Part shown: positions 1-64,000 of the stretch, one piece after another
How the letters are laid out: every line of letters begins with the position of its first letter
Position numbering within the stretch: position 1 is the first letter of the stretch
Assembly: GCF_028649655.1 (NCBI RefSeq)
Contig: NZ_JAQSLN010000005.1
Coordinates: forward strand, 187,409 to 251,408
Source of the DNA: Halobacteriovorax sp. GB3
GTDB taxonomy: Bacteria; Bdellovibrionota; Bacteriovoracia; Bacteriovoracales; Bacteriovoracaceae
Length of the DNA stretch: 64,000 bases
Direction of reading: 5' to 3'
Made by a program: the position numbers and the translations under genes
The notes under the pieces: model-generated
Seen by the model: only the letters and a program-made list of their open reading frames with translations
What the model was told of the DNA's origin: nothing
Databases searched by the model: none

Positions 1-327
1 TTGAACTTCTTGAACAGCTACGTCAATATCTGTATCAATCTCAAATTCTAACGTAACATCTGCACGTCCACGTCTAGCCTGAGAAGTAATTTGCTTTATC
101 CCCTCCACTGAGAGAAGTGAACTTTCTAAGATATCGATAATATCTAATTCAACAACTTCAGGTGCGGCACCTTCCCATCCGACAGATACACTTACCACTG
201 GAAAATCGACATCTGGTTTTTCACTGACACCTAATTCCCTAAAACATAGGTAACCAAATATAATAAATGAAGCCATTACCATCCATGCAAAGACTGGCTT
301 CTTGATTGAGATTTCTGTTAAATTCAC
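1..327 (-). CDS. RND-family efflux transporter, N-terminal part (truncated by window edge)
   Basis: The reverse strand reads 109 codons from a GTG at 327 to the window edge. The product starts MNLTEISIKKPVFAWMVM, a short cytoplasmic stretch followed by the first membrane helix, then the periplasmic start around GVSEKPDVDFPVVSVSV and GAAPEVVE. This is the usual N-terminus of AcrB/MexB-like (HAE1) inner-membrane proton-driven efflux pumps, in which each protomer exports drugs or lipophilic compounds through a TolC channel. The GTG overlaps the TGA stop of the TolC-like gene (GTGA), so translation is probably coupled. The substrate cannot be told, and at least 90% of the protein lies outside. 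Confidence 0.85.
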   Translation of the reverse strand, partial: MNLTEISIKKPVFAWMVMASFIIFGYLCFRELGVSEKPDVDFPVVSVSVGWEGAAPEVVELDIIDILESSLLSVEGIKQITSQARRGRADVTLEFEIDTDIDVAVQEVQ

Positions 328-1529
328 AAATTTTTCCCTGCTAATGACTTAATTTGAAAACCAGCACTTTGTACTGATAACTTTGTTGTATAGAAATTTT
401 TCTTGGCCTCAATATATTGTGTAAGAGCTGAAAGTACTTCTAAAGAAGTAACGAGACCTAGTTTGAATTCCTTTCTATATTCTTCGTAATTCACCTTATT
501 TGCTTTATTTGCCTTATCGAGGAGATCAATTCTTCTTTCACCTGTTTCAAACTCGTTATATAGAGTCGATAGTGTTTCACTAATAACTTTCTTACCTCTA
601 TCAATTTCATAAATCGTTCTTCTATAGCGAAGTTCATCTGCACTCACTTGTGCTGATGTCTTCCCGCCAGAATAGAGAGGAAAACTCATAACAACTGCAG
701 CATCCCAATCTCTTTGAGTAGAATCATTTGAGTTATGTAAATAATAATTAGACTTTAAATCAACGCTTGGTTGATGATCGGCCTTTGAGATTTCAATTTT
801 CTTTTTTGCGATATCACGTAAAAGCTCTAAGGCCCTTACTGTAGGATAATTTTCAATATCGCTTTCATTAAAGGAAATATTATTTTTAAACTCTGGTGCT
901 GTTAAAACCTCTTCTTTTTCAAGAGGAATTAGAGTTGTTATCAAAATACGAGCATCATCAACTTCTTTTTGTAATCTCTCTACATTAGCTTTTGTATTAA
1001 AGAGTAGCGACTCAGCTGATAAATAATCACTTCTCTTAGATTTACCAATTTTCACTCTATACGAAATATCTTTCAATCTCTCATCAGAGAGTCGAACAAG
1101 TTCTCTATTAAGTTCAAGTTCCTTTGATTTAATCAAAAAATTAAAAAATTTGATGATTAGTTCTTGCTGTAACTCACGAATTTTTGCGTTTTCTAGATAC
1201 TTTTGTGACTTAGAATAAATTTTTGCTGACTCAAAGGCCTTCCATTCTTTCAAGCCTCTATAGAGTGGTTGAACGAGTCCCACCGACATTGATGTTTGAT
1301 CTGATTCATTCAGAGTCTTTCCAGGTCCATACTTATTATATGATCCATTTAGCGATACATCTGGTAAGACCGCTGATTTCAAAACATCAACTTCAATGTT
1401 TGATATCTCTGTTTCTTTCTTTGCTATTTTCACCTGTTCATTTTCATGAAGACGCTTAAGAGCATCTTCCAACGTCAGGGCGTAACAATTGTAACTAAAT
1501 AAACAAATTATTAATGTAAGTAATTTCAT
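324..1529 (-). CDS. TolC-like outer membrane efflux protein
   Basis: A 401-residue protein with a signal peptide of about 17 residues (MKLLTLIICLFSYNCYA), followed by two halves rich in long amphipathic helices as in the outer membrane efflux protein (OEP) family. Family members trimerise into a beta-barrel plus periplasmic alpha-helical tunnel. The second half begins near the YPTVRALELLRDIAKKKIEIS segment, and PSVDLKSNYYLHNS followed by FPLYSGG is typical of the repeated OEP strand region. It overlaps the RND pump gene by 4 bases and probably forms its exit duct. No membrane-fusion (adaptor) gene lies between or upstream, so that partner must be beyond the window or elsewhere. The length is slightly short for TolC (about 430-480). 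Confidence 0.85.
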   Translation of the reverse strand: MKLLTLIICLFSYNCYALTLEDALKRLHENEQVKIAKKETEISNIEVDVLKSAVLPDVSLNGSYNKYGPGKTLNESDQTSMSVGLVQPLYRGLKEWKAFESAKIYSKSQKYLENAKIRELQQELIIKFFNFLIKSKELELNRELVRLSDERLKDISYRVKIGKSKRSDYLSAESLLFNTKANVERLQKEVDDARILITTLIPLEKEEVLTAPEFKNNISFNESDIENYPTVRALELLRDIAKKKIEISKADHQPSVDLKSNYYLHNSNDSTQRDWDAAVVMSFPLYSGGKTSAQVSADELRYRRTIYEIDRGKKVISETLSTLYNEFETGERRIDLLDKANKANKVNYEEYRKEFKLGLVTSLEVLSALTQYIEAKKNFYTTKLSVQSAGFQIKSLAGKNL

Positions 1530-1603
1530 CTCTGACCTTTTTTAAGAATACCGAGTAAATCTTAACTTTTATTCCTAGAAGAATCGAATAAAAATATTAG
1601 AAT

Positions 1604-1628
1604 TAACACTTATTTGACATAAGTGTTA
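1604..1628. promoter_or_regulatory. 10-bp perfect inverted repeat upstream of the tolC-RND operon
   Basis: TAACACTTAT (1604-1613) and its exact reverse complement (1619-1628) are separated by 5 bases. The element sits in the 114-bp gap between the FAD oxidoreductase stop and the TolC-like start. Read leftward it is followed after several bases by a short T run, so it could end the oxidoreductase transcript. Its symmetry and position also fit an operator for the efflux operon. The sequence does not decide between the two. Confidence 0.5.
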
Positions 1629-1643
1629 CAAATTGAAACAAAT

Positions 1644-3107
1644 TTAGATCAATGACACTTTCTTGATGTAACCTAGAAGATTTAAACTCGACAATGATAG
1701 AGAATAGATACTTTGACCTGGAATTGTCGTATCACTTAAACAGTAGAAATTAGATACGGACGTTTTAGTTCTTTGATGCAGGAAAAGCGGGTCACTCAAA
1801 GAATAGGGTATCCCCCCTAGAAAACCTTTTTCTCTATTTGTATATCTTTGAAAGGTTAATGGTGTACCAACCGCTGTATTTCTAATTTGTGTGATCTTAT
1901 ATTTTTCAAATACATTTCGAAGAGATCTTTCACAAAATAATTTAATACATTCCTTTGCCTTTTTATAATCTTCATCTCTTTCATTCAATTTCCACTCGGT
2001 TGCATCAGTATGATAAGAAATCGTGACAAGCCTTCGATTTCCCTTTGTTCGAACTTCATCATCAATATGGGATAGAGAGACAAAAATGGAGCGGCTCTTA
2101 CCAAACGGCGCATCAGAAATTAGAAATTGATAATAAGTGCCAGGAATTTCTTCTTCTGTATCCATTACAAAATAGCTTGTAATTGCAGACCACTTCTTCA
2201 AAGTCTTTTTAACATTTAAATTTAATTGGCGTTTTAAGCCACCATCTACGATATTTTCTAGACTAAAATTTGGTACACAGGATATGACATAATCAAAACT
2301 CATCTTCCTTTTGGCCGTTTCTATATGAAAAATATCTTTTTCTAAATTTATTTTTTCTACTTTTTCACTTAAATAAATTGTACCATCATATCTTTTAATT
2401 AGATTTTTTAGCTCGTACATTAATGATTTCATTCCCCCTGTAGCGCACCAAAGATCAAAAGGGTACATAACACCTAGAATTCCAAAAAGAGCAGGCACAT
2501 CTTTTGAAGTCGATTGTGTCGAGATCATCAATATTTCATCGATAACTTTTTCTACTTCTTTAGAAGCATTAAGAGGTTTTAAATAAACGTCATAAAAACT
2601 CTTTGTAATAAGCGGTAAGGCCCTTAGCTTTGAAAAAAGCTCAGTTGTTAATAACTTTGAAATATTTTCGACAGAAGGGAATTGAATATAGCTTAAATTT
2701 GATACGAGATTTAATGCCCTATCCTGGTCTTCTTTCATTTGTTTCCAAAATGATTCAGAATTAAAATGCGGGAAGACCTTATTGAACTGTTCAATAGTAG
2801 AATCAATTGAATTTCCAATAATTAATTCATGTTCATCAGATATAATTCTTATTCCATCTTCAACTTCTAGAACATCTACATCAAGATCGAGAACATCTAA
2901 GATCTTTCGAAATGGTCCACCATCTCTTAGTCCTGACAATGTCGTTGCGCCTGCATCAAATGTATCTTTTCCACGCGAAAAATAACCTGCACAACCGCCA
3001 AGCTCACCATGCTTTTCAAAAACCGTAACATAGTACCCATACTTTGCTAGAAGTGCAGCGATTGAAAGGCCTGAATATCCTGCTCCAATAATAGCTATCT
3101 TCTTCAT
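1644..3107 (-). CDS. NAD(P)/FAD-dependent oxidoreductase, CrtI/phytoene desaturase-like
   Basis: The 487-residue protein opens with a Rossmann dinucleotide-binding motif, GAGYSGLSIAALLAKYG (residues 7-23), ending in the acidic residue of VFEK and followed by GELGGCAG, as in amine-oxidase/phytoene-desaturase-type flavoproteins. The C-terminal FYCLSDTTIPGQSIYSLSLS resembles the second FAD-contact motif of CrtI and CrtISO enzymes. Such enzymes desaturate or isomerise carotenoids or oxidise other lipids; the substrate here is unknown, since no crtB or crtE neighbour is present. A TATAAT box ends 6 bases before the ATG and no Shine-Dalgarno sequence is visible, so the message may be leaderless. 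It is divergent from the flavin-reductase-like gene. Confidence 0.75.
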   Translation of the reverse strand: MKKIAIIGAGYSGLSIAALLAKYGYYVTVFEKHGELGGCAGYFSRGKDTFDAGATTLSGLRDGGPFRKILDVLDLDVDVLEVEDGIRIISDEHELIIGNSIDSTIEQFNKVFPHFNSESFWKQMKEDQDRALNLVSNLSYIQFPSVENISKLLTTELFSKLRALPLITKSFYDVYLKPLNASKEVEKVIDEILMISTQSTSKDVPALFGILGVMYPFDLWCATGGMKSLMYELKNLIKRYDGTIYLSEKVEKINLEKDIFHIETAKRKMSFDYVISCVPNFSLENIVDGGLKRQLNLNVKKTLKKWSAITSYFVMDTEEEIPGTYYQFLISDAPFGKSRSIFVSLSHIDDEVRTKGNRRLVTISYHTDATEWKLNERDEDYKKAKECIKLFCERSLRNVFEKYKITQIRNTAVGTPLTFQRYTNREKGFLGGIPYSLSDPLFLHQRTKTSVSNFYCLSDTTIPGQSIYSLSLSSLNLLGYIKKVSLI

Positions 3108-3113
3108 AATTAC

Positions 3114-3119
3114 ATTATA
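3114..3119 (-). promoter_or_regulatory. Putative -10 box of the FAD oxidoreductase gene
   Basis: Reverse-strand TATAAT lies 6 bases upstream of the ATG at 3107. With the usual 6-8 base distance, transcription would begin at or next to the A of the start codon. No good -35 is found at 16-18 bases; a TTGACA at 3146-3151 is 26 bases away, too far for standard sigma-70 spacing. Confidence 0.4.
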
Positions 3120-3210
3120 TACAAGTCGTTGCGCTCCTTCATTCTTGTCAAAGTTTTGTATAACGCAAAATAGAAGAATTTATTCTAATATTCTTTTAAG
3201 AGGTGAGTTA

Positions 3211-3834
3211 ATGAAGACATATAGACTTTCAGATTTAGAAAATTTTGATCAAAGATATAGGGCCAACTTTGTTAACTCCCTCTCTGGATTTAAAAGCGTG
3301 GCCCTTGTAGGAACATATGATGAAAATAAAAATAGTAACTTAGCTATTATTAGTTCCTTATTTCACCTAGGTGCTCATCCACCTCTTATAGGAATGATTA
3401 TCAGACCTCACAGTGTTCCAAGGCATACTCTTGAAAATATCCTTTCTACTAAGTTCTATACAATCAATCACATTAGGGAAGAATTTTATAAGCAGGCACA
3501 CCAAACTTCTGCACGCTATGATCGCGATGTCTCTGAATTCGAGGCAACAAATTTACAAATTTCAGATATAAGCAATAAAGCCCCGTATGTGAATGAGTCC
3601 CAAATAAAGTTTCTTGTAGAGTATGTCGAACATCAAACTTTAAAAGTGAATGACACTGTTCTAGTTATTGGTAAAATTGTTGAAGTTCATTTACCAGAAG
3701 AGATTATAGAATCAGATGGTGCTCTTAATATTGAAATGGCGGGAACAATTACATGCTCAGGGCTTGATCGATATCATAAAACAGAAGAACTTAGTCGTCT
3801 GCCTTATGCTAAACCTAATATCAAGATCGAATAA
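3211..3834 (+). CDS. Flavin reductase-like (FMN-binding split barrel) protein
   Basis: The likely start is the ATG at 3211, preceded by AAGAGGTGAG; an upstream in-frame ATG at 3145 lacks such a site. The 207-residue product begins MKTYRLSDLENFDQRYRANF. It has the flavin-reductase-domain pattern: SLSGFKSVALVGTYDENKNSNLAIISSLFHLG, then a PPLIGMIIRP strand, and the conserved proline/histidine turn around RPHSVPRHTLENI. Such proteins bind FMN and may reduce flavins or act as oxidases. It is divergent from the FAD oxidoreductase and may serve it, which is inference. Its 3' end overlaps the convergent msrA gene by 14 bases. Confidence 0.7.
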   Translation: MKTYRLSDLENFDQRYRANFVNSLSGFKSVALVGTYDENKNSNLAIISSLFHLGAHPPLIGMIIRPHSVPRHTLENILSTKFYTINHIREEFYKQAHQTSARYDRDVSEFEATNLQISDISNKAPYVNESQIKFLVEYVEHQTLKVNDTVLVIGKIVEVHLPEEIIESDGALNIEMAGTITCSGLDRYHKTEELSRLPYAKPNIKIE

Positions 3835-4303
3835 AATGACAAGTATATCCGTTAGGATTCTTTTCTAGATAGTCTTGATGAAAGTCTTCGGCTTCAGTGA
3901 ATTTCTTAAGTGGCTCTAATTTAGTGACAATTGGCTTTTCCCAAAATCCACTTTCATCAACTTCTTTAATCACTTTCTTTGCCTCAACGAGTTCTTCTTC
4001 ACATGAATAAAAAATCGCAGAACGATACTGAGAACCAATATCATTCCCCTGTTGATTTATAGTCGTAGGATTATGCATTTTAAAGAAGAAATGAAATAAA
4101 TCATTTAAAGATGTTTCATTCTCTTCATAAGTAATCTCTATCGCTTCAGCGTGATTAGTAGTACCAGTTTTTACTTCTTTATATGTAGGATCAGGAAGTG
4201 CTCCTCCCGTATATCCAACTCGAGTTTTTATAACACCTTTTTGCTTTCTAAAAAGATCCTGCATTCCCCAAAAACATCCACCAGCTAAAACAATCGTTCT
4301 CAT
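3821..4303 (-). CDS. msrA: Peptide methionine-S-sulfoxide reductase MsrA
   Basis: The 160-residue protein has the MsrA active-site motif GGCFWGMQDLF near the N-terminus (residues 8-18), with the catalytic Cys in GCFWG, and the family patterns VGYTGG, NHAEAIEI, HNPTTINQQGNDIGSQYRSAIFY and FHQDYLEKNP. It reduces the S-epimer of methionine sulfoxide in oxidised proteins using thioredoxin. The length is that of a single-domain cytoplasmic MsrA, with no MsrB fusion. It starts 7 bases after the stop of the spermidine-synthase-like gene, so the two are probably co-transcribed. It overlaps the convergent flavin-reductase-like gene by 14 bases. Confidence 0.95.
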   Translation of the reverse strand: MRTIVLAGGCFWGMQDLFRKQKGVIKTRVGYTGGALPDPTYKEVKTGTTNHAEAIEITYEENETSLNDLFHFFFKMHNPTTINQQGNDIGSQYRSAIFYSCEEELVEAKKVIKEVDESGFWEKPIVTKLEPLKKFTEAEDFHQDYLEKNPNGYTCHFIRS

Positions 4304-4310
4304 AAAAGTC

Positions 4311-7025
4311 CTATAGATAAGGTTTTAAAATTTGATAACTAGAGTAATGCTGCTTGTAAACACCGTTTAGTCTGATTTTCTCTTCATCTGTAGTCTCAAA
4401 GATCGATAAACGTGACAACATACTCTGTGCTTCAACAAACATAGCCTCTTTAATATATTCTAAAAACACATCTATATACAATTTCTTATTTTTTGTACGA
4501 ATAGCTTCTTCTGTTTTGCTATTTAAGTACTCGAGATTTCTATCTATAAACTTATTTTTTCGAAGAACTGAGTAAGCAAAAACATCATTTGGACCTAAGT
4601 ATCCATCCAGAAGGACAGCATAGTTTTTGTAGCCGACCTTACAATAAGCATTCTCTGATGCTTCAATATCTGTGTATTTTGAACAATCAACATTTTTCAA
4701 AATATCGAGGAATCTATTTTTAAAGGAATCATGATTTAAGCTTCTCGCAATATATGGAGAGAGAAATTCCTTCACTTTATAATCTTCCCCTGACCAAAAT
4801 GAGTAATGGTTTTGAAATGAAATCTTTGGTGTTGTAATTTCATGGCCAATATCAGGCTTTATCTTTGCTAAAAACGCTGTCTCTTTTGCCGTCAAAGCTT
4901 GTAATAACTCTAAGTTCTCAGGATTTTTAAGGGCCATTCTATCCAACAGTGTTTGTTCGTAACTATTGGCAACTGGAGCGTATCCATCATGTTTATAATC
5001 AGATGAAAGAAAACAAATATCTCCATCAGCTGTTTCATAAATCTCTACATAATTAAAATTGTTCTGTAGATTAATAATGATAGAGTTAATTATCTTCTCA
5101 TTCATACTATAAGTATGGGCCCATTGAACGAGAATACCTTCTTTCGTCATTGACTTCTTAATCAGTTTATAAAAATAACCCGTATATAAATTCTCAACAC
5201 CTAGTACCCATGGGTTCGATGGTTCTGAAACAATATAATCATATTTATGGGGAGCATTCTTAAAAAATTGAAAGGCATCAAGTTTACTGAGATTAACCTT
5301 TGGTGAATTGAGAAAGTCATTATTCTCTTCTTTTAGAAATTTTTGGGCCTCAATGATTGCATCAGAAATCTCAACAACATCGATTGTCTTCACTCTCTCA
5401 AGCTGAGAAGTGATTCCTGCAGTCATTCCTGTTCCAATACCGATAATTGCACTTTTTAAATTTTCAGATTTAAGTTTAAAGTAGGGAAGTATTGTTAAGA
5501 GACTTACCGTCGTAAAATCAAATTGAGTATGCCCATCAGACTTACCGTTGACTACAATAGATTTACCAAAACTGTTTTTCATGACCGACACTGTTGTATT
5601 TGGCCCATCATTTAAATAGAGAGTCTCTCTTCCCTCTCTTTTGCTCATCGTCTCTGAGAAGATATTTTTATAGTGCTTTGTATCTGGCGACTTAACTCTA
5701 AAAAGTCCCAGCTCATGATGCTTTCTAGAAAAGGGCGTAAATGGTGTAATCAAGGCCATTAAGAGCACTAAAACGACTAGTTTATTTCTATCACCTTGCT
5801 TCAATACCCAAATAGAAACTAGAAAAAGAAAAGTTAGAAGTATTTTAAAAATTGTATCGATGTTGAAAAGATAGAAAAATAAATATCCAAAAAGAATAGA
5901 TCCAACAAAACATCCAAGAGTATTAAATAAATAAAGCAGTCCTACATCATATCCAAACGAGTCTTTGTCTTTTGGTAGAAAACTATAGGCATACGGAAGG
6001 ATTCTCCCCATGAAAAAGACAGCGGGGAAAAGCACGACTAAGAAAACACTATAAGCAAAAATATGAAAGCTGATATAAGTGAATGAATTGCTAATTAAGC
6101 TGACTCTAACATTTGATAAAATAAGTGGAAGAAATGGAGCTGCTACAAATGAGAAATAACTCAGTATCCCCGCAAGAGTAATATCTCTCCAAAAATGTTT
6201 TTCATTTTGCTCTTTTAGTGACAGTGAACCAAGACCGATTCCTAAAACAAAGATAGAAACAATGATAGGGAAGACCAAAAATGATGATCCCATCGTTAAA
6301 GAAAAAATTCTAAAATAGAGTGTCTCTATTGATAGTGTAACAAGACCAGCAACAGCACCTAAAACATAGAGGGACTTTTTCGAGTATCGTGACTCATGAA
6401 TCATTCTCTCTCTTTGAACATTAGTAACTCCGTCTAGTTGATTGAAGATATAAAAAATAGAAACAAGAATATTGATTCCACCAAAGATGGTTAAACTTAG
6501 ATCGTAGCCAAACTCAGGAATAAAATAAAAACTACAAATAAGCGTTCCAATAAATGCACCCAAAGTATTTACACCGTAAATCAATGCGTGATCTTCTCCG
6601 ACATCATTTTTTGATCCAGGGATAATACTAGTCATACATGGAATCGTTGCTCCCATCAAAATCGTAGGGACGATCAGGAAAACCGAAGAAATTAACAAAT
6701 GAACGAAGAAATTATTTGTACTCGTTATCGATGATTCAAATACGGCCATAAAGGCCTTCGGAAAAAGAACTGCGTATAGACCAGTAAACAATTCAACAAA
6801 TCCATACATCTTCAAAAGCTCATGTCTTTCTTTATACTTCTTTGCAACTTTTCCAAAAAGATAATAACCCAAGGCTAGCCCAAGTAGAAAAACACCAACG
6901 ATGATAGTTGAAGAGCGAGCTTCACTACCAAGCATTAAGTTTAAATATCGCTGCCAGATCATTTGGTAAGAAAGAGAACAAGCGCCGGTAATAAAAATTA
7001 CCGCATAACAAAGACGAAGATACAT
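4311..7025 (-). CDS. Fused membrane protein with spermidine synthase-like domain
   Basis: The 904-residue protein has an N-terminal half of about 12 hydrophobic helices (MFS-like) starting SLSYQMIWQRYLNLMLG. It is followed from about residue 430 by a class I methyltransferase/spermidine-synthase fold: a YLNDGPNTTVSV strand pair, the nucleotide loop IGIGTGMTAGITSQL, the acidic VVEISDAII, and SEPSNPWVLGVENLYTGYFY. The C-terminal about 200 residues are helical and resemble TPR-like repeats. Such fused polyamine-synthase-like membrane proteins are widespread in marine and delta-type bacteria, but their reaction is not established. The classic aspartate catalytic pair of SpeE is not obvious, so real spermidine synthesis is doubtful. 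It is probably in an operon with msrA downstream. Confidence 0.7.
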   Translation of the reverse strand: MYLRLCYAVIFITGACSLSYQMIWQRYLNLMLGSEARSSTIIVGVFLLGLALGYYLFGKVAKKYKERHELLKMYGFVELFTGLYAVLFPKAFMAVFESSITSTNNFFVHLLISSVFLIVPTILMGATIPCMTSIIPGSKNDVGEDHALIYGVNTLGAFIGTLICSFYFIPEFGYDLSLTIFGGINILVSIFYIFNQLDGVTNVQRERMIHESRYSKKSLYVLGAVAGLVTLSIETLYFRIFSLTMGSSFLVFPIIVSIFVLGIGLGSLSLKEQNEKHFWRDITLAGILSYFSFVAAPFLPLILSNVRVSLISNSFTYISFHIFAYSVFLVVLFPAVFFMGRILPYAYSFLPKDKDSFGYDVGLLYLFNTLGCFVGSILFGYLFFYLFNIDTIFKILLTFLFLVSIWVLKQGDRNKLVVLVLLMALITPFTPFSRKHHELGLFRVKSPDTKHYKNIFSETMSKREGRETLYLNDGPNTTVSVMKNSFGKSIVVNGKSDGHTQFDFTTVSLLTILPYFKLKSENLKSAIIGIGTGMTAGITSQLERVKTIDVVEISDAIIEAQKFLKEENNDFLNSPKVNLSKLDAFQFFKNAPHKYDYIVSEPSNPWVLGVENLYTGYFYKLIKKSMTKEGILVQWAHTYSMNEKIINSIIINLQNNFNYVEIYETADGDICFLSSDYKHDGYAPVANSYEQTLLDRMALKNPENLELLQALTAKETAFLAKIKPDIGHEITTPKISFQNHYSFWSGEDYKVKEFLSPYIARSLNHDSFKNRFLDILKNVDCSKYTDIEASENAYCKVGYKNYAVLLDGYLGPNDVFAYSVLRKNKFIDRNLEYLNSKTEEAIRTKNKKLYIDVFLEYIKEAMFVEAQSMLSRLSIFETTDEEKIRLNGVYKQHYSSYQILKPYL

Positions 7026-7120
7026 TAGACATCCATTTCCAAAGATAACGTTATAGTTATTTTAGTTAGTATCTAATTATATTCAAGAAATTTTTGTTAA
7101 GGGTATAGTTCATTTGAAGA

Positions 7121-7173
7121 GACACGAAGGGTGTGTCAACGATGCCACCCAGTTTGACACAGTTCGTGTCAAA
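7121..7173 (+). promoter_or_regulatory. Two GACAC/GTGTC inverted repeats; probable operator-promoter
   Basis: TTTGACAC (7153-7160) and GTGTCAAA (7166-7173) form a perfect 8-bp inverted repeat with a 5-bp spacer. Just upstream GACAC (7121-7125) and GTGTC (7133-7137) form a second, weaker one. The TTGACA within the main repeat could be a -35 element for the regulator gene that starts within 50 bases. A dimeric regulator, most simply the TIGR02147 product itself, could bind here; this is inference. Confidence 0.55.
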
Positions 7174-7184
7174 ACTTCTTGTAT

Positions 7185-7967
7185 ATGCTCAACTCTCTAG
7201 ATATAAATTTATCCATGGAAACCAATAGTTTTAAAACATATCTACAAAATGAATTAATTAGTCGTTGTGATAAAAACCCTAGCTATTCTTTGAGAGCATT
7301 TGCCAAGTCTCTAAAGATTGAACCTTCTGCATTATCTCAAATAATTCGAGGAAAAAGAAAGTTAACTAAGAAAATGACTTTGAGATTAGCAAATGAGCTA
7401 GATATCGCTCCTTATAAGACTTCTCTCTATTATGAAGTTTCTTCGAAGCCCGAGGCACCCTTTAAAGAACTTACTCTTGATTTATTTGAAGTGCTAAGTG
7501 ACTGGTATCATTTTGCGATTTTAGAACTGATGAATGTTAGTTCTTTCTCTACTGACCCTGCTTGGATTGCCAGAACACTTGGACTTACAGTTTCAGAAGT
7601 AAATATATCAATATCTAGATTGCAAAAGCTAGAAATGCTCAAAATCGATGAAGATGGTAAATGGCATGACCTCACTGGAGGAAAAACGAATTTAGGTGAT
7701 CCTTCACTAACAAATCAAGCCTTCAAAAGATATCAAAGAAAGATTCTAAAACTATCTGAAAAGTCTTTAGAGGATACACCTATACAATATAGAGATCACT
7801 CTGGAACGACAATGGCCATAGACTCTTCGAAAATCCCAGAAGCAAAGGAGCTCATCAAGGAATTTAGAAGAAAAATGGGAAAGCTACTCACAGGAAAAAA
7901 CGAAGACCAAGTTTATCAATTACAAATTTCACTTTACCCGTTATCGGATATCAAGAAAGGAGAATAG
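7185..7967 (+). CDS. TIGR02147/DUF4423 family regulatory protein
   Basis: A 260-residue protein with an N-terminal helix-turn-helix around YSLRAFAKSLKIEPSALSQI and GKRKLTKKMTLRLANEL, followed by a DUF4423 domain (FEVLSDWYHFAILELM, then WIARTLGLTVSEVNISISRLQKLEML, a winged-helix-like segment). This architecture is the TIGR02147 family, abundant in Bdellovibrio-type and Fibrobacteres genomes and usually paired with a secreted protein gene, as here (1-base gap to the next gene). The start is uncertain: TTG 7179, ATG 7185 and ATG 7215 are in frame and none has a clear Shine-Dalgarno sequence. A pair of inverted repeats lies immediately upstream. Its targets are unknown. Confidence 0.75.
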   Translation: MLNSLDINLSMETNSFKTYLQNELISRCDKNPSYSLRAFAKSLKIEPSALSQIIRGKRKLTKKMTLRLANELDIAPYKTSLYYEVSSKPEAPFKELTLDLFEVLSDWYHFAILELMNVSSFSTDPAWIARTLGLTVSEVNISISRLQKLEMLKIDEDGKWHDLTGGKTNLGDPSLTNQAFKRYQRKILKLSEKSLEDTPIQYRDHSGTTMAIDSSKIPEAKELIKEFRRKMGKLLTGKNEDQVYQLQISLYPLSDIKKGE

Positions 7968-7968
7968 T

Positions 7969-8877
7969 ATGAAGAAATGGATTTTACTAACTTTAACTCT
8001 GTTTAGCACCGTAGTAATAAGTGGAGAAAGGGATACTCACGGTGGAGGATACTTTTTTTGCCCCAATGTTCCTGATGATGGAACTTACAATTTACTAGAT
8101 CTTTGGGAGGGACAAAAATTAGAAAACTTAACTTATCCCCATATAAACGGAGATATTGAAGCTCAATTTAATTTTATCTTCAATAAATTTTCAAAGGAAC
8201 TTGATTCAAGCTTTAGTAATAAATTAAAGGCTGAAATCATTGCGATTAGAAACAATTTTAAATTTATCTCGTATACAGATGGAATCGTAATACCAGCCCC
8301 CTCTGATGCTAGGCAAAACCTATCTAAGAGAGGTTGCGAGCTAAAAGGTCTTGCCAGTTTTCAATCTATTCCTTGGGAGTTTGGCTTATTATATATCGAC
8401 AAGGTTGCCTATGATCAAATAAGTGAATTTGAGAAAGCTGCACTTTTTGTACACGAAGCTGTCTATAAAATTCTAAGGGATGAAGTTGGTGCCGCTGACT
8501 CTGTTTTAGCACGAACAATTACGGCAAATATCCTCGCTGAAAATATTGACCAAAAGTTATTTTCTGGCAGAACCTTAGCATGTACTGATAAGTTTGGAGA
8601 GAATTCATTTTATGTAACGGAGAAGAATAACGATTGGTCATTCGTCCAGCTTGTTAATGGTTACTCACAATCGGTTCATCCAGATACTAAATATATGATT
8701 CCAATGAGCGTGGAAGAGTTTCTGAAGAAAAGGCCAAATCTAGAGTTTCCTCTAACTGGTAGACCTAAAGAAAATAATATCAAGTTCAAATATAGAGACG
8801 ATGAAGATCCAAGGAGAACTGGTTACTTCCTAGAAACTGCCAGAAGATTCGAACCAATAAAATGTAATCTACAATAA
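7969..8877 (+). CDS. Secreted/periplasmic protein of unknown function
   Basis: The 302-residue product has a signal peptide (MKKWILLTLTLFSTVVISG) followed by RDTHGGGYFFC. I do not recognise a characterised domain. A conserved-looking central segment, FEKAALFVHEAVYKILRDEVGAADSVLARTITANIL, contains an HExxY pattern of the kind seen in many secreted Bdellovibrionota proteins. HE alone does not prove a metalloprotease, because the zinc motif HExxH is not complete (HEAVY). It contains cysteines that could pair in the periplasm. The gene directly follows the TIGR02147 regulator gene and starts after AAGAAAGGAGA, so the two probably form an operon. Confidence 0.65.
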   Translation: MKKWILLTLTLFSTVVISGERDTHGGGYFFCPNVPDDGTYNLLDLWEGQKLENLTYPHINGDIEAQFNFIFNKFSKELDSSFSNKLKAEIIAIRNNFKFISYTDGIVIPAPSDARQNLSKRGCELKGLASFQSIPWEFGLLYIDKVAYDQISEFEKAALFVHEAVYKILRDEVGAADSVLARTITANILAENIDQKLFSGRTLACTDKFGENSFYVTEKNNDWSFVQLVNGYSQSVHPDTKYMIPMSVEEFLKKRPNLEFPLTGRPKENNIKFKYRDDEDPRRTGYFLETARRFEPIKCNLQ

Positions 8878-8880
8878 ATA

Positions 8881-8908
8881 ATACTCCCTCTCTCTAGAGA
8901 GGGAGTAT
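8881..8908 (+). terminator. Stem-loop after the secreted-protein gene
   Basis: ATACTCCCTCTCT (8881-8893) pairs with AGAGAGGGAGTAT (8896-8908), a near-perfect 28-bp palindrome beginning three bases after the TAA stop. A strong hairpin would form, but no T run follows, so it may be a stabilising 3' hairpin rather than a classic intrinsic terminator. Confidence 0.55.
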
Positions 8909-8935
8909 ATCTATAAAATAGTCACTAGAAAAAAC

Positions 8936-9019
8936 TTACATTAGTAGAGTTTGGGAAAAAGTTCTTTGACTTGTCTTTCCATCCCAGTTCTCAGGAATAG
9001 TTTGAATCCCATAAGACAT
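8936..9019 (-). other. Possible small ORF or gene remnant (27 codons)
   Basis: Between the hairpin at 8908 and the tRNA terminator at 9083 the leftward strand has an open frame of about 53 codons ending at 8936 (ends FSQTLLM). It has protein-like composition, for example NVDLFEEKINEAPKMSYGIQTI. The only ATG is at 9019, and the frame opens just after the tRNA terminator with no start codon or ribosome site. It could be the 3' remnant of a lost gene, or chance. Confidence 0.2.
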
Positions 9020-9082
9020 CTTTGGAGCTTCGTTTATCTTCTCTTCAAACAGATCAACGTTTTGAGTTTTTTTGTCGCTAAA

Positions 9083-9114
9083 AACTAAAAAGAGCGACCG
9101 TTAAGTCGCTCTTT
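9083..9114 (-). terminator. Intrinsic terminator of the tRNA-Ser genes
   Basis: AAAGAGCGAC (9089-9098) pairs with GTCGCTCTTT (9105-9114) around a 6-base loop. Read on the leftward strand the stem is followed by TTTTTAGTTTTT. It lies 19 bases beyond the 3' end of tRNA-Ser(GCT), so it most likely ends the tandem tRNA transcript. Confidence 0.85.
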
Positions 9115-9132
9115 AATAAATAAAAATAAAAA

Positions 9133-9223
9133 TGGCGGAGACGGAGAGATTCGAACTCTCGGAACCGTCAAACGGTTCGACACCTTAGCAAGGTGCTCCC
9201 TTCGGCCACTCGGGCACGTCTCC
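9133..9223 (-). tRNA. tRNA-Ser (anticodon GCT)
   Basis: A 91-base leftward sequence starts GGAGACGTGCCCGAGTGG and ends with an encoded CCA. The anticodon arm reads GCACC-TTGCTAA-GGTGT, giving anticodon GCT (serine, AGC/AGU codons). A long variable arm and the GTTCGAATC T-loop are present, as expected of a class II tRNA-Ser. The acceptor stem GGAGACG/CGTCTCC pairs perfectly. Confidence 0.97.
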
Positions 9224-9230
9224 TAAAAAA

Positions 9231-9320
9231 TGGCGGAGGACACAGGATTCGAACCTGCGGAACCTTTCGGCTCAACGGTTTTCAAAACCGCCGCTTTCGA
9301 CCACTCAGCCAATCCTCCGC
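9231..9320 (-). tRNA. tRNA-Ser (anticodon TGA)
   Basis: A 90-base leftward sequence starts GCGGAGGATTGGCTGAGTGG and ends with an encoded CCA. The anticodon loop TTTGAAA lies between GCGGT and ACCGT, so the anticodon is TGA (serine, UCN codons). A long variable arm and GTTCGAATC T-loop are present. It lies 7 bases upstream of tRNA-Ser(GCT), so both are probably cut from one precursor. Confidence 0.97.
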
Positions 9321-9333
9321 TTAAGAGACCTAG

Positions 9334-9362
9334 ATGTTAAGCTTTTTCATTTGAAATTGCAA
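9334..9362 (-). promoter_or_regulatory. Putative promoter of the tandem tRNA-Ser genes
   Basis: On the leftward strand TTGCAA (9357-9362) and TAACAT (9334-9339) are separated by 17 bases, and the tRNA begins 14 bases further on. Each hexamer matches the sigma-70 consensus at 4 of 6 positions. Confidence 0.4.
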
Positions 9363-9425
9363 CGTCCAAGTGACTTTTTGTAGAACTTTTTTTAATAGAA
9401 TCTAAAGAATGCGTCAACCCTTTTA

Positions 9426-12400
9426 TTACTTAAGTTGAGTAATAAGGTTATTTATTTGTACTCGATCAGTCGCCGATGGGTTTAGCGTCAGATAAGTTTG
9501 AAAAGATTGTATCGCAAGTCTACTTTGTCCTATTTCTTTGTAAACAAAACCTAGTTGTCTATGAATAAGAGGATTATTTTCATCTTGTCTTAGCGCCCTA
9601 GAGTAGAGGTCACGTGCCTCTTCAAAATAGCGCTGTCTGAGCTTTAACCAGCCAAGCCCCATAAGAGCATCAACGTATTTAGAGTTCAGAGCAATGGCCT
9701 TTTCAAAGCCTTTTCTAGATTCTTTATAATCACCTTTGAGTCTTTGAGCCTCAGCTAAAATGAAATAACCATTCTCCAAAGTTGGATTGAGTTTAATCTC
9801 TTTGTTTGCAAACTCAATCGCTTCATCATATTTACCAACTTCAACATATATTTTTGAAATATAGTAATTAACTCTTGGATAAGTCTTCAATCTTTGCGCG
9901 ATAAAATTTAACTGATCCAGTGCTTCTTGAAATTTTCCCTTTTCAATAAGGATCGATGATAACTCCATCCTAACAACAAGATTTCCAGGTTCAATCTTTA
10001 ACAAGTTCGTAGCATAAGAAATAACATCATCTAATCGCCCTTCTAGCTTTCCTGAACGAATCATAGACTTATAAAAACTTGCACTTCTTTGAGTTAAATT
10101 CTCAAGCCTTTCTTTGAATACTTTATAATTATCAAGCTTTTGTTGCTGATAATAATAGTATGCAATATCACCTATCAATGTCGGATGATCGGGATGGGAC
10201 TCAAGTATATCTAATAGATAAGAGATTGCTGTATCACTTCCTTCAGTTTGGCTTATTATGCGAGCATAAAAACTTCTGTATTCAATATTTCTAGGATCTA
10301 AAAGGATTGCTTTTTGAATCCTTGCCTTACTGAATTGATAATTTCCGGCCCTAAAATAGACTTTAGCAACTTCAAAGTAGTTCTCGTCATGGAGTGGATC
10401 TATCTGCAAACTTTCATTATAAGATCTGATAGCTAATTTAACGTTTTTAATTTTTACGTAGTATTGAGCTAGCATTGTTTGATATTCAGCAAAACGAATA
10501 TATTTTGTTCTAGAAAGTGCCGATAATAATTTCTTAGCGTCCGATACTCTAAAACTTTCGATATAGGCATTAAATAGGATTGAGTTTACTTCTCTCTCTA
10601 GAGGATAATCTTTGCGAATCTCTTCTAAAGTCTCAATAGCAAAAGAAAAGTATCCTCGCTTAATCTGAATCTCAGCTAAATACAGCTGCGCTTGTATATT
10701 CGATTCATCTAAATCCGCGGCCTGTACAGCATATTGAAACGCCTTGTCCCAGTTGAGTTTTTTCTCAGCCAGCTTTGCCTTTCTTATTAATTCTTTAATT
10801 TTACTTTCACGAATAAGATATTCTGTAATCTTATCTCCACCGATCTCAAGTTGTGCAAGTCTTGTTCTTAGTTCTTGATCCTCTTTAATTTTAAGGGCCA
10901 TTTTAAAGTAGAGTGATGCCTTTTTAGGATCTTTCAAATAAGCCGTTAAAACACCCATCTTCTCTAAGTATTCAGCGTAATAAATTGGAGATTTTTCGGC
11001 CTCTAGTTCATTGATTACTTTTAGAGTTGTAGTTAATTTTTTAAAATCACTTCTGTGGATAAGTAAATCTGTATATAAGAGAAGATAGGGAACACTTGTC
11101 TTATATTCACCAGAATACTTATTCATCAATTCATAAGCATCTTTATGATTTTCATTCAAAATCATATATCGACTTAATGAAAGAACTGTTTCCTCATTCA
11201 TTTTCTTAACTTGAAGTAAACGATTTGCAACTTTCTCGGCCTTATCTAGTACACCAGCTTTTACAAGGGCATTCAGATAAGCTGCAAACAAGCGAGTTGT
11301 TGGCTTATTTAAGCGAAGATAATTTTCAATGATATTAATCGACGTATAATACTTTTTAACTTTTGAATAAAAAAGGGCTGACCCTAGAGCAATGTTTACA
11401 TCTGAAAACATCTTAGAGTTATTTAGCTGGAGAAGTTTAAAAATATTTTGAGCTGCTTTTCTCTTGTCTTTAGCATTCTCATAGATTTCAGCGTAGATTA
11501 ATACAAGATAGCCCATTGATTTATTATCTTTAAATTGATGTTTTAAAGATTCATTAAACTTCTTAACTGCACGAACTTTTGCAGGATAAGTACCTTTTTG
11601 ATAGGCCTTTATACCTTCTTCATATGCATTTCTACTCTTAATAACATCCTTATATTCAGCAGCAACTGGAAAAGTAATATTAACTGAAACTGGTTGTATA
11701 TTTCGAACTTTCTTCTCTTCTTCAGGCATCATCAGATAAGCAATGATCAGGAAAAAGATTAAGGCCATAATTGGTCTCATTCCTTTTTTCTTTTCAACTA
11801 CTTCTTTTTTCTCAACGACTTCAACAACCTCTTCTACTTTTTCTTCAAGAGATTTCTCAATTTCCAGTTCGAATTGTTTAGCCTCATCTAGAAAATTTTC
11901 CTCTTCAGGCTCATCGCCTTTAACAGGTAACTGTACGACACGAGTTTTCTCATCAATATCAATCTCTTCCTCAACGACAGGAAGATTCTCTTCATCTGCT
12001 GATTCCTCAGATTCACTATCTTTGTTTTCAATTTCGTCTAATTCTTCTCTACCGATAACAACCGTTTTCTCAACATTATTTGAAACGGGGCGATTGAGAA
12101 CAATCGTTTTATCAACATTATTCTCATTCTCTTCTTCCTCTATGAGCTCTTCGTTGATTTCCTTCTCTTTTTGTTGCTCTTCTTGGTACTGCCTTTCTAG
12201 CTCATCATAATCAATATGAATTTCATCCTCATTTTCATATTGAAGCTCAGGAAGTTCAGCTTCTTTTTGTTTCGGTTCTATATTTTTTACGATTTGGACT
12301 TTTTTAGAGAATGTATTTTGAGTGAGATCATTCGCTTTCTTATGTTGAGCAAATTCTTTGAGTGCTTTTTTAATGTCTGGATAAAGTAGTATGTTTTTCC

Positions 12401-12533
12401 ATTCACCAACAGGAAAACTCTGGCAATTTTCATTACCTTTGATATGACCTTTTTCAAATAGTTCTACGATTTGAGAAACTTTAAAAGGACCAACGACACG
12501 CTTATTTTCTAATCTTATCCTATACTTAGACAT
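9426..12533 (-). CDS. Transmembrane protein: cytoplasmic GYF-like domain, acidic linker, TPR-rich region
   Basis: 1035 residues. Residues 1-58 resemble a GYF_2 domain (VVGPFKVSQIVELFEKGHI, then FPVGEW). About 60-250 is a very acidic, probably disordered linker with three Thr motifs (DKTIV 141-145, EKTVV 155-159, EKTRV 195-199). About 253-270 is one hydrophobic helix. The rest, probably periplasmic, is more than a dozen TPR-like helical repeats, for example YFEVAKVYFRAGNYQFSKA and NPLIHRQLGFVYKEIGQ. A GYF domain joined by one helix to periplasmic repeats recalls components of the Myxococcus gliding apparatus (GltJ has GYF, GltI has TPR), and Thr motifs of this kind can be FHA ligands; both are inference. 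It follows the Nuo-like set by 62 bases. Confidence 0.7.
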   Translation of the reverse strand: MSKYRIRLENKRVVGPFKVSQIVELFEKGHIKGNENCQSFPVGEWKNILLYPDIKKALKEFAQHKKANDLTQNTFSKKVQIVKNIEPKQKEAELPELQYENEDEIHIDYDELERQYQEEQQKEKEINEELIEEEENENNVDKTIVLNRPVSNNVEKTVVIGREELDEIENKDSESEESADEENLPVVEEEIDIDEKTRVVQLPVKGDEPEEENFLDEAKQFELEIEKSLEEKVEEVVEVVEKKEVVEKKKGMRPIMALIFFLIIAYLMMPEEEKKVRNIQPVSVNITFPVAAEYKDVIKSRNAYEEGIKAYQKGTYPAKVRAVKKFNESLKHQFKDNKSMGYLVLIYAEIYENAKDKRKAAQNIFKLLQLNNSKMFSDVNIALGSALFYSKVKKYYTSINIIENYLRLNKPTTRLFAAYLNALVKAGVLDKAEKVANRLLQVKKMNEETVLSLSRYMILNENHKDAYELMNKYSGEYKTSVPYLLLYTDLLIHRSDFKKLTTTLKVINELEAEKSPIYYAEYLEKMGVLTAYLKDPKKASLYFKMALKIKEDQELRTRLAQLEIGGDKITEYLIRESKIKELIRKAKLAEKKLNWDKAFQYAVQAADLDESNIQAQLYLAEIQIKRGYFSFAIETLEEIRKDYPLEREVNSILFNAYIESFRVSDAKKLLSALSRTKYIRFAEYQTMLAQYYVKIKNVKLAIRSYNESLQIDPLHDENYFEVAKVYFRAGNYQFSKARIQKAILLDPRNIEYRSFYARIISQTEGSDTAISYLLDILESHPDHPTLIGDIAYYYYQQQKLDNYKVFKERLENLTQRSASFYKSMIRSGKLEGRLDDVISYATNLLKIEPGNLVVRMELSSILIEKGKFQEALDQLNFIAQRLKTYPRVNYYISKIYVEVGKYDEAIEFANKEIKLNPTLENGYFILAEAQRLKGDYKESRKGFEKAIALNSKYVDALMGLGWLKLRQRYFEEARDLYSRALRQDENNPLIHRQLGFVYKEIGQSRLAIQSFQTYLTLNPSATDRVQINNLITQLK

Positions 12534-12540
12534 CTATCTC

Positions 12541-12546
12541 ATTATA
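12541..12546 (-). promoter_or_regulatory. Putative -10 box just upstream of the GYF/TPR gene
   Basis: Reverse-strand TATAAT ends 7 bases before the ATG at 12533. No convincing -35 or Shine-Dalgarno sequence accompanies it. If used, it would give a nearly leaderless message independent of the upstream Nuo-like genes. Confidence 0.3.
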
Positions 12547-12595
12547 ACTGAGCTTACATTTTCATGCCTCACTTACTTAATGGAAATAATTGCCT

Positions 12596-13666
12596 CTATT
12601 TCATACGCAGCTTAGAAACTTTCGTTAGTTGTTTAATAATAAGAAGGCCAAGCCCAGTTACAAGTAGAAATAACAACAACTTCTCATCTGATGTTAAAAA
12701 GAAAACTTCATTCTTGTTTAAAAGCAAACCCACAATGAGGTTCATCACAAAAATTATTGAGAACGACACTCTATAGTTTTCAATGTTTTCTATTTTTGCT
12801 TTTTCGACTAAGACTAGAGGAAAGAGAATCAATAACGAGAGAATCGTATATATTTCCAAATTCACCATCATCGTGAAAAAGAAGTATGTACAAAGAGCAT
12901 TACCAGCAATTACATTCTTTGTTATAGATTTTCCCTTTCCAAAGAAATAATAACCAACTGAAAAGCTCATAAACAAAAGACCAACGATTGAATTAAACTC
13001 TTTATACAAGTTCATAGATTGATCAAATTCAATGGACTTGAAACCGACTCCACAGAACAAAGATATCAATGTAATTAAAGTTAGCTCAATGAAGCTAACA
13101 TCTTTCTTATTTTCACTACTGATTAAAAACAGAGAGTTTATTGTAAAAATAAGCAAACTAACTGATGCCCACAGCATTTGAAACATTAAAGAATCAGATA
13201 CAAGGGGACTTGGTATCAATAGACTTGTGAAACTCAATTTTGAAAACACCATAATCGCTATGACAATCATAAATTTGAAGAGCATCATGCGAATAGATTC
13301 ATACCGGTTCTTTAGTAAAATCTGTTGAAAAATAACAAGCGATGAAATAATGAGGAGAAATGTTATCAACTTGAAATCAGTATAAATGAGATAAACGCTA
13401 AGTCCGTAGAACAAATTTAAAATGGCTGCCTTTACTCGCCCCTCTAATTCAATATTACGCTCAAAAAACAGACATAATAGAACAGCAGATAATAAGAACT
13501 GCCAGTTAAGACCAAAGGTTTTAAAAGTGATTAATAAATTAAAAAGTCCTACAATACCAAAACAGCTTATTTGAATAACTAGATCACGGCCATTTAATAA
13601 CTTAACAAATAAGACAAGCATCATTAAAAGCGTATAAAGAACGATTACTATATCATAACTAAGCAT
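12596..13666 (-). CDS. Degenerate NuoN-like membrane protein (N')
   Basis: 356 residues, about 11 hydrophobic helices, no recognised family by eye. It is the seventh gene of a set that repeats the order of the complete nuo membrane-arm genes upstream, so it sits where NuoN would be. A local match supports this: ILLKNRYESIRMMLFKFMIV resembles the NuoN stretch SLKKNDTRSSEAGLKYVLYG and is followed by similar IMVF/IMLF segments. The helix before it, which carries Glu141 in NuoN, has no acidic residue here (Ile/Ser around 106-109). It is about 135 residues shorter than NuoN and overlaps the preceding gene by 8 bases. If homologous it has lost proton-channel residues. Function unknown. Confidence 0.6.
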   Translation of the reverse strand: MLSYDIVIVLYTLLMMLVLFVKLLNGRDLVIQISCFGIVGLFNLLITFKTFGLNWQFLLSAVLLCLFFERNIELEGRVKAAILNLFYGLSVYLIYTDFKLITFLLIISSLVIFQQILLKNRYESIRMMLFKFMIVIAIMVFSKLSFTSLLIPSPLVSDSLMFQMLWASVSLLIFTINSLFLISSENKKDVSFIELTLITLISLFCGVGFKSIEFDQSMNLYKEFNSIVGLLFMSFSVGYYFFGKGKSITKNVIAGNALCTYFFFTMMVNLEIYTILSLLILFPLVLVEKAKIENIENYRVSFSIIFVMNLIVGLLLNKNEVFFLTSDEKLLLFLLVTGLGLLIIKQLTKVSKLRMK

Positions 13667-14609
13667 ATTTAATATTCCTTCTCGTTACATTAAAGAATCC
13701 TACAGCAAATAGCAGGGCCATCACTATAGGCTCAATTCTCGATGTGGAAATCATTAATACTGTTAGAAATAATAAGACGAGATCAAAAACCGGTTTTACC
13801 CAAAGTATTTCACTCATTTTAAAATCTTCAAAAATAATCGAGACCAAATATATAAAAAATAGTACGAATATTAACGATAGCTCTTGTGAACTATTATTTA
13901 GTATCAAAATAGGAAACATAAAAAGAACGAAATTTGTTAACGATCCTGATGCTGAGGTTTTCTTCAAAAGATAATTGATTAATAAAAAACCAATCATTAA
14001 GTAAGTAATCAATGCTTGAAATTGAGAGAAGGTATTCAACATCATTGCGTTTGCAAGAAAGAGACATTGAAATGATACTGTTTCTATTTTTCTTTCACTA
14101 GTCGCCTTATTGGTAACAAAGTTAAATAATGATAAGGACATTATCATAATCATTGTTACTTCAATGTAATCTTGTTGATAACTATCGAAAATATATAAAA
14201 AAATAGAACAAATAAGACAAAGTAAATATGGTAGATCCGCAAACGTTGATCGCCTATACTTAACCCAATTCATTATCAAGAAACATATTCCAATATATGA
14301 AAACACCCAAAAGCTTGCATGATTTACCAAAAACTGCCCTACCAATAAAGCTATTAAAGTCACTCTATTGGCCATGGTAGCACTTAAATAAGGCGTTAAT
14401 AACGTCGCCATGATTATAGTTATTGATACCTTATTCGATAAAATACTTAGAGAATAGACAGTATTAAAATATCCCATCTTCACAACAAACGCTTCAAATA
14501 ATAGATATGAGATTAAAGCAATTGGAATAAATTTAACTCGCACATTAAACGACTTTGCGTTTATACCTAATGCAATTAAAAAGAATAATGCTGAAATAAT
14601 ATATGTCAT
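13659..14609 (-). CDS. Degenerate NuoM-like membrane protein (M')
   Basis: 316 residues, about 9-10 helices, in the NuoM position of the duplicate set. FWVFSYIGICFLIMNWV (100-116) parallels the NuoM segment FYVYWEVMLIPMFFLIGVW, in which Glu144 is the essential proton-channel carboxylate; here Tyr105 replaces it. The C-terminal SEILWVKPVFDLVLLFLTVL followed by RIEPIVM parallels the NuoM end (AREVFYMIPLCVAVIFFGIF, then PILNVM). It is about 190 residues shorter than NuoM, so several helices are missing. It overlaps both neighbours (8 and 4 bases), which suggests coupled translation. The frame is intact, so this is not a simple pseudogene. Homology is inferred from order plus local similarity. 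Confidence 0.6.
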   Translation of the reverse strand: MTYIISALFFLIALGINAKSFNVRVKFIPIALISYLLFEAFVVKMGYFNTVYSLSILSNKVSITIIMATLLTPYLSATMANRVTLIALLVGQFLVNHASFWVFSYIGICFLIMNWVKYRRSTFADLPYLLCLICSIFLYIFDSYQQDYIEVTMIMIMSLSLFNFVTNKATSERKIETVSFQCLFLANAMMLNTFSQFQALITYLMIGFLLINYLLKKTSASGSLTNFVLFMFPILILNNSSQELSLIFVLFFIYLVSIIFEDFKMSEILWVKPVFDLVLLFLTVLMISTSRIEPIVMALLFAVGFFNVTRRNIKYA

Positions 14610-16087
14610 TTCAACCTCACAAGGTAAAGAATCGAAAGTGCCAAACTCATCAATAAGATGATAGTTGAAATTTTTCCTTCATCGAGCTTAAAAGAGTAAT
14701 TTAATCTTTGAATCGAACTCTCTTCAGATGACTTTTCTATAACAGCTATTTCTTCACTATCTTGCTTAACAAATGAAAAACCATTAGCAAATATGAAGTC
14801 ATTTACCTTCGAGTTAACAAGCTTATGCTTTTGAATATGTATTACATAAGAATAAAGAGCAATAATTAATAATATGATACCGAATGAAACATAATATGTT
14901 TCTGGTTCTATAACAATTTGAACATAGTCTTTATTATAGAGGTTTGTAGAAAGAGAACTGAATAACTTATCTTTGAGATTCGTAAAAATAAAAAATGGTG
15001 TTAACACTATAAGACATAGTGATGTCAAATAGTGACTCGCAATCACATCGTTTACTTCATCCATTTCAGCGAATACAACAAGGAAAAGACATTGTGTTAA
15101 TTGTAATACAGCGACAGGAATTGCAAGTGATACAAGTATAGTCGAGTCTACAATATTCAAATAGATCATTAAACCAATGACATGAGTAATGAAAAACAAT
15201 AGTTTGAATAACTTCGTAAATTCATTTTTAGATTCAAATCTTTCTCTGTAATTAAAAAATGAGTACAAGGCCTTAAAGTTAATAACAACAATTGGCAATA
15301 TACAAAAATGTAGGATCGATAAGATTGCCATGCCTTTTATCAAAAGAATATAAGACGCTAAATAAGTCGTGAGAACAAAGAAGCTAAATCGTTTTTTTAA
15401 TTCTCTATTAAAGAAGAATAGTAAAACAGAGATAAGATAGGTAAGTAATACGAGAGCAATGATTACATAATTCCCATAGTAATTAATTGCAGGGAATTTT
15501 GCTAAGAATATTAAACTTGGAAGAAGTACTGAAAATTTTTCAAATGAATCATCCTTATAAGTTAGTTGTATATTCAATAGAGCATTAATAAAAATAGATA
15601 TTGAAAGTAAAACACCGAGTGTTCTCAAATTGGTATTAATAAAGATCGTATTGAAATTTTCTATCGACTCTGTATTCAAAATTGAGATTGAGTAAACGAC
15701 AGACACAGTTAAAAACGCTAGAAATATTGATTTACTCCATCTTAGAAAGTTACTCGTTGTTGTTTTAATATTATATAATTCAACAAGTACAAACATCATC
15801 ATGGCCAAGAATGTTGAGAATGTTGATGCCAATATTACTGTTAAAACATGTATAAGAACATTCTTGTTACCTCTATGACAGACATAGTTAGCTACTATAA
15901 AAAATACTAAACACAGAGATAGTCCGCCTATTTTAAAATCTAATAAATTTGAAAATAGAATATTATTCGCTACCATTTGATTAACATTGAAAGTTAAATC
16001 AACATTTAAACTAATAAAAAACAGTATTACTGAAAATACTGTTAGTACGATTTGAGAAATACTATTTTTAGTTAAATTATTCAACAT
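14606..16087 (-). CDS. Degenerate NuoL-like membrane protein (L')
   Basis: 493 residues, about 13-14 helices plus a soluble stretch near 420-465. It occupies the NuoL position. The C-terminal end is the best evidence: LDEGKISTIILLMSLALSIL matches the final NuoL helix LQSGKIQFYFIMIILVLTGY, and NSKVNDFIFANGFSFV resembles NKYYFDDVYIKGFIQ just before the NuoL lateral-helix region. MFVLVELYNI (98-107) parallels FIFWEIMGF, so the channel glutamate (Glu103) seems retained, and LIKGMAILSIL may retain the lysine of IFKACLFL. It is about 230 residues shorter than NuoL. It overlaps K' by 11 bases and M' by 4. Function unknown. Confidence 0.65.
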   Translation of the reverse strand: MLNNLTKNSISQIVLTVFSVILFFISLNVDLTFNVNQMVANNILFSNLLDFKIGGLSLCLVFFIVANYVCHRGNKNVLIHVLTVILASTFSTFLAMMMFVLVELYNIKTTTSNFLRWSKSIFLAFLTVSVVYSISILNTESIENFNTIFINTNLRTLGVLLSISIFINALLNIQLTYKDDSFEKFSVLLPSLIFLAKFPAINYYGNYVIIALVLLTYLISVLLFFFNRELKKRFSFFVLTTYLASYILLIKGMAILSILHFCILPIVVINFKALYSFFNYRERFESKNEFTKLFKLLFFITHVIGLMIYLNIVDSTILVSLAIPVAVLQLTQCLFLVVFAEMDEVNDVIASHYLTSLCLIVLTPFFIFTNLKDKLFSSLSTNLYNKDYVQIVIEPETYYVSFGIILLIIALYSYVIHIQKHKLVNSKVNDFIFANGFSFVKQDSEEIAVIEKSSEESSIQRLNYSFKLDEGKISTIILLMSLALSILYLVRLK

Positions 16088-16322
16088 TTCCTCTCTTTTT
16101 TAGAGATAATAATGCTGAGAATATGGAGAGAATTCCAAAGCATAACAATAAATAAGAAAGAAAAGTAAGCTGAGATTTTTCAATATTTAAGTCAACGGTT
16201 TTCAATATAACAATAGAAACAAGAATAAGAAGAAAATACGCTCTTATTTGTTCACTGATTCTGGATCTAAAAAAAATTGAAAACAATCCTGCTAGAGTTG
16301 CTATCACCAATAAATAGAACAT
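16077..16322 (-). CDS. Degenerate NuoK-like small membrane protein (K')
   Basis: 81 residues with three predicted helices, the size class and topology of NuoK (101 residues in the intact copy). It sits between the J' and L' genes just as nuoK does, and its start overlaps the J' stop by one base exactly as nuoK overlaps nuoJ. The two membrane glutamates of NuoK (Glu36 and Glu73 in the intact copy) are missing: the corresponding helices read LLILVSIVIL and LLLCFGILSIFSALL. It could not serve in proton transfer the way NuoK does. Homology rests on synteny, size and topology. Confidence 0.6.
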   Translation of the reverse strand: MFYLLVIATLAGLFSIFFRSRISEQIRAYFLLILVSIVILKTVDLNIEKSQLTFLSYLLLCFGILSIFSALLSLKKRGNVE

Positions 16323-16792
16323 TATTTCTTCTCCTTAGTGACATTTGAGAAGATGTAAAATATCGCCAACGTTAGAACCATTAGACTAATATCCCCAAGC
16401 GAGATCTCCGTCAAAACATTGCTATGATCATTTGCCCACATACTCTCGACTTCGTTTACAGGTCTTTTCTTATAAAGAATAACTGTAACAACACCTATCA
16501 ATAGAGATAAAATAACAGTGTTGATACTTTTGGCCTTAGTCATCTGCTCTGATTCTTTGATTCTTTTCCAAAAAGGCTCATTTGATGAATTTAGAAGTTC
16601 TGAAATAAAGTATACGAGTATCGTACTTACAAAGAGTACAGCTCCAAACTCTAATCCATGCTCAAGAACTACAACAGTAACCATTACCAAGGACAATAAG
16701 AACCATGAGACCTTTCTCGAGTAATAGTCCTTAGCGAGTGTATATACTGTAGCAACAATAATTAAACAGATAATTAAAATTGTGTTCATCAT
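16322..16792 (-). CDS. Degenerate NuoJ-like membrane protein (J')
   Basis: 156 residues, about 5 helices, like NuoJ (176 in the intact copy). FGAVLFVSTILVYFISELL resembles the NuoJ helix-3 region AATQLVVYAGGVVILMLFG, but without the glycine pair that forms the NuoJ pi-bulge. The end, LTEISLGDISLMVLTLAIFY then SNVTKEKK, parallels ITDHVLAFEISSVLLLGALV then SRPTRKG. A charged loop (about 70-85) separates the third and fourth helices as in NuoJ. It overlaps the H' gene by 4 bases (ATGA) and K' by 1. Function unknown; the frame is intact. Confidence 0.65.
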   Translation of the reverse strand: MMNTILIICLIIVATVYTLAKDYYSRKVSWFLLSLVMVTVVVLEHGLEFGAVLFVSTILVYFISELLNSSNEPFWKRIKESEQMTKAKSINTVILSLLIGVVTVILYKKRPVNEVESMWANDHSNVLTEISLGDISLMVLTLAIFYIFSNVTKEKK

Positions 16793-17778
16793 TTATAATT
16801 CTCGATAATTAATTGAACAAAGAAAATAGAAATTAAGATCGGCACGAAGAAGTTAATAACAAATCTCTCCATATTAAAAAGTACAACTTTTTTGAATCTT
16901 GTTTTTATCCACTCAACAGCAATTCCACCGATAAAAACTTTAATTACTAGAGACAAGGTCTGACTCATTAATAAAGCAATGTCCCCATACCTAGTTAACC
17001 AAGTAAGTCCTGGTAAAACTTGATAGCCTCCAAAGAATACTGTGACGAACAATAGAAGAAGAAACAGTGTTGTAATTTCTTTCGATATATAGGTGAATAT
17101 ACTTTCTATGGCCATTTTCTCTTTATTAACCCTACAAACTAACTGTTGATACTCATCTTCTGTTTGAATTGTTGAAACAGGAATCAAGAAAAAGAAAGCA
17201 AACATAGCAATAGGATGCAAAATAGCATTGTAATCAGTAAATGAAGACTGCAAGTTAACGAGCTCAGAAACAAGGCTGATTTTTTGAATTAGAAGTACTT
17301 TCATTACAGATAAAAAGAAAAGGCTATAAATGATTAAGTTTTTCCACAGTACCTTAAAACGTAATTTCTTCAATGAATATTCAAATCTTCTTCCAATGAG
17401 AATCATAGGAAAGATTGAAAGGAGAAACGTAATAGAAAGTCCCAATAAAATAGAGTAGTCAGCGTCAACGAATTTAAATTCAATCATCGTCGACTTAAAT
17501 ACAAGCCCATCTGCAAAAGGGAGAAAAATAAAAGGCAGTATAGAAAGTAAGATATAGATCAAAATACCAAAATCAACCATGAGACTGCGATTGTCTATAT
17601 CAAGAAGAAAATGACGTAACTTAATATATAAGTTACTTGGCGAATTCACGACAATTGGTAACGTATATGACTCTAAGAACTTCTGCCTAAAGAATTTTAG
17701 CAATCCCAGACTTAGGAAAATAAATGTAAATACATAAGTCGTTTTAACTATTGTGATAAAACTGGCATCCATGCCCAA
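16789..17778 (-). CDS. Degenerate NuoH-like membrane protein (H')
   Basis: 329 residues, about 8-9 helices, the usual NuoH length. Residues 213-254 align without gaps to NuoH 251-292 of this window: both begin with LV, share the E eight residues in, and end with GGYQV versus GGYKV. Downstream VEWIKTRFKKVVLF parallels VRWTLPRMRVDHLMVL before the last helix. The quinone-chamber signature of NuoH (ETNRAPFDLPEAESE and the ERK/GPNRVGP region) is absent, so quinone chemistry is unlikely. This is the clearest single piece of evidence that the seven-gene set descends from a Nuo membrane arm. It lies 8 bases after A' and overlaps J' by 4. Confidence 0.75.
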   Translation of the reverse strand: MGMDASFITIVKTTYVFTFIFLSLGLLKFFRQKFLESYTLPIVVNSPSNLYIKLRHFLLDIDNRSLMVDFGILIYILLSILPFIFLPFADGLVFKSTMIEFKFVDADYSILLGLSITFLLSIFPMILIGRRFEYSLKKLRFKVLWKNLIIYSLFFLSVMKVLLIQKISLVSELVNLQSSFTDYNAILHPIAMFAFFFLIPVSTIQTEDEYQQLVCRVNKEKMAIESIFTYISKEITTLFLLLLFVTVFFGGYQVLPGLTWLTRYGDIALLMSQTLSLVIKVFIGGIAVEWIKTRFKKVVLFNMERFVINFFVPILISIFFVQLIIENYK

Positions 17779-17786
17779 TCCATTTT

Positions 17787-18128
17787 TTACTTATTTATTA
17801 ATGACTTGATTATAACTAAAAAAGGTAAAGGTGAAACGATAATAAATAGTACGAATTTGGTATCAATATCTTTTGAAAAATAAGACTCAATAGTGAAATA
17901 TGCCAAGATCACCCATAAGAGAATTGCGATCATCTCGGCCGACTTATCGAATACATTTGTACGAAAAGTCGTATTGAAGTGAGACTTAAATCTATATGTA
18001 CTTTCGTTTGATTTTGTATCTTGAACTTTTGAACTATCAGAAAAAAACAGCCTTGATGCAGCTACTAATATAATAGCTACGATCAAGGCCGGTAATAAAT
18101 AGATTGTGATCTGATTTATTGTTTCCAT
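17787..18128 (-). CDS. Degenerate NuoA-like small membrane protein (A')
   Basis: 113 residues with three predicted helices (about 8-28, 64-82 and 90-108) and a polar loop after the first, the NuoA layout (140 residues in the intact copy). The loop segment FNTTFRTNVFDKSAEMIAIL and the helix after it resemble WSNFNVRFYVVALIFLIFDV. The YECGE motif of NuoA, which contacts NuoH and the quinone entrance, is missing. The gene starts only 6 bases after the nuoN stop, so the duplicate set is probably transcribed with the nuo operon. Homology is inferred from position, topology and weak similarity. Confidence 0.55.
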   Translation of the reverse strand: METINQITIYLLPALIVAIILVAASRLFFSDSSKVQDTKSNESTYRFKSHFNTTFRTNVFDKSAEMIAILLWVILAYFTIESYFSKDIDTKFVLFIIVSPLPFLVIIKSLINK

Positions 18129-18134
18129 TAAGAG

Positions 18135-19610
18135 TTATTTAATGAAAATCTTCGCTCCATCAGCAATTAGGATGATTTTTTCCCAAAACACACCAAGAAC
18201 GACAACTGGTACACAAAGAGCAGCGATGAAAGTTTGGTTAACAAACCCAAAACCTTCAATTTTCTCATCACTTTCTGCTGGCTTGAAAACCATAAGTCTT
18301 ACAATCTTCAAATAGTAGTAAAGAGAGACAACACTGTTTAGACCAAGAATTACTGCAAGTACATAATACTTCTCTTTCAAGATCGCTGCTAGAATATTGA
18401 ACTTAGCAACAAAACCTGAAAGTGGAGGAAGACCTGCTAGAGAGAACATTACGATCGCCATACAAATGGCCATAACTGGATACTTATTCATAAGCCCATT
18501 AAATCTCTCAAAATGATCATTTCCATACTTATCTTGAACAATTGAAACGATAAAGAACGCTACGATTGTCATAAACATATAAGTGATTAGGTAGAAAAGA
18601 ATTGATGTAGCCCCTGTTTGTTTTAAAACAGTAGCCGCTGCAATCATAACACCTGCGTGTGAGATTGAAGAGTAAGCTAACATTCTTTTTACTGATCTCT
18701 GTCCGATTGCTGAAACGTTACCAACAGTCATAGTAAGAGCAGCAACAACACTTAGTGTTCCAACCCATGTCATCTGAAGAGCTGTTGGCTCGCCACCAAA
18801 GAAAACCATTGTCACTCTTGTAAGAACAGCAATACCTGCAACCTTAGGAACGATTGCAAAAAATGTTGTAACAGGAAGTGGTGAACCTTCATAAACATCT
18901 GGTGTCCACATGTGGAAAGGAACACAAGAAATCTTGTAACCAATACCTACAAAGAACAATAAGAACGATGGAAGAAGAATGGCCATCTTCTGTGCATCTA
19001 ATGTTGGAAGAATTTGCATAATCTCAGTGAACTGAATTGTACCTGTCATACCAAAGATATGGCTGATACCGAAAAGCATGATACCGGCAGAAACACCACC
19101 ATAGAGAACATACTTTAAACCAGCTTCTGATGATCTTGTGTCATTCTTCTTAAGAGATGCAAGAACATAAGAAAGAATAGAAAGTGTCTCAATTCCAATA
19201 TAAAGAATTAGCATGTTATTTGCAGAAGAAAGAAGCATACCACCAACGAGTACACCAACTGCGATAATAACGAACTCAGACTTCATATCTTCATAGATGT
19301 CTTTTGATTGTCTACTTAAGTAGATTACAAAAGCTGTACCAAGAACCATCACGATTTTAGCAAGTGTGCTAAACGAATCGATTACTACAGAGCCAGTAAA
19401 CAGTGTCACTGGATCTTTAGATAGGCCTTGAACAAGATATACTAGAGAAAAGAAAAGACCCATGTAGGCAAAACCAAAAAGGTAACCCTTAGAACTTCCT
19501 TTCTCTTTGTCACTATAAGCGGCCTCAATCATAATGAGACCGACCATAGTAAAACACATAATCAGTTCTGGAACATAACGTCCAATATTTGCTAAATAAG
19601 TAAGTGCCAT
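18135..19610 (-). CDS. nuoN: NADH-quinone oxidoreductase subunit N
   Basis: 491 residues, about 14 membrane helices of the antiporter-like fold. The helix-5 glutamate is present (LYIGIETLSILSYVLA, Glu141), with SSEAGLKYVLYGGVSAGIML after it, FHMWTPDVYEGSPLPVTTFF, the lysine/histidine helix RMLAYSSISHAGVM, and AGLPPLSGFVAKF near the C-terminus. It is one of three proton-translocating antiporter-like subunits in the complex I membrane arm. It is the last intact nuo gene of the run, 13 bases after nuoM, and 6 bases before the degenerate second set. Confidence 0.97.
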   Translation of the reverse strand: MALTYLANIGRYVPELIMCFTMVGLIMIEAAYSDKEKGSSKGYLFGFAYMGLFFSLVYLVQGLSKDPVTLFTGSVVIDSFSTLAKIVMVLGTAFVIYLSRQSKDIYEDMKSEFVIIAVGVLVGGMLLSSANNMLILYIGIETLSILSYVLASLKKNDTRSSEAGLKYVLYGGVSAGIMLFGISHIFGMTGTIQFTEIMQILPTLDAQKMAILLPSFLLFFVGIGYKISCVPFHMWTPDVYEGSPLPVTTFFAIVPKVAGIAVLTRVTMVFFGGEPTALQMTWVGTLSVVAALTMTVGNVSAIGQRSVKRMLAYSSISHAGVMIAAATVLKQTGATSILFYLITYMFMTIVAFFIVSIVQDKYGNDHFERFNGLMNKYPVMAICMAIVMFSLAGLPPLSGFVAKFNILAAILKEKYYVLAVILGLNSVVSLYYYLKIVRLMVFKPAESDEKIEGFGFVNQTFIAALCVPVVVLGVFWEKIILIADGAKIFIK

Positions 19611-19623
19611 AACGACAACCCTC

Positions 19624-21156
19624 TTAGTACTGCGCTAGAAGTGAAACAAGTTTCCCAACTGAAGCTTTCATAACATTTAGAATCGGTGATGGGAAAATTC
19701 CGAAGAAAATTACCGCTACACACAATGGAATCATGTAGAAAACTTCTCTAGCATTCATATCTGTGTATGACTTACACTCTTCAACAACTTCTCCAAAAAA
19801 CATTCTCTTGAACATCCATAGAAGATAAGCTGCACCGATAAGAAGACCAACAACACCAATAACTGTAATTGTTGTAAATCTCTCATAGATTCCTAGGAAA
19901 ATTAGAGCTTCAGAAATGAACCCTGATAGACCTGGAAGACCCATAGATGCAAACATCGCGATGATGAAGATAATTGAGTAAACTGGTAGTTGAGTATAAA
20001 GACCTCCAAAACCTTTAGAACCATCTGGTCTAACGATCCATCTGTGGTGAGATCTTTCATAAAGAATACCGATCAGTAGGAACATCATAGCTGTTGAAGT
20101 TCCGTGGTTAAACATCTGAAGAACAGCACCGTTCATACCTTGAACTGTCATAGCAGCAAGACCTAGCATTACAAACCCCATGTGTGAAACAGAAGAGTAT
20201 GCAACAAGTTTCTTAACGTCAGTTTGAGCCATTGCACAGAATGCACCGTAAATAACGTTAATAAGACCAAGCCAAGCGATAGCATCAGAAAAGTAAACTG
20301 AAGCTTCTGGGAAGATTGGGAATGCGATTCTTAAGAAACCGTAAGTACCCATCTTTAGAAGAACACCGGCAAGGATAACTGATATAGCAGTTGGAGCCTG
20401 TACGTGAGCGTGTGGCAGCCATGTGTGGAATGGGAAAACTGGAACTTTGATAGCGAACCCGATGAAAAGTGCTACAAAGAATAGTTTTGCAAATGGAATT
20501 GCCATTCCAAAAATCTCAACTACTTCCTTAGTGAAGTGACCACCAGAAAGAGCAAGAATATCAAATGAGCTTTCTGTTTGCCCTGATACAAAGTAAAGAG
20601 CAACCATACCAACTAGCATTAAGATTGATCCAAAGAACGTATAAAGGAAAAACTTAACAGCAGCGTATTCTCTGTTTTCTCCACCCCATACACCGATAAG
20701 GAAGAACATTGGAATAAGCATTACTTCCCAATAAACATAGAAAAGGAAGAAATCAAGGGCCATGAATACACCGTAAACAGTACTTTGTAGGAACAGTAGT
20801 AGTGCAAAGTAAGCCTTAACTTGCTTTTTGATAGTCCAAGAAGAAAGAATACAGATCGCTAGAAGCAATGATGTAAGAACAATCATTGGAAGAGAGATCC
20901 CATCAACTCCTAGGTAATAATTAATGTTGAATTGGCTGATCCAAGGAATCTTAACAGAAAATGCTTGTTGCATTCCTGGAACTGTCGTGTCGAATTTTGC
21001 ATAAAGCACTAAAGACAAGACGAGAGTAATAACAGTGTTGATCAAAGACCAAACTCTAATTGCTCCTTCCTTAGTTCTTGGAATGAACAAGATCCCTAAA
21101 ACACCAATAATTGGCATCCATAGAATCCAGTTTAATAAATTTGACGTACCGCTCAC
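19624..21156 (-). CDS. nuoM: NADH-quinone oxidoreductase subunit M
   Basis: 510 residues, about 14 helices. The essential glutamate is Glu144 in FYVYWEVMLIPMFFLIG, the same number as in E. coli. The broken-helix region FPFHTWLPHAHVQAPTAISV and KKLVAYSSVSHMGFVMLG are intact, as is MFNHGTSTAMMFLLIGILYE. It is an inner-membrane antiporter-like subunit that pumps protons in complex I. It sits between nuoL (26-base gap) and nuoN. Confidence 0.97.
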   Translation of the reverse strand: MSGTSNLLNWILWMPIIGVLGILFIPRTKEGAIRVWSLINTVITLVLSLVLYAKFDTTVPGMQQAFSVKIPWISQFNINYYLGVDGISLPMIVLTSLLLAICILSSWTIKKQVKAYFALLLFLQSTVYGVFMALDFFLFYVYWEVMLIPMFFLIGVWGGENREYAAVKFFLYTFFGSILMLVGMVALYFVSGQTESSFDILALSGGHFTKEVVEIFGMAIPFAKLFFVALFIGFAIKVPVFPFHTWLPHAHVQAPTAISVILAGVLLKMGTYGFLRIAFPIFPEASVYFSDAIAWLGLINVIYGAFCAMAQTDVKKLVAYSSVSHMGFVMLGLAAMTVQGMNGAVLQMFNHGTSTAMMFLLIGILYERSHHRWIVRPDGSKGFGGLYTQLPVYSIIFIIAMFASMGLPGLSGFISEALIFLGIYERFTTITVIGVVGLLIGAAYLLWMFKRMFFGEVVEECKSYTDMNAREVFYMIPLCVAVIFFGIFPSPILNVMKASVGKLVSLLAQY

Positions 21157-21182
21157 CGGACAACTCCTTATAAAAAATTAAC

Positions 21183-23366
21183 TTATAAAGCTAAAATGTA
21201 ACCTGTTAGAACTAAAATAATCATAATAAAGTAGAACTGAATTTTACCTGATTGAAGAGTTCTCAAAATAACATTGAAAAATCTTACTGAAGCACCAGTT
21301 CCATCAACACCAATAGTGTCAACAACGAGGTTGTCGAACCACTTAGCAACTGTGTAAAGCCATCTGTTTACTGAAGCCCAACCATCAACTGCAAATCTGT
21401 CATAAACACCCATGTCAAATTTAGCAAGAAGATTGTTAAACGGTAGTAGACCTTTTTGAATAAATCCTTTGATATAAACATCATCAAAGTAATATTTATT
21501 CTGAAGTGCTCTATACCATCCAGAGAATGTATTAACCCACCAACCTGGATTAACAGATTTCTTGATGTACATAAGGAATGCTAAGAAAACACCAGAGAAT
21601 GCGATGATGATTGAAGCAATAGCTCCAATATGGTGCACATGGTGAACATGATGCGCTCTTTCTTCATCTAGACCGTGGTTTGAATCATATTGAGACATTG
21701 GAAGCTGATTTTTAGCTCTAGTGTCTTCATTTCCAAACATTTGTCTTTCGTAAGCAGAGAATTTCTCTACTTTTGGCTTAGCAATTAGAGTATCAAACCA
21801 CTCAAGCTTACCTTCAGCACTTGCTACTTTAACAAGCTTTTGACCTGTAAGTGATCCAGAGAACCAGATACCTAAAGTGAAAACTGAAAGAATTAGAAGA
21901 GGAACGTTTCTATTCCAAGAAAGCTTCTCAGAGTGAGTATGATCATAAAGTTCTTTATCTCTTGGCTCACCGTGGAAAGCTAAGAACATCATTCTACACA
22001 TGTAGAAAGCTGTTAAGAAGGCTCCAGCAAAACCAAGAATTGTTGGAATCCAATAGAGACCATTATCAAAAGCCGCTACAAGTGCATCACCAAGGATTCT
22101 GTCTTTAGAAACGAATCCTGAGAAGAATGGAATACCAGCAATAGCAAGTGTACAACACCACATTGCAATCCATGTGAATCTCATTTTATTTTTAAGACCA
22201 CCCATTCTTGGCATTTCTTGTACGTGCTCATGAGTGTGATGATCGTGTAGTGAGTGAATTACAGAACCGGCACTTAGGAAAAGACATGCTTTAAAGATAG
22301 CGTGTGTAATCAAGTGCATAAATGCTGCATTGTAAGAACCAACTCCAACACCTAGTACCATGTATCCAAGCTGAGAAATCGTTGAATAAGCAAGTACTGC
22401 TTTGAAGTCTGTTTGAACAAGAGCAATCGTTGCAGCACCGAAAGCAGTAATTGCCCCGATACAAGCGACGAAGAATGTTAAGTTACCAGCTTCAAGAATT
22501 GGGTAAATTCTAAGTGAAAGATAAACCCCAGCAGCAACCATTGTAGCGGCGTGGATTAGGGCCGAACATGGAGTTGGACCAAACATCGCATCTGGTAGCC
22601 ATACTTGAAGAGGGAATTGAGCTGATTTACCAATTGTACCAGCAAAAATACAAAGACCAGCAAAAGTAGCAAGAGGAATTCCAAGAACCATAACTGGATC
22701 AAATTTTCCTGCAGCAAGTGCTGAATAAATATCAACAAATGAAACACTTCCAACAGTTGTCCAAACAGCAAGAATACCTAGGAGGAAGAAAACATCCCCA
22801 ATTCTTGTTGTCATGAAGGCCTTAATTGAAGCATTACCTGCACCTTCTTTCTCATAGTAGAAACCGATCAGTGAGTATGAACAGAATCCCATGATCTCCC
22901 AGAAGATGAAAACTGAAAGTAGGTTATCCGAAAGAACAAGACCAAGCATCGCAGAAGTAAAGAGAGAAAGGTAAGTAAAGAATCTACCATTTCTACCGTA
23001 GTTCATATCATGGTGCATGTAGTAAGTTGAAAAGATGTGAATCAATGTCGCAACAGCAGTAACCATAAGAAGCATAGTTGCTGTCATGTTATCGATATAG
23101 ATACCCATATCAACTTTAAACGCCTGTCCACCACCATTAAGGTCAAACCATGGGAATACCTTATGGATGTAGTAATCAGTCGCGTAATTTCCAAAGACAA
23201 AGTCCTTAAAAACTCTAAATGCAAAGAGGAATGATCCAAAAATCGCAGAACAGCTTAGCGCAACGGCCGTTTTTGTAAATTTTCTAGCAATAAATGCGTT
23301 AATTACAAATGCACAAAACGGAAGCAGAACGATTGGAGCAATACTACCTAGTGTATAATCCATCAC
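21183..23366 (-). CDS. nuoL: NADH-quinone oxidoreductase subunit L
   Basis: 727 residues, longer than E. coli NuoL (613). Helix 5 has Glu157 in FIFWEIMGFCSYSLIG. The antiporter core motifs GKSAQFPLQVWLPDAMFGPT, VLAYSTISQLGYMVLG and THAIFKACLFLSAGSVIHSL are present, and the C-terminus carries the long lateral-helix region ending LQSGKIQFYFIMIILVLTG. Extra length lies in a histidine-containing cytoplasmic or periplasmic insert (about residues 480-600, with EERAHHVHHVHHIG). It is the distal proton pump of complex I; the lateral helix braces the membrane arm. Confidence 0.97.
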   Translation of the reverse strand: MMDYTLGSIAPIVLLPFCAFVINAFIARKFTKTAVALSCSAIFGSFLFAFRVFKDFVFGNYATDYYIHKVFPWFDLNGGGQAFKVDMGIYIDNMTATMLLMVTAVATLIHIFSTYYMHHDMNYGRNGRFFTYLSLFTSAMLGLVLSDNLLSVFIFWEIMGFCSYSLIGFYYEKEGAGNASIKAFMTTRIGDVFFLLGILAVWTTVGSVSFVDIYSALAAGKFDPVMVLGIPLATFAGLCIFAGTIGKSAQFPLQVWLPDAMFGPTPCSALIHAATMVAAGVYLSLRIYPILEAGNLTFFVACIGAITAFGAATIALVQTDFKAVLAYSTISQLGYMVLGVGVGSYNAAFMHLITHAIFKACLFLSAGSVIHSLHDHHTHEHVQEMPRMGGLKNKMRFTWIAMWCCTLAIAGIPFFSGFVSKDRILGDALVAAFDNGLYWIPTILGFAGAFLTAFYMCRMMFLAFHGEPRDKELYDHTHSEKLSWNRNVPLLILSVFTLGIWFSGSLTGQKLVKVASAEGKLEWFDTLIAKPKVEKFSAYERQMFGNEDTRAKNQLPMSQYDSNHGLDEERAHHVHHVHHIGAIASIIIAFSGVFLAFLMYIKKSVNPGWWVNTFSGWYRALQNKYYFDDVYIKGFIQKGLLPFNNLLAKFDMGVYDRFAVDGWASVNRWLYTVAKWFDNLVVDTIGVDGTGASVRFFNVILRTLQSGKIQFYFIMIILVLTGYILAL

Positions 23367-23393
23367 TATTACCCTTATATATCAGTTCAGTTA

Positions 23394-23699
23394 TTAACTC
23401 TGTAATTGAGTAGCATCATCAATGTGAATACTATCTCTAATCTGGAAGAATCTAATCACAATCGCAAGACCAACAGCTGCTTCAGCCGCGGCAATAACGA
23501 TAATGAAAAGAGACATAAGATGCCCTTCCAAGTTGTTATTAATAAATCTTGTATAAGCAGCAAAGTTAAGTGCCGCAGCATTCAAGATAAGCTCGATTCC
23601 AAGCATAATCGCAATGATATTTTTTCTTGCGATCATGACTGCGATTCCGCATACGAAAAGAGCAAAAGCAATAAAAAGATATGAAGCTAATGTTATCAT
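23394..23699 (-). CDS. nuoK: NADH-quinone oxidoreductase subunit K
   Basis: 101 residues, three helices. Both conserved membrane glutamates are present: Glu36 in IMLGIELILNAAALNF and Glu73 in IIVIAAAEAAVGLAIVI. The subunit forms part of the E-channel that links the quinone site to the antiporter-like subunits. Its start overlaps the nuoJ stop by one base. Confidence 0.97.
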   Translation of the reverse strand: MITLASYLFIAFALFVCGIAVMIARKNIIAIMLGIELILNAAALNFAAYTRFINNNLEGHLMSLFIIVIAAAEAAVGLAIVIRFFQIRDSIHIDDATQLQS

Positions 23700-24229
23700 T
23701 ATCCTTTCCTCGTCGGTCTAGAAATTACTGCTGCACCAACAAGAGCTCCCAGTAGTAAAACTGAAGAAATCTCGAAAGCTAGTACGTGGTCAGTAATTAA
23801 CATTGTTCCAATTTTTTCAACTGTCGAAGTGAACTCTGGAAGTTCACCAATTTCATTTGCTTTAAGAACGCTAGCGATAATTTTAAGTAGAACAAGTGAA
23901 ATTACTGTTGCACTTAAACCACCGATAATGAAAGTTTTAACAGAACCCATACCAGGTACTTTAACTAGTCCAAACTTGTTAGCGTTATTAGTGTTTCCAC
24001 CAGTAAGCATGATTCCAAAAAGCATTAGAATAACAACACCACCTGCATATACAACAAGTTGAGTTGCAGCTAAGAAATCAGCTCCAAGCGTAGCGTATAA
24101 TCCAGCTACACCAAACAGACTTGCTAGAAGGTAAACACATGCGTGAACAAGGTTTTTAGTCCCTGCTACCATGATTGCACCACCTAGTGTCAGTAGGGCA
24201 GAAAGAAAAAAGAGCGTACTACCAAACAT
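23699..24229 (-). CDS. nuoJ: NADH-quinone oxidoreductase subunit J
   Basis: 176 residues, five helices. The helix-3 region VVYAGGVVILMLFGIML has the glycine pair that allows the pi-bulge/alpha transition during turnover, and NLVHACVYLLASLFGVAGLY precedes it. The C-terminal SSVLLLGALVGAAVISR is typical. It lies 17 bases after nuoH and overlaps nuoK by one base. Confidence 0.97.
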   Translation of the reverse strand: MFGSTLFFLSALLTLGGAIMVAGTKNLVHACVYLLASLFGVAGLYATLGADFLAATQLVVYAGGVVILMLFGIMLTGGNTNNANKFGLVKVPGMGSVKTFIIGGLSATVISLVLLKIIASVLKANEIGELPEFTSTVEKIGTMLITDHVLAFEISSVLLLGALVGAAVISRPTRKG

Positions 24230-24246
24230 CTAAATTCCCCTATATT

Positions 24247-25443
24247 CTAATGATGTCCACCGGCAGCACCTGCGCCTGCGGCCATTATTAGTTCCATAAT
24301 TGATTTACCATCAAATGCATACATCCAAACCGCTACACCAACTAGGTTGAAAAGTGCGATTGGAGTTAAATATTTCCAACAAAGAACCATAAGGTGGTCA
24401 ACTCTCATACGTGGAAGTGTCCAACGAACCCAAATTACTACGTAATAAAGGAATAGAGTTTTCGAAACGAATGATCCAATTTGTAGAAATTGTCCTATGT
24501 TTTTTCCAAGCATTGGATGAAGTCCAAGTTTCTCAGCGAAAAGTGCTCCGTTTCCAAGATCGAAAGGTACTTTATATCCACCCATGAAAAGTGCTGCTAC
24601 AACACCACAAACAACAAAGATCTCAACGTATTCAGCAAGTGCAAAAAACGCGAATCTCATACCTGTATATTCAGTGTGATAACCAGATACTAGTTCTGAT
24701 TCAGCTTCTGGTAGGTCAAATGGTGCTCTGTTTGTCTCAGCAAGTGCTCCGATAAACATGACAAAGAAACCAATGAACATGAATGGGTTATGAAACATAT
24801 ACCATTCGTGAGGAAGACCCCCCTGTCCTTCAGTGATTGTTTGGATATTCATTCCACCAGCAAGTAAAACTGCTGCAAGGATTGATAGTGTTACTGGAAC
24901 TTCGTATGAAACGATTTGAGATGCACCCCTCATACCACCAAGCATAGACCACTTAGAGTTTGAAGCGTAACCACCAAGGAAGATACCGATACCAACAAGT
25001 GATGCCATACCAACAAGGTAAAGGATACCAACGTTTAAGCTAACGAGCGTAAATCCACTTGAGATTGGAAGTACTGCGATCGTTGCAAAAACTCCGGCCA
25101 TACAAAGTGCAGGTGCAATCGTAAAAAGAAATTTATCCGCCTGTCTTGGGATAACGTCTTCTTTAAGAAGCATCTTTACACCGTCGGCTAGGAATTGAAG
25201 AATCCCGAATGGACCAACGCGGTTTGGACCTTGTCTCATTTGGATGTCGGCAGAAATCTTTCTTTCTGCATACGTTCCAAGACCACCGACAGCGGCCAAG
25301 ACATTGACTAGAATAAAAGCGGCAAGTGCAAAAACGACAAAAGCCACAAGTGAAGTGGCATCGAAACCTAAAGTTTCTGTCAGTGTTTTTACAATCGCTT
25401 GATAGCCTTCAGTTTGAGAAAAGTATGAGACGATACTGTTCAT
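24247..25443 (-). CDS. nuoH: NADH-quinone oxidoreductase subunit H
   Basis: 398 residues, about 60-70 more than usual; the excess includes an N-terminal segment (residues 1-35) before the first helix and a glycine/histidine-rich tail. Quinone-chamber motifs are intact: YAERKISADIQMRQGPNRVG (from residue 58), ALAETNRAPFDLPEAESELV (233-252) and GYHTEYTGMRFAFF. NuoH anchors the peripheral arm and forms the quinone tunnel. It starts 2 bases after the nuoA stop. The peripheral-arm genes it must meet (nuoB, C, D, I and others) are not in the window. Confidence 0.97.
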   Translation of the reverse strand: MNSIVSYFSQTEGYQAIVKTLTETLGFDATSLVAFVVFALAAFILVNVLAAVGGLGTYAERKISADIQMRQGPNRVGPFGILQFLADGVKMLLKEDVIPRQADKFLFTIAPALCMAGVFATIAVLPISSGFTLVSLNVGILYLVGMASLVGIGIFLGGYASNSKWSMLGGMRGASQIVSYEVPVTLSILAAVLLAGGMNIQTITEGQGGLPHEWYMFHNPFMFIGFFVMFIGALAETNRAPFDLPEAESELVSGYHTEYTGMRFAFFALAEYVEIFVVCGVVAALFMGGYKVPFDLGNGALFAEKLGLHPMLGKNIGQFLQIGSFVSKTLFLYYVVIWVRWTLPRMRVDHLMVLCWKYLTPIALFNLVGVAVWMYAFDGKSIMELIMAAGAGAAGGHH

Positions 25444-25445
25444 CT

Positions 25446-25868
25446 TTAATCCTCTTGTGTAGCTGTTTCATTAACCTGGTAAGACCTAACCCAATCAAGG
25501 TCACCTTTCTTCCAACAATAAACAACACCTGCGAACAGGATTGTAATGAAAAGAAGAAACGAACCTAGGACAGCTCCACCGAGGCCAATCTCATTAAACT
25601 TCTTAAATACTGAGGCAACTGGAAACATTAAAGCTCCCTCAACATCAAAGATAAGGAAGATAAGTGCTACAACGTAAAAGCGAACGTTAAAGTTCGACCA
25701 AGCTGTACCAATTGGTTCCTCACCACATTCGTATGGTGTTTGCTTAAGTTCAGTAGGGTTATGTGGACGTATCAGCATCCCTACTAAAAGCGCACCAAAT
25801 ACCATAATCAATGCGAATGCCATTAAAATTAATACTGGCATGTAGACGTCTAAGTTGTATGACGACAT
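25446..25868 (-). CDS. nuoA: NADH-quinone oxidoreductase subunit A
   Basis: 140 residues, three helices. It carries the NuoA signature YECGEEPIGTAW (46-57), NVRFYVVALIFLIFDVEGAL (61-80) and the acidic Asp75/Glu77 pair. The reading begins after a GGAG about 10 bases upstream. It is the first gene of the leftward A-H-J-K-L-M-N run and is divergent from mfd across a 169-base gap, where its promoter should lie. Confidence 0.97.
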   Translation of the reverse strand: MSSYNLDVYMPVLILMAFALIMVFGALLVGMLIRPHNPTELKQTPYECGEEPIGTAWSNFNVRFYVVALIFLIFDVEGALMFPVASVFKKFNEIGLGGAVLGSFLLFITILFAGVVYCWKKGDLDWVRSYQVNETATQED

Positions 25869-26037
25869 CCCTTTAACTCCATTTTTCTTGATATAGTAAG
25901 TGCAATAAGGTTACACGATTCTTAACATGTTGGAAACATTTTGCCTCTCGTTTTTTAAAGTTTTAGTGTAATATTTCGCTAGTATGTAAAAACCCTGCCA
26001 TGCGTCGCAAACAAATAACTTTGAGGACTACATCATT

Positions 26038-29000
26038 ATGACTTACTTAAAAGGCTTTAACTCTCTCTTTCAAAGGCTCGAGCAATGGAAGCAGGGCAAC
26101 AATAAAGGTCTAAAAGTTTCGGGGATAAATCCTGAACAATTTTTACTACTGCTAGGCAGCAAAGAGGGTGTAAATTTTGCTGACTCAAGATTTGTTTTCG
26201 TTTTCGCGACGCAAGATGAAGCAGATAAGTTCTCTGACAACCATAAATCTCTAAACAAAAAGCTGTTTAGTTACCCTGGATTGGAAGTTTCTCCCTACCA
26301 AGGAATTTATGCCTCAGAACGTAACCAATTTTCCAGATTTAGTACTCTTGCCAATTTAACGAATAAGAATTTCCAAAACATCGTTTTAACCCCGGAGGCC
26401 CTCCTTTTAAAAACTGCACCTCTACATTTTTTTAAGGACAATTTTTTAAAGATTGAAGTTGAAGATATTATTTCACCAGATGAGCTAGCTTTAAAATTAG
26501 TTGAACTAGGTTACAGTTCATCAACTACAGTTGAAGAAGAGGGGACCTTTTCTAAAAAAGGTGAGATCTTTGATATTTTCCCCGTTGGTGCTAGGCCAAT
26601 TCGTTTAAATTATTTTGATGAATTAATCGAAAAAATTTACGCGATAGACCTCGAAACTCAAAAAACGATAAGAGATCAAGAGTTAGAATCTGTAACGATT
26701 GTCCCTACACCTTATATTTTTTCTAATAGAGAATTTTCAAATGCTTTAAGAGAAAATATTCCAATGCCGGCCCCAGGTGAAAGGGGAAAGTTTGAAAAGA
26801 GAAAGCACATCTTTTCTTCTTTAAGTGACAATTTACTTTTCGACAATCATGTCAGCTATACACCACTCTTTTTTAAAGAGTCTTCTACTATTAGAGACTA
26901 TTTAAGTGACGATTATATTTTTATCTATTTCGATTCTCATCTAATAGAGGATCATGCTTTAGAACTTCTCGAAGATTTACGAGTTGATTATAACAGAGAA
27001 TCAGAAGACGAAAGAAGTGAACTATTGCTTCCAGAACCACAAAGTCTTTACTCGCATAACTTACATGAAGCGACGTCAGGATTTAAGACTCTCACGATTA
27101 ATCACATCGATATCGAAAAAAACCTTGATGAAGATTTTTCAAATGTCGTTAGTTTTAATCTAAAAGATTCCAGTATTTATTTTAAAGATAAAGTAAACTC
27201 GACTCTCTCTAAGCCCGAATATATTAAGTCCGTTTTTAATACTATAAAACACGACTTCGAAAAAAATGGCGAGATTCTCATCTCTACTCAAACAGAAAAT
27301 TCACGACGTGAAATCCAACATATTTTTGATATTTTAGATTTTCCTAAAGAAATTCTTTCTCGTGTTATTTTTAAAACTTATTCACTTTCCAAAGGTTTCT
27401 TCTATGAAGCCGAGAAAGTTTTAGTTTTATCTGAAGCGGATTTCTTCTCCGCAAAAAGAAAGACAACGAAAACTCATTATAAGAAAAATGTCGATCTCTT
27501 CGCTGAGCAACTAGCTTCTTTAAAAGAAGGCGACTTCGTTGTTCACACTGAATACGGAATAGGGGAATATTTAGGGCTTGAGTCATTGAATATTGGTGGT
27601 AACCAAACAGACTACCTTGTTCTTCTTTATAAAGGTAACGATAAAGTTTACGTTCCTGTTTATAAAATGAACTTAGTTCAAAAGCATGCTGAGTCAGGTA
27701 GTAAAGTTGGTCTCGATAGTATTCGGACAAATAAGTTCAGCAATCTCAAAAACAAGGCTAAAAACTCTGTCAAAGAATTAGCCTTTGACCTCCTCAAACT
27801 TCAAGCAGAAAGACAGAGCTCCCCTGGTTACTCTTTCACCGAACCTGATCATGACTATAAAGAATTTGAACTTGCTTTTCCTTTTGTTGAAACTCCTGAT
27901 CAAAGACGTGCTATTGATGAAGTTCTTCAAGCGATGCATAAACCATCTCCAATGGACTACTTGGTTTGTGGAGATGTAGGTTTTGGAAAAACAGAGATTG
28001 CAATGCGTGCTGCTTTTAAAGCAATTCTTGACAAGAAACAAGTCGCTGTACTTGTTCCAACAACAGTTTTAGCGTTTCAGCACTACAATTCTTTCGTGAA
28101 ACGTTTCAAGGACTTTCCTGTCAATATTGAATTCCTTTCGAGATTCAAAACTGGAAAAGAAGAGAAAGAGATTAAAGAAAATTTAGAGCTTGGAAAAGTT
28201 GATATAATAATTGGAACTCATAAATTACTTTCTAAAACTGTACGCTATTTTGATCTAGGTCTAGTTGTTGTAGATGAAGAGCAACGATTCGGTGTTGCTC
28301 ACAAAGAGAAACTTAAACTTTTAAAGAACTCTGTCGATTTTTTAACATTAACAGCAACACCAATACCAAGAACATTGCAATTAGCTTTCCTAGGTATTCG
28401 TGATTTATCTTTAATTCAAACACCTCCACCGAGAAGACAGTCAATTAAGTCTTACATCATTAAACAGGATGACCACACTCTACAAACTGCTATACGTAAA
28501 GAGCTTGGGCGTGGTGGGCAAGTTTTTGTTGTTCATAATAAAGTCCAAGATATAGAGGCTTATACCAGTTATATTCAGGAACTCGTTCCGGAAGCTAATG
28601 TAATATATGCTCACGGTCAGCTGTCAGAGAAAGAACTAGAAACGAGAATGAAATCATTCTACGAAGGACGCTATCAAATTCTTATTGCTACGACTATTAT
28701 TGAATCAGGTATCGATATACCAAATGCAAATACAATGATTGTAGATAGAGCTGATACTTATGGTCTTTCACAGTTACACCAACTGCGTGGACGAATTGGG
28801 CGCTCAGATAAAAAGGCCTACTGCTACTTCATCATTCCAAAGCATAAGATAATTACTGAAGTTGCTTCAAAGCGATTGCGAGCTCTTCAAACTTATGCAG
28901 ATATGGGTTCAGGATTTCACATTGCCAATTGCGATTTAGAAATTAGGGGTGCTGGAGATATTCTAGGAGGAACTCAATCTGGGCATATCGAGAATATCGG

Positions 29001-29526
29001 TCTCGAACTTTATATGCAACTTCTAAAAGAAGCCATTCAGGAACTAAGAGGGGAGAAGAAGATTCTGAAAAAAGATATCGAAATATCTACTCCATTTGCA
29101 TCTTATATTCCTAATCATTTCATTACTGATTCAAGTGAAAGACTTAAACAATACAAAAAGCTTTCTAACTGTAATTCGTTAGACGAGATTGAAGATATTG
29201 CTTCCGAACTAGAAGATGTCTATGGGTTAATTCCAGAAGAGTTACAGAATCTCATTATGATTCTCAAGACAAGAGTTACCTTACAAAGTTTTGGTCTGAA
29301 ATCAATTCAAGTTGCAGGTACGCTCATTTCACTTCAATTCGATAAGCAAATTCTTGAACTCAATGAGCAATTACGTAATTCAATTGTAGAGACATTTATA
29401 TCAAGACCGAAGACTTACCAATTTACTCCAGATTTCAAAGTTATTTACACACATAAAACAGGAGTAAACCAAGCAGATCTTCTAAGTTTTGCGGAGGATA
29501 TCGCTAAGCAAATTGTTCCATGTTAA
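26038..29526 (+). CDS. mfd: Transcription-repair coupling factor Mfd
   Basis: 1162 residues. The N-terminal UvrB-like part is followed by the RNA-polymerase-interacting domain (VVHTEYGIGEYLGLESLN, about 500-560), then a RecG-like translocase: Walker A GDVGFGKTEIAMRAAFK, DEEQRFG, TATPIPRTLQLAFLG, GRIGRSDKKAYCY, and the TRG region near SGFHIANCDLEIRGAGDILG. The C-terminal domain follows. The ATPase displaces stalled RNA polymerase at lesions and recruits UvrA, whose gene lies 3 kb downstream on the same strand. GAGGAC precedes the ATG. Confidence 0.97.
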   Translation: MTYLKGFNSLFQRLEQWKQGNNKGLKVSGINPEQFLLLLGSKEGVNFADSRFVFVFATQDEADKFSDNHKSLNKKLFSYPGLEVSPYQGIYASERNQFSRFSTLANLTNKNFQNIVLTPEALLLKTAPLHFFKDNFLKIEVEDIISPDELALKLVELGYSSSTTVEEEGTFSKKGEIFDIFPVGARPIRLNYFDELIEKIYAIDLETQKTIRDQELESVTIVPTPYIFSNREFSNALRENIPMPAPGERGKFEKRKHIFSSLSDNLLFDNHVSYTPLFFKESSTIRDYLSDDYIFIYFDSHLIEDHALELLEDLRVDYNRESEDERSELLLPEPQSLYSHNLHEATSGFKTLTINHIDIEKNLDEDFSNVVSFNLKDSSIYFKDKVNSTLSKPEYIKSVFNTIKHDFEKNGEILISTQTENSRREIQHIFDILDFPKEILSRVIFKTYSLSKGFFYEAEKVLVLSEADFFSAKRKTTKTHYKKNVDLFAEQLASLKEGDFVVHTEYGIGEYLGLESLNIGGNQTDYLVLLYKGNDKVYVPVYKMNLVQKHAESGSKVGLDSIRTNKFSNLKNKAKNSVKELAFDLLKLQAERQSSPGYSFTEPDHDYKEFELAFPFVETPDQRRAIDEVLQAMHKPSPMDYLVCGDVGFGKTEIAMRAAFKAILDKKQVAVLVPTTVLAFQHYNSFVKRFKDFPVNIEFLSRFKTGKEEKEIKENLELGKVDIIIGTHKLLSKTVRYFDLGLVVVDEEQRFGVAHKEKLKLLKNSVDFLTLTATPIPRTLQLAFLGIRDLSLIQTPPPRRQSIKSYIIKQDDHTLQTAIRKELGRGGQVFVVHNKVQDIEAYTSYIQELVPEANVIYAHGQLSEKELETRMKSFYEGRYQILIATTIIESGIDIPNANTMIVDRADTYGLSQLHQLRGRIGRSDKKAYCYFIIPKHKIITEVASKRLRALQTYADMGSGFHIANCDLEIRGAGDILGGTQSGHIENIGLELYMQLLKEAIQELRGEKKILKKDIEISTPFASYIPNHFITDSSERLKQYKKLSNCNSLDEIEDIASELEDVYGLIPEELQNLIMILKTRVTLQSFGLKSIQVAGTLISLQFDKQILELNEQLRNSIVETFISRPKTYQFTPDFKVIYTHKTGVNQADLLSFAEDIAKQIVPC

Positions 29527-29598
29527 TGAAATTTCACTTATTTGCTGATTTTTTGATAATATATAATGGATATTTGAACAATTTTCGAGGGAATCGCA

Positions 29599-30414
29599 AT
29601 GATTAAAAGAACTTCGTTTTTAACTTTGCTCGTATTATTTAGCTTAAATAGTTTCGCTGCGAATGATCCTGTCGTTGCTAGTGTCAACGGACAGACAATT
29701 AAAAAATCTGAGTTAGAAAAGGCCTACAAAGAGAACCTTCTTCTTGTTGGTCCAGAAAAAGTTACTAAGGGAAAAGTCCTTAAAGACTTAGTTAATAGAA
29801 TTCTTGGAATTGAAAGAGCAAAGAATAATAAGCTTATGCAAGATCCTGTTGTGAAGTACAAAATGGAAGACGTTATGTATCACGCTCAGGTTTCTAAAGA
29901 CTTAGAACCGAAGCTCAAGAAAATCGTTGTCACTGAAAAAGACATCGAAACTTACTATAAGAATCACCCAGAATATAGAACTGCTCACATACTTTTTAGA
30001 ACACGTGTTCAACCAGAAAAAGTTGAAGATGAAGAAGCAATGAAAATGGCGTTCAAAATTTATGACACATTGAAAAAAGCTCCTGAGAAGTTTCCTGAGC
30101 TCGCCAATAAATATTCACAAATGGCAGCTGCACCAAATGGTGGTGACATTGGTTATCAGCCATCTATTAATTTGGCACCTGAGTATTTCGAGGCAATTAA
30201 GGGTAAAAAAGTAGATTACGTTTCTCCGCCAGTGAAATCACAATTTGGATATCACATTATCAAAATTCTTGGTGTGAGAAAGTTTCAAGAGATCAACCAA
30301 CAACTTTACAAGAAAATTGTTTACGATATTAAACGTGATGAAATTCTTAAAAGTTACTTCAAGGATTTACGCGCCAAGGCGAAAATCAATATTTTCAAAG
30401 ACCGTCTAAAATAA
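29599..30414 (+). CDS. Periplasmic parvulin-type peptidylprolyl isomerase
   Basis: 271 residues with a signal peptide (ends SLNSFAA). A helical SurA/PpiD-like N-terminal part is followed by a parvulin domain: YRTAHILFRTR, the FPELANKYSQMAAAPNGGDIGY segment, and PPVKSQFGYHIIKILGVR. The conserved active-site pattern of parvulins (AHIL, GGDIGY, FGYHII) is complete, so cis/trans prolyl isomerase activity in the periplasm is expected, with a role in folding of envelope proteins. It precedes the SurA-like gene on the same strand, 77 bases away. Confidence 0.85.
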   Translation: MIKRTSFLTLLVLFSLNSFAANDPVVASVNGQTIKKSELEKAYKENLLLVGPEKVTKGKVLKDLVNRILGIERAKNNKLMQDPVVKYKMEDVMYHAQVSKDLEPKLKKIVVTEKDIETYYKNHPEYRTAHILFRTRVQPEKVEDEEAMKMAFKIYDTLKKAPEKFPELANKYSQMAAAPNGGDIGYQPSINLAPEYFEAIKGKKVDYVSPPVKSQFGYHIIKILGVRKFQEINQQLYKKIVYDIKRDEILKSYFKDLRAKAKINIFKDRLK

Positions 30415-30491
30415 ATATACCAGTGCGACTTGTATAACGCTTCATATTAATCTATCTTCTATAGGATAATGACTAAGGAGATAGGTTACTT

Positions 30492-31397
30492 ATGAAGCGT
30501 TTTTTTATTCTATTCTCAATTCTTGCAACTTTTAATGCTCATGCTGAGCTTCTAGATAAAATTCTTGCTGTTGTTGATGATAACGTTATTACACTTTCAA
30601 TGGTTGAAAGAGTTAAGCAAAACTTAATTGCGAGAAGAAATATTTCTCCTTTTGTATATTCAAAACAAAAATACTCAAATAAAGAAATTTCAGACATTAT
30701 TATTAACAGTCATCTTATTCGTTCAAAATTAAAAGAAATGAATATCATCATTACTGATGAACATGTTGAATCTGAAATTAAATCAAAAGAAAAAGCACTA
30801 GGTCTTTCAAGGGCAGCTCTTTTAAATTTCTTAGAAAACAACAATACAACTTTTGAAGAGTTCTTTGAAATTACTAGGGGAGCGATTGAATTTAATCAAT
30901 TCAATGCGCGAGTAATCGCACCATTAATTTCTGTTACTGATCAAGAAATTAAAAATAAGTACTACGAACAAAATTCAAAAGATAAGCGATTGGCATTCAA
31001 ATATAATCTTGTCGATTTTTCTCTTTCAAAAAATAAAGTAAAAGACAAAAACCATTTTGTTAATTCTCTCAAAAAATATCAAACAACAGGAATCTTACCT
31101 GATCAATATTCTGACCTAGGCACAAATGTATTAGGTGATATTACAGAGGATGGACTAACAAGTGAGTTAAACAAGCTTCTTAAAAAGTCTCAAGAAGGGC
31201 AATTCACTTCCCCAATTCTTCTTTATGGTGATTACCATGTCTTCTTTGTTAAAAAGAAAGACCTAGTTGAATCTGAAGACTATAGAAAACAAAAGAATAG
31301 ACTTAAAGGTCAAATTTTCACTCAAAAGTCTCTTAAAGTAACAGATAATTGGTACAAAAGAGAAATGACAAAGCATTACGTAAAGTACTTCTTCTAA
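30492..31397 (+). CDS. SurA-like periplasmic chaperone
   Basis: 301 residues with a signal peptide ending FNAHA. LLDKILAVVDDNVITLSMVE and the helices after it match the SurA N-terminal chaperone domain. The following region (about 165-260) has the shape of a parvulin domain but lacks the clear active-site motifs, so catalytic activity is doubtful. GDYHVFFVKKKDLVESEDYR resembles the end of a degenerate parvulin followed by a C-terminal helix. It probably helps outer membrane proteins cross the periplasm. SurA is often next to pdxA, as here (1-base gap). Confidence 0.75.
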   Translation: MKRFFILFSILATFNAHAELLDKILAVVDDNVITLSMVERVKQNLIARRNISPFVYSKQKYSNKEISDIIINSHLIRSKLKEMNIIITDEHVESEIKSKEKALGLSRAALLNFLENNNTTFEEFFEITRGAIEFNQFNARVIAPLISVTDQEIKNKYYEQNSKDKRLAFKYNLVDFSLSKNKVKDKNHFVNSLKKYQTTGILPDQYSDLGTNVLGDITEDGLTSELNKLLKKSQEGQFTSPILLYGDYHVFFVKKKDLVESEDYRKQKNRLKGQIFTQKSLKVTDNWYKREMTKHYVKYFF

Positions 31398-31398
31398 T

Positions 31399-32304
31399 AT
31401 GATACGAGTGACTCAAGGCCATGAAAGCGGTATTGGTCTAGAAATATTTATCAAGAGTTTCTTATTACTAAGTTCAAATGAACAAAGTAAATTCAAACTC
31501 TATTGTTTTCAAGAGTCACTCAAACTTACACTAGAAAAATCTAAACTCGTTTTTGATATACAAGATGATGGTATTATCATTGCTAATACTTTTTTATCTT
31601 GTGAGTGGCTTAATGGCGATTTACCAGAATCAACTGTTTCTTTAAATAAGGCGTTAAGTGATATTTCTGAACAGGAAATCTTACTAACTCTTCCAACAAG
31701 TAAAGATCAATTAATAGATGATGGTATTCAAAGAGCTGGTTACACAGAATTTTTACGAGCTCGCTATAAGTGTGATCTAAGTATGTTATTCTCGTCCCCA
31801 AATGAGAACTACTTGCTCGTGACTGATCATATCCCATTAATTGATGTCACAAAAAAAATAAATTCCAAACTTATCCACAAAAAAGTAAAGCTTTGTCTGG
31901 ATAATTTTAAAAAATATTTTTACTCATTTAATGAAGTTGTTTTCTCAGGACTTAATCCTCACTGCGGTGAGAATGGTCTCTTAGGAGATAAAGATTCAGA
32001 GATTAATAAAGCCATACAATCTCTTTCTAAAGAGTATCCTATAACGTTTAAAGGACCTCTTTCCGGTGATACGCTACATCTCCACTATAGGGATAAAAAT
32101 CAACTATTCGTTTATATGTACCATGATCAGGGTCTTCCTGTTTTCAAAGCAAAAAATCACGTAGTCGGACTAAATATAACCCTTGGATTACCTTTTCTAA
32201 GAATGAGTGTTGATCATGGAACTGCATTTAACCTCTATGGTAAAAACCTGGCCAATTATTTAGGTTGTCACTACTTACTTCGTTGCGCTCTCAAAGCATT
32301 ATAA
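31399..32304 (+). CDS. pdxA: 4-hydroxythreonine-4-phosphate dehydrogenase PdxA
   Basis: 301 residues, slightly shorter than the usual 330. [20 protein letters not shown] is the PdxA N-terminus, with GHESGIG replacing the usual GDPAGIG. The C-terminal half is strongly conserved: [59 protein letters not shown]. The histidines in these motifs bind the metal. It oxidises 4-phosphohydroxy-L-threonine in vitamin B6 (PLP) synthesis. The middle of the protein is divergent. It starts one base after the SurA-like stop. Confidence 0.9.
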
Positions 32305-32319
32305 TTTATTGGAGATATT

Positions 32320-35139
32320 ATGACAGATATTCGCGATATCATTGTCACTAAAGCAAATGTACATAATTTGAAAAATGTTTCTGTAAAGATTCCTAAGAAC
32401 TCTCTAACTGTTGTTACAGGTCCTTCTGGTTCAGGAAAAAGCTCACTTGCTTTTGATACCATATATGTTGAAGGACAAAGAAGATATATAGAATCTCTTT
32501 CTTCTTATGCTCGTCAATTCTTAGGTCAATATCAGCAACCCGATGTGGAATCAATCATAGGGCTTTCTCCATCTATCGCTATTGATCAAAAGACTTCTTC
32601 TCGAAATCCAAGATCAACTGTTGGAACAATTACAGAAATTTATGATTATCTAAGAGTACTCTTTGCTAGAGCAGGAACTTTATATTGTCCTGAAAGTGGT
32701 GAAGAGGTTATTAGCTATACACCAGCACAAATTGTTAAAAAGTTACTATCAAATAAAGAAAAGACAAAACTTCATATTATGGCCCCTATTTTTACGGGAA
32801 AGGGATCTGATCTAACTCCACATATTAAAAAGTTCATATCAATGGGTTTCACTCGTTGTGCACTCAACGATGAAATTGTTGAATTATCAGAGGGTCTTTC
32901 ATTTCCAAAGACGAAGAAATTAAGTTTTGATGTTGTTATAGATAGAATCCTTGTTCGAGATGAGATCCAAAAACGTCTTACTGATTCAATCGAATATGCT
33001 CTTAAATTAGGTCATGGAACAATCAAAGTTCTAGTCAATGATGATGTTGTTTTTTTCTCTGAAAAAAACATATCTCCAGCTACAAAAGAATTATTACCTG
33101 ATCTAGAGCCAAGACTCTTTTCATTTAATTCTCCTATTGGAGCATGTCCCTGTTGTAATGGAATAGGGGAGTCTAAAACTTTTGATAAAGACTTAATGCT
33201 ATTAGATGAGAATCTCTCTCTTGAAGACGGTGCCATTACACCGATTAAGAAAAAGAACTCTTTTCTCTACAAAATGGTTGAAGGAGTCCTAGAGGCTGAA
33301 AAATCATCGCTTGATGTTCCATACAATAAGCTTTCAAAGAAGATTCAGAAAATACTATGGGAAGGATCAACTAAGTCTTATAAATATTCATTCAAATCAG
33401 AAAGCAGTAACTTTGAATTTAATAAGCCATTTCCAGGTATACCGGCATGGCTTAATAAAAAATTCCTTGAAACTGGATCAGAAAAAGTTCGTAATGAATT
33501 GCAAGAATATATGAAGATTAAGACTTGCCCAGAATGCAAGGGTCTTCGTCTAAATCAATACGCTCTCTCTACAAGACTTGGTGATTTCAATATTATTGAA
33601 CTTACAAATAAATCTATTATTGATTGCTTAAAAACGATCAAATCAATAAAACTTGATGGTGAGAAAAAGTTAATTGCTGAAAAACTACTAAAAGAAATTC
33701 TTTCACGTTTAACTTTTCTTCATAATGTTGGCCTTGATTATTTAACACTCAATAGAAGTGCTGCAACACTTTCAGGTGGTGAAAGTCAAAGAATTAGACT
33801 AGCAACTCAAATTGGATCAGCTCTTTCAGGTGTACTCTATGTCTTAGATGAACCAAGTATTGGACTTCATCAAAGGGATAATGAAAAGTTAATTGAAACG
33901 CTCAAAGAGTTAAGAGATCTTGGAAATACAGTTCTCGTTGTAGAACATGATGAAGATACGATGAATGCAGCTGATCACATTATCGATATGGGTCCAGGAG
34001 CAGGAGTTCACGGTGGAGAGATTGTAAGTGAAGGACCAATTAAAAGCGTTCTCAAATCAAAAGATTCTCTCACAGCACAGTATCTAAAAGGCAAAAAAGA
34101 GATTGAAATACCAAGTGAAAGAAAAGTTGCTGACCGACATATTCAACTTAATGGAGCTAAAGAGAATAACCTTAAAAATATAGATGTTGAAATCCCTCTA
34201 GACAGTGTTGTTTGCTTAACAGGAGTAAGTGGCTCAGGAAAGTCATCTCTTCTCCACCAAGTTCTCGTTCCTGCTGTACGCTATCACTTAGCAAATAAAA
34301 ACAAGGGTCTTTATAAGAGATCAAATTATCATTCAATTGCCGGTCTCAAAGATATTAAATCGGTTATAGAACTTGATCAAAGTCCTATTGGCCGTACACC
34401 GCATTCAAACCCTGCAACCTACACAGGTCTCTTCGATACAATACGTATACTTTATTCAAAAACTCCAGATTCGCAAATCCGTGGGTACAAACAAGGTCGT
34501 TTTAGCTTTAATGTTAAAGGTGGCCGTTGCGAAGAATGTGAAGGTAATGGAATGAAGAAAATCGAAATGCATTTTCTTCCAGATGTGTATATTACTTGTA
34601 GTGAATGTAATGGTAGTCGTTATAATGCTGAGACACTCTCAATTCTTTACAAAGGTAAAAGTATTGCAGACGTTCTACAAATGACTATCGAAGAAGCTTA
34701 TGATTTCTTTCGAAATCACACTAAGCTAGAAAGAATCCTAGGAACACTTAATAGTGTTGGTTTAGGCTACATGAAGCTCGGTCAGCCTGCGACAACGCTC
34801 AGTGGAGGGGAGGCGCAACGACTCAAGCTTGCTAAAGAATTGGCCAAGAAGACTCGTGGTCACTGTCTTTATATCTTGGATGAGCCTACTACAGGTCTTC
34901 ACTTTGAAGATATAAAAATTTTATTAAAGGCCATTCATAATCTCGTCGATCAAGGAAACTCTGTGATAATCATTGAGCATAATTTAGATGTTATTAAAAC
35001 AGCTGACTACGTAATTGATTTAGGTCCAGAAGGTGGAGATAAGGGTGGTACCATCGTCGCTACAGGAACTCCTGAAGAAGTTTCGAAAGTTAAGAAAAGC
35101 GAAACTGGAAAATATCTAAAGAAGGTTCTAAACAAGTGA
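32320..35139 (+). CDS. uvrA: Excinuclease ABC subunit A
   Basis: 939 residues with two ABC ATPase modules: Walker [20 protein letters not shown] and [15 protein letters not shown], signature motifs [16 protein letters not shown] and [16 protein letters not shown], and Walker [11 protein letters not shown] and [10 protein letters not shown]. Zinc-binding cysteine pairs are visible ([28 protein letters not shown] with CSECNGSRY). It recognises DNA damage with UvrB in nucleotide excision repair. GGAG precedes the ATG. The stop overlaps the next gene's GTG start (GTGA). Confidence 0.98.
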
Positions 35140-35900
35140 TAAATATAACAGACATTGAAGATGAAAGAATCATTGAATTCAAGTCTTTACGAGATAATTT
35201 ATTGAATAAAAGAGGAATCATTCTCGCTGAAAGTGAGAAAGTAGTACTTAAACTACTTAATAGTGATAAAAAGATTTTTAAGTTATTTACGACAAACGAA
35301 CATTTCGAAAAATACCAAGATCTTATCGTGAAAAAGCAGTGTGAAGTCCTAATCTCTTCAAAAGAAGTTATGGAGCAAATTGTTGGATTTAAACTCCACC
35401 ATGGGATCATGGCAACAGTTGAAAGACCTAAATACGAAAGTCTTTCCAATCTTGATAATAAAATTCTCATCTTAAATGGTTTAACTAGTCCAGAAAATGT
35501 TGGAACTATGATTCGCAATGCAGCTGCATTTAATGTTAATTCTATAATCTTTGACTATAAAACTTGTTCTCCTTATTTAAGAAGATGCGTTCGTGTTTCA
35601 ATGGGAAATATCTTTAACGTAAAAGTTCATCTCACTCAAAACCTTGTCGATACCATCAATACACTAAAAGAAAATGGTTATACTGTTTATTCTACAGCTA
35701 ATGAGGATGGGGCAATCGATTTACCAGGACATAAATTTGAAGAGAAGTCCTGTATTATTATTGGAAGTGAAGGACACGGTATAGAGCAAAGAGTAAAGGA
35801 AAATAGTTCTTCTATCATTCGTATACCTATAAATGATACTGTTGCACATTTAAATGCTGCATGTTCATCATCTATCTTTTTATATAATCTTGTTCAATAG
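35136..35900 (+). CDS. SpoU/TrmH-family RNA methyltransferase
   Basis: 254 residues, GTG start overlapping the uvrA stop by 4 bases. An N-terminal substrate-binding part is followed by the SPOUT knot: motif 1 LTSPENVGTMIRNAAAFNV, motif 2 CIIIGSEGHGI, motif 3 IRIPINDTVAHLNAACSSSI. It transfers methyl groups from SAM to the 2'-OH of a tRNA or rRNA ribose; the target cannot be told. In motif 3 the usual SLNVS is HLNAA here, a conservative oddity. No operonic link in function to uvrA is known. Confidence 0.85.
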   Translation: MINITDIEDERIIEFKSLRDNLLNKRGIILAESEKVVLKLLNSDKKIFKLFTTNEHFEKYQDLIVKKQCEVLISSKEVMEQIVGFKLHHGIMATVERPKYESLSNLDNKILILNGLTSPENVGTMIRNAAAFNVNSIIFDYKTCSPYLRRCVRVSMGNIFNVKVHLTQNLVDTINTLKENGYTVYSTANEDGAIDLPGHKFEEKSCIIIGSEGHGIEQRVKENSSSIIRIPINDTVAHLNAACSSSIFLYNLVQ

Positions 35901-35908
35901 GATAAAGC

Positions 35909-36589
35909 ATGAATATCGAATCACTTGATCCTAGTTGGAAAGAAATTTTAAAAACTCAAATCCAAAGTTCTTACTTCAAAGAACTTCAGCGATTTTTAGA
36001 TAACGAAAAAAAGGAAGATAAAGTTATTTATCCTCCTGAAGAGTGTATTTTTGAAGCTTTTGCTCACACTCCTTTTGATAAGGTTAAAGTTGTAATCATT
36101 GGACAAGATCCATATCACGGCGAAGGACAAGCGCATGGCCTTAGCTTTTCAGTTAAGCATGGAGTTAAGACCCCTCCATCCCTTGTAAATATCTATAAAG
36201 AATTAAAAAACGATTTAGATATTGATATTCCAACTCACGGTAATCTAACAGATTGGGCCAAACAAGGCGTCCTACTTCTCAACAACGTTTTAACTGTTGA
36301 ACACTCAAAAGCTGGTTCTCACCAAAAGCGTGGATGGGAGACTTTTACTTCTGAAATTATCGATCAATTAAATGATAAGAAAGAAAATCTTGTTTTTATA
36401 TTATGGGGAAGTCCTGCTCAAAAGAAAGCAAAGAGTGTTAACGAAGATAAACACTTTATCATTAAATCTCCACATCCCTCTCCTCTTGCTGCGTATAGAG
36501 GGTTCTTTGGATCTAAGCCTTTTTCTAAGGCAAATGAATATTTAAAGAAAAAAAATATTAAAGAAATAGATTGGAAAATAAGAGAATAA
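35909..36589 (+). CDS. ung: Uracil-DNA glycosylase
   Basis: 226 residues, the family 1 length. The water-activating loop GQDPYHGEGQAHGLSFSV, the PPSLVNIYKEL segment, LLLNNVLTVEHSKAGSHQKRGWE, FILWGSPAQKK and the minor-groove loop SPHPSPLAAYRGFFGSKPFS are all present. It removes uracil from DNA to start base excision repair. It is the last gene of the rightward run; a strong bidirectional terminator overlaps its stop region and separates it from convergent ribH. Confidence 0.97.
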   Translation: MNIESLDPSWKEILKTQIQSSYFKELQRFLDNEKKEDKVIYPPEECIFEAFAHTPFDKVKVVIIGQDPYHGEGQAHGLSFSVKHGVKTPPSLVNIYKELKNDLDIDIPTHGNLTDWAKQGVLLLNNVLTVEHSKAGSHQKRGWETFTSEIIDQLNDKKENLVFILWGSPAQKKAKSVNEDKHFIIKSPHPSPLAAYRGFFGSKPFSKANEYLKKKNIKEIDWKIRE

Positions 36590-36616
36590 AAAGCTCCTCA
36601 TTACGAGGAGCTTTTT
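36588..36616. terminator. Bidirectional intrinsic terminator between ung and ribH
   Basis: AAAAAGCTCCTC (36588-36599) and its perfect complement GAGGAGCTTTTT (36605-36616) flank a 5-base loop. The T run on each strand makes it work in both directions between two convergent genes. Confidence 0.95.
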
Positions 36617-36617
36617 A

Positions 36618-37085
36618 TTATTTTAGATTATCAAATAAAGATGTCATTTCAATCGCACCAAGAGCGGCTTCCCAACCCTTGTTACCAGCTTTTGTTCCAG
36701 CTCTCTCAATTGCTTGCTCAATTGTATCAACAGTTAAAACACCAAAAATAACTGGTACTTCTGTATCTAAAGCAACTTTAGAAACACCTTTTGCTACTTC
36801 ATTTGAAACGAAGTCAAAGTGCGGTGTCGAGCCTCTAATAACAGCACCAAGACTTAAAACTGCATCGTACTTTTTACTAGCAGCTAGTTTTTTTGCCATA
36901 AGTGGAATTTCAAAAGCTCCAGGAACCCATGCAATATCAACATTACCTAAGTCACCTTGATGTCTTTTAATACAATCAAGTGCACCGTCAACAAGTTTAC
37001 CTGTAATGAATTCATTAAAACGACCTGCTACGATAGCAAATCTCTTTCCCTCAGCGTTTAAATTACCTTCGATAAAATTAGGCAT
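36618..37085 (-). CDS. ribH: 6,7-dimethyl-8-ribityllumazine synthase
   Basis: 155 residues, the usual size. [35 protein letters not shown], the phosphate loop [21 protein letters not shown] with the catalytic His in [25 protein letters not shown] and [12 protein letters not shown] are diagnostic. It condenses 5-amino-6-ribitylamino-uracil with dihydroxybutanone phosphate in riboflavin synthesis and forms large icosahedral or pentameric shells in relatives. It is the last of the ribD-ribE-ribB-ribH run. Confidence 0.98.
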
Positions 37086-37108
37086 ATTTCACTCCATATT
37101 TAATATAG

Positions 37109-37726
37109 TTATTTTTGTATATCTTTCTTTCTATAATCAATCAAATCTTTGATAGTGATAAATTTAAGGTCATATTCTTGAGCTAATTTAAAAAGCTCAT
37201 CTCTTTTGGCCATCGTTCCATCTGCGGACATAATCTCACAAATGACACCTACCGAATCTAATCCAGCTAAACTAGCGAGATCAACAGCTGCTTCAGTATG
37301 ACCATTTCTTTCAAGCACTCCACCATCTCTAGCGATAAGAGGGAAGATGTGACCAGGTCTTAGAAGATCACTCGGTTTAGTCTTTTTATCTGATAACGAT
37401 TTAATTGTTATCGATCTGTCTTTACATGAAATACCTGTACCAGCATTTACATGATCAATACTAACAGTAAAGGCCGTATGATGAATTTCGTTATTCTGTT
37501 GAACCATTAATGGAAGCTCTAACTCTTTGGCCCTTTGACTTGTGAGGGGAGTACAAATAAGTCCTCTTCCATAAGTTGCCATAAAGTTTATATCTTCAGC
37601 TTCGCAAAGTTCTGCGGCCATAATGAAATCGCCTTCATTCTCACGATCTTCATCATCTACAACAATAACCATCTTACCGTTGGCAACAGCTTCGATAGCA
37701 TCTTCAATTTTATCAAAATCATTCAT
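37109..37726 (-). CDS. ribB: 3,4-dihydroxy-2-butanone-4-phosphate synthase
   Basis: 205 residues, single-domain RibB without the GTP cyclohydrolase II part found in RibBA fusions. The acidic active-site loop VDDEDRENEGDFIMAAE, YGRGLICTPLTSQRA, HHTAFTVSIDH and RPGHIFPLIARDGGVLERNGHTEAAVDL are present. It converts ribulose 5-phosphate to the C4 precursor of lumazine. It starts right after the ribE stop with no gap. A separate ribA (GTP cyclohydrolase II) must be elsewhere. Confidence 0.97.
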   Translation of the reverse strand: MNDFDKIEDAIEAVANGKMVIVVDDEDRENEGDFIMAAELCEAEDINFMATYGRGLICTPLTSQRAKELELPLMVQQNNEIHHTAFTVSIDHVNAGTGISCKDRSITIKSLSDKKTKPSDLLRPGHIFPLIARDGGVLERNGHTEAAVDLASLAGLDSVGVICEIMSADGTMAKRDELFKLAQEYDLKFITIKDLIDYRKKDIQK

Positions 37727-38374
37727 CTAATAACCCTTAGATTTTAACCAAGCATCTGATAATGGTGCAGGACCGTTATCTTTGTACTTTAAAAGGTTCT
37801 CAATATACTTACCTAGTATATCTACCTCTATATTAACCTTACTGCCAGTGTAACGATTTCTTAGTACCGTATTTTTCCAAGTGTGTGGAATAATTGAAAC
37901 AGTAAAGATTCTAGATTCTTCTTCTACATCAGCAACCGTTAGAGAAATGCCATCAATTGTAATGGAACCTTCTTTTACAATATATTTCATTTGCTCTTTT
38001 GAGACTTGAAGTCGCACGAGATAATTATCACCTCGGTTATCAATCGTAACAATTGTGCCAAGGTCGTTAACATGGCCTTGTACAATGTGGCCACCAAGAC
38101 GATCCGAAGCCCTAAGCGCTAATTCTAGATTCACTTCATCGCCAGCTCTTAATGTTCCAAGCGAGCTCTTTTCCAATGTCATATGAACAGCTTGAACAGT
38201 GAAGCAATCAACATCTACTTTAACTGCTGTTTGACAGGCACCGTTTACAGAAACGGAATCATCAATTTCTATTTCAGAAATAAGCTCTTTTGATTCAATA
38301 ATGAGAAGCTTTCCCTCTTTATTTGGAATCACAGATTTAACTTTTCCAATTTCTTTTACTAGGCCAGTAAACAT
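37727..38374 (-). CDS. ribE: Riboflavin synthase, alpha chain
   Basis: 215 residues made of two lumazine-binding repeats: MFTGLVKEIGKV begins the first, and GGHIVQGHVNDLGTIVTIDN near residue 98 the second. NGACQTAVKV and DGISLTVADV are the equivalent internal motifs, and the usual NGVCLT of the first repeat is NGACQT here. It dismutates two lumazines to riboflavin. One base separates it from ribD, and it directly abuts ribB. Confidence 0.95.
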   Translation of the reverse strand: MFTGLVKEIGKVKSVIPNKEGKLLIIESKELISEIEIDDSVSVNGACQTAVKVDVDCFTVQAVHMTLEKSSLGTLRAGDEVNLELALRASDRLGGHIVQGHVNDLGTIVTIDNRGDNYLVRLQVSKEQMKYIVKEGSITIDGISLTVADVEEESRIFTVSIIPHTWKNTVLRNRYTGSKVNIEVDILGKYIENLLKYKDNGPAPLSDAWLKSKGY

Positions 38375-38375
38375 C

Positions 38376-39503
38376 TTATAAGTCCTTTTTAGAAGTTCTG
38401 TACGCTGTCATTAAAACTTGATCATTAATAACTTCATAAGAGACATCTTGTAACTTTACAGCATTAGACATTTCATTGATTTCGCTATTTTCATAATAAC
38501 TTGGTCCATTTCCAGCCAGTTTTGGGCAAATGAAACAAGATATTTTGTCATAGAGTTCTTCTTTGAGAAGAGTTGAAATAACTTTTGCTCCACCCTCAAC
38601 TAAAATAGAAGTAATTTTCATTTCTCCTAATTTTTTGAAAGCTTCCTCAAGATCAATACGATCTTCTCTTATTGATGCGAAAACCATTTTAATTTTCTTA
38701 TCAGTAATTTTCTTAACAAAATCATTATCTGCTTTTTGATAGTCCTCAATTGAAGTAATAATCACAGTTTTATCTGTAAATTCGTCATTAAGAATATCTG
38801 CATCTTGATTTATATTTCTTAGACTACCGATGATAACTCTATAAGGAACTTTCCCTTTATTATCTATCCCCATTCGAATATTTAATTTTGCATTATCTTT
38901 GTTAAGAGTATTTCTTCCAATTAAGACTGCATCATACTTTAAACGCATTTCGTGGACTTTAGTACGTGCACTTTCGTCGCTAATCCACTTAGAGTCACCA
39001 CTATTAACGGCGATTTTACCATCAAGTGTTTGCGCGTATTTGATATTTATAAATGGCATCGAAGTTGTAATGTATTTGAAAAACACTTCGTTAACTTTAA
39101 GGCCTTTTGATTTTAAAACACCAGTTACAACTTCTATTCCTGCTTCTTCTAATTGCTTAACACCTTTACCAGCAACATAAGGATTGGGATCTAAGTTACA
39201 AATTACTACTCTTTTAATCTTCGAAGAAATTACAAGATTCGAACATGGTGGAGTTTGCTTATTTGTGTGACAACAAGGTTCTAAAGTACAGTAGAGAGTC
39301 GCACCTTCAGGCGAGTCAGTTGCAGAATTAATTGCATTCACTTCGGCATGAGCTTCGCCATATTTCTCATGGTAACCCTCGCCAATAATAATTCCATCTT
39401 TAACTAACACAGCTCCAACGAGTGGATTAGGGGAGACCGTACCGATCCCTTTCTTAGCAAGAGCGAGTGCTCTTTTCATAAATTGAATATCTTTAGTTAA
39501 CAT
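38376..39503 (-). CDS. ribD: Bifunctional pyrimidine deaminase/reductase RibD
   Basis: 375 residues. The N-terminal deaminase has HAEVNAI and the zinc cysteines in CTLEPCCHTNKQTPPC. The C-terminal reductase includes INIKYAQTLDGKIAVNSGDSKWISD and VEGGAKVISTLL. It catalyses the second and third steps of riboflavin synthesis. The ATG directly follows a hairpin plus seven Ts on the coding strand, so there is no room for a normal Shine-Dalgarno sequence; the start is nevertheless right because LTKDIQFMKRALALAKKG is the standard RibD N-terminus. No FMN riboswitch (RFN) is seen in the 60-base upstream gap. Confidence 0.96.
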   Translation of the reverse strand: MLTKDIQFMKRALALAKKGIGTVSPNPLVGAVLVKDGIIIGEGYHEKYGEAHAEVNAINSATDSPEGATLYCTLEPCCHTNKQTPPCSNLVISSKIKRVVICNLDPNPYVAGKGVKQLEEAGIEVVTGVLKSKGLKVNEVFFKYITTSMPFINIKYAQTLDGKIAVNSGDSKWISDESARTKVHEMRLKYDAVLIGRNTLNKDNAKLNIRMGIDNKGKVPYRVIIGSLRNINQDADILNDEFTDKTVIITSIEDYQKADNDFVKKITDKKIKMVFASIREDRIDLEEAFKKLGEMKITSILVEGGAKVISTLLKEELYDKISCFICPKLAGNGPSYYENSEINEMSNAVKLQDVSYEVINDQVLMTAYRTSKKDL

Positions 39504-39528
39504 AAAAAAAGCCCTAGTTTATAGGGCT
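39504..39528 (-). terminator. Intrinsic terminator abutting the ribD start codon
   Basis: On the leftward strand AGCCCTA pairs with TAGGGCT (39510-39528, 5-base loop), followed by seven Ts, then immediately the ribD ATG at 39503. It presumably ends the transcript of the small secreted-protein gene. Because of its place it could also act as an attenuator of ribD. Confidence 0.8.
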
Positions 39529-39563
39529 GTATATAACACATAATGACAATGTCGACATCTATA

Positions 39564-39947
39564 TTAGAAATCTTTCATTAAAGATTCCATAAGTCTGAGT
39601 CTTTCAAGAATAGTGGCCTCTAATTCAACAGACGGCTCCATTCCAAATTCTTCAATTTCTGCCATCACGGCAACTCTCTCTAATTCAAAAGAGTTCAAAA
39701 TTGCTGCGCGAATTGCACCCTCTTCATGACTATATGGCTCTCCAGCGTTTTGCTCTTTGATATTCATTGCTTCAACAACATCCATTAACTTGATATCTAA
39801 GTGGGCCACAGAGCTTCTCACATACATTTGTGATGTCATGAGCTTACCTCTAGTAATTTCAGCTGCAATATCTTCATCTGCAGGCATCGCTGCAAAAGCA
39901 TTATTTAGAAACATAAGTGAAAGAATAAATAAGAGTGCCTTTTTCAT
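39564..39947 (-). CDS. Small secreted protein of unknown function
   Basis: 127 residues from the ATG at 39947, which has AGGAG 6 bases upstream; an ATG two codons earlier lies inside that site. A signal peptide (MKKALLFILSLMFLNNAFAA) is followed by a short, acidic, helical mature part of about 105 residues with no cysteines. I recognise no family. It may be a small periplasmic helical protein. It stands alone between atpE and ribD and has its own terminator. A copy of the TGGTTCTATAGG palindrome family lies 56 bases upstream of its start. Confidence 0.6.
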   Translation of the reverse strand: MKKALLFILSLMFLNNAFAAMPADEDIAAEITRGKLMTSQMYVRSSVAHLDIKLMDVVEAMNIKEQNAGEPYSHEEGAIRAAILNSFELERVAVMAEIEEFGMEPSVELEATILERLRLMESLMKDF

Positions 39948-40002
39948 AACCATCTCCTGGTGCTTAAATTAATTAAGTTTTTTAGATGGTATCTTGAATT
40001 TT

Positions 40003-40016
40003 GGTTCTATAGGGGC
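40003..40016. repeat. Isolated divergent copy of the GGTYCYATAGRACC palindrome
   Basis: GGTTCTATAGGGGC matches the 14-bp family consensus except for two bases in the right arm. The 16 bases GGTTCTATAGGGGCAG are the exact reverse complement of the fourth copy inside mnmE (CTGCCCCTATAGAACC), 15 kb away. It lies upstream of the small secreted-protein gene. Confidence 0.6.
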
Positions 40017-40082
40017 AGTTTTGGAATCTTTTCAGGGGGTGTAAATAAATTTGACAATGATAATAAGTACTTGATTTTAAAC

Positions 40083-40107
40083 AAAAAAAGGGAGCTTATA
40101 GCTCCCT
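40083..40107 (-). terminator. Intrinsic terminator after atpE
   Basis: AGGGAGC (40089-40095) pairs with GCTCCCT (40101-40107) around a 5-base loop. The leftward strand then has seven Ts. It ends the leftward atp Fo transcript 39 bases after the atpE stop. Confidence 0.92.
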
Positions 40108-40145
40108 CTCTTTATAGAATTCTTTAATCAATTCTATCTCTAAAA

Positions 40146-40367
40146 TTAACCAGCAAGGAAAACAGAGATAAGAACGAAGATTACAAGAGATTCCATAAGT
40201 GCAAGACCAAGAATCATTGGAGTTTGAATCTTGTCAGCAGCAGATGGGTTTCTTGCGATACCTTCTAGAGCAACAGAAGCAGCTCTTGATTGAGCAGCTG
40301 TTCCACCGAAAGCTGCGATAGCCATTGCTAGGAAGTAAGCGATGTACTTAATTGCGATAGTTTCCAT
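40146..40367 (-). CDS. atpE: ATP synthase subunit c
   Basis: 73 residues, a two-helix hairpin with the ARNP loop. The ion-binding glutamate is Glu59 in [14 protein letters not shown]. Gln26 lies 33 residues before it and Ser60 directly after it. This Gln/Glu-Ser arrangement is the sodium-ligand pattern known from Ilyobacter tartaricus (Gln32, Glu65, Ser66); the following Thr is Leu61 here, so the type is suggestive, not certain. The subunit forms the rotating ring in the membrane. It is the last gene of the leftward Fo group. Confidence 0.97.
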
Positions 40368-40414
40368 AGTTTTCTCCTTAAAGAAAATAGTTAGTTATAG
40401 CCGAGAGTCTTCTA

Positions 40415-41233
40415 TTAGTGAGCGTGATGCTCATCATGATCGTGATGAGCAGTAGCTAAGCTAATATAAACCATACTCAGCATTGTAAATACATATGCCT
40501 GAATAAAACAAACAAGAAGACCTAGAAAGTAGAATGGTAGCGCCGCTCCAAGGTAAGCTACTTTAAAACCAAGAATTTCTAGGTTTAGGAAAGTACCAAG
40601 TACCATGTGGTCACCCATCATGTTCCCTCTTAGACGTAGAGCTAGAGAGATCGGTCTAATCATGTTTGATAAGATTTCAATTGGAAAAATAAGAATGGCC
40701 ATATACCAAAGTGGTCCTGCGAAGTGAGCAAGATAATTCTTAACACCTAGCTCCTTACACCCTTTAATATTGTAGTAAATAAAAGAGAGCAGACCAAGAG
40801 CAAGAGTTGTAGAAACAACTTCAGTTGGTGGTAGGAAACCTGGAATAAGTCCAATTACGTTTGAAATAAAAATAACAAGAAAAATCGTAGCGATGAACTT
40901 GAAATACTTTGGTGCATCTTCTTCACCCAATACAGCTTTACACTGTGAATAAATGAAAGACCCATATAGTTCAACGATATTTCTGAAAGTAATTCCCGAA
41001 TCTGGGAATACTTTATTCTCAACTTTCGAAAGCTTAGCTCTATAGATTAAAGCTGTAATAACAAGCATAATCGCAACAAGAATAAATGTAACGATTGCAC
41101 CAGCTGAGTGATGATCAATGTATGGCATATGGTGATGCAACCAGTGAGTAATCGGATCTAACCAAATTAATCCACTCGCAGCGTACACGTTTACCGATAA
41201 AAGAGACGTCAATAGAAATAAAAGTGTTTTCAT
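40415..41233 (-). CDS. atpB: ATP synthase subunit a
   Basis: 272 residues, 5-6 helices, plus an N-terminal signal-like segment. The essential stator arginine lies in NMIRPISLALRLRGNMMGDH, and IVIFISNVIGLIPGF-like residues (FLVIFISNVIGLIPGFLPPT) precede it. The C-terminus has the histidine-rich tail HHDHDEHHAH. It provides the two half-channels next to the c ring. A 47-base gap separates it from atpE. Confidence 0.97.
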   Translation of the reverse strand: MKTLLFLLTSLLSVNVYAASGLIWLDPITHWLHHHMPYIDHHSAGAIVTFILVAIMLVITALIYRAKLSKVENKVFPDSGITFRNIVELYGSFIYSQCKAVLGEEDAPKYFKFIATIFLVIFISNVIGLIPGFLPPTEVVSTTLALGLLSFIYYNIKGCKELGVKNYLAHFAGPLWYMAILIFPIEILSNMIRPISLALRLRGNMMGDHMVLGTFLNLEILGFKVAYLGAALPFYFLGLLVCFIQAYVFTMLSMVYISLATAHHDHDEHHAH

Positions 41234-41237
41234 TAAC

Positions 41238-41618
41238 TCAATTACCTTTTTTAAAGCTTAAACCTAGAATTATTATCTGAATAATGTAGTTAATTACAGG
41301 TATAATTATCCTATTACCCATAATTTGTACACCAATTAATAGGGCAATAATAAGGACTAACAACTTTCCTAAAAATAACCCTAATACCTTTCCCTTATTT
41401 CCCTTCTTTTTGTCAAAATCTTTGTCTGTATAGGGACGAAAAAGTTCCGCTACAGCAACATTGAAAAGAATTAAGTAGGCTAATGTTGCAACGTATACAC
41501 CCAAAATAGCAAGTACTTCTTGTAAATTTTTAGCAAGTGCTAAACAGATACATGTAGAAATAATAGAGAGTAAAAAAAATCTCTTTAAATTAATCTTTTG
41601 TTTTAACTTTGAGAGCAT
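41238..41618 (-). CDS. AtpI-like ATP synthase assembly protein
   Basis: 126 residues with four predicted helices and a basic, lysine-rich loop (YTDKDFDKKKGNKGK), the form of AtpI-type ATP synthase I proteins that help assemble the c ring. Identity is based mostly on size, topology and position directly before atpB (4-base gap). It overlaps the AtpZ-like gene by 29 bases. Confidence 0.6.
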   Translation of the reverse strand: MLSKLKQKINLKRFFLLSIISTCICLALAKNLQEVLAILGVYVATLAYLILFNVAVAELFRPYTDKDFDKKKGNKGKVLGLFLGKLLVLIIALLIGVQIMGNRIIIPVINYIIQIIILGLSFKKGN

Positions 41619-41796
41619 ACCAAACCATAAGACTTATTGTGTTAACAATAAAAACTATAAATAAAAGCCATCCAATTTTTTTGGAGACTACATCATTTTC
41701 AATAAGAGTTTCAACTATTAAAGCAACGCCAAAAATACTCGAAGGAAAACTTATTGCTAGTCCAAGGACCTTGGCCCATTTTTTTTGTACAAGCAT
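41590..41796 (-). CDS. AtpZ/AtpI-like small membrane protein
   Basis: 68 residues, two helices, beginning KKWAKVLGLAISFPSSIFGV. Proteins of this size at the head of atp operons (AtpZ, also called putative F0F1-ATPase subunit) are two-helix membrane proteins that may form a channel for Mg or assist assembly. It starts in the last base of the TPR lipoprotein gene and overlaps the AtpI-like gene, so all three are translationally coupled. Confidence 0.55.
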   Translation of the reverse strand: MLVQKKWAKVLGLAISFPSSIFGVALIVETLIENDVVSKKIGWLLFIVFIVNTISLMVWYALKVKTKD

Positions 41797-42602
41797 TAAC
41801 GCTTCCTTGCGACTCTTCGCGTATAAATTGAGTTCAACCTATTTTGAATAACCTCAGTATTAGGATATTCTCCTAGAATTGAATAGTAGATATTGTAGGC
41901 AGTCTTTAGATTTTCCATAGTTTCGTAAGCATTTGCCATTAAAAACCTTGTTTGAATAATATTGTCTCGACGTGTTTCGCGTTTAATGTACTCCTTCCAA
42001 AACGCAATTGCGTACTTCCACTTCTTTTTTTCAAAGTTAATCATGCCAAGCTCATAATACGAGCGCACATTATATTCACTATTTGGGTTGGATCTAATTT
42101 TTTTAAGAACTTCTTCGGCCTTATCATAGTTTTTCTTACCCATATAACTACGACTCAATCGATATTCATAGAAATCAAATCTCTTCAGTCGAGGTTTGAA
42201 ATTAGTTAGCTTTAAATAACTCTCAGATGAACTTTTATAATCTCTTAGAAATGAAAAATTAATATCTGCAATTCTTTCTTCAGTCTTAATTAACCAAAGA
42301 GGATCTTCAGTGAGTGTCTTCACAATTAAATAGTACGTAAGCGCTTCTTTGTTCTTTCCGAGGTTCAAAGATAAAATTTCACCTAACTGATAATTAATTT
42401 TAACTTTAATATCATCTGATGGATTATCTCTAAGAATCATTTTGTACTGATTAATAGCATTGTCGTAATCATGCTGAGTTAAATACTCTTGAGCAAGAAG
42501 AATTCTTTTATGAAATCTTGGAGTGAAATCGCAAGAAAAGAGAAGGGTACTCAGAAAGAGTACCCCAATCAAATTAGCTTTCGCTTGAATCTTTTTCGTC
42601 AT
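41796..42602 (-). CDS. TPR-repeat lipoprotein
   Basis: From the ATG at 42602 ([20 protein letters not shown]) the product is 268 residues. A lipobox LLFSC marks the acylated cysteine about residue 24. The mature part consists of TPR-like helices ([59 protein letters not shown]). It recalls BamD/YfiO-like or YbgF-type tetratricopeptide lipoproteins but is not clearly either. Upstream ATGs at 42611 and 42608 are also in frame. The gene overlaps the end of gyrA by 29 bases and is followed by the atp Fo genes. Confidence 0.7.
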
Positions 42603-45072
42603 TATCATCACTATCAGATTCTACAATCTTTTCTACAGAAACAACTTTTTCGCTGTCTTTAACATTAATGATACGAACACCTTGAGTTGCTCTACCCATT
42701 AATGAGATTCCAGAAATCTTAGTTCTAACAACCTGTCCTTTATTCGTAATAACCATGAGGTCATCAGCTTCAGTAACTGGTTTAATATCAATGATCTGAC
42801 CTGTCTTCTCAGTTAGTCTCATAGCAAGAATTCCCTTACCACCACGAGTTTGTTTTCTATATTGAGAAGATATTGTACGCTTACCGTACCCTTTATCTGT
42901 TACTGAAAGAATTTCTACATTGTCATCAATCAGTTCCATTCCAATAATTTTTTCGCTTTCTTCAAGAGAAATACCTTTTACACCTTGAGAAACACGCCCC
43001 ATACAACGAGCATCGTTTTCATCAAAACGAATAATTTTTCCTGAAGTAGAGCACAGAAGCACATCTTTTGATCCATCAGTTACTCTAACAGAACAAATGC
43101 TATCTCCATCCTGAAGCTTAATTGCTCTTAGACCACTTTGCTTAATTTTCTTGTAGTCAGAAAGTTCTGATTTTTTAACAAGACCAAATTCTGTGGCCAT
43201 AAGAAGAAATTTACCTTCCATCTCTTCTTCGTTTGGAATACAAACGATTTCCTTAACTGCTTCACCTGATGGAATTTGAATGAGGTTCGCAAGGTTTCTA
43301 CCTTTTGAAGTTCTTGTACCTTCTGGGATGTTGTAAACTTTCTTCGAGAATACTTGTCCACGTGTCGTGAAGAAAAGCATTGTCGAGTGAGTATTTGCAG
43401 TAAAGATATTCGTAAAGAAGTCATCATCATGAGATGCACCCTTAACACCTTTACCACCTCTGTTTTGAGTTTTGTAAGTATCTAGAGTTAAGCGTTTAAT
43501 GTATCCCTTATGTGTAATAGTAACGATAACGTCTTCTTTCTTAACGAGATCTTCCAATTGAATTTCGTCAGCTTTAGCAACAATTTCAGTTCTTCTATCA
43601 TCACCGTATTTTTCGATAATTTCTTGGAACTCATCTTTGATAATTCCTTTAATCAGACCTTCACTTCCTAAGATCTCTTCTAAACGAGCAATTTCTTTCA
43701 TAATTGCTTCGTAATCAGCAACAATCTTATCTCTCTCAAGACCAGTAAGTCTTTGTAGTCTCATATCAAGAATTGCTTGAGCTTGAATTTCAGAAAGCTC
43801 ATAATTCTTCATAAGTTTTGCGCGGGCATCACTTGGACCTTCTGACTTCTTAATAAGTTCAACAACAGCATCAATATTTTCAACTGCAACTTTTAAGCCT
43901 TCTAAGATATGCGCTTTTTCTTTTGCTTTTTTAAGTTCGTAAACAGTTCTTCTAATGATGACTTCACGTCTGTGATCAATAAAAGACTCAAGCATTTCTT
44001 TTAGGTTCATAACCTTAGGTGAACCATTTGAAATAGAAAGGAAGATGATACCAAATGAAACTTGGAGTTGAGTCATTTTGTATAGTCTGTTAACAATTAC
44101 AGATCCAATTTCACCTTTCTTTAGATCAATACAAACACGAATACCTTCACGGTTTGATTCATCTCGAATATCAGAAATACCAGTTATAGCTTTTGAGTTT
44201 ACAAGCTCTGCAACTTTTTCAATAAGCTTAGCTTTGTTAACCTGATATGGAAGTTCAGTAACAACGATTCTATCTCTATCTTGAGATTTACCATATTGCT
44301 CAATATCAACTTTCGCACGAATTTGAATAACACCCTTACCATTGTGGTAAGCAGCTTTAATTCCCTCTGTTCCATGAATAGATCCCGAAGTAGGGAAATC
44401 TGGACCTGGAATAAATTTCATAAGATCTGGAATTGAGAGTGTTCTGTCATCTGTTAAAGCGACAAGAGCATTCATAATTTCACTTAAGTTATGTGGAGGG
44501 ATATTTGTTGCCATACCAACAGCAATACCAGCTGATCCATTAACAAGTAGGTTAGGAATCTTTGTTGGAAGAACTTTTGGCTCTTTTAATGAATCATCGT
44601 AGTTTGGCTGCCAATCAACTGTTTCTTTATCAAGGTCACGAAGAAGTTCTTCAGACATCTTCTTCATTCTAATTTCGGTGTACCTCATGGCCGCAGCGTT
44701 ATCACCATCGATAGATCCAAAGTTCCCTTGACCATCAACGAGAGGATATCTCATTGAGAAGTCTTGAGCTAGACGAACAATCGTGTTGTATACAGCTGAA
44801 TCACCGTGCGGGTGATACTTACCGATAACGTCACCAACAACCCTTGCAGATTTTAAGAATGGTTTATTGTGATAGTTTCCTAGAGTATGCATAGCATACA
44901 GACATCTTCTGTGTACCGGCTTCATTCCATCGCGTACATCTGGAAGCGCACGTCCAACAATAACGGACATTGCATAGTCGAGATAACAGTTTTTCATCTC
45001 GTCTTGGATGGCGATTGGAGCTATTTTACCGTGGTTATGTTCTTCTGGTGTGTTGTTATTTTCATCACTCAT
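42574..45072 (-). CDS. gyrA: DNA gyrase subunit A
   Basis: 832 residues. The active-site tyrosine lies in [10 protein letters not shown], and the winged-helix [17 protein letters not shown] is intact. The position equivalent to E. coli Asp87 is Asn96 here, a natural version of a quinolone-resistance substitution; the Ser83 equivalent (Ser92) is unchanged. The C-terminal beta-pinwheel carries the GyrA-box [10 protein letters not shown] and ends in an acidic tail. It supercoils DNA with GyrB. It starts 23 bases after the gyrB stop. Confidence 0.98.
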
Positions 45073-45095
45073 AATTTAATCCAAATTCCTTCTAA

Positions 45096-47588
<2,493 letters not shown>

Positions 47589-47600
47589 TCATCAGTGAAG

Positions 47601-48701
47601 TTATTGCTCAAAGATTGAACCACTTTTGACAAAAATTTGTTTTGCACCCTCAATTTTTTCAAGCTCTTCTTTAAACTTCTCATTGGCAGTCGTTATTAGA
47701 ACTTGAAATTGACTTTGTTCTAGGTGAGATACAAGCTTCATCCAGCGAAACTTATCTAGCTCTCCAGAGACGTCATCAATTAGTACAATGGGGTACGCCC
47801 TAAATTTATACCTAAAGAGCTCTATATAGGCAAATAAGAGGCTCAGATAGCTCATTTTTTGTTGGCCTAGAGAACAAAATTCGAATGAATTGAGGCCATC
47901 AAAAAGAAGCACATAGTCATCTTTGTGAACACAATACGTCGTATGCCCAACAATTACGTCCTTTTCAAGACGTTGTTGCAACATATCAAAGATCTGTTGT
48001 TGAGAATAACCAGCAACTCTTGTATCGAGAGTTATATCGAGTTCGTGTTGCTCAGAGAAGATCTTTTGGAAAGTATCGCCAATTAATGGAGACACTTCTT
48101 GCAGAAATAATAATCTCTTGTCTGTGATGCTTTTAGCATTTTTCGACAATTCAATATCAATAACTTTTATCTGCTCTAAATATTTATTTGGTTTTTTAGA
48201 CAAGAGAGTATTTCTAAACCTCAAACCTGAATTATAACGGCTGAGAGTTTTTTTATATTCTGGATCCAGCATGGATAGGTGAGTATCTATCCAGTTTCTT
48301 CTAAAACTTGATGTATTGTGAAACCCATAAGAATCAAAGGGATTAATAAATACTGTATTAATACCAATTTTTCTTTTTGCTGGTTGGCCATTTAAATACC
48401 AATTAGCTGCACCGTTTTCGAGTTTACCTGAATAACTCACAAGTTCATTGTCTTCAGTGTTAAGAACAGAAGAAAATATTATTTCAGGTTTCTCACCATC
48501 AATCCCGAGGAATTGTGGAAAACTTGTATTTTTACGAAATGATTTTCTATTTGCTAATACGTAAATTGCTTCCAGAATATTTGTCTTACCATTTCCATTT
48601 TCTCCAAGAATACAATTTATCTTTGGTGAGAATTCTATGATGTCTGGTTGCAAGTTTCTAAAGTTTGTAACTTGCAGTTTAGCAATTTTATAATTAGCCA
48701 T
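47601..48701 (-). CDS. recF: DNA replication and repair protein RecF
   Basis: 366 residues. Walker A GENGNGKTNILEAIYVLANR, the ABC signature CSLGQQKMSYLSLL and Walker B PIVLIDDVSGELD are visible, with the TNFRNL N-terminus. It loads RecA on gapped DNA with RecO and RecR. It starts 3 bases after the dnaN stop in the classical dnaA-dnaN-recF-gyrB order. Confidence 0.95.
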   Translation of the reverse strand: MANYKIAKLQVTNFRNLQPDIIEFSPKINCILGENGNGKTNILEAIYVLANRKSFRKNTSFPQFLGIDGEKPEIIFSSVLNTEDNELVSYSGKLENGAANWYLNGQPAKRKIGINTVFINPFDSYGFHNTSSFRRNWIDTHLSMLDPEYKKTLSRYNSGLRFRNTLLSKKPNKYLEQIKVIDIELSKNAKSITDKRLLFLQEVSPLIGDTFQKIFSEQHELDITLDTRVAGYSQQQIFDMLQQRLEKDVIVGHTTYCVHKDDYVLLFDGLNSFEFCSLGQQKMSYLSLLFAYIELFRYKFRAYPIVLIDDVSGELDKFRWMKLVSHLEQSQFQVLITTANEKFKEELEKIEGAKQIFVKSGSIFEQ

Positions 48702-48704
48702 AAC

Positions 48705-49820
48705 CTACAGCTTAAGCGGCATTATAATCCCAAGATAATTTGGTACTGAATTAGAACGAATTATCACTGGGCTAAGTTCGTTGTTAAGTTCTAGAGAAAT
48801 TTCACCTTCTTCGATAGTTTGAAGTGAATCTAGTAAGAACTTAGCGTTGAATCCAACTTCCATTGGATTACCATTGAAATCTACAGGAATTGTTTCTTGA
48901 GCATCACCAAGGCTTGGGTGATTAGCTGTTATTGTCATTTCTTTTTCTTTGATTTGAATTCTTAATCCATTCGATTTCTCATTCGACATGATTTTAATTC
49001 TTCTAACAGCATCAAAGAATGATGATCTCTCAACATTTACAACGTATGTAGTTTTGCTTGGTATGATCGCTTGATATTTTGGATACTCTCTAGCAATTAA
49101 TCTAATCGAGAGAAAGTATTCATCTTCTGCATTGATATACATGAATGATTCATCAACTGAAATTGTAACTTTCTTGCTTGGATAAGATTCAGCAAGCTTT
49201 TTAATTTCGAAGACACCTTTCTTTGGAATAATAATTCCATTTATCAACGTTTCAATATTTGTTTGTTCAAGATCAGTTTCAACTAGTGAAAGTCTTAAAC
49301 CATCTGTCGAAATTGCTCTTAGTTTAGAATCAACTTCGTGTAGGTAAATTCCATTAAGCTGTAATCTTGTTTCATCATCTGAAATTGCATATGACGTTTT
49401 TTGGATGATTTCTAATAATTGTTCAGAAGTTAATTTAAACTGTGAACTTTCATTTCCAAAAATAAGTTTTGGATATTCGTCACTTGGATAAATAAGCAAA
49501 GAATAGTGAATATCTTGGCAATTTAATTTTAAGACATTTTCACTAGAATCAAGGACTAATTCAATTTCAGTGTTAGGAAGTTCTTTGAGAATATCAAATA
49601 AATTCTTGGCATTTACACAAAAGTTACCATGGTTTTCAACAGTTGCTGATAACTTTACTTTTGCAGAAACTTCTAAATCTGTTGCGCTCAATTCTAGATC
49701 ATTTCCAGTTACTGAGATCAATGTGTAGGTAAGAATTGGTCTAGAATTCTTTTTGTCTACTACAGTTAGAATCTTAGCAAGACTGTTTTTTAATGAATCG
49801 CTATTTACTTTGATGCGCAT
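48705..49820 (-). CDS. dnaN: DNA polymerase III beta clamp
   Basis: 371 residues built of three clamp domains, ending IRSNSVPNYLGIIMPLKL, where the usual MPMRL tail is MPLKL. LSATDLEVSAKVKLSA near residue 54 and FNAKFLLDSLQTIEEGEI near the end are characteristic. The clamp tethers DNA polymerase III. It starts right after the origin region; GAGGG precedes the ATG. Confidence 0.97.
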   Translation of the reverse strand: MRIKVNSDSLKNSLAKILTVVDKKNSRPILTYTLISVTGNDLELSATDLEVSAKVKLSATVENHGNFCVNAKNLFDILKELPNTEIELVLDSSENVLKLNCQDIHYSLLIYPSDEYPKLIFGNESSQFKLTSEQLLEIIQKTSYAISDDETRLQLNGIYLHEVDSKLRAISTDGLRLSLVETDLEQTNIETLINGIIIPKKGVFEIKKLAESYPSKKVTISVDESFMYINAEDEYFLSIRLIAREYPKYQAIIPSKTTYVVNVERSSFFDAVRRIKIMSNEKSNGLRIQIKEKEMTITANHPSLGDAQETIPVDFNGNPMEVGFNAKFLLDSLQTIEEGEISLELNNELSPVIIRSNSVPNYLGIIMPLKL

Positions 49821-49891
49821 TTTTTTTCCCTCTTAATCGAATTGATTACTTTTATCCCGATAAACACTGAAATTCAAGATCATGATTCTAC

Positions 49892-49930
49892 TTATATATA
49901 TATATTATTATTAATTATTATATATTATAA
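49892..49930. other. AT-only stretch, likely DNA unwinding element
   Basis: Thirty-nine consecutive A/T bases begin 72 bases upstream of dnaN, next to a DnaA-like box at 49941. Such stretches are where DnaA opens the duplex in many origins. Confidence 0.6.
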
Positions 49931-50051
49931 GCTGTGAGTAAGTGGATAATCTTGTTGTTTGCTTAGCAGTCTATTGTTTCGCGATTTTGCCATTTTGAAT
50001 AAGTCTAATAACTTTCTTTTAATGCGGATGCACAATTCGTATATTCTAAAT

Positions 50052-50377
50052 TGGCCATGAATAACTATGCCCATTTTCACACTTTATCCACGGCCTATTC
50101 ATGGCCTGTAATGTCTAAATATTTTTACTAATTTATTTTCAATTTTGGCCAGTCATTTATCCACAAGTTTTACACATGTTGATAAATAATTAATCAACGG
50201 CCTAATGTTCTACGTTTGTATTTATTAACAGTGTTGATAAGTGGTCAATATAACAGTTAAGTATCTGTTTTTGTATTCAATATTTATCCACGGCCGGCCG
50301 TGAGTAATACTTTAGTTTTCCACATGGCCGTGGAAAACTGGTTGTTTTGAAGAGATTGTGTGAATAGGCCATGAATA
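50052..50377. repeat. Three copies of TATTCATGGCC in oriC
   Basis: Reverse-strand copies occupy 50052-50063 and 50367-50377, and a forward copy lies at 50096-50106. They are interspersed with DnaA boxes and further GGCC-containing sites (50092, 50147, 50199, 50292, 50326). They do not resemble DnaA boxes and may be sites for another origin regulator. Confidence 0.6.
50314..50339. repeat. 10-bp inverted repeat at the dnaA side of oriC
   Basis: AGTTTTCCAC (50314-50323) and GTGGAAAACT (50330-50339) are perfect complements with ATGGCC between them. The arms contain TCCAC, as in DnaA boxes, so paired weak DnaA sites are one possible reading. Confidence 0.55.
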
Positions 50378-50382
50378 AAAAA

Positions 50383-50405
50383 AAGGAGCTCTAATTAGGC
50401 TCCTT
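50383..50405 (-). terminator. Intrinsic terminator after dnaA
   Basis: AAGGAGC (50383-50389) pairs with GCTCCTT (50399-50405). On the leftward strand the hairpin is followed by eight or more Ts. It lies 42 bases after the dnaA stop, so dnaN probably has its own promoter inside the origin. Confidence 0.88.
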
Positions 50406-50446
50406 CTTTTTCACATTTAGAATTGGGTATAAGTGTATAAGTTTGT

Positions 50447-52024
50447 TTATAGTTTGCTTTCGATTGTTAAAACATCTCTTGATAGTCCTATGTCAGACTC
50501 TAATCTTTTTGAAATTGTTTTTTCAGCGTGAACAACTGAACTGTGATCTCTTCCACCATAGAAGTTTCCAATTTCTTCTTGTGTTGCATTTACTATCTTT
50601 CTTGAAAGGTACATGGCCACAAATCTTGCATTAGCTATATCTTTAGTTCTAGCTTTTGATTTTAGATCTGCAACAGGTATCTTGAAGTACTGAGAAGATG
50701 CTTTAGCTACTTGATCTAGCGTTACTTTTTTATCCATATCAAGATCTTTAAGCATTAGTATTTCTTTTACCATCTCTGTGTCGATGTCTACTTTCATCAT
50801 TTCTGAAAAGGCAGATAGCTTTACTAAAGAGCCTTCAAGTTCTCTGATGCTGTTTTTAACATGACAGGCGATAAGATTTAAAATGTCTTCTGCGAGATAC
50901 AAATCAAGTTCGTATGCTTTTCTTTTTAGAATAGCGATTCTTGTTTCTAGGTCTGGCTTCTGAATATCAACAACAAGTCCCCATTGGAGTCTTGTTCTAA
51001 TTCTTTCTTCGATACCGTCAATTTCTTCTGGTGCTTTATCAGAAGTGAAAATCAATTGCTTACCTTTATTATAGAGCTCATTAAAGACGTGGAAGAACTC
51101 ATTTTGGGTACTTTCTTTGTTTTTCAATTCATGAATGTCGTCAATCATGAGGACGTCGACAATTTCTGAATACTTCTTCTGGAATTCGTGAAGCTTTTTG
51201 TCTTTAAGGGAATCAATCATTTCTTTCATGAAGTCTCGTGCTGTAATTAAGCAGATGACGAAATGTGGATAATTCTCTTTTATACCATTGGCAACAGCAT
51301 GGAGTAGGTGAGTCTTACCTAGACCAGAATTACTGTGAATATATAAAGATGGATACTTACCATCTTTACCTGGATTTTTAGAAATGGCGATCGCCGCTGC
51401 ATTTGCTAAGTTGTTTGATGGGCCAACAACAAAGTTATCAAATGTTTTAGCTGGATCAATGATCATACCAACTTGTTCTGGATTCATATGATCAATATAA
51501 CGACTCTCTACTTTAGAGAGCAGATCATCTTTAGTAGGTGTTAAATCTAGAGTAAAAGTAATATCTTTCACAGATTTAGGTTTAGTCTCGTGGACTAAAG
51601 AAGGTGTATTTTCACTTGGTCTTGAAGTTGAAGACGTAAGAGTTCGAGATTGCTCATTAACTGAGATATTAACTTTATATTCTTTCCCTAAGGCATTGAT
51701 AATAGATTGCTCTATTTGCTCCATATTCTTTTGAACCATTGATTTGATTAGGTTGCTAGGAACACGAAATTCAATTGTATCTAATGTTAGATTCGACAGG
51801 GATAATGCGCCGTCGAAAAAAGCATTATACTTCTGTGCGTTAACTAATGATTTTAACGAGTTATGTATTTCTGTATCAATTAATTGTAGCTCTTCTTGTG
51901 AGAAAAACTCATTACTTTCAACAACTTGTGGCTGTTGCTTCTTCTCTGTCTCTTGAAATAAGTTCGGCTTTTCTTGTGTTTCCGAGGACTTAAGGAATTG
52001 ATCAAATGGAAAATTATTATTCAT
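50447..52024 (-). CDS. dnaA: Chromosomal replication initiator DnaA
   Basis: 525 residues, longer than E. coli DnaA (467); the excess is an N-terminal, glutamine-rich extension of about 45 residues before a domain I-like part. The AAA+ domain has Walker A HSNSGLGKTHLLHAVANGI and Walker B VLMIDDIHEL, and the DNA-binding domain ends with the signature YGGRDHSSVVHAEKTI. It binds DnaA boxes and opens the origin, here located directly downstream of its own stop. It is the last leftward gene at the strand switch. Confidence 0.98.
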   Translation of the reverse strand: MNNNFPFDQFLKSSETQEKPNLFQETEKKQQPQVVESNEFFSQEELQLIDTEIHNSLKSLVNAQKYNAFFDGALSLSNLTLDTIEFRVPSNLIKSMVQKNMEQIEQSIINALGKEYKVNISVNEQSRTLTSSTSRPSENTPSLVHETKPKSVKDITFTLDLTPTKDDLLSKVESRYIDHMNPEQVGMIIDPAKTFDNFVVGPSNNLANAAAIAISKNPGKDGKYPSLYIHSNSGLGKTHLLHAVANGIKENYPHFVICLITARDFMKEMIDSLKDKKLHEFQKKYSEIVDVLMIDDIHELKNKESTQNEFFHVFNELYNKGKQLIFTSDKAPEEIDGIEERIRTRLQWGLVVDIQKPDLETRIAILKRKAYELDLYLAEDILNLIACHVKNSIRELEGSLVKLSAFSEMMKVDIDTEMVKEILMLKDLDMDKKVTLDQVAKASSQYFKIPVADLKSKARTKDIANARFVAMYLSRKIVNATQEEIGNFYGGRDHSSVVHAEKTISKRLESDIGLSRDVLTIESKL

Positions 52025-52178
52025 TCTACGAATACCTCAAACAGTGTGTGTGATACGGGCTCATTTTTGTAGCATGGCCCCATTCACTTTCCAAATAAAA
52101 AGATAATAAAATTGTGCATGGCCAAAAAAGTCACCTTCTTCAAGAATTTTTTGCTCTAGGCCATTGACCTTTTCACAA

Positions 52179-52203
52179 ACGAAATGTAATGGTATCATTT
52201 CGT
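52179..52203. promoter_or_regulatory. Inverted repeat upstream of rpmH
   Basis: ACGAAATG (52179-52186) and CATTTCGT (52196-52203) are perfect complements separated by 9 bases. A TTGACC at 52164-52169 followed at 22 bases by TATCAT, or at 17 by TAATGG, suggests that an rpmH promoter overlaps it. It could be an operator or a leader hairpin. Confidence 0.4.
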
Positions 52204-52246
52204 GATTTAAAATTGTAATAACGTTAGTGTTAGTGAGGATATAGCG

Positions 52247-52399
52247 ATGAGTAAAAGAACATGGCAACCTAAGAGAAAGAAAAGAATGAGAGTTCACGGT
52301 TTCCTTAAGCGTATGTCTACTCCAGGTGGGAGAAAGGCTATTGCTGCTAGAAGAGCTAAAGGAAGAAAGCAACTTACAGTTTCTACAGGTTCTAAATAA
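52247..52399 (+). CDS. rpmH: 50S ribosomal protein L34
   Basis: A 50-residue basic protein beginning [20 protein letters not shown] and continuing [19 protein letters not shown], the invariant L34 sequence. GTGAGGATATAGCG precedes the ATG. It is the first rightward gene after the strand switch and starts the common rpmH-rnpA-yidC-mnmE block. Confidence 0.99.
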
Positions 52400-52403
52400 A
52401 ACT

Positions 52404-52796
52404 GTGGCCGACAATTGCTTTAGCAAAGATTATCGACTTTTGTCGGCCAGAGATTTCTCTTACCTTAGACGAGGTAGCTCTCAAGTTAAAAACAAGTGGC
52501 TCATGGCTTATTTCAAGCCAACCCAGTCCACTAAAGAATCTCCTAGATCGCATTCGCGATTAGGCTTATCTGTTTCTAAAAAAGTAGGTAAGGCTAATAT
52601 TCGAAATCTATGCAAACGACATGTTAAAGATTTTTTTCGTCAGTCATCTTTCAAATATGAAGGCTATGATGTTCTAGTTTTAGTTTCTCCGATGCTTTTC
52701 AAGCGTAATGAAACAAAAGAGCAAGCTAATGATGCTTTAAAATCTGCAATTCCCCATCTTTTTAAATTGATTGAGAAGAATATACAGTCTCGTTAA
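52404..52796 (+). CDS. rnpA: Ribonuclease P protein component
   Basis: 130 residues from a GTG at 52404, four bases after the rpmH stop; a longer in-frame opening would run through rpmH in another frame. RLGLSVSKKVGKANIRNLCKRHVKDFFR carries the RNR-type RNA-binding motif of RnpA. It assists the RNase P RNA in maturing tRNA 5' ends. No separate yidD gene is seen between rnpA and yidC. Confidence 0.93.
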   Translation: MADNCFSKDYRLLSARDFSYLRRGSSQVKNKWLMAYFKPTQSTKESPRSHSRLGLSVSKKVGKANIRNLCKRHVKDFFRQSSFKYEGYDVLVLVSPMLFKRNETKEQANDALKSAIPHLFKLIEKNIQSR

Positions 52797-52884
52797 TTTT
52801 ATTTCACTGCCCAATAAAGAGATTTCCGATCTGCATTCACTATGGTACACAGAACTACCTTAAATTAATAAAGGAGCACATGCT

Positions 52885-54390
52885 GTGAACGATGATCAAA
52901 AACGCACGTTTTTGTTTGTTTTAATCGCTGGTTTAACTCTTTTTGGATGGCAGATGTATTTTGCTCCTGAGCAAACTTTTGTAACTCCAGAAGTTAAAAA
53001 AACAGTTGAGAACAAACAAGCTACACAACCAGTTCAACAGAATACAACGACTGCTGAAGAAGTTAAGAATGTTGAAACATCAGAAGTAACTTCTGTAACA
53101 CAGATCGAAGATAAGGTTGTTACTGTTTCAAATGGTGAACATGTTTTATCTTTTGACAGTTTTTTAAATGTAAAAGACTTCACTAATTCTGAAATTAAAT
53201 TTCCTCTTTCAGAAACTCTTGGAAAAACAACAACACGTTTTAAAGTGCAAGTTGCAAAAGCTGGAACTAGAAACTACAGAGATCTTCAATTTAATTTCGA
53301 AGATGTTAATCAAAATATTGTTAAAGGTTTTGATCCTGTTAATAAAGTAAATCTTGCCCTCACTCTTGGTGAAAGAGGTAAGGCTTACATTAAATTAACT
53401 AGTGCTGAATCACTTGTTTTTAGAACATTTTTTGGTGCTGCTGATTCTTCTAAAGAAGAGCATGAAACGAATAATAGAATGGTTCGTCAGTTTTTATATT
53501 TCTCTAAAGATGTAGAGAGAATTTCAGTTGGTGATGACTCTACTGGTGAAGGTAGTGTTAAGTGGGCCGGTGTTGATTATAATTATCATCTCTTTGCTTT
53601 AATTTTCAAAAACAAACCTAAAACTCTATATAAGGTTTTTGAAACTGGTGAGTACTACGTAGAAACTACTTCAGCGACTAATAGTTTTGAAGGTGAATTA
53701 ATTTATGCAAAGAAAGATTACGATTCTCTAATCGCTCTTGGTGATAAGTTAGAGCTTTCTGTAGATTTTGGTTTCTTTGGAATTCTTTCTGTTCCAATTC
53801 TACGTGGACTACAATTCTTTTATAAGTTTGTTGGTAACTACGGTTTAGCTATTATCATTCTTACGATTGTAATTAGAATGCTGACTTTTCCGTTTCAATA
53901 CAAGTCTTTCAAGAGTATGAAGAAGATGCAGAAGGTTCAGCCTGAACTTCAACGTCTTAGAGAAAAGTACAAAGACGATCCAGCAAGAATGCAAAAAGAA
54001 ACAATGGCCCTATTTAAAAAATCAGGTGCTAACCCAATTGGTGGTTGTCTTCCAATGATTCTTCAGATGCCTGTTTTCTTTGCTTTCTATCAAGTTCTTT
54101 ATAATGCTGTTGAACTTGTCGGTGCTCCTTTTTACTTTTGGATTTTCGATCTTTCTCATAAAGATCCATACTATGTTCTTCCAGTTCTTATGGGTGCTGC
54201 AATGTTTGGTCAAACGAAGCTTAATCCATCTGCTTCAGCTGATCCAACTCAGCAAAAAGTTATGCTTTTTATGCCACTAATTTTCTGTTTCATTATGAAG
54301 GATTTACCAGCTGGTCTTAACCTTTATATTTTTATTTCGACAATTTTTGGTATTGCTCAACAGCTATTTGTATACAAAACAGTAGATTAA
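52885..54390 (+). CDS. yidC: Membrane protein insertase YidC
   Basis: 501 residues, GTG start 8 bases after AGGAG. The layout is that of Gram-negative YidC: an N-terminal helix (FLFVLIAGLTLFGWQMYF), a large periplasmic domain (about 60-290), then the conserved insertase core with VGNYGLAIIILTIVIRMLTF, the cytoplasmic hairpin MKKMQKVQPELQRLREKYKD, and helices ending FISTIFGIAQQLFVYK. The conserved arginine of the groove is in VIRMLTFP. It inserts proteins such as ATP synthase c. It is 4 bases before mnmE. Confidence 0.97.
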   Translation: MNDDQKRTFLFVLIAGLTLFGWQMYFAPEQTFVTPEVKKTVENKQATQPVQQNTTTAEEVKNVETSEVTSVTQIEDKVVTVSNGEHVLSFDSFLNVKDFTNSEIKFPLSETLGKTTTRFKVQVAKAGTRNYRDLQFNFEDVNQNIVKGFDPVNKVNLALTLGERGKAYIKLTSAESLVFRTFFGAADSSKEEHETNNRMVRQFLYFSKDVERISVGDDSTGEGSVKWAGVDYNYHLFALIFKNKPKTLYKVFETGEYYVETTSATNSFEGELIYAKKDYDSLIALGDKLELSVDFGFFGILSVPILRGLQFFYKFVGNYGLAIIILTIVIRMLTFPFQYKSFKSMKKMQKVQPELQRLREKYKDDPARMQKETMALFKKSGANPIGGCLPMILQMPVFFAFYQVLYNAVELVGAPFYFWIFDLSHKDPYYVLPVLMGAAMFGQTKLNPSASADPTQQKVMLFMPLIFCFIMKDLPAGLNLYIFISTIFGIAQQLFVYKTVD

Positions 54391-54393
54391 AAT

Positions 54394-55881
54394 ATGTTAA
54401 ACCTTTATGACGATAAGCCCATTATTGCTTGTAGTACCGGTACTAAATCGAATACTGCAATTGGGCTTATTCGTCTTTCAGGTTTTAAAGATATCTTAGA
54501 CCTCCAAGAATTTTTCTCTCTCGATTTAAATAAAGTTAAAACTCGCTTTGCTCATTACACTGACATTATTTCTAGTAAGGGTGTTGTTGATAGTGTCGTT
54601 TTAACTTTTTACAAAGGCCCTAATTCTTATAATGGCGAAAACATTTTAGAATTAGGTGTTCATGGAAACCAATTTAATATACGGCGTATTCTTAAACTCT
54701 TTGTCGACTCTGGAAAATTTAGAGCCGCTAAAGAAGGTGAATTCACGTATAGAGCTCTTTTAAATCAAAAGCTTACTCTGTCCCAGGTTGAAGGCCTCGA
54801 CATGCTTTTAAACGCCAGTTCTGGCCTTATGCTGCAACAAGGACTTGAGACCTTACAAGGGAATCTTCATAAAGAGTACACTGATCTCTATGACAGTTTT
54901 ATAAAGTTAAAAGGCGCTGTGGAGATTACGATTGATTTTTCTGAAGATGTTGGTGAGCAAGAGAGTATTGATTTATTGAATAGAAACTTTTCACGTTTCT
55001 TCAGTATCATCAAACGTTTAAATAATCGTATTCAAGGTGAGTTTGGTGGCCTTACTTCTCCTGAGATTGTTTTAGTTGGCCAAACCAACGCTGGAAAGAG
55101 TTCTCTTTTTAATTCTTTGCTTCAAGATAATCGTTCTATAGTTTCGAGTACGGCGGGGACTACACGCGATTATGTAAGCGAGTATGTTTTTATCGATGAA
55201 GTAAATTATAAGCTCATTGATACTGCAGGTATTCGTGAAACCGTTGATCAGATTGAAAAGATTGGTATTGAAAGAACTTTTGAAGTTTTAGAAAGAGCTT
55301 TTTATAAGATTCTTGTAGTAAATCCAGGTGAGTCAAACTTTGAAGACTTCAAAAAATTGCCTCAAGATTTAGTTTTTGATCTATTAATCATAAGCCATAA
55401 AGATCTTGTTGAGGTCGATTACAAAGGGCTCTTCAGTCATTTACCAAAATTTAAAAAATGTTTTCATATGTCTCTTAAAAATGGTCCTATAGAACCAGTT
55501 GAGGTTTTTGGTCCTATAGAACCAGACGTGAAAAATGGTCCTATAGAACCAGAGTTTAATACTGCCCCTATAGAACCAATTTCGAAAAGTGGTCCTATGG
55601 GACCAGTTCATAGTTTTATTTTTATTGAAGATCAGATTTCATTTAAATTCAGTGAGTTAACGGCAAATAATCCTATTCTATTAGAGAGGCACCGCGATTG
55701 CGTAAATAGTATTTATTGTAAAGCTGTTGAGTTTGATGATGTATTACGTAATATCAATGACATAGCTATTATTTCTTCTGAGTTAAACATTCTTGGCAAA
55801 TATGTTTCAGAACTTATTGGAATTGTAAGACCAGATGATGTTTTAAACGATATTTTCTCGAATTTCTGTATCGGAAAGTAG
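54394..55881 (+). CDS. mnmE: tRNA modification GTPase MnmE, with a repeat insertion
   Basis: 495 residues. After the folate-binding N-terminal domain (GLIRLSG, PNSYNGENILELGVHGNQF) come the G domain motifs GQTNAGKS (229-236), a TAGTTRD-type loop, and DTAGIRE; the C-terminus is FCIGK with the reactive Cys. With MnmG it modifies wobble uridine of tRNAs. Directly after the G5-like HMSLKN, residues 364-408 form five 9-residue repeats (GPIEPVEVF, GPIEPDVKN, GPIEPEFNT, APIEPISKS, GPMGPVHSF) that are not in normal MnmE. They are encoded by five DNA palindromes spaced exactly 27 bases apart, so the insert looks driven by the DNA. Confidence 0.97.
   Translation: MLNLYDDKPIIACSTGTKSNTAIGLIRLSGFKDILDLQEFFSLDLNKVKTRFAHYTDIISSKGVVDSVVLTFYKGPNSYNGENILELGVHGNQFNIRRILKLFVDSGKFRAAKEGEFTYRALLNQKLTLSQVEGLDMLLNASSGLMLQQGLETLQGNLHKEYTDLYDSFIKLKGAVEITIDFSEDVGEQESIDLLNRNFSRFFSIIKRLNNRIQGEFGGLTSPEIVLVGQTNAGKSSLFNSLLQDNRSIVSSTAGTTRDYVSEYVFIDEVNYKLIDTAGIRETVDQIEKIGIERTFEVLERAFYKILVVNPGESNFEDFKKLPQDLVFDLLIISHKDLVEVDYKGLFSHLPKFKKCFHMSLKNGPIEPVEVFGPIEPDVKNGPIEPEFNTAPIEPISKSGPMGPVHSFIFIEDQISFKFSELTANNPILLERHRDCVNSIYCKAVEFDDVLRNINDIAIISSELNILGKYVSELIGIVRPDDVLNDIFSNFCIGK
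55482..55605. repeat. Five palindromes at 27-bp spacing inside mnmE
   Basis: GGTCCTATAGAACC occurs at 55483-55496, 55510-55523 and 55537-55550, GCCCCTATAGAACC at 55564-55577, and GGTCCTATGGGACC at 55591-55604. All starts are 27 bases apart (nine codons). T before and A after make most copies 16-bp palindromes. The same family recurs in mnmG, after parB and at 40003. Confidence 0.9.
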
Positions 55882-55960
55882 TTATTTCTCAAATATTCAA
55901 TTAGTTATAGACAAAAATCCGCTTTTTCATTATTAAAGGGTGAGTTTTTATTTCCATTTT

Positions 55961-55976
55961 TGTTCCACGTGGAACT
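55961..55976. promoter_or_regulatory. parS: parS-like site 1
   Basis: TGTTCCACGTGGAACT is a near-perfect palindrome in the mnmE-mnmG gap and matches the universal ParB site TGTTTCACGTGAAACA with the symmetric C/G variation. The parAB genes lie 2.6 kb downstream. Confidence 0.85.
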
Positions 55977-56000
55977 ATTGCATGTTATCTCTATTGATTA

Positions 56001-56016
56001 TGTTCCACGTAGAACA
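56001..56016. promoter_or_regulatory. parS: parS-like site 2
   Basis: TGTTCCACGTAGAACA is one base from a perfect palindrome. It lies 40 bases after the first site and 29 bases before the mnmG start codon. Confidence 0.8.
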
Positions 56017-56029
56017 TTTCGGAGTTTTG

Positions 56030-57883
56030 ATGAGTGAAATTATATATGACGTCATGATAGTTGGTGGTGGGCATGCTGGATGTGAAGCAGCCTGGGTTTC
56101 TTCTCAATTTGGTCTTAGTGTTGCTATCTTGACTATGCCTGAAGTACCTCTAGCATCGACACCTTGTAACCCAGCAGTGGGTGGAGTTGGTAAAGGGCAA
56201 GTTGTCCGAGAGTTGGATGCCCTTGGTGGAATGATGGGGATTGTTGCAGACCGATCAGCTATTCAGTACAGGATACTTAATGAAAGCAAAGGGTACGCTG
56301 TTCAATCTACAAGAGTTCAGGTTGACAAGGATTTATATTCTGAGAATGCCGAGAAGTTAATTGCTTCCGTTGTGAATATTGATGTGATCCGAGAGAAGGT
56401 CGATTCGATAGCGCGAGATGGAGAATTGTTCCACGTGGAAACATCGAACCGGTCCTATAGGACCAAAAAACTTGTCATGACAACAGGAACTTTTCTAAAT
56501 GGAAAGCTTCATACTGGTGAGGAGCAAACGAATGGTGGACGAGTAGATTGTAATCCTTCTAAAGGACTTTCAGACTTGTTCAGTGAAATTCAAACACTTG
56601 ATAAGCGATTTAAGACAGGAACACCTGCTAGATTAGATAAAGATACGATAGACTTTAGCGTAATGGTTGCTCAAGAGAGTGATGGCCGTACTAGAAACTT
56701 TCATTTGAATCATGAACCTAATAAGCGTTTTGTTGATCAGGTAGCATGTCACTTAACTCGAACTAATGAAAATACATTAGGCATTATTAGAGATAATAAG
56801 GAAAGAAGTCCTATTTTCAATGGTCAGATTCAAGGAATTGGTCCTAGATATTGTCCTAGTATCGAAGATAAAGCTTTTAGATATCCTGATCGCCATAGCC
56901 ATCATGTATTTGTAGAACCAGAAGGATTAAATGCTCAGACAATTTATCCAAATGGTGTATCAACGAGCTTACCTAAGGAAGTTCAATTAGAGTTTCTTAG
57001 GACAATAGCTGGTCTAGAAAAAGTAGAAATTTTAGTTTATGGATATGCTGTTGAGTACGATGTTGTCGATACTTCTAAGCTAAATACTCAGTTGGAGTAT
57101 ATCGATGTACCAGGGTTATATTTTGCTGGTCAAGTCAATGGAACTTCAGGTTATGAAGAAGCTGCTGGTCAGGGAATCGTTGCTGGTATTAATGCTTCAC
57201 TATCTGTTCTTGGGCGTGAGCCTTTACATCTAGATAGAAACTCATCCTATATTGGAGTTATGGTTGAAGATCTCGTTTCAAATAAAAGAGATGAGCCATA
57301 TAGACTCTTTACTGCGAGATCAGAGAATAGGCTTTACGTAAGAGAAGATAATTCAGTTCTTCGAATGTATCCATTTAGAAAACAACTAGGACTTTATACT
57401 GAATTAGATAAAACTCTCGATAGTTTCGTAGAGGAGTTTGAGCTGCTTTGGGATATGGCAAAGTCTTATGTTTATAAAGCTAATCCTAAAAATAAAGAAT
57501 ACTTTAAAGAGATGGGCTATGGAACACTTCCAGCTAATACATTTATGTTTGAGTTGATTAAGAGATCTCAATTAGAGCCTGTCGAAACATTGGAGAAAGA
57601 ACTTCTAAATTTTGGACTCTCTTTTAGAGAAGATGTTGTTCGAACAGTAGCAATTAGTTTGAAATATGAAGGTTATATTGAAAGGGCCAACTTTGAAAAT
57701 GAGAAGGTGATAAGACTTAGTGGTAAAAAAATTCAGTGGCAACAGATTTGTGATTCTGTGAATATTTCAAACGAGTGTCGACAAAGAATCCTTGAAGTGA
57801 AGCCAGAGACATTTGGTGGATTACAAAAAATAGATGGCATTAGGCCAGCTACATTAGCATACGTTGCAGGAAATTTATTATAA
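56030..57883 (+). CDS. mnmG: tRNA uridine 5-carboxymethylaminomethyl modification enzyme MnmG
   Basis: 617 residues from the ATG at 56030, which follows GGAG; an upstream in-frame ATG at 55940 would translate two parS-like sites and is not favoured. The FAD-binding start is MIVGGGHAGCEAAW, with PCNPAVGGVGKGQVVRELDA, RPGYAVE-like NESKGYAVQSTRVQVDK, GPRYCPSIEDK and VSGEEQTNGG-like motifs (TGEEQTNGGRVD). It works with MnmE on tRNA wobble uridines. Codons 140-146 contain one copy of the 14-bp palindrome and the preceding codons a parS-like site; both are tolerated inside a conserved enzyme. It overlaps rsmG by one base. Confidence 0.96.
   Translation: MSEIIYDVMIVGGGHAGCEAAWVSSQFGLSVAILTMPEVPLASTPCNPAVGGVGKGQVVRELDALGGMMGIVADRSAIQYRILNESKGYAVQSTRVQVDKDLYSENAEKLIASVVNIDVIREKVDSIARDGELFHVETSNRSYRTKKLVMTTGTFLNGKLHTGEEQTNGGRVDCNPSKGLSDLFSEIQTLDKRFKTGTPARLDKDTIDFSVMVAQESDGRTRNFHLNHEPNKRFVDQVACHLTRTNENTLGIIRDNKERSPIFNGQIQGIGPRYCPSIEDKAFRYPDRHSHHVFVEPEGLNAQTIYPNGVSTSLPKEVQLEFLRTIAGLEKVEILVYGYAVEYDVVDTSKLNTQLEYIDVPGLYFAGQVNGTSGYEEAAGQGIVAGINASLSVLGREPLHLDRNSSYIGVMVEDLVSNKRDEPYRLFTARSENRLYVREDNSVLRMYPFRKQLGLYTELDKTLDSFVEEFELLWDMAKSYVYKANPKNKEYFKEMGYGTLPANTFMFELIKRSQLEPVETLEKELLNFGLSFREDVVRTVAISLKYEGYIERANFENEKVIRLSGKKIQWQQICDSVNISNECRQRILEVKPETFGGLQKIDGIRPATLAYVAGNLL
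56427..56442. promoter_or_regulatory. parS: parS-like site 3 (inside mnmG)
   Basis: TGTTCCACGTGGAAAC matches the palindrome TGTTCCACGTGGAACA at 14 of 16 positions. It lies inside the mnmG coding sequence, 8 bases upstream of the GGTCCTATAGGACC palindrome. Confidence 0.75.
56451..56464. repeat. Perfect palindrome GGTCCTATAGGACC inside mnmG
   Basis: This is the most symmetric member of the family. It is read in a different codon phase (Arg-Ser-Tyr-Arg-Thr) from the copies in mnmE (Gly-Pro-Ile-Glu-Pro), which argues that the DNA sequence rather than the protein is what is shared. Confidence 0.85.
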
Positions 57884-58539
57884 TGAAAGATTTTGCTAAA
57901 AGTTATTTGGATATTTTAACTGGTAGGTTAGCAGGGCTTAATCTAACTAGAATTACAACTGAAGAAGAGTTTTATAACAAGCAAATTGTGGATTCACTAC
58001 TACCGATTGAAAAAAGTGATAAATTTGTAGCTTCGTTAGAGAAGACAGGCATTCTTGTAGACGTAGGTTTTGGTGGAGGCTTTCCATTGTTACCTCTGGC
58101 AAAAGCATTGCCTGAAGTGAAGTGTGTAGGTTTTGAAGCTAGGGGTAAGAAGGCTAAGGCAGTTCAATCAATTGCTGATGAACTTGAGTTAAAAAATGTT
58201 AAAGCACTTCATCAAAGAATAGATGATGTCTATATTGATAGAAATTGTGTTATTACTTTGAAAGCCGTTGGTACTGCGATAAATTTCTTACCAAAAATAA
58301 TTACGGATAAAACTGTAAGAGTGTTCTTTTACAAAGGTCCAAACTTTTACGAGCTTGAAGAAGTAGAGCCATTACTAAAAGACTGGAGAATTGTTGAGGA
58401 AACTTATTACGACGTCCCTGGAACAGAAGGGAGGATGTTAATAGGTTTCGAAAATAAAAAAGTTCTACATGGAACATTGGTAAAGAAGGCTCAAAAAAAG
58501 AAAGACAAAAAACTTGTCAATCTATCTGATCTACTTTAA
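57883..58539 (+). CDS. rsmG: 16S rRNA (guanine527-N7)-methyltransferase RsmG
   Basis: 218 residues. The SAM-binding loop reads LVDVGFGGGFPLLPLA (usual DVGSGAGFPGIPLA), followed by VGFEARGKKAKAVQSIADEL. An FYNKQIVDSLLPI motif typical of RsmG/GidB precedes it. The C-terminal about 30 residues are lysine-rich. It methylates G527 of 16S rRNA. It overlaps mnmG by one base (TAATG). A degenerate parS-like sequence (13 of 16) lies at 58461-58476. Confidence 0.93.
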   Translation: MKDFAKSYLDILTGRLAGLNLTRITTEEEFYNKQIVDSLLPIEKSDKFVASLEKTGILVDVGFGGGFPLLPLAKALPEVKCVGFEARGKKAKAVQSIADELELKNVKALHQRIDDVYIDRNCVITLKAVGTAINFLPKIITDKTVRVFFYKGPNFYELEEVEPLLKDWRIVEETYYDVPGTEGRMLIGFENKKVLHGTLVKKAQKKKDKKLVNLSDLL

Positions 58540-58587
58540 TCCTATTTATAGAAAAATTAGTTTTATTTCTTTGTTCGGGGGAACTAA

Positions 58588-59457
58588 ATGGCTAAAATTA
58601 TTGCAATGATGAATCAGAAAGGTGGAGTTGGTAAGACAACAACAGCCATTAACCTTGCTGCTTGCCTAGCCGTAGCTGAAAAAAAGACTTTAATAATTGA
58701 CTTAGACCCTCAGGGAAATGGTTCTGTAAGTGTTGGCTTGGATGCGTCGCAGCATACTGCCTGTAACATTTATCATGCCATGATTGGTGAAGCGAATATT
58801 AAAGATGCAATCTATAATACTGAATTACCATTTTTTGATATCTGCCCATCAGATAATAACTTATCAGGTGCTGAGATCGAATTAGTAAGTCTGTTTGCAA
58901 GAGAGTCGAAATTAAAACTGGCCCTTGAACAAGTTCAAGATGACTATGACTATATTATTATCGATTGTCCTCCTTCTCTTGGACTTTTAACAGTCAATGC
59001 TCTTAATGCTGCAAATGCCTTTATCGTTCCAATGCAGACTGAATACCTTGCAATGGAAGGTCTTGCACAGCTTATTAATACAGTTAAATTGATTAAAAAC
59101 TCATTGAATCCACAATTAGAAATGGAAGGGATTCTCTTAACTATGTTTGATGGAAGGTCATCACTTCACAAGCAAGTTGCCAATGAGATTAGAAAGCATT
59201 TTGAAGAGAAAGTATTCAAAACTGTTATTCCTAGAAATGTTAAACTTGCTGAATGTCCATCATTTGGTAAGCCTATTATTCTTTATGATATTGAATCAAA
59301 AGGTAGTGAAGCCTACCTAGCACTGGCCAAGGAACTTATTCTAAAAGATAGAATGGAGGCCTCTCAAAATGAACAAACTGAACTACCAGAGGACCTACCG
59401 GAAGTACCTCAATCAGGTTCTGTTAGTGACAACAACGCACAACAATCGTTGCAGTAA
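58588..59457 (+). CDS. parA: Chromosome partitioning ATPase ParA (Soj)
   Basis: 289 residues. The deviant Walker A motif MNQKGGVGKTTTAINLA, LIIDLDPQGNGSVSVGL, IIIDCPPSLGLLTVNAL and FIVPMQTEYLAMEGLAQL are typical Soj-type ParA. The C-terminal about 30 residues are polar and Glu/Gln-rich. It forms the ATP-dependent DNA gradient that moves ParB-parS complexes. GGGGG precedes the start. Confidence 0.97.
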   Translation: MAKIIAMMNQKGGVGKTTTAINLAACLAVAEKKTLIIDLDPQGNGSVSVGLDASQHTACNIYHAMIGEANIKDAIYNTELPFFDICPSDNNLSGAEIELVSLFARESKLKLALEQVQDDYDYIIIDCPPSLGLLTVNALNAANAFIVPMQTEYLAMEGLAQLINTVKLIKNSLNPQLEMEGILLTMFDGRSSLHKQVANEIRKHFEEKVFKTVIPRNVKLAECPSFGKPIILYDIESKGSEAYLALAKELILKDRMEASQNEQTELPEDLPEVPQSGSVSDNNAQQSLQ

Positions 59458-59474
59458 ATTAGAGGGGAAAAATA

Positions 59475-60410
59475 ATGGCCAAAAAAGTAGCACTTGGTAA
59501 GGGTATTGCTTCATTAATCGGATCTTCAAATGAAGACGTAAATGCTAAGCTTAAAGCTAAGATGGCATTAGATGAAATGAATGAGCAACCTGTAAAAGAA
59601 GTTATTAAAGAAGTAAGAGTAGAAGGTCCTTCTTTAATTGATATTTCTCAAATCATTACAAATCCTAATCAACCGAGAAAGATCTTTAAAGAAAAAGAAC
59701 TTGAAGAGCTTTCTGAATCTATTAAAGAGAACGGTATCATTCAACCACTGATTGTTGTGAAGAATGAAGAATCTGGATTTGAATTAGTTGCTGGAGAAAG
59801 AAGATTAAGAGCTGCTAAGCTTGCTGGTCTTGAAAAAGTTCCTGCTGTTATTAAAAGAGCGACTGATAAAGATAAGATGGTTATGTCGATCATTGAAAAC
59901 GTTCAAAGATCAGATCTAAACTGTGTTGAAGAAGCTCTAGCATATTATCAACTAATGGATGAGTTTAACTTAACTCAAGAAGAAGTTGCTAAGAAGCTTG
60001 GTAAAGAAAGATCTACAGTTGCTAACTTTATTAGAATTTTAAAATTACCAAGAGATGTAATCGAACTTCTCCAAAAGGAAGAACTCTCTTTTGGCCATGC
60101 AAAAATATTAGCAGCTGTTAAAGAAAGAGATAAGTGTATTCGTATTGCAGTTGAAGCAGCAGCAAATAAATTATCAGTAAGAGAAACTGAGAAACTAATT
60201 AAAGCTAGAAAGAATACAAAAGTAGCTCAAGAAGATAAGACTCATGATTATTTTCAAGAGAAACTTGATCAATACCGCCAGAAACTAGAGCAAAAAACAG
60301 GTTTCCACTTCCAGCTTAATTCAAGCAAGAAAGGTGGTGGACAAGTTGTTCTTAAATTCAACAACGAAGCTGAATTTAATGACATATATGAATTTCTTCT
60401 AAGTAAGTAA
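59475..60410 (+). CDS. parB: Chromosome partitioning protein ParB (Spo0J)
   Basis: 311 residues. ALGKGIASLIG is the ParA-stimulating N-terminus. The CTP-binding motif region ELVAGERRLRAAKLAGL and NPNQPRKIFKEKELEEL precede an HTH (LTQEEVAKKLGKERSTVANFI), followed by the lysine-rich dimerisation end. It loads at parS and spreads as a CTP-dependent sliding clamp. It starts 17 bases after parA, with GAGGGG upstream. Immediately after its stop come five copies of the 14-bp palindrome. Confidence 0.97.
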   Translation: MAKKVALGKGIASLIGSSNEDVNAKLKAKMALDEMNEQPVKEVIKEVRVEGPSLIDISQIITNPNQPRKIFKEKELEELSESIKENGIIQPLIVVKNEESGFELVAGERRLRAAKLAGLEKVPAVIKRATDKDKMVMSIIENVQRSDLNCVEEALAYYQLMDEFNLTQEEVAKKLGKERSTVANFIRILKLPRDVIELLQKEELSFGHAKILAAVKERDKCIRIAVEAAANKLSVRETEKLIKARKNTKVAQEDKTHDYFQEKLDQYRQKLEQKTGFHFQLNSSKKGGGQVVLKFNNEAEFNDIYEFLLSK

Positions 60411-60415
60411 GAATC

Positions 60416-60542
60416 TGGTTCTATAGGACCATTTACTTTGGTCCTATAGAACCAAAAAAAGTGGTCCCATAGGACCAGAATAAAAGTTTAAAAAGTGGTT
60501 CTATAGGACCAGGCTAAAAAGAAAAGTGGTCCCATAGGACCA
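60416..60542. repeat. Five palindromes between parB and the bactofilin gene
   Basis: GGTTCTATAGGACC (60417-60430), GGTCCTATAGAACC (60440-60453), GGTCCCATAGGACC (60463-60476), GGTTCTATAGGACC (60497-60510) and GGTCCCATAGGACC (60528-60541) fill the 150-base gap. The starts are 23, 23, 34 and 31 bases apart. T precedes and A follows all five, giving consensus TGGTYCYATAGRACCA. Confidence 0.92.
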
Positions 60543-60560
60543 AATTTCTATGGAGAAGAG

Positions 60561-60899
60561 ATGGCCAAGGATAAAGGTGATATTTCAGCTATTATTGAAG
60601 AGGGTTGCAAATTTGAAGGTAACTTGTCTTTTAATGGTGTCGCAAGAATTGCTGGAATCGTAAACGGAAGTATCTTTTCAAATGACACTGTCATCGTCTC
60701 TGATGGCGCAATTATCAATGCTGACATTAATGCTAATGTTATCCTTATAAGTGGTACTGTTAAGGGAAATATAAAGGCTTCTTCAAGAGTTGAAATTATC
60801 AAGCCAGCAAGGTTTGAAGGAACAATTACAACACCAAGTTTAATTGTTGAAGAGGGAGTTATCTTTCACGGTACAACAAAAATGCATGACAACAAATAA
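60561..60899 (+). CDS. Bactofilin
   Basis: 112 residues, a single right-handed beta-helix domain of the bactofilin (DUF583, CcmA) family: GCKFEGNLSFNGVARIAGIV, VNGSIFSNDTVIVSDGAIIN, ANVILISGTVKGNIKASSRV and FEGTITTPSLIVEEG. Bactofilins polymerise into cytoskeletal filaments without nucleotides. In Myxococcus bactofilin filaments position ParABS, which fits its place right behind parB. GGAGAAGAG precedes the start. Confidence 0.93.
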   Translation: MAKDKGDISAIIEEGCKFEGNLSFNGVARIAGIVNGSIFSNDTVIVSDGAIINADINANVILISGTVKGNIKASSRVEIIKPARFEGTITTPSLIVEEGVIFHGTTKMHDNK

Positions 60900-60970
60900 A
60901 GTTGCGTGCCGCGCATAGTTAAAATCTATTTGAACGTTAACAAAATAAACGAAAGAAGCACCGAATTACC

Positions 60971-60999
60971 TTGACGAATTTAGGGTCAAAGTTTATTCA
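60971..60999 (+). promoter_or_regulatory. Weak promoter candidate for the atp operon
   Basis: TTGACG (60971-60976) and TATTCA (60994-60999) are separated by 17 bases in the 148-base gap before atpF'. The -10 match is poor. Confidence 0.3.
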
Positions 61000-61047
61000 T
61001 TAAACTCGAATTCGTAAGATGCATCTATTCTATGGAGTTAGGCCTTT

Positions 61048-61491
61048 ATGGATACTATTATCGGTATTTTTAAGTCACTTGGTGTTGACCAGTCAATTTT
61101 CACTCAATTTATCATTGTATGTATTCTTTATTTCATCCTAAGAAACTTGCTTTTCAACAAGTTACAGGAAGTTTTAGAGCTTAGAGAGGGTAAAACTACT
61201 AAGCTTGAAGAGAATGCAAACAAGAAATTCATCGAAGCAGAAAACTTAGCTAAAGCTTATAAAGAAAAAGTTGAGCAAGCTCAAACGGATGCTTATTCTG
61301 ATCTTTCTAAAAAGAAAGAAGAAGTGATCAAAAGAGAAAAGCAAACTATTAAAGCGGCTGAAGCAAAGTTGAACCAAGAAATTGAGCAAAAAGCTCAAGA
61401 GTTCAAGGCAGAAGTTGAAGCTAAAAAACAAGAAGTTCTTGGAAATGCTGAAGCTTTAGCAAACGATCTAGTAACAAAATTAACAAACTAA
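61048..61491 (+). CDS. ATP synthase subunit b' (AtpF-like)
   Basis: 147 residues: one N-terminal membrane helix (FTQFIIVCILYFILRNLLF), then a long charged coiled coil. The b/b' stator partner is encoded before a second b-type gene, as in cyanobacteria, alphaproteobacteria and Bdellovibrio-type bacteria. It has no signal peptide, unlike the next gene. GGAG lies 12 bases upstream of the start. Confidence 0.85.
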   Translation: MDTIIGIFKSLGVDQSIFTQFIIVCILYFILRNLLFNKLQEVLELREGKTTKLEENANKKFIEAENLAKAYKEKVEQAQTDAYSDLSKKKEEVIKREKQTIKAAEAKLNQEIEQKAQEFKAEVEAKKQEVLGNAEALANDLVTKLTN

Positions 61492-61508
61492 TTTTAATAG
61501 GGTGAGAT

Positions 61509-62030
61509 ATGTTGAAAGTAATTCTTTCTTTAACTCTTCTAGTATCTAATGCATATGCTGCAGGAGATTCTGGAATTGGAAGTTTATTAATTCCTGCGCT
61601 TAACTTTGTTGTTTTTGCAGCGATCATTATTCTTGCGGTTAAAGGTCCAATGAGAAAAATGTTTGATGAAAATGCAGTTAAAGTTAAAGAGCTTTTTACT
61701 CATGCAGAAGAGAAAGATAAAGAAGCTCAGATTAAACTTGATATGTATGAAAAGAAAATGAGCACAGTAGAGTCTGAAGTAGAAAAGATTTTTACTGAAG
61801 TTAAGCAAGATGCAGTTAACTTTGAAGAGAAATATCTTAAAGAAGTTGAAGAGCAAATTGGTAAAATGACAAAGGATGCTCATGCAAAAGTTGAAAGCGA
61901 AAAGAACGCTATGCTTAGAGAGCTGAATGCTTCACTCGTTGATGAAGTTATCGCAAATGCGAAAAGCAAAATTGACGCTAATAAAGAATATAAAACTAAA
62001 GCAACAAACAATCTTGTTGCTAAACTTTAA
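61509..62030 (+). CDS. atpF: ATP synthase subunit b
   Basis: 173 residues. A signal-peptide-like start (MLKVILSLTLLVSNAYA) precedes the membrane helix (LNFVVFAAIIILAVKGP), a form seen in delta- and epsilonproteobacterial b subunits. The remaining about 130 residues are a coiled coil with an acidic/basic heptad look. It pairs with b' as the peripheral stalk. It lies 17 bases after the b' gene. Confidence 0.88.
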   Translation: MLKVILSLTLLVSNAYAAGDSGIGSLLIPALNFVVFAAIIILAVKGPMRKMFDENAVKVKELFTHAEEKDKEAQIKLDMYEKKMSTVESEVEKIFTEVKQDAVNFEEKYLKEVEEQIGKMTKDAHAKVESEKNAMLRELNASLVDEVIANAKSKIDANKEYKTKATNNLVAKL

Positions 62031-62050
62031 TTTATTGCAGGAACAGTAAG

Positions 62051-62590
62051 ATGAAAGAACAAAATGTTTCAAAAGCTTACGCGAAGGCATTGATTGAGCT
62101 TGGTAAAGAAAGCAAGGTTGACGTTGCACAAGAATTAACAACTTTAAGTGAAGTTATTAATAAGAGTGCAGATCTTGAAACACTTCTTTTCTTAGACGTA
62201 TTCACAGTTGAAGAAAAGATTGATGTTATGACAAAGGTCTTTGAAAAGATGACTCTTTCAAGCGTTGTTAAAAGCTTTGTTTACTTTCTTATTCAAGAGA
62301 AGAGAATTGGTCTTTTCCCACTTATCTTTAAAGAAGTGATCGTTATTGATGATCACGAAAAAGGTTTCCTTAGAGGAACGATTGAAGGAAGTGAAGATCA
62401 AGTATCTGATGAATTTAAGAGCAAGCTTATTTCTTATTTAAAAGAAAATGCTGGAATCGAAGCACAACTTGAATATGTAAAAAACGAAAAGATCACTGCA
62501 GGTTTCAAAGTAACTGTTGAAGACCTACAGCTTGATGCTTCTCTTGATAACCAATTAGAAAAATTTAAAGAAACAGTATTAAATAACTAA
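62051..62590 (+). CDS. atpH: ATP synthase subunit delta
   Basis: 179 residues, usual size. VSKAYAKALIELGKE begins the N-terminal helical domain, and the C-terminal GTIEGSEDQVSDEFKSKLIS and ITAGFKVTVEDLQLDASLDNQL match the delta/OSCP pattern. It joins the b dimer to the F1 head. It starts 20 bases after atpF. Confidence 0.93.
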   Translation: MKEQNVSKAYAKALIELGKESKVDVAQELTTLSEVINKSADLETLLFLDVFTVEEKIDVMTKVFEKMTLSSVVKSFVYFLIQEKRIGLFPLIFKEVIVIDDHEKGFLRGTIEGSEDQVSDEFKSKLISYLKENAGIEAQLEYVKNEKITAGFKVTVEDLQLDASLDNQLEKFKETVLNN

Positions 62591-62617
62591 TTTCTTAACC
62601 ACGAGTAGAGGTAAAAG

Positions 62618-64000
62618 ATGTCTATGAACCCAGAAGAAATTACGAGCATCATCAAAGATAGAATTTCTAACTTTGAGACGAAGCTTCAAGTTGATGAAGT
62701 TGGTACAGTTCTAACTATCGGTGATGGTGTTGCACGTGTTTTCGGTCTTAAAAATGTTATGGCCGGTGAACTAGTTGAATTTGAAACAGGAACTAAAGGT
62801 ATGGTTCTTAACCTTGAAGCAAACAACGTTGGTGTTGCTGTTCTTGGTGAAGATCCAAATATTACAGAAGGTTCTACAGTAAAAAGAACTGAGAAAATTG
62901 TTGAAGTTCCAGTAGGAGATGCACTTCTTGGACGTGTAGTTAACCCAATCGGTGAAGCTATTGATGGTCAAGGTGAAATCGTTGGTACTGAAACAAGACA
63001 AGTTGAAGTTAAGGCTCCAGGGATTATCGCAAGAAAGCCTGTTCACGAGCCAATGCAAACAGGTATTAAAGCAATCGATTCTATGATTCCAATCGGACGT
63101 GGACAACGTGAGCTTATTATTGGTGACCGTAAGACAGGTAAAACTGCTGTTGCCATCGATACAATCATCAACCAAAAAGGTAAAGATGTTGTTTGTATCT
63201 ACGTTGCTGTTGGACAAAAGCAATCAACAGTACGTCAAGTACAACAAAAGCTAAAAGAAGCTGGTGCTCTTGATTATACAATCATCGTATCTGCAACTGC
63301 TTCTAACACTGCACCTCTTCAGTTCCTTGCTCCATATACAGGTTGTACAATGGGTGAGTACTACAGAGATAACGGTAAGCACGCACTAATCATTTATGAT
63401 GATCTAACGAAACAAGCACAAGCTTATAGACAAATGTCACTTCTTCTTAGACGTCCACCAGGACGTGAAGCGTTCCCAGGGGATGTTTTCTATCTACACT
63501 CGAGACTTCTTGAGCGTGCAGCGAAACTTTCTGACGAACTAGGTGGTGGATCACTAACTGCACTTCCAGTTATTGAAACACAAGAAGGTGACGTATCTGC
63601 ATATATTCCAACTAACGTAATTTCGATTACTGATGGACAAATCTTCCTAGAGTCTGACCTTTTCAACTCAGGTATTCGTCCAGCTGTTAACGTTGGTCTT
63701 TCAGTTTCACGTGTTGGTGGTTCAGCGCAGGTAAAAGCAATGAAAAAAGTTGCTGGTACTCTACGTCTTGACCTCGCTCAATACCGTGAACTTGCAGCCT
63801 TCGCAGCATTTGGATCTGATCTTGATGAAGCTACTAAAAAGCAGCTTGATAAAGGTGAGAGACTTGTTGAACTTCTTAAACAAGGTCAATATGTACCAAT
63901 GGACGTTATGGACCAAGTAGCAGTTATTTACGCTGCAACTAAAGGTATGTTTGACTCTGTTCCTGTTGTTAACATCAGAGACGTTGAGAAGGATCTTATT
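62618..64000 (+). CDS. atpA: ATP synthase subunit alpha (truncated by window edge)
   Basis: The reading from ATG 62618 stays open to the window end (461 codons). Walker [47 protein letters not shown] and IYDDLTKQ are typical alpha-subunit motifs, and the N-terminus [17 protein letters not shown] is standard. The alpha subunit is the non-catalytic nucleotide-binding partner of beta in F1. GAGG precedes the start. About 45 C-terminal residues lie beyond the window. Confidence 0.97.

Follow-up and report, generated by a model that had tools for sequence, protein, structure and literature searches.

A degenerate second complex I membrane arm behind nuoN in Halobacteriovorax sp. GB3 and its possible retention as a non-redox assembly

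In this study, we analyzed a stretch of 64,000 nucleotides from Halobacteriovorax sp. GB3 (hereafter the window; contig NZ_JAQSLN010000005.1, 187,409 to 251,408), in which an intact complex I membrane arm is directly followed by seven further membrane-protein genes without much of the expected catalytic equipment. The locus raises the question of what these genes are, where they came from and why they have been kept.

The seven-gene set and the identity of its products

The intact membrane arm (Nuo1) occupies 18135..25868 on the minus strand, adjoining the set upstream, with nuoA at 25446-25868, nuoH at 24247-25443, nuoJ at 23699-24229, nuoK at 23394-23699, nuoL at 21183-23366, nuoM at 19624-21156 and nuoN at 18135-19610; its B-C-D-I genes lie outside the window (L130, 9110-11914). 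The set begins 6 bases behind nuoN (18135) and runs on the same strand from 18128 to 12596 as seven open reading frames: A' (17787..18128; 113 aa, 3 predicted helices), H' (16789..17778; 329 aa, 8 helices) and J' (16322..16792; 156 aa, 5 helices) in the NuoA, NuoH and NuoJ slots of Nuo2, a second complex I, and K' (16077..16322; 81 aa, 3 helices), L' (14606..16087; 493 aa, ∼14 helices), M' (13659..14609; 316 aa, ∼11 helices) and N' (12596..13666; 356 aa, ∼12 helices), placed in the remaining slots by position and helix count. A gap of 8 bases separates A' from H', and the following genes overlap by 4 (H'/J'), 1 (J'/K'), 11 (K'/L'), 4 (L'/M') and 8 (M'/N') bases, the 1-base overlap of J'/K' being matched by nuoJ/nuoK. 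A gene for a TPR protein (9426..12533, minus strand; 1035 aa, one predicted membrane helix, C-terminal TPR repeats) comes after N', or directly after nuoN in genomes without the set, and is a core gene of the family. The identical seven-gene string, flanked by nuoN (or mfd) on one side and the TPR gene on the other, recurs in more than 40 family loci, so the order is more than chance. The preliminary description of a second, degenerate membrane arm directly behind nuoN was borne out by the A-H-J-K-L-M-N slots and the fitting helix counts, and its gene lengths, the 6-base distance from nuoN and the 1-base J'/K' overlap were reproduced.

Searches against Pfam and NCBIfam gave no significant match for any of the seven membrane proteins. 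In profile-profile comparison, H' matched NuoH at 98.5% over 307 columns and no other family competed, and A' and J' of the window were recovered at E < 1e-3 by HMMs iterated from the intact set. The window's K', L', M' and N' had no direct sequence match and were unrecognizable alone; their assignment draws on slot position, the number of helices and a graded series of intermediates from relatives. One intermediate (G022) matched all seven subunits at 87-99.9%, and further ones matched NuoA, H, J, K, M and N at 80-99.9%. Specifically, intermediates connected K' to NuoK at 80-98%, M' to NuoM at 99.8% (G022), 96% (G029) and 88% (L047/L030), and N' to NuoN at 96-99.7%, while L' was tied to NuoL by profile only via G022 (99.7%) and weak intermediates. 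In the profile comparison with Nuo families suggested in the preliminary description, H' was thus matched directly and A' and J' with the help of iterated HMMs, whereas the other four could be connected only by way of intermediates in relatives. Cluster-level profiles and intermediates performed better than one pooled profile of all degenerate copies, with which H' alone was clearly detected. AF2 models of L' and M' built from 28 diverged sequences reached pLDDT values of 52 and 58, too poor to judge the fold; Foldseek returned no match with these low-confidence models, and the NuoJ chains of complex I among the structure matches of L' were far from significance.

The predicted helix counts in the window are 3-8-5-3-14-11-12 for A to N as against 3-8-5-3-16-14-14 in complex I, which indicates that L', M' and N' are shortened. 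Across the degenerate sets, the medians were 13 helices for L (16-17 in intact NuoL), 10 for M (13-14 in intact sets) and 12 for N (14). Pattern searches confirmed the loss, noticed earlier, of the NuoH quinone loop, both NuoK glutamates and the helix-5 glutamate of NuoM, and the WLPDA/WLPHAH region was missing as well. H' keeps the GGY..P region and is devoid of the PNRV and E.E.EL quinone motifs. The motif patterns were gone from H and K and largely also from L and M, with a few unsure matches to loose L, M and N patterns; those for NuoA and NuoN were too strict or too loose for good judgement.

Two complex I lineages and the peripheral arm

The preliminary description had explained the set as an ancient tandem duplication of the neighboring operon. 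Identical gene order and direct adjacency agree with a lineage-specific duplication of the neighboring membrane arm, lacking a peripheral arm of its own; however, trees and synteny placed Nuo1 and Nuo2 as separate lineages standing in tandem across the phylum, the Nuo1 of the family groups with that of the phylum at 99 SH-aLRT and apart from Nuo2, and intact Nuo2 orthologues carry their own NADH-type peripheral arm. A duplication is therefore extremely improbable. H' and CD' fell outside Nuo1, on long branches. Because the two lineages are separate and in tandem phylum-wide, an ordinary NADH-type complex I is the orthologue of this set, and tree position together with synteny showed the seven genes to encode the predicted membrane arm of Nuo2, the second complex I, whose orthologues are the NADH-type enzymes beside Nuo1. 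A role as partner or assembly factor of intact Nuo1 would fit the adjacency, the 6-base gap and what appears to be one operon. Yet A'-N' persists at the mfd-TPR locus in three genomes without detected Nuo1 (G011, G015 and G036; no PF00361 protein was found there), which disfavors such a role; in addition, G010 has A'-N' and no Nuo1 at the locus, and Nuo1 occurs without the set in many genomes. We consider this explanation very unlikely.

The peripheral arm of Nuo2 was located outside the window (G000:C3, locus L129, 9207-13263), with ∼200 kb between it and the canonical B-C-D-I genes of the same genome, as a block coding Lpp (506 aa), B' (175 aa), CD' (525 aa) and I' (131 aa). CD' matched PF00346 (5e-49) and PF00329, B' matched PF01058 (2.6e-7) and I' matched Fer4; CD' was closer to NuoD chains (PDB E 5e-42) than to hydrogenase chains (6e-16, 1e-9). 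NuoF (PF01512) is absent from the own genome, and E, F and G are absent from the block; among relatives, the loss of E, F and G and of cysteines is graded. None of the four N2 cysteines is left in the B' belonging to the window's set, and the quinone-site His/Tyr region of CD' is gone. Constraint is nevertheless greatest at CD', which is well conserved: 59 columns were conserved at ≥80% among 34 degenerate copies, the mean identity of residues 401-450 was 0.61 vs. 0.16-0.37 elsewhere in these copies, and CD' of one genome pair shared 50% identity as against 21-32% for A'-N'.

Membrane and peripheral parts are sometimes kept separately: the stolpii-like clade retains Lpp-B'-CD'-I' and has no set behind nuoN, and G036 (88% complete) retains A'-N' with CD' not found, which speaks against a joint assembly. 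A 358-aa membrane protein beside I' in the stolpii-like clade had no informative Pfam match. Lpp and the TPR protein were considered as dedicated partners; similar TPR proteins occur phylum-wide and Lpp remains in genomes without detected CD' (G007, G018), so both may be mere neighbors.

Repeated decay, retention and the link with other NADH:quinone oxidoreductases

Intact Nuo2 was found in 13 relatives (13-14 loci). Intact, degenerate and missing states interleave in the tree, where well-supported branches force at least six changes for the degenerate state, which indicates that Nuo2 decayed several times, in parallel, as judged from sequence. All frames are open in the 29 degenerate sets, extending to relatives what had first been noted for this locus. 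When frameshifts and losses were sought in relatives, a check set beforehand, no frameshift was found in any retained set; the set was missing behind nuoN in ∼30 genomes or loci, hence some lineages can do without it. The dN/dS of the degenerate sets was 0.1-0.65 vs. 0.02-0.11 for NuoM/NuoN, rough values since dS was saturated and many were not computable. Under neutral simulation, frames were destroyed at 0.02-0.05 substitutions per site. A pseudogene remnant was rejected on the open frames of the 29 degenerate sets and a dN/dS below 1, though saturated.

Reduction of Nuo2 accompanies another oxidoreductase. NqrA was detected in 0 of 13 genomes with intact Nuo2 and in 38 of 44 with reduced Nuo2 (Fisher p = 1e-8, a value that overstates independence because the genomes compared are related, some of them incomplete), and the six NQR-less genomes with reduced Nuo2 all carry Nuo3, a third NADH-type complex I. 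Neither Na+-NQR nor this third complex was found with intact Nuo2. Na+-NQR is present in the own genome and has been reported in Bacteriovorax marinus (PMC4014512). With a substitute NADH:quinone oxidoreductase in place, Nuo2 was apparently no longer held to catalysis and free to decay.

Possible function and relation to known systems

Genes kept intact across many related species despite the lost enzyme residues suggest a job other than respiration. Ancestral Nuo2 would have been a full NADH-type complex I beside Nuo1, later replaced by Na+-NQR or Nuo3; its decay took in the complex as a whole, the NADH module, quinone-site residues, N2 cysteines of B' and pump motifs all being gone. Given that open, constrained frames were kept, the surviving products probably still make up an assembly without redox function, in which CD' would be the conserved core and the membrane part would consist of A', H', J' and K' together with L', M' and N', which evolve fast. 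On balance, a decayed Nuo2, freed by a replacement oxidoreductase and retained as such an assembly, is probably the best account of these sequences, and the non-quinone role imagined in the preliminary description becomes likely with the catalytic residues gone and the frames open. Our best guess would be a structural or regulatory membrane platform or scaffold, its partner bound via the conserved CD' segment. We propose more tentatively that in predatory bacteria a whole complex I may have been remodeled more than once, in parallel, as a membrane assembly that has no redox role, serves some other purpose and is built around CD', formerly the quinone-binding subunit.

Slow functionless decay would account for the very fast divergence of the set (21-32% identity for A'-N' between two congeners), the several independent absences and the shrinking lengths, with frames staying open mainly because stops would cut expression of the TPR core gene directly downstream (polarity) or because of the harm done by truncated membrane proteins. 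However, helix number per slot is maintained, dN/dS is below 1, although saturated, the peripheral block, which does not precede the TPR gene, is also kept with its well-conserved CD', and in some genomes the set is cleanly missing and the TPR gene comes right after nuoN, so removal was possible; decay of this kind is therefore unlikely. A persisting enzyme or ion pump of altered chemistry, for example fed by ferredoxin via I' and passing ions through the diverged antiporter subunits, draws on both CxxCxxCxxxC motifs of I' in the own genome and several relatives, on the four N2 cysteines of B' kept in G003, G006, G008 and G023, and on the energy-converting hydrogenase-related (Ehr) complexes, which lack Ni/Fe ligands and are yet thought to couple redox to ion or charge movement (PMC6349859). 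But B' of the window's set has no N2 cysteine, those of I' are lost in G016, G021 and G035 where CD' persists, and quinone-site and pump motifs are absent across the degenerate sets, which leaves this possibility with a similarly low probability.

Within this one family, Nuo2 grades from an intact NADH-type enzyme, by way of forms that have lost the NADH module, into a shortened putative assembly in which the catalytic motifs are missing; the change happened several times independently, and Na+-NQR or another NADH-type complex is its likely trigger. Two questions become testable: whether selection can act by itself on a role of complex I beyond redox, and which residues in the 49-kDa/CD subunit are important once catalysis is gone. 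The failure of Pfam and NCBIfam to recognize these membrane proteins is a warning for annotation. We found no published description of the set in the open-access literature, most subscription journals lying outside this scope, and searches on complex I in Bdellovibrio, Bacteriovorax and Halobacteriovorax gave nothing on it.

Compared with known systems, degenerate Nuo2 shares with NADH-type complex I (Nuo/NDH-1; intact Nuo2 at L025 and L131) the order A-H-J-K-L-M-N, similar helix counts, the fused CD, B and I subunits and an orthologous locus; in contrast, it lacks the NADH module, the quinone-site and antiporter motifs and, in the window's set, those of N2, and its subunits are up to a third shorter and diverged even within the genus. 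Its subunit set resembles that of the 11-subunit complex I represented by its own neighbor Nuo1 (B-C-D-I plus A-H-J-K-L-M-N, without NuoEFG), whereas Nuo1 retains catalytic motifs, evolves slowly and belongs to a separate lineage. Na+-NQR, an unrelated enzyme, performs the same overall reaction as intact Nuo2 and is its apparent replacement. Ehr complexes and Nuo2 are both relatives of complex I without their ancestors' catalytic ligands; Nuo2 of the window differs in lacking quinone, N2 and pump motifs and in having intact counterparts that survive in sister genera.

The seven membrane genes and their identity

The window comes from the genome of a predatory bacterium in the Bacteriovoracaceae group. 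On its minus strand, the intact complex I membrane arm (Nuo1, nuoA-H-J-K-L-M-N) is followed by seven small membrane ORFs, A', H', J', K', L', M' and N' (12596-18128), and then by a gene for a TPR protein, with the divergent mfd on the opposite side of the locus. The coordinates and lengths of the seven ORFs in the preliminary description were all correct, as was the 6-base distance from nuoN; the overlaps of 1-11 bases it reported were found at five of the six internal junctions, A' and H' being separated by an 8-base gap. Predicted helices from A' to N' number 3-8-5-3-14-11-12, compared with 3-8-5-3-16-13-14 in Nuo1. The TPR protein (9426-12533; 1035 aa, one membrane helix) is encoded by a core gene of the family, and other families of the phylum also have similar TPR proteins after their nuo operons. 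At 4311-7025 lies a gene for a 904-aa protein with many predicted helices, whose C-terminal half appears spermidine-synthase-like by eye.

None of the seven window proteins was recognised by Pfam or NCBIfam. Profile-profile comparison identified H' clearly as NuoH (98.5%), A' and J' were recruited by HMMs iterated from intact relatives, and K', L', M' and N' were assigned by their slot, by their number of helices and through intermediates. Full-length, BLAST-recognisable membrane sets of this second complex I (Nuo2) occurred in 13-14 loci of the same GTDB family, one of which (L025) showed 25-40% identity to Nuo1 subunits. In profile-profile comparison, the relative G022 gave matches for all seven subunits (87-99.9%), and L045/L113, L047/L030 and G029 supplied bridges of 80-99.9% for every subunit except L; L' was bridged strongly by G022 only. 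Some degenerate clusters had no clear match to any family. Apart from matches among L, M and N, which are homologous to one another, no wrong-family match exceeded about 17%. We read the intact and degenerate subunits as a single graded series, with L' as the weakest case.

Descent of the set and its peripheral genes

The preliminary description had proposed a tandem duplication of the adjacent operon. Nuo1 is often found in tandem with an intact Nuo2 in other families of the phylum, in many cases with a TPR protein of 930-1070 aa after Nuo2. In the NuoH tree, Nuo1 of the family joined Nuo1 of the phylum (99 SH-aLRT), separate from Nuo2, the degenerate H' copies having very long branches and an unsure exact placement. 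Phylum synteny and the tree thus speak for separate lineages, and A'-N' is best read as orthologous to an old second complex I, rather than as a copy of the neighbouring Nuo1.

A second NuoD-like gene is present in the same genome (contig G000:C3, locus L129), in a block that encodes a 506-aa lipoprotein (Lpp), B' (175 aa, PF01058 at 2.6e-7), CD' (525 aa, C and D fused, PF00346 at 5e-49) and I' (131 aa, ferredoxin-type). The equivalent block in G014 and G031 encodes an ordinary NADH-type peripheral arm (Lpp-B-CD-E-F-G-I), and CD, E and F are visible on a contig of G028; E, F and G are gone from the block in G020 and G009, and in G006, G027 and G086 E, F or G survive as diverged remnants. None of the four N2 cysteines of B' remains in the window genome, while G003, G006, G008 and G023 retain them; the eight cysteines of I' are retained here, not in G016, G021 and G035. 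Lpp belongs to a conserved lipoprotein family (450-555 aa) without a Pfam family, encoded upstream of B'-CD' (L129 11743-13263, and relatives) and still present in G007 and G018, where no CD' was detected. Nuo1, the working complex I here, is of the 11-subunit type, with only B-C-D-I as peripheral genes (G000:C3, L130 9110-11914); NuoF (PF01512) is absent from the genome.

The set also occurs independently of Nuo1. G011, G015 and G036 had no genome-wide PF00361 match, yet had A'-N' flanked by mfd and the TPR gene; these genomes are 87-88% complete, and the absence of Nuo1 is visible at the locus itself. The mfd/A'-N'/TPR locus of G010 likewise lacks Nuo1. In a stolpii-like clade, the set is absent behind nuoN but Lpp-B'-CD'-I' is retained, although so diverged a membrane set may have relocated. 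Strict coupling of the membrane and peripheral halves is accordingly not seen, and the case for a single obligate assembly is weaker for it. A 358-aa protein with 4-5 helices adjoins I' in the clade without the membrane set (L217 10836-11912; also L216, L218, L220 and L222-L225). A five-gene reduced form, comprising A', H', J', K' and a single membrane protein of 214 aa, lies upstream of the TPR gene in L018, L075 and L107.

Constraint and parallel decay

The frames, already described as open in the window, proved open across 29 degenerate sets, in one of which (L030) K' had been overlooked by the ORF caller; under neutral simulation, frames were already broken at 0.02-0.05 substitutions per site. 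Rough close-pair dN/dS values, with dS saturated, were about 0.1-0.65 vs 0.02-0.11 for NuoM/NuoN. These frames are thus retained under some constraint. A' and H' changed slowest, L' and M' fastest. Between the congeneric G000 (the window genome) and G001, CD' shared 50% identity and A'-N' 21-32%. Across 34 degenerate copies of CD', 59 columns were at least 80% conserved, and mean pair identity was 0.61 in residues 401-450 (G014 numbering; RSSGINYDLRK...YDRYLVRLEE in the window genome) vs 0.16-0.37 elsewhere.

Intact, degenerate and missing states of Nuo2 were interleaved on a tree of Nuo1 NuoM+NuoN, whose well-supported branches forced six or more changes for degenerate and five or more for missing. 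Na+-NQR (PF05896), noted previously in Bacteriovorax marinus (PMC4014512), was found in 38 of 44 genomes with reduced Nuo2 and in 0 of the 13 whose Nuo2 is intact (Fisher p 1e-8, too optimistic given relatedness). The six reduced-Nuo2 genomes without it (G019, G023, G025, G029, G075, G092) have a further NADH-type complex I. NuoF was not found in G081, which has an intact Nuo2; probably sequence is missing. A third, NADH-type operon (Nuo3) was observed in some family genomes (L017, L019, L027, L032, L035, L041). Replacement would have come first and Nuo2 decay second.

Possible role and comparison with known systems

The loss of catalytic residues noted from the window largely held, and the decayed Nuo2 lacks those needed to oxidise NADH, reduce quinone and pump ions. 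Complex I by descent, the set fails the defining features by tested function and so is not called a working complex I. On balance we lean towards a second complex I that decayed once another NADH:quinone oxidoreductase had displaced it, and that was kept for a non-redox role. Its products would be made and still assemble, and the assembly may serve as a platform or regulator acting via CD', the specific platform role being a guess. No published description of A'-N' was found in the open-access literature, most subscription journals lying outside this scope. The closest published lost-ligand case found was that of the Ehr complexes (PMC6349859), which, unlike Nuo2 as read here, are thought to do redox work still.
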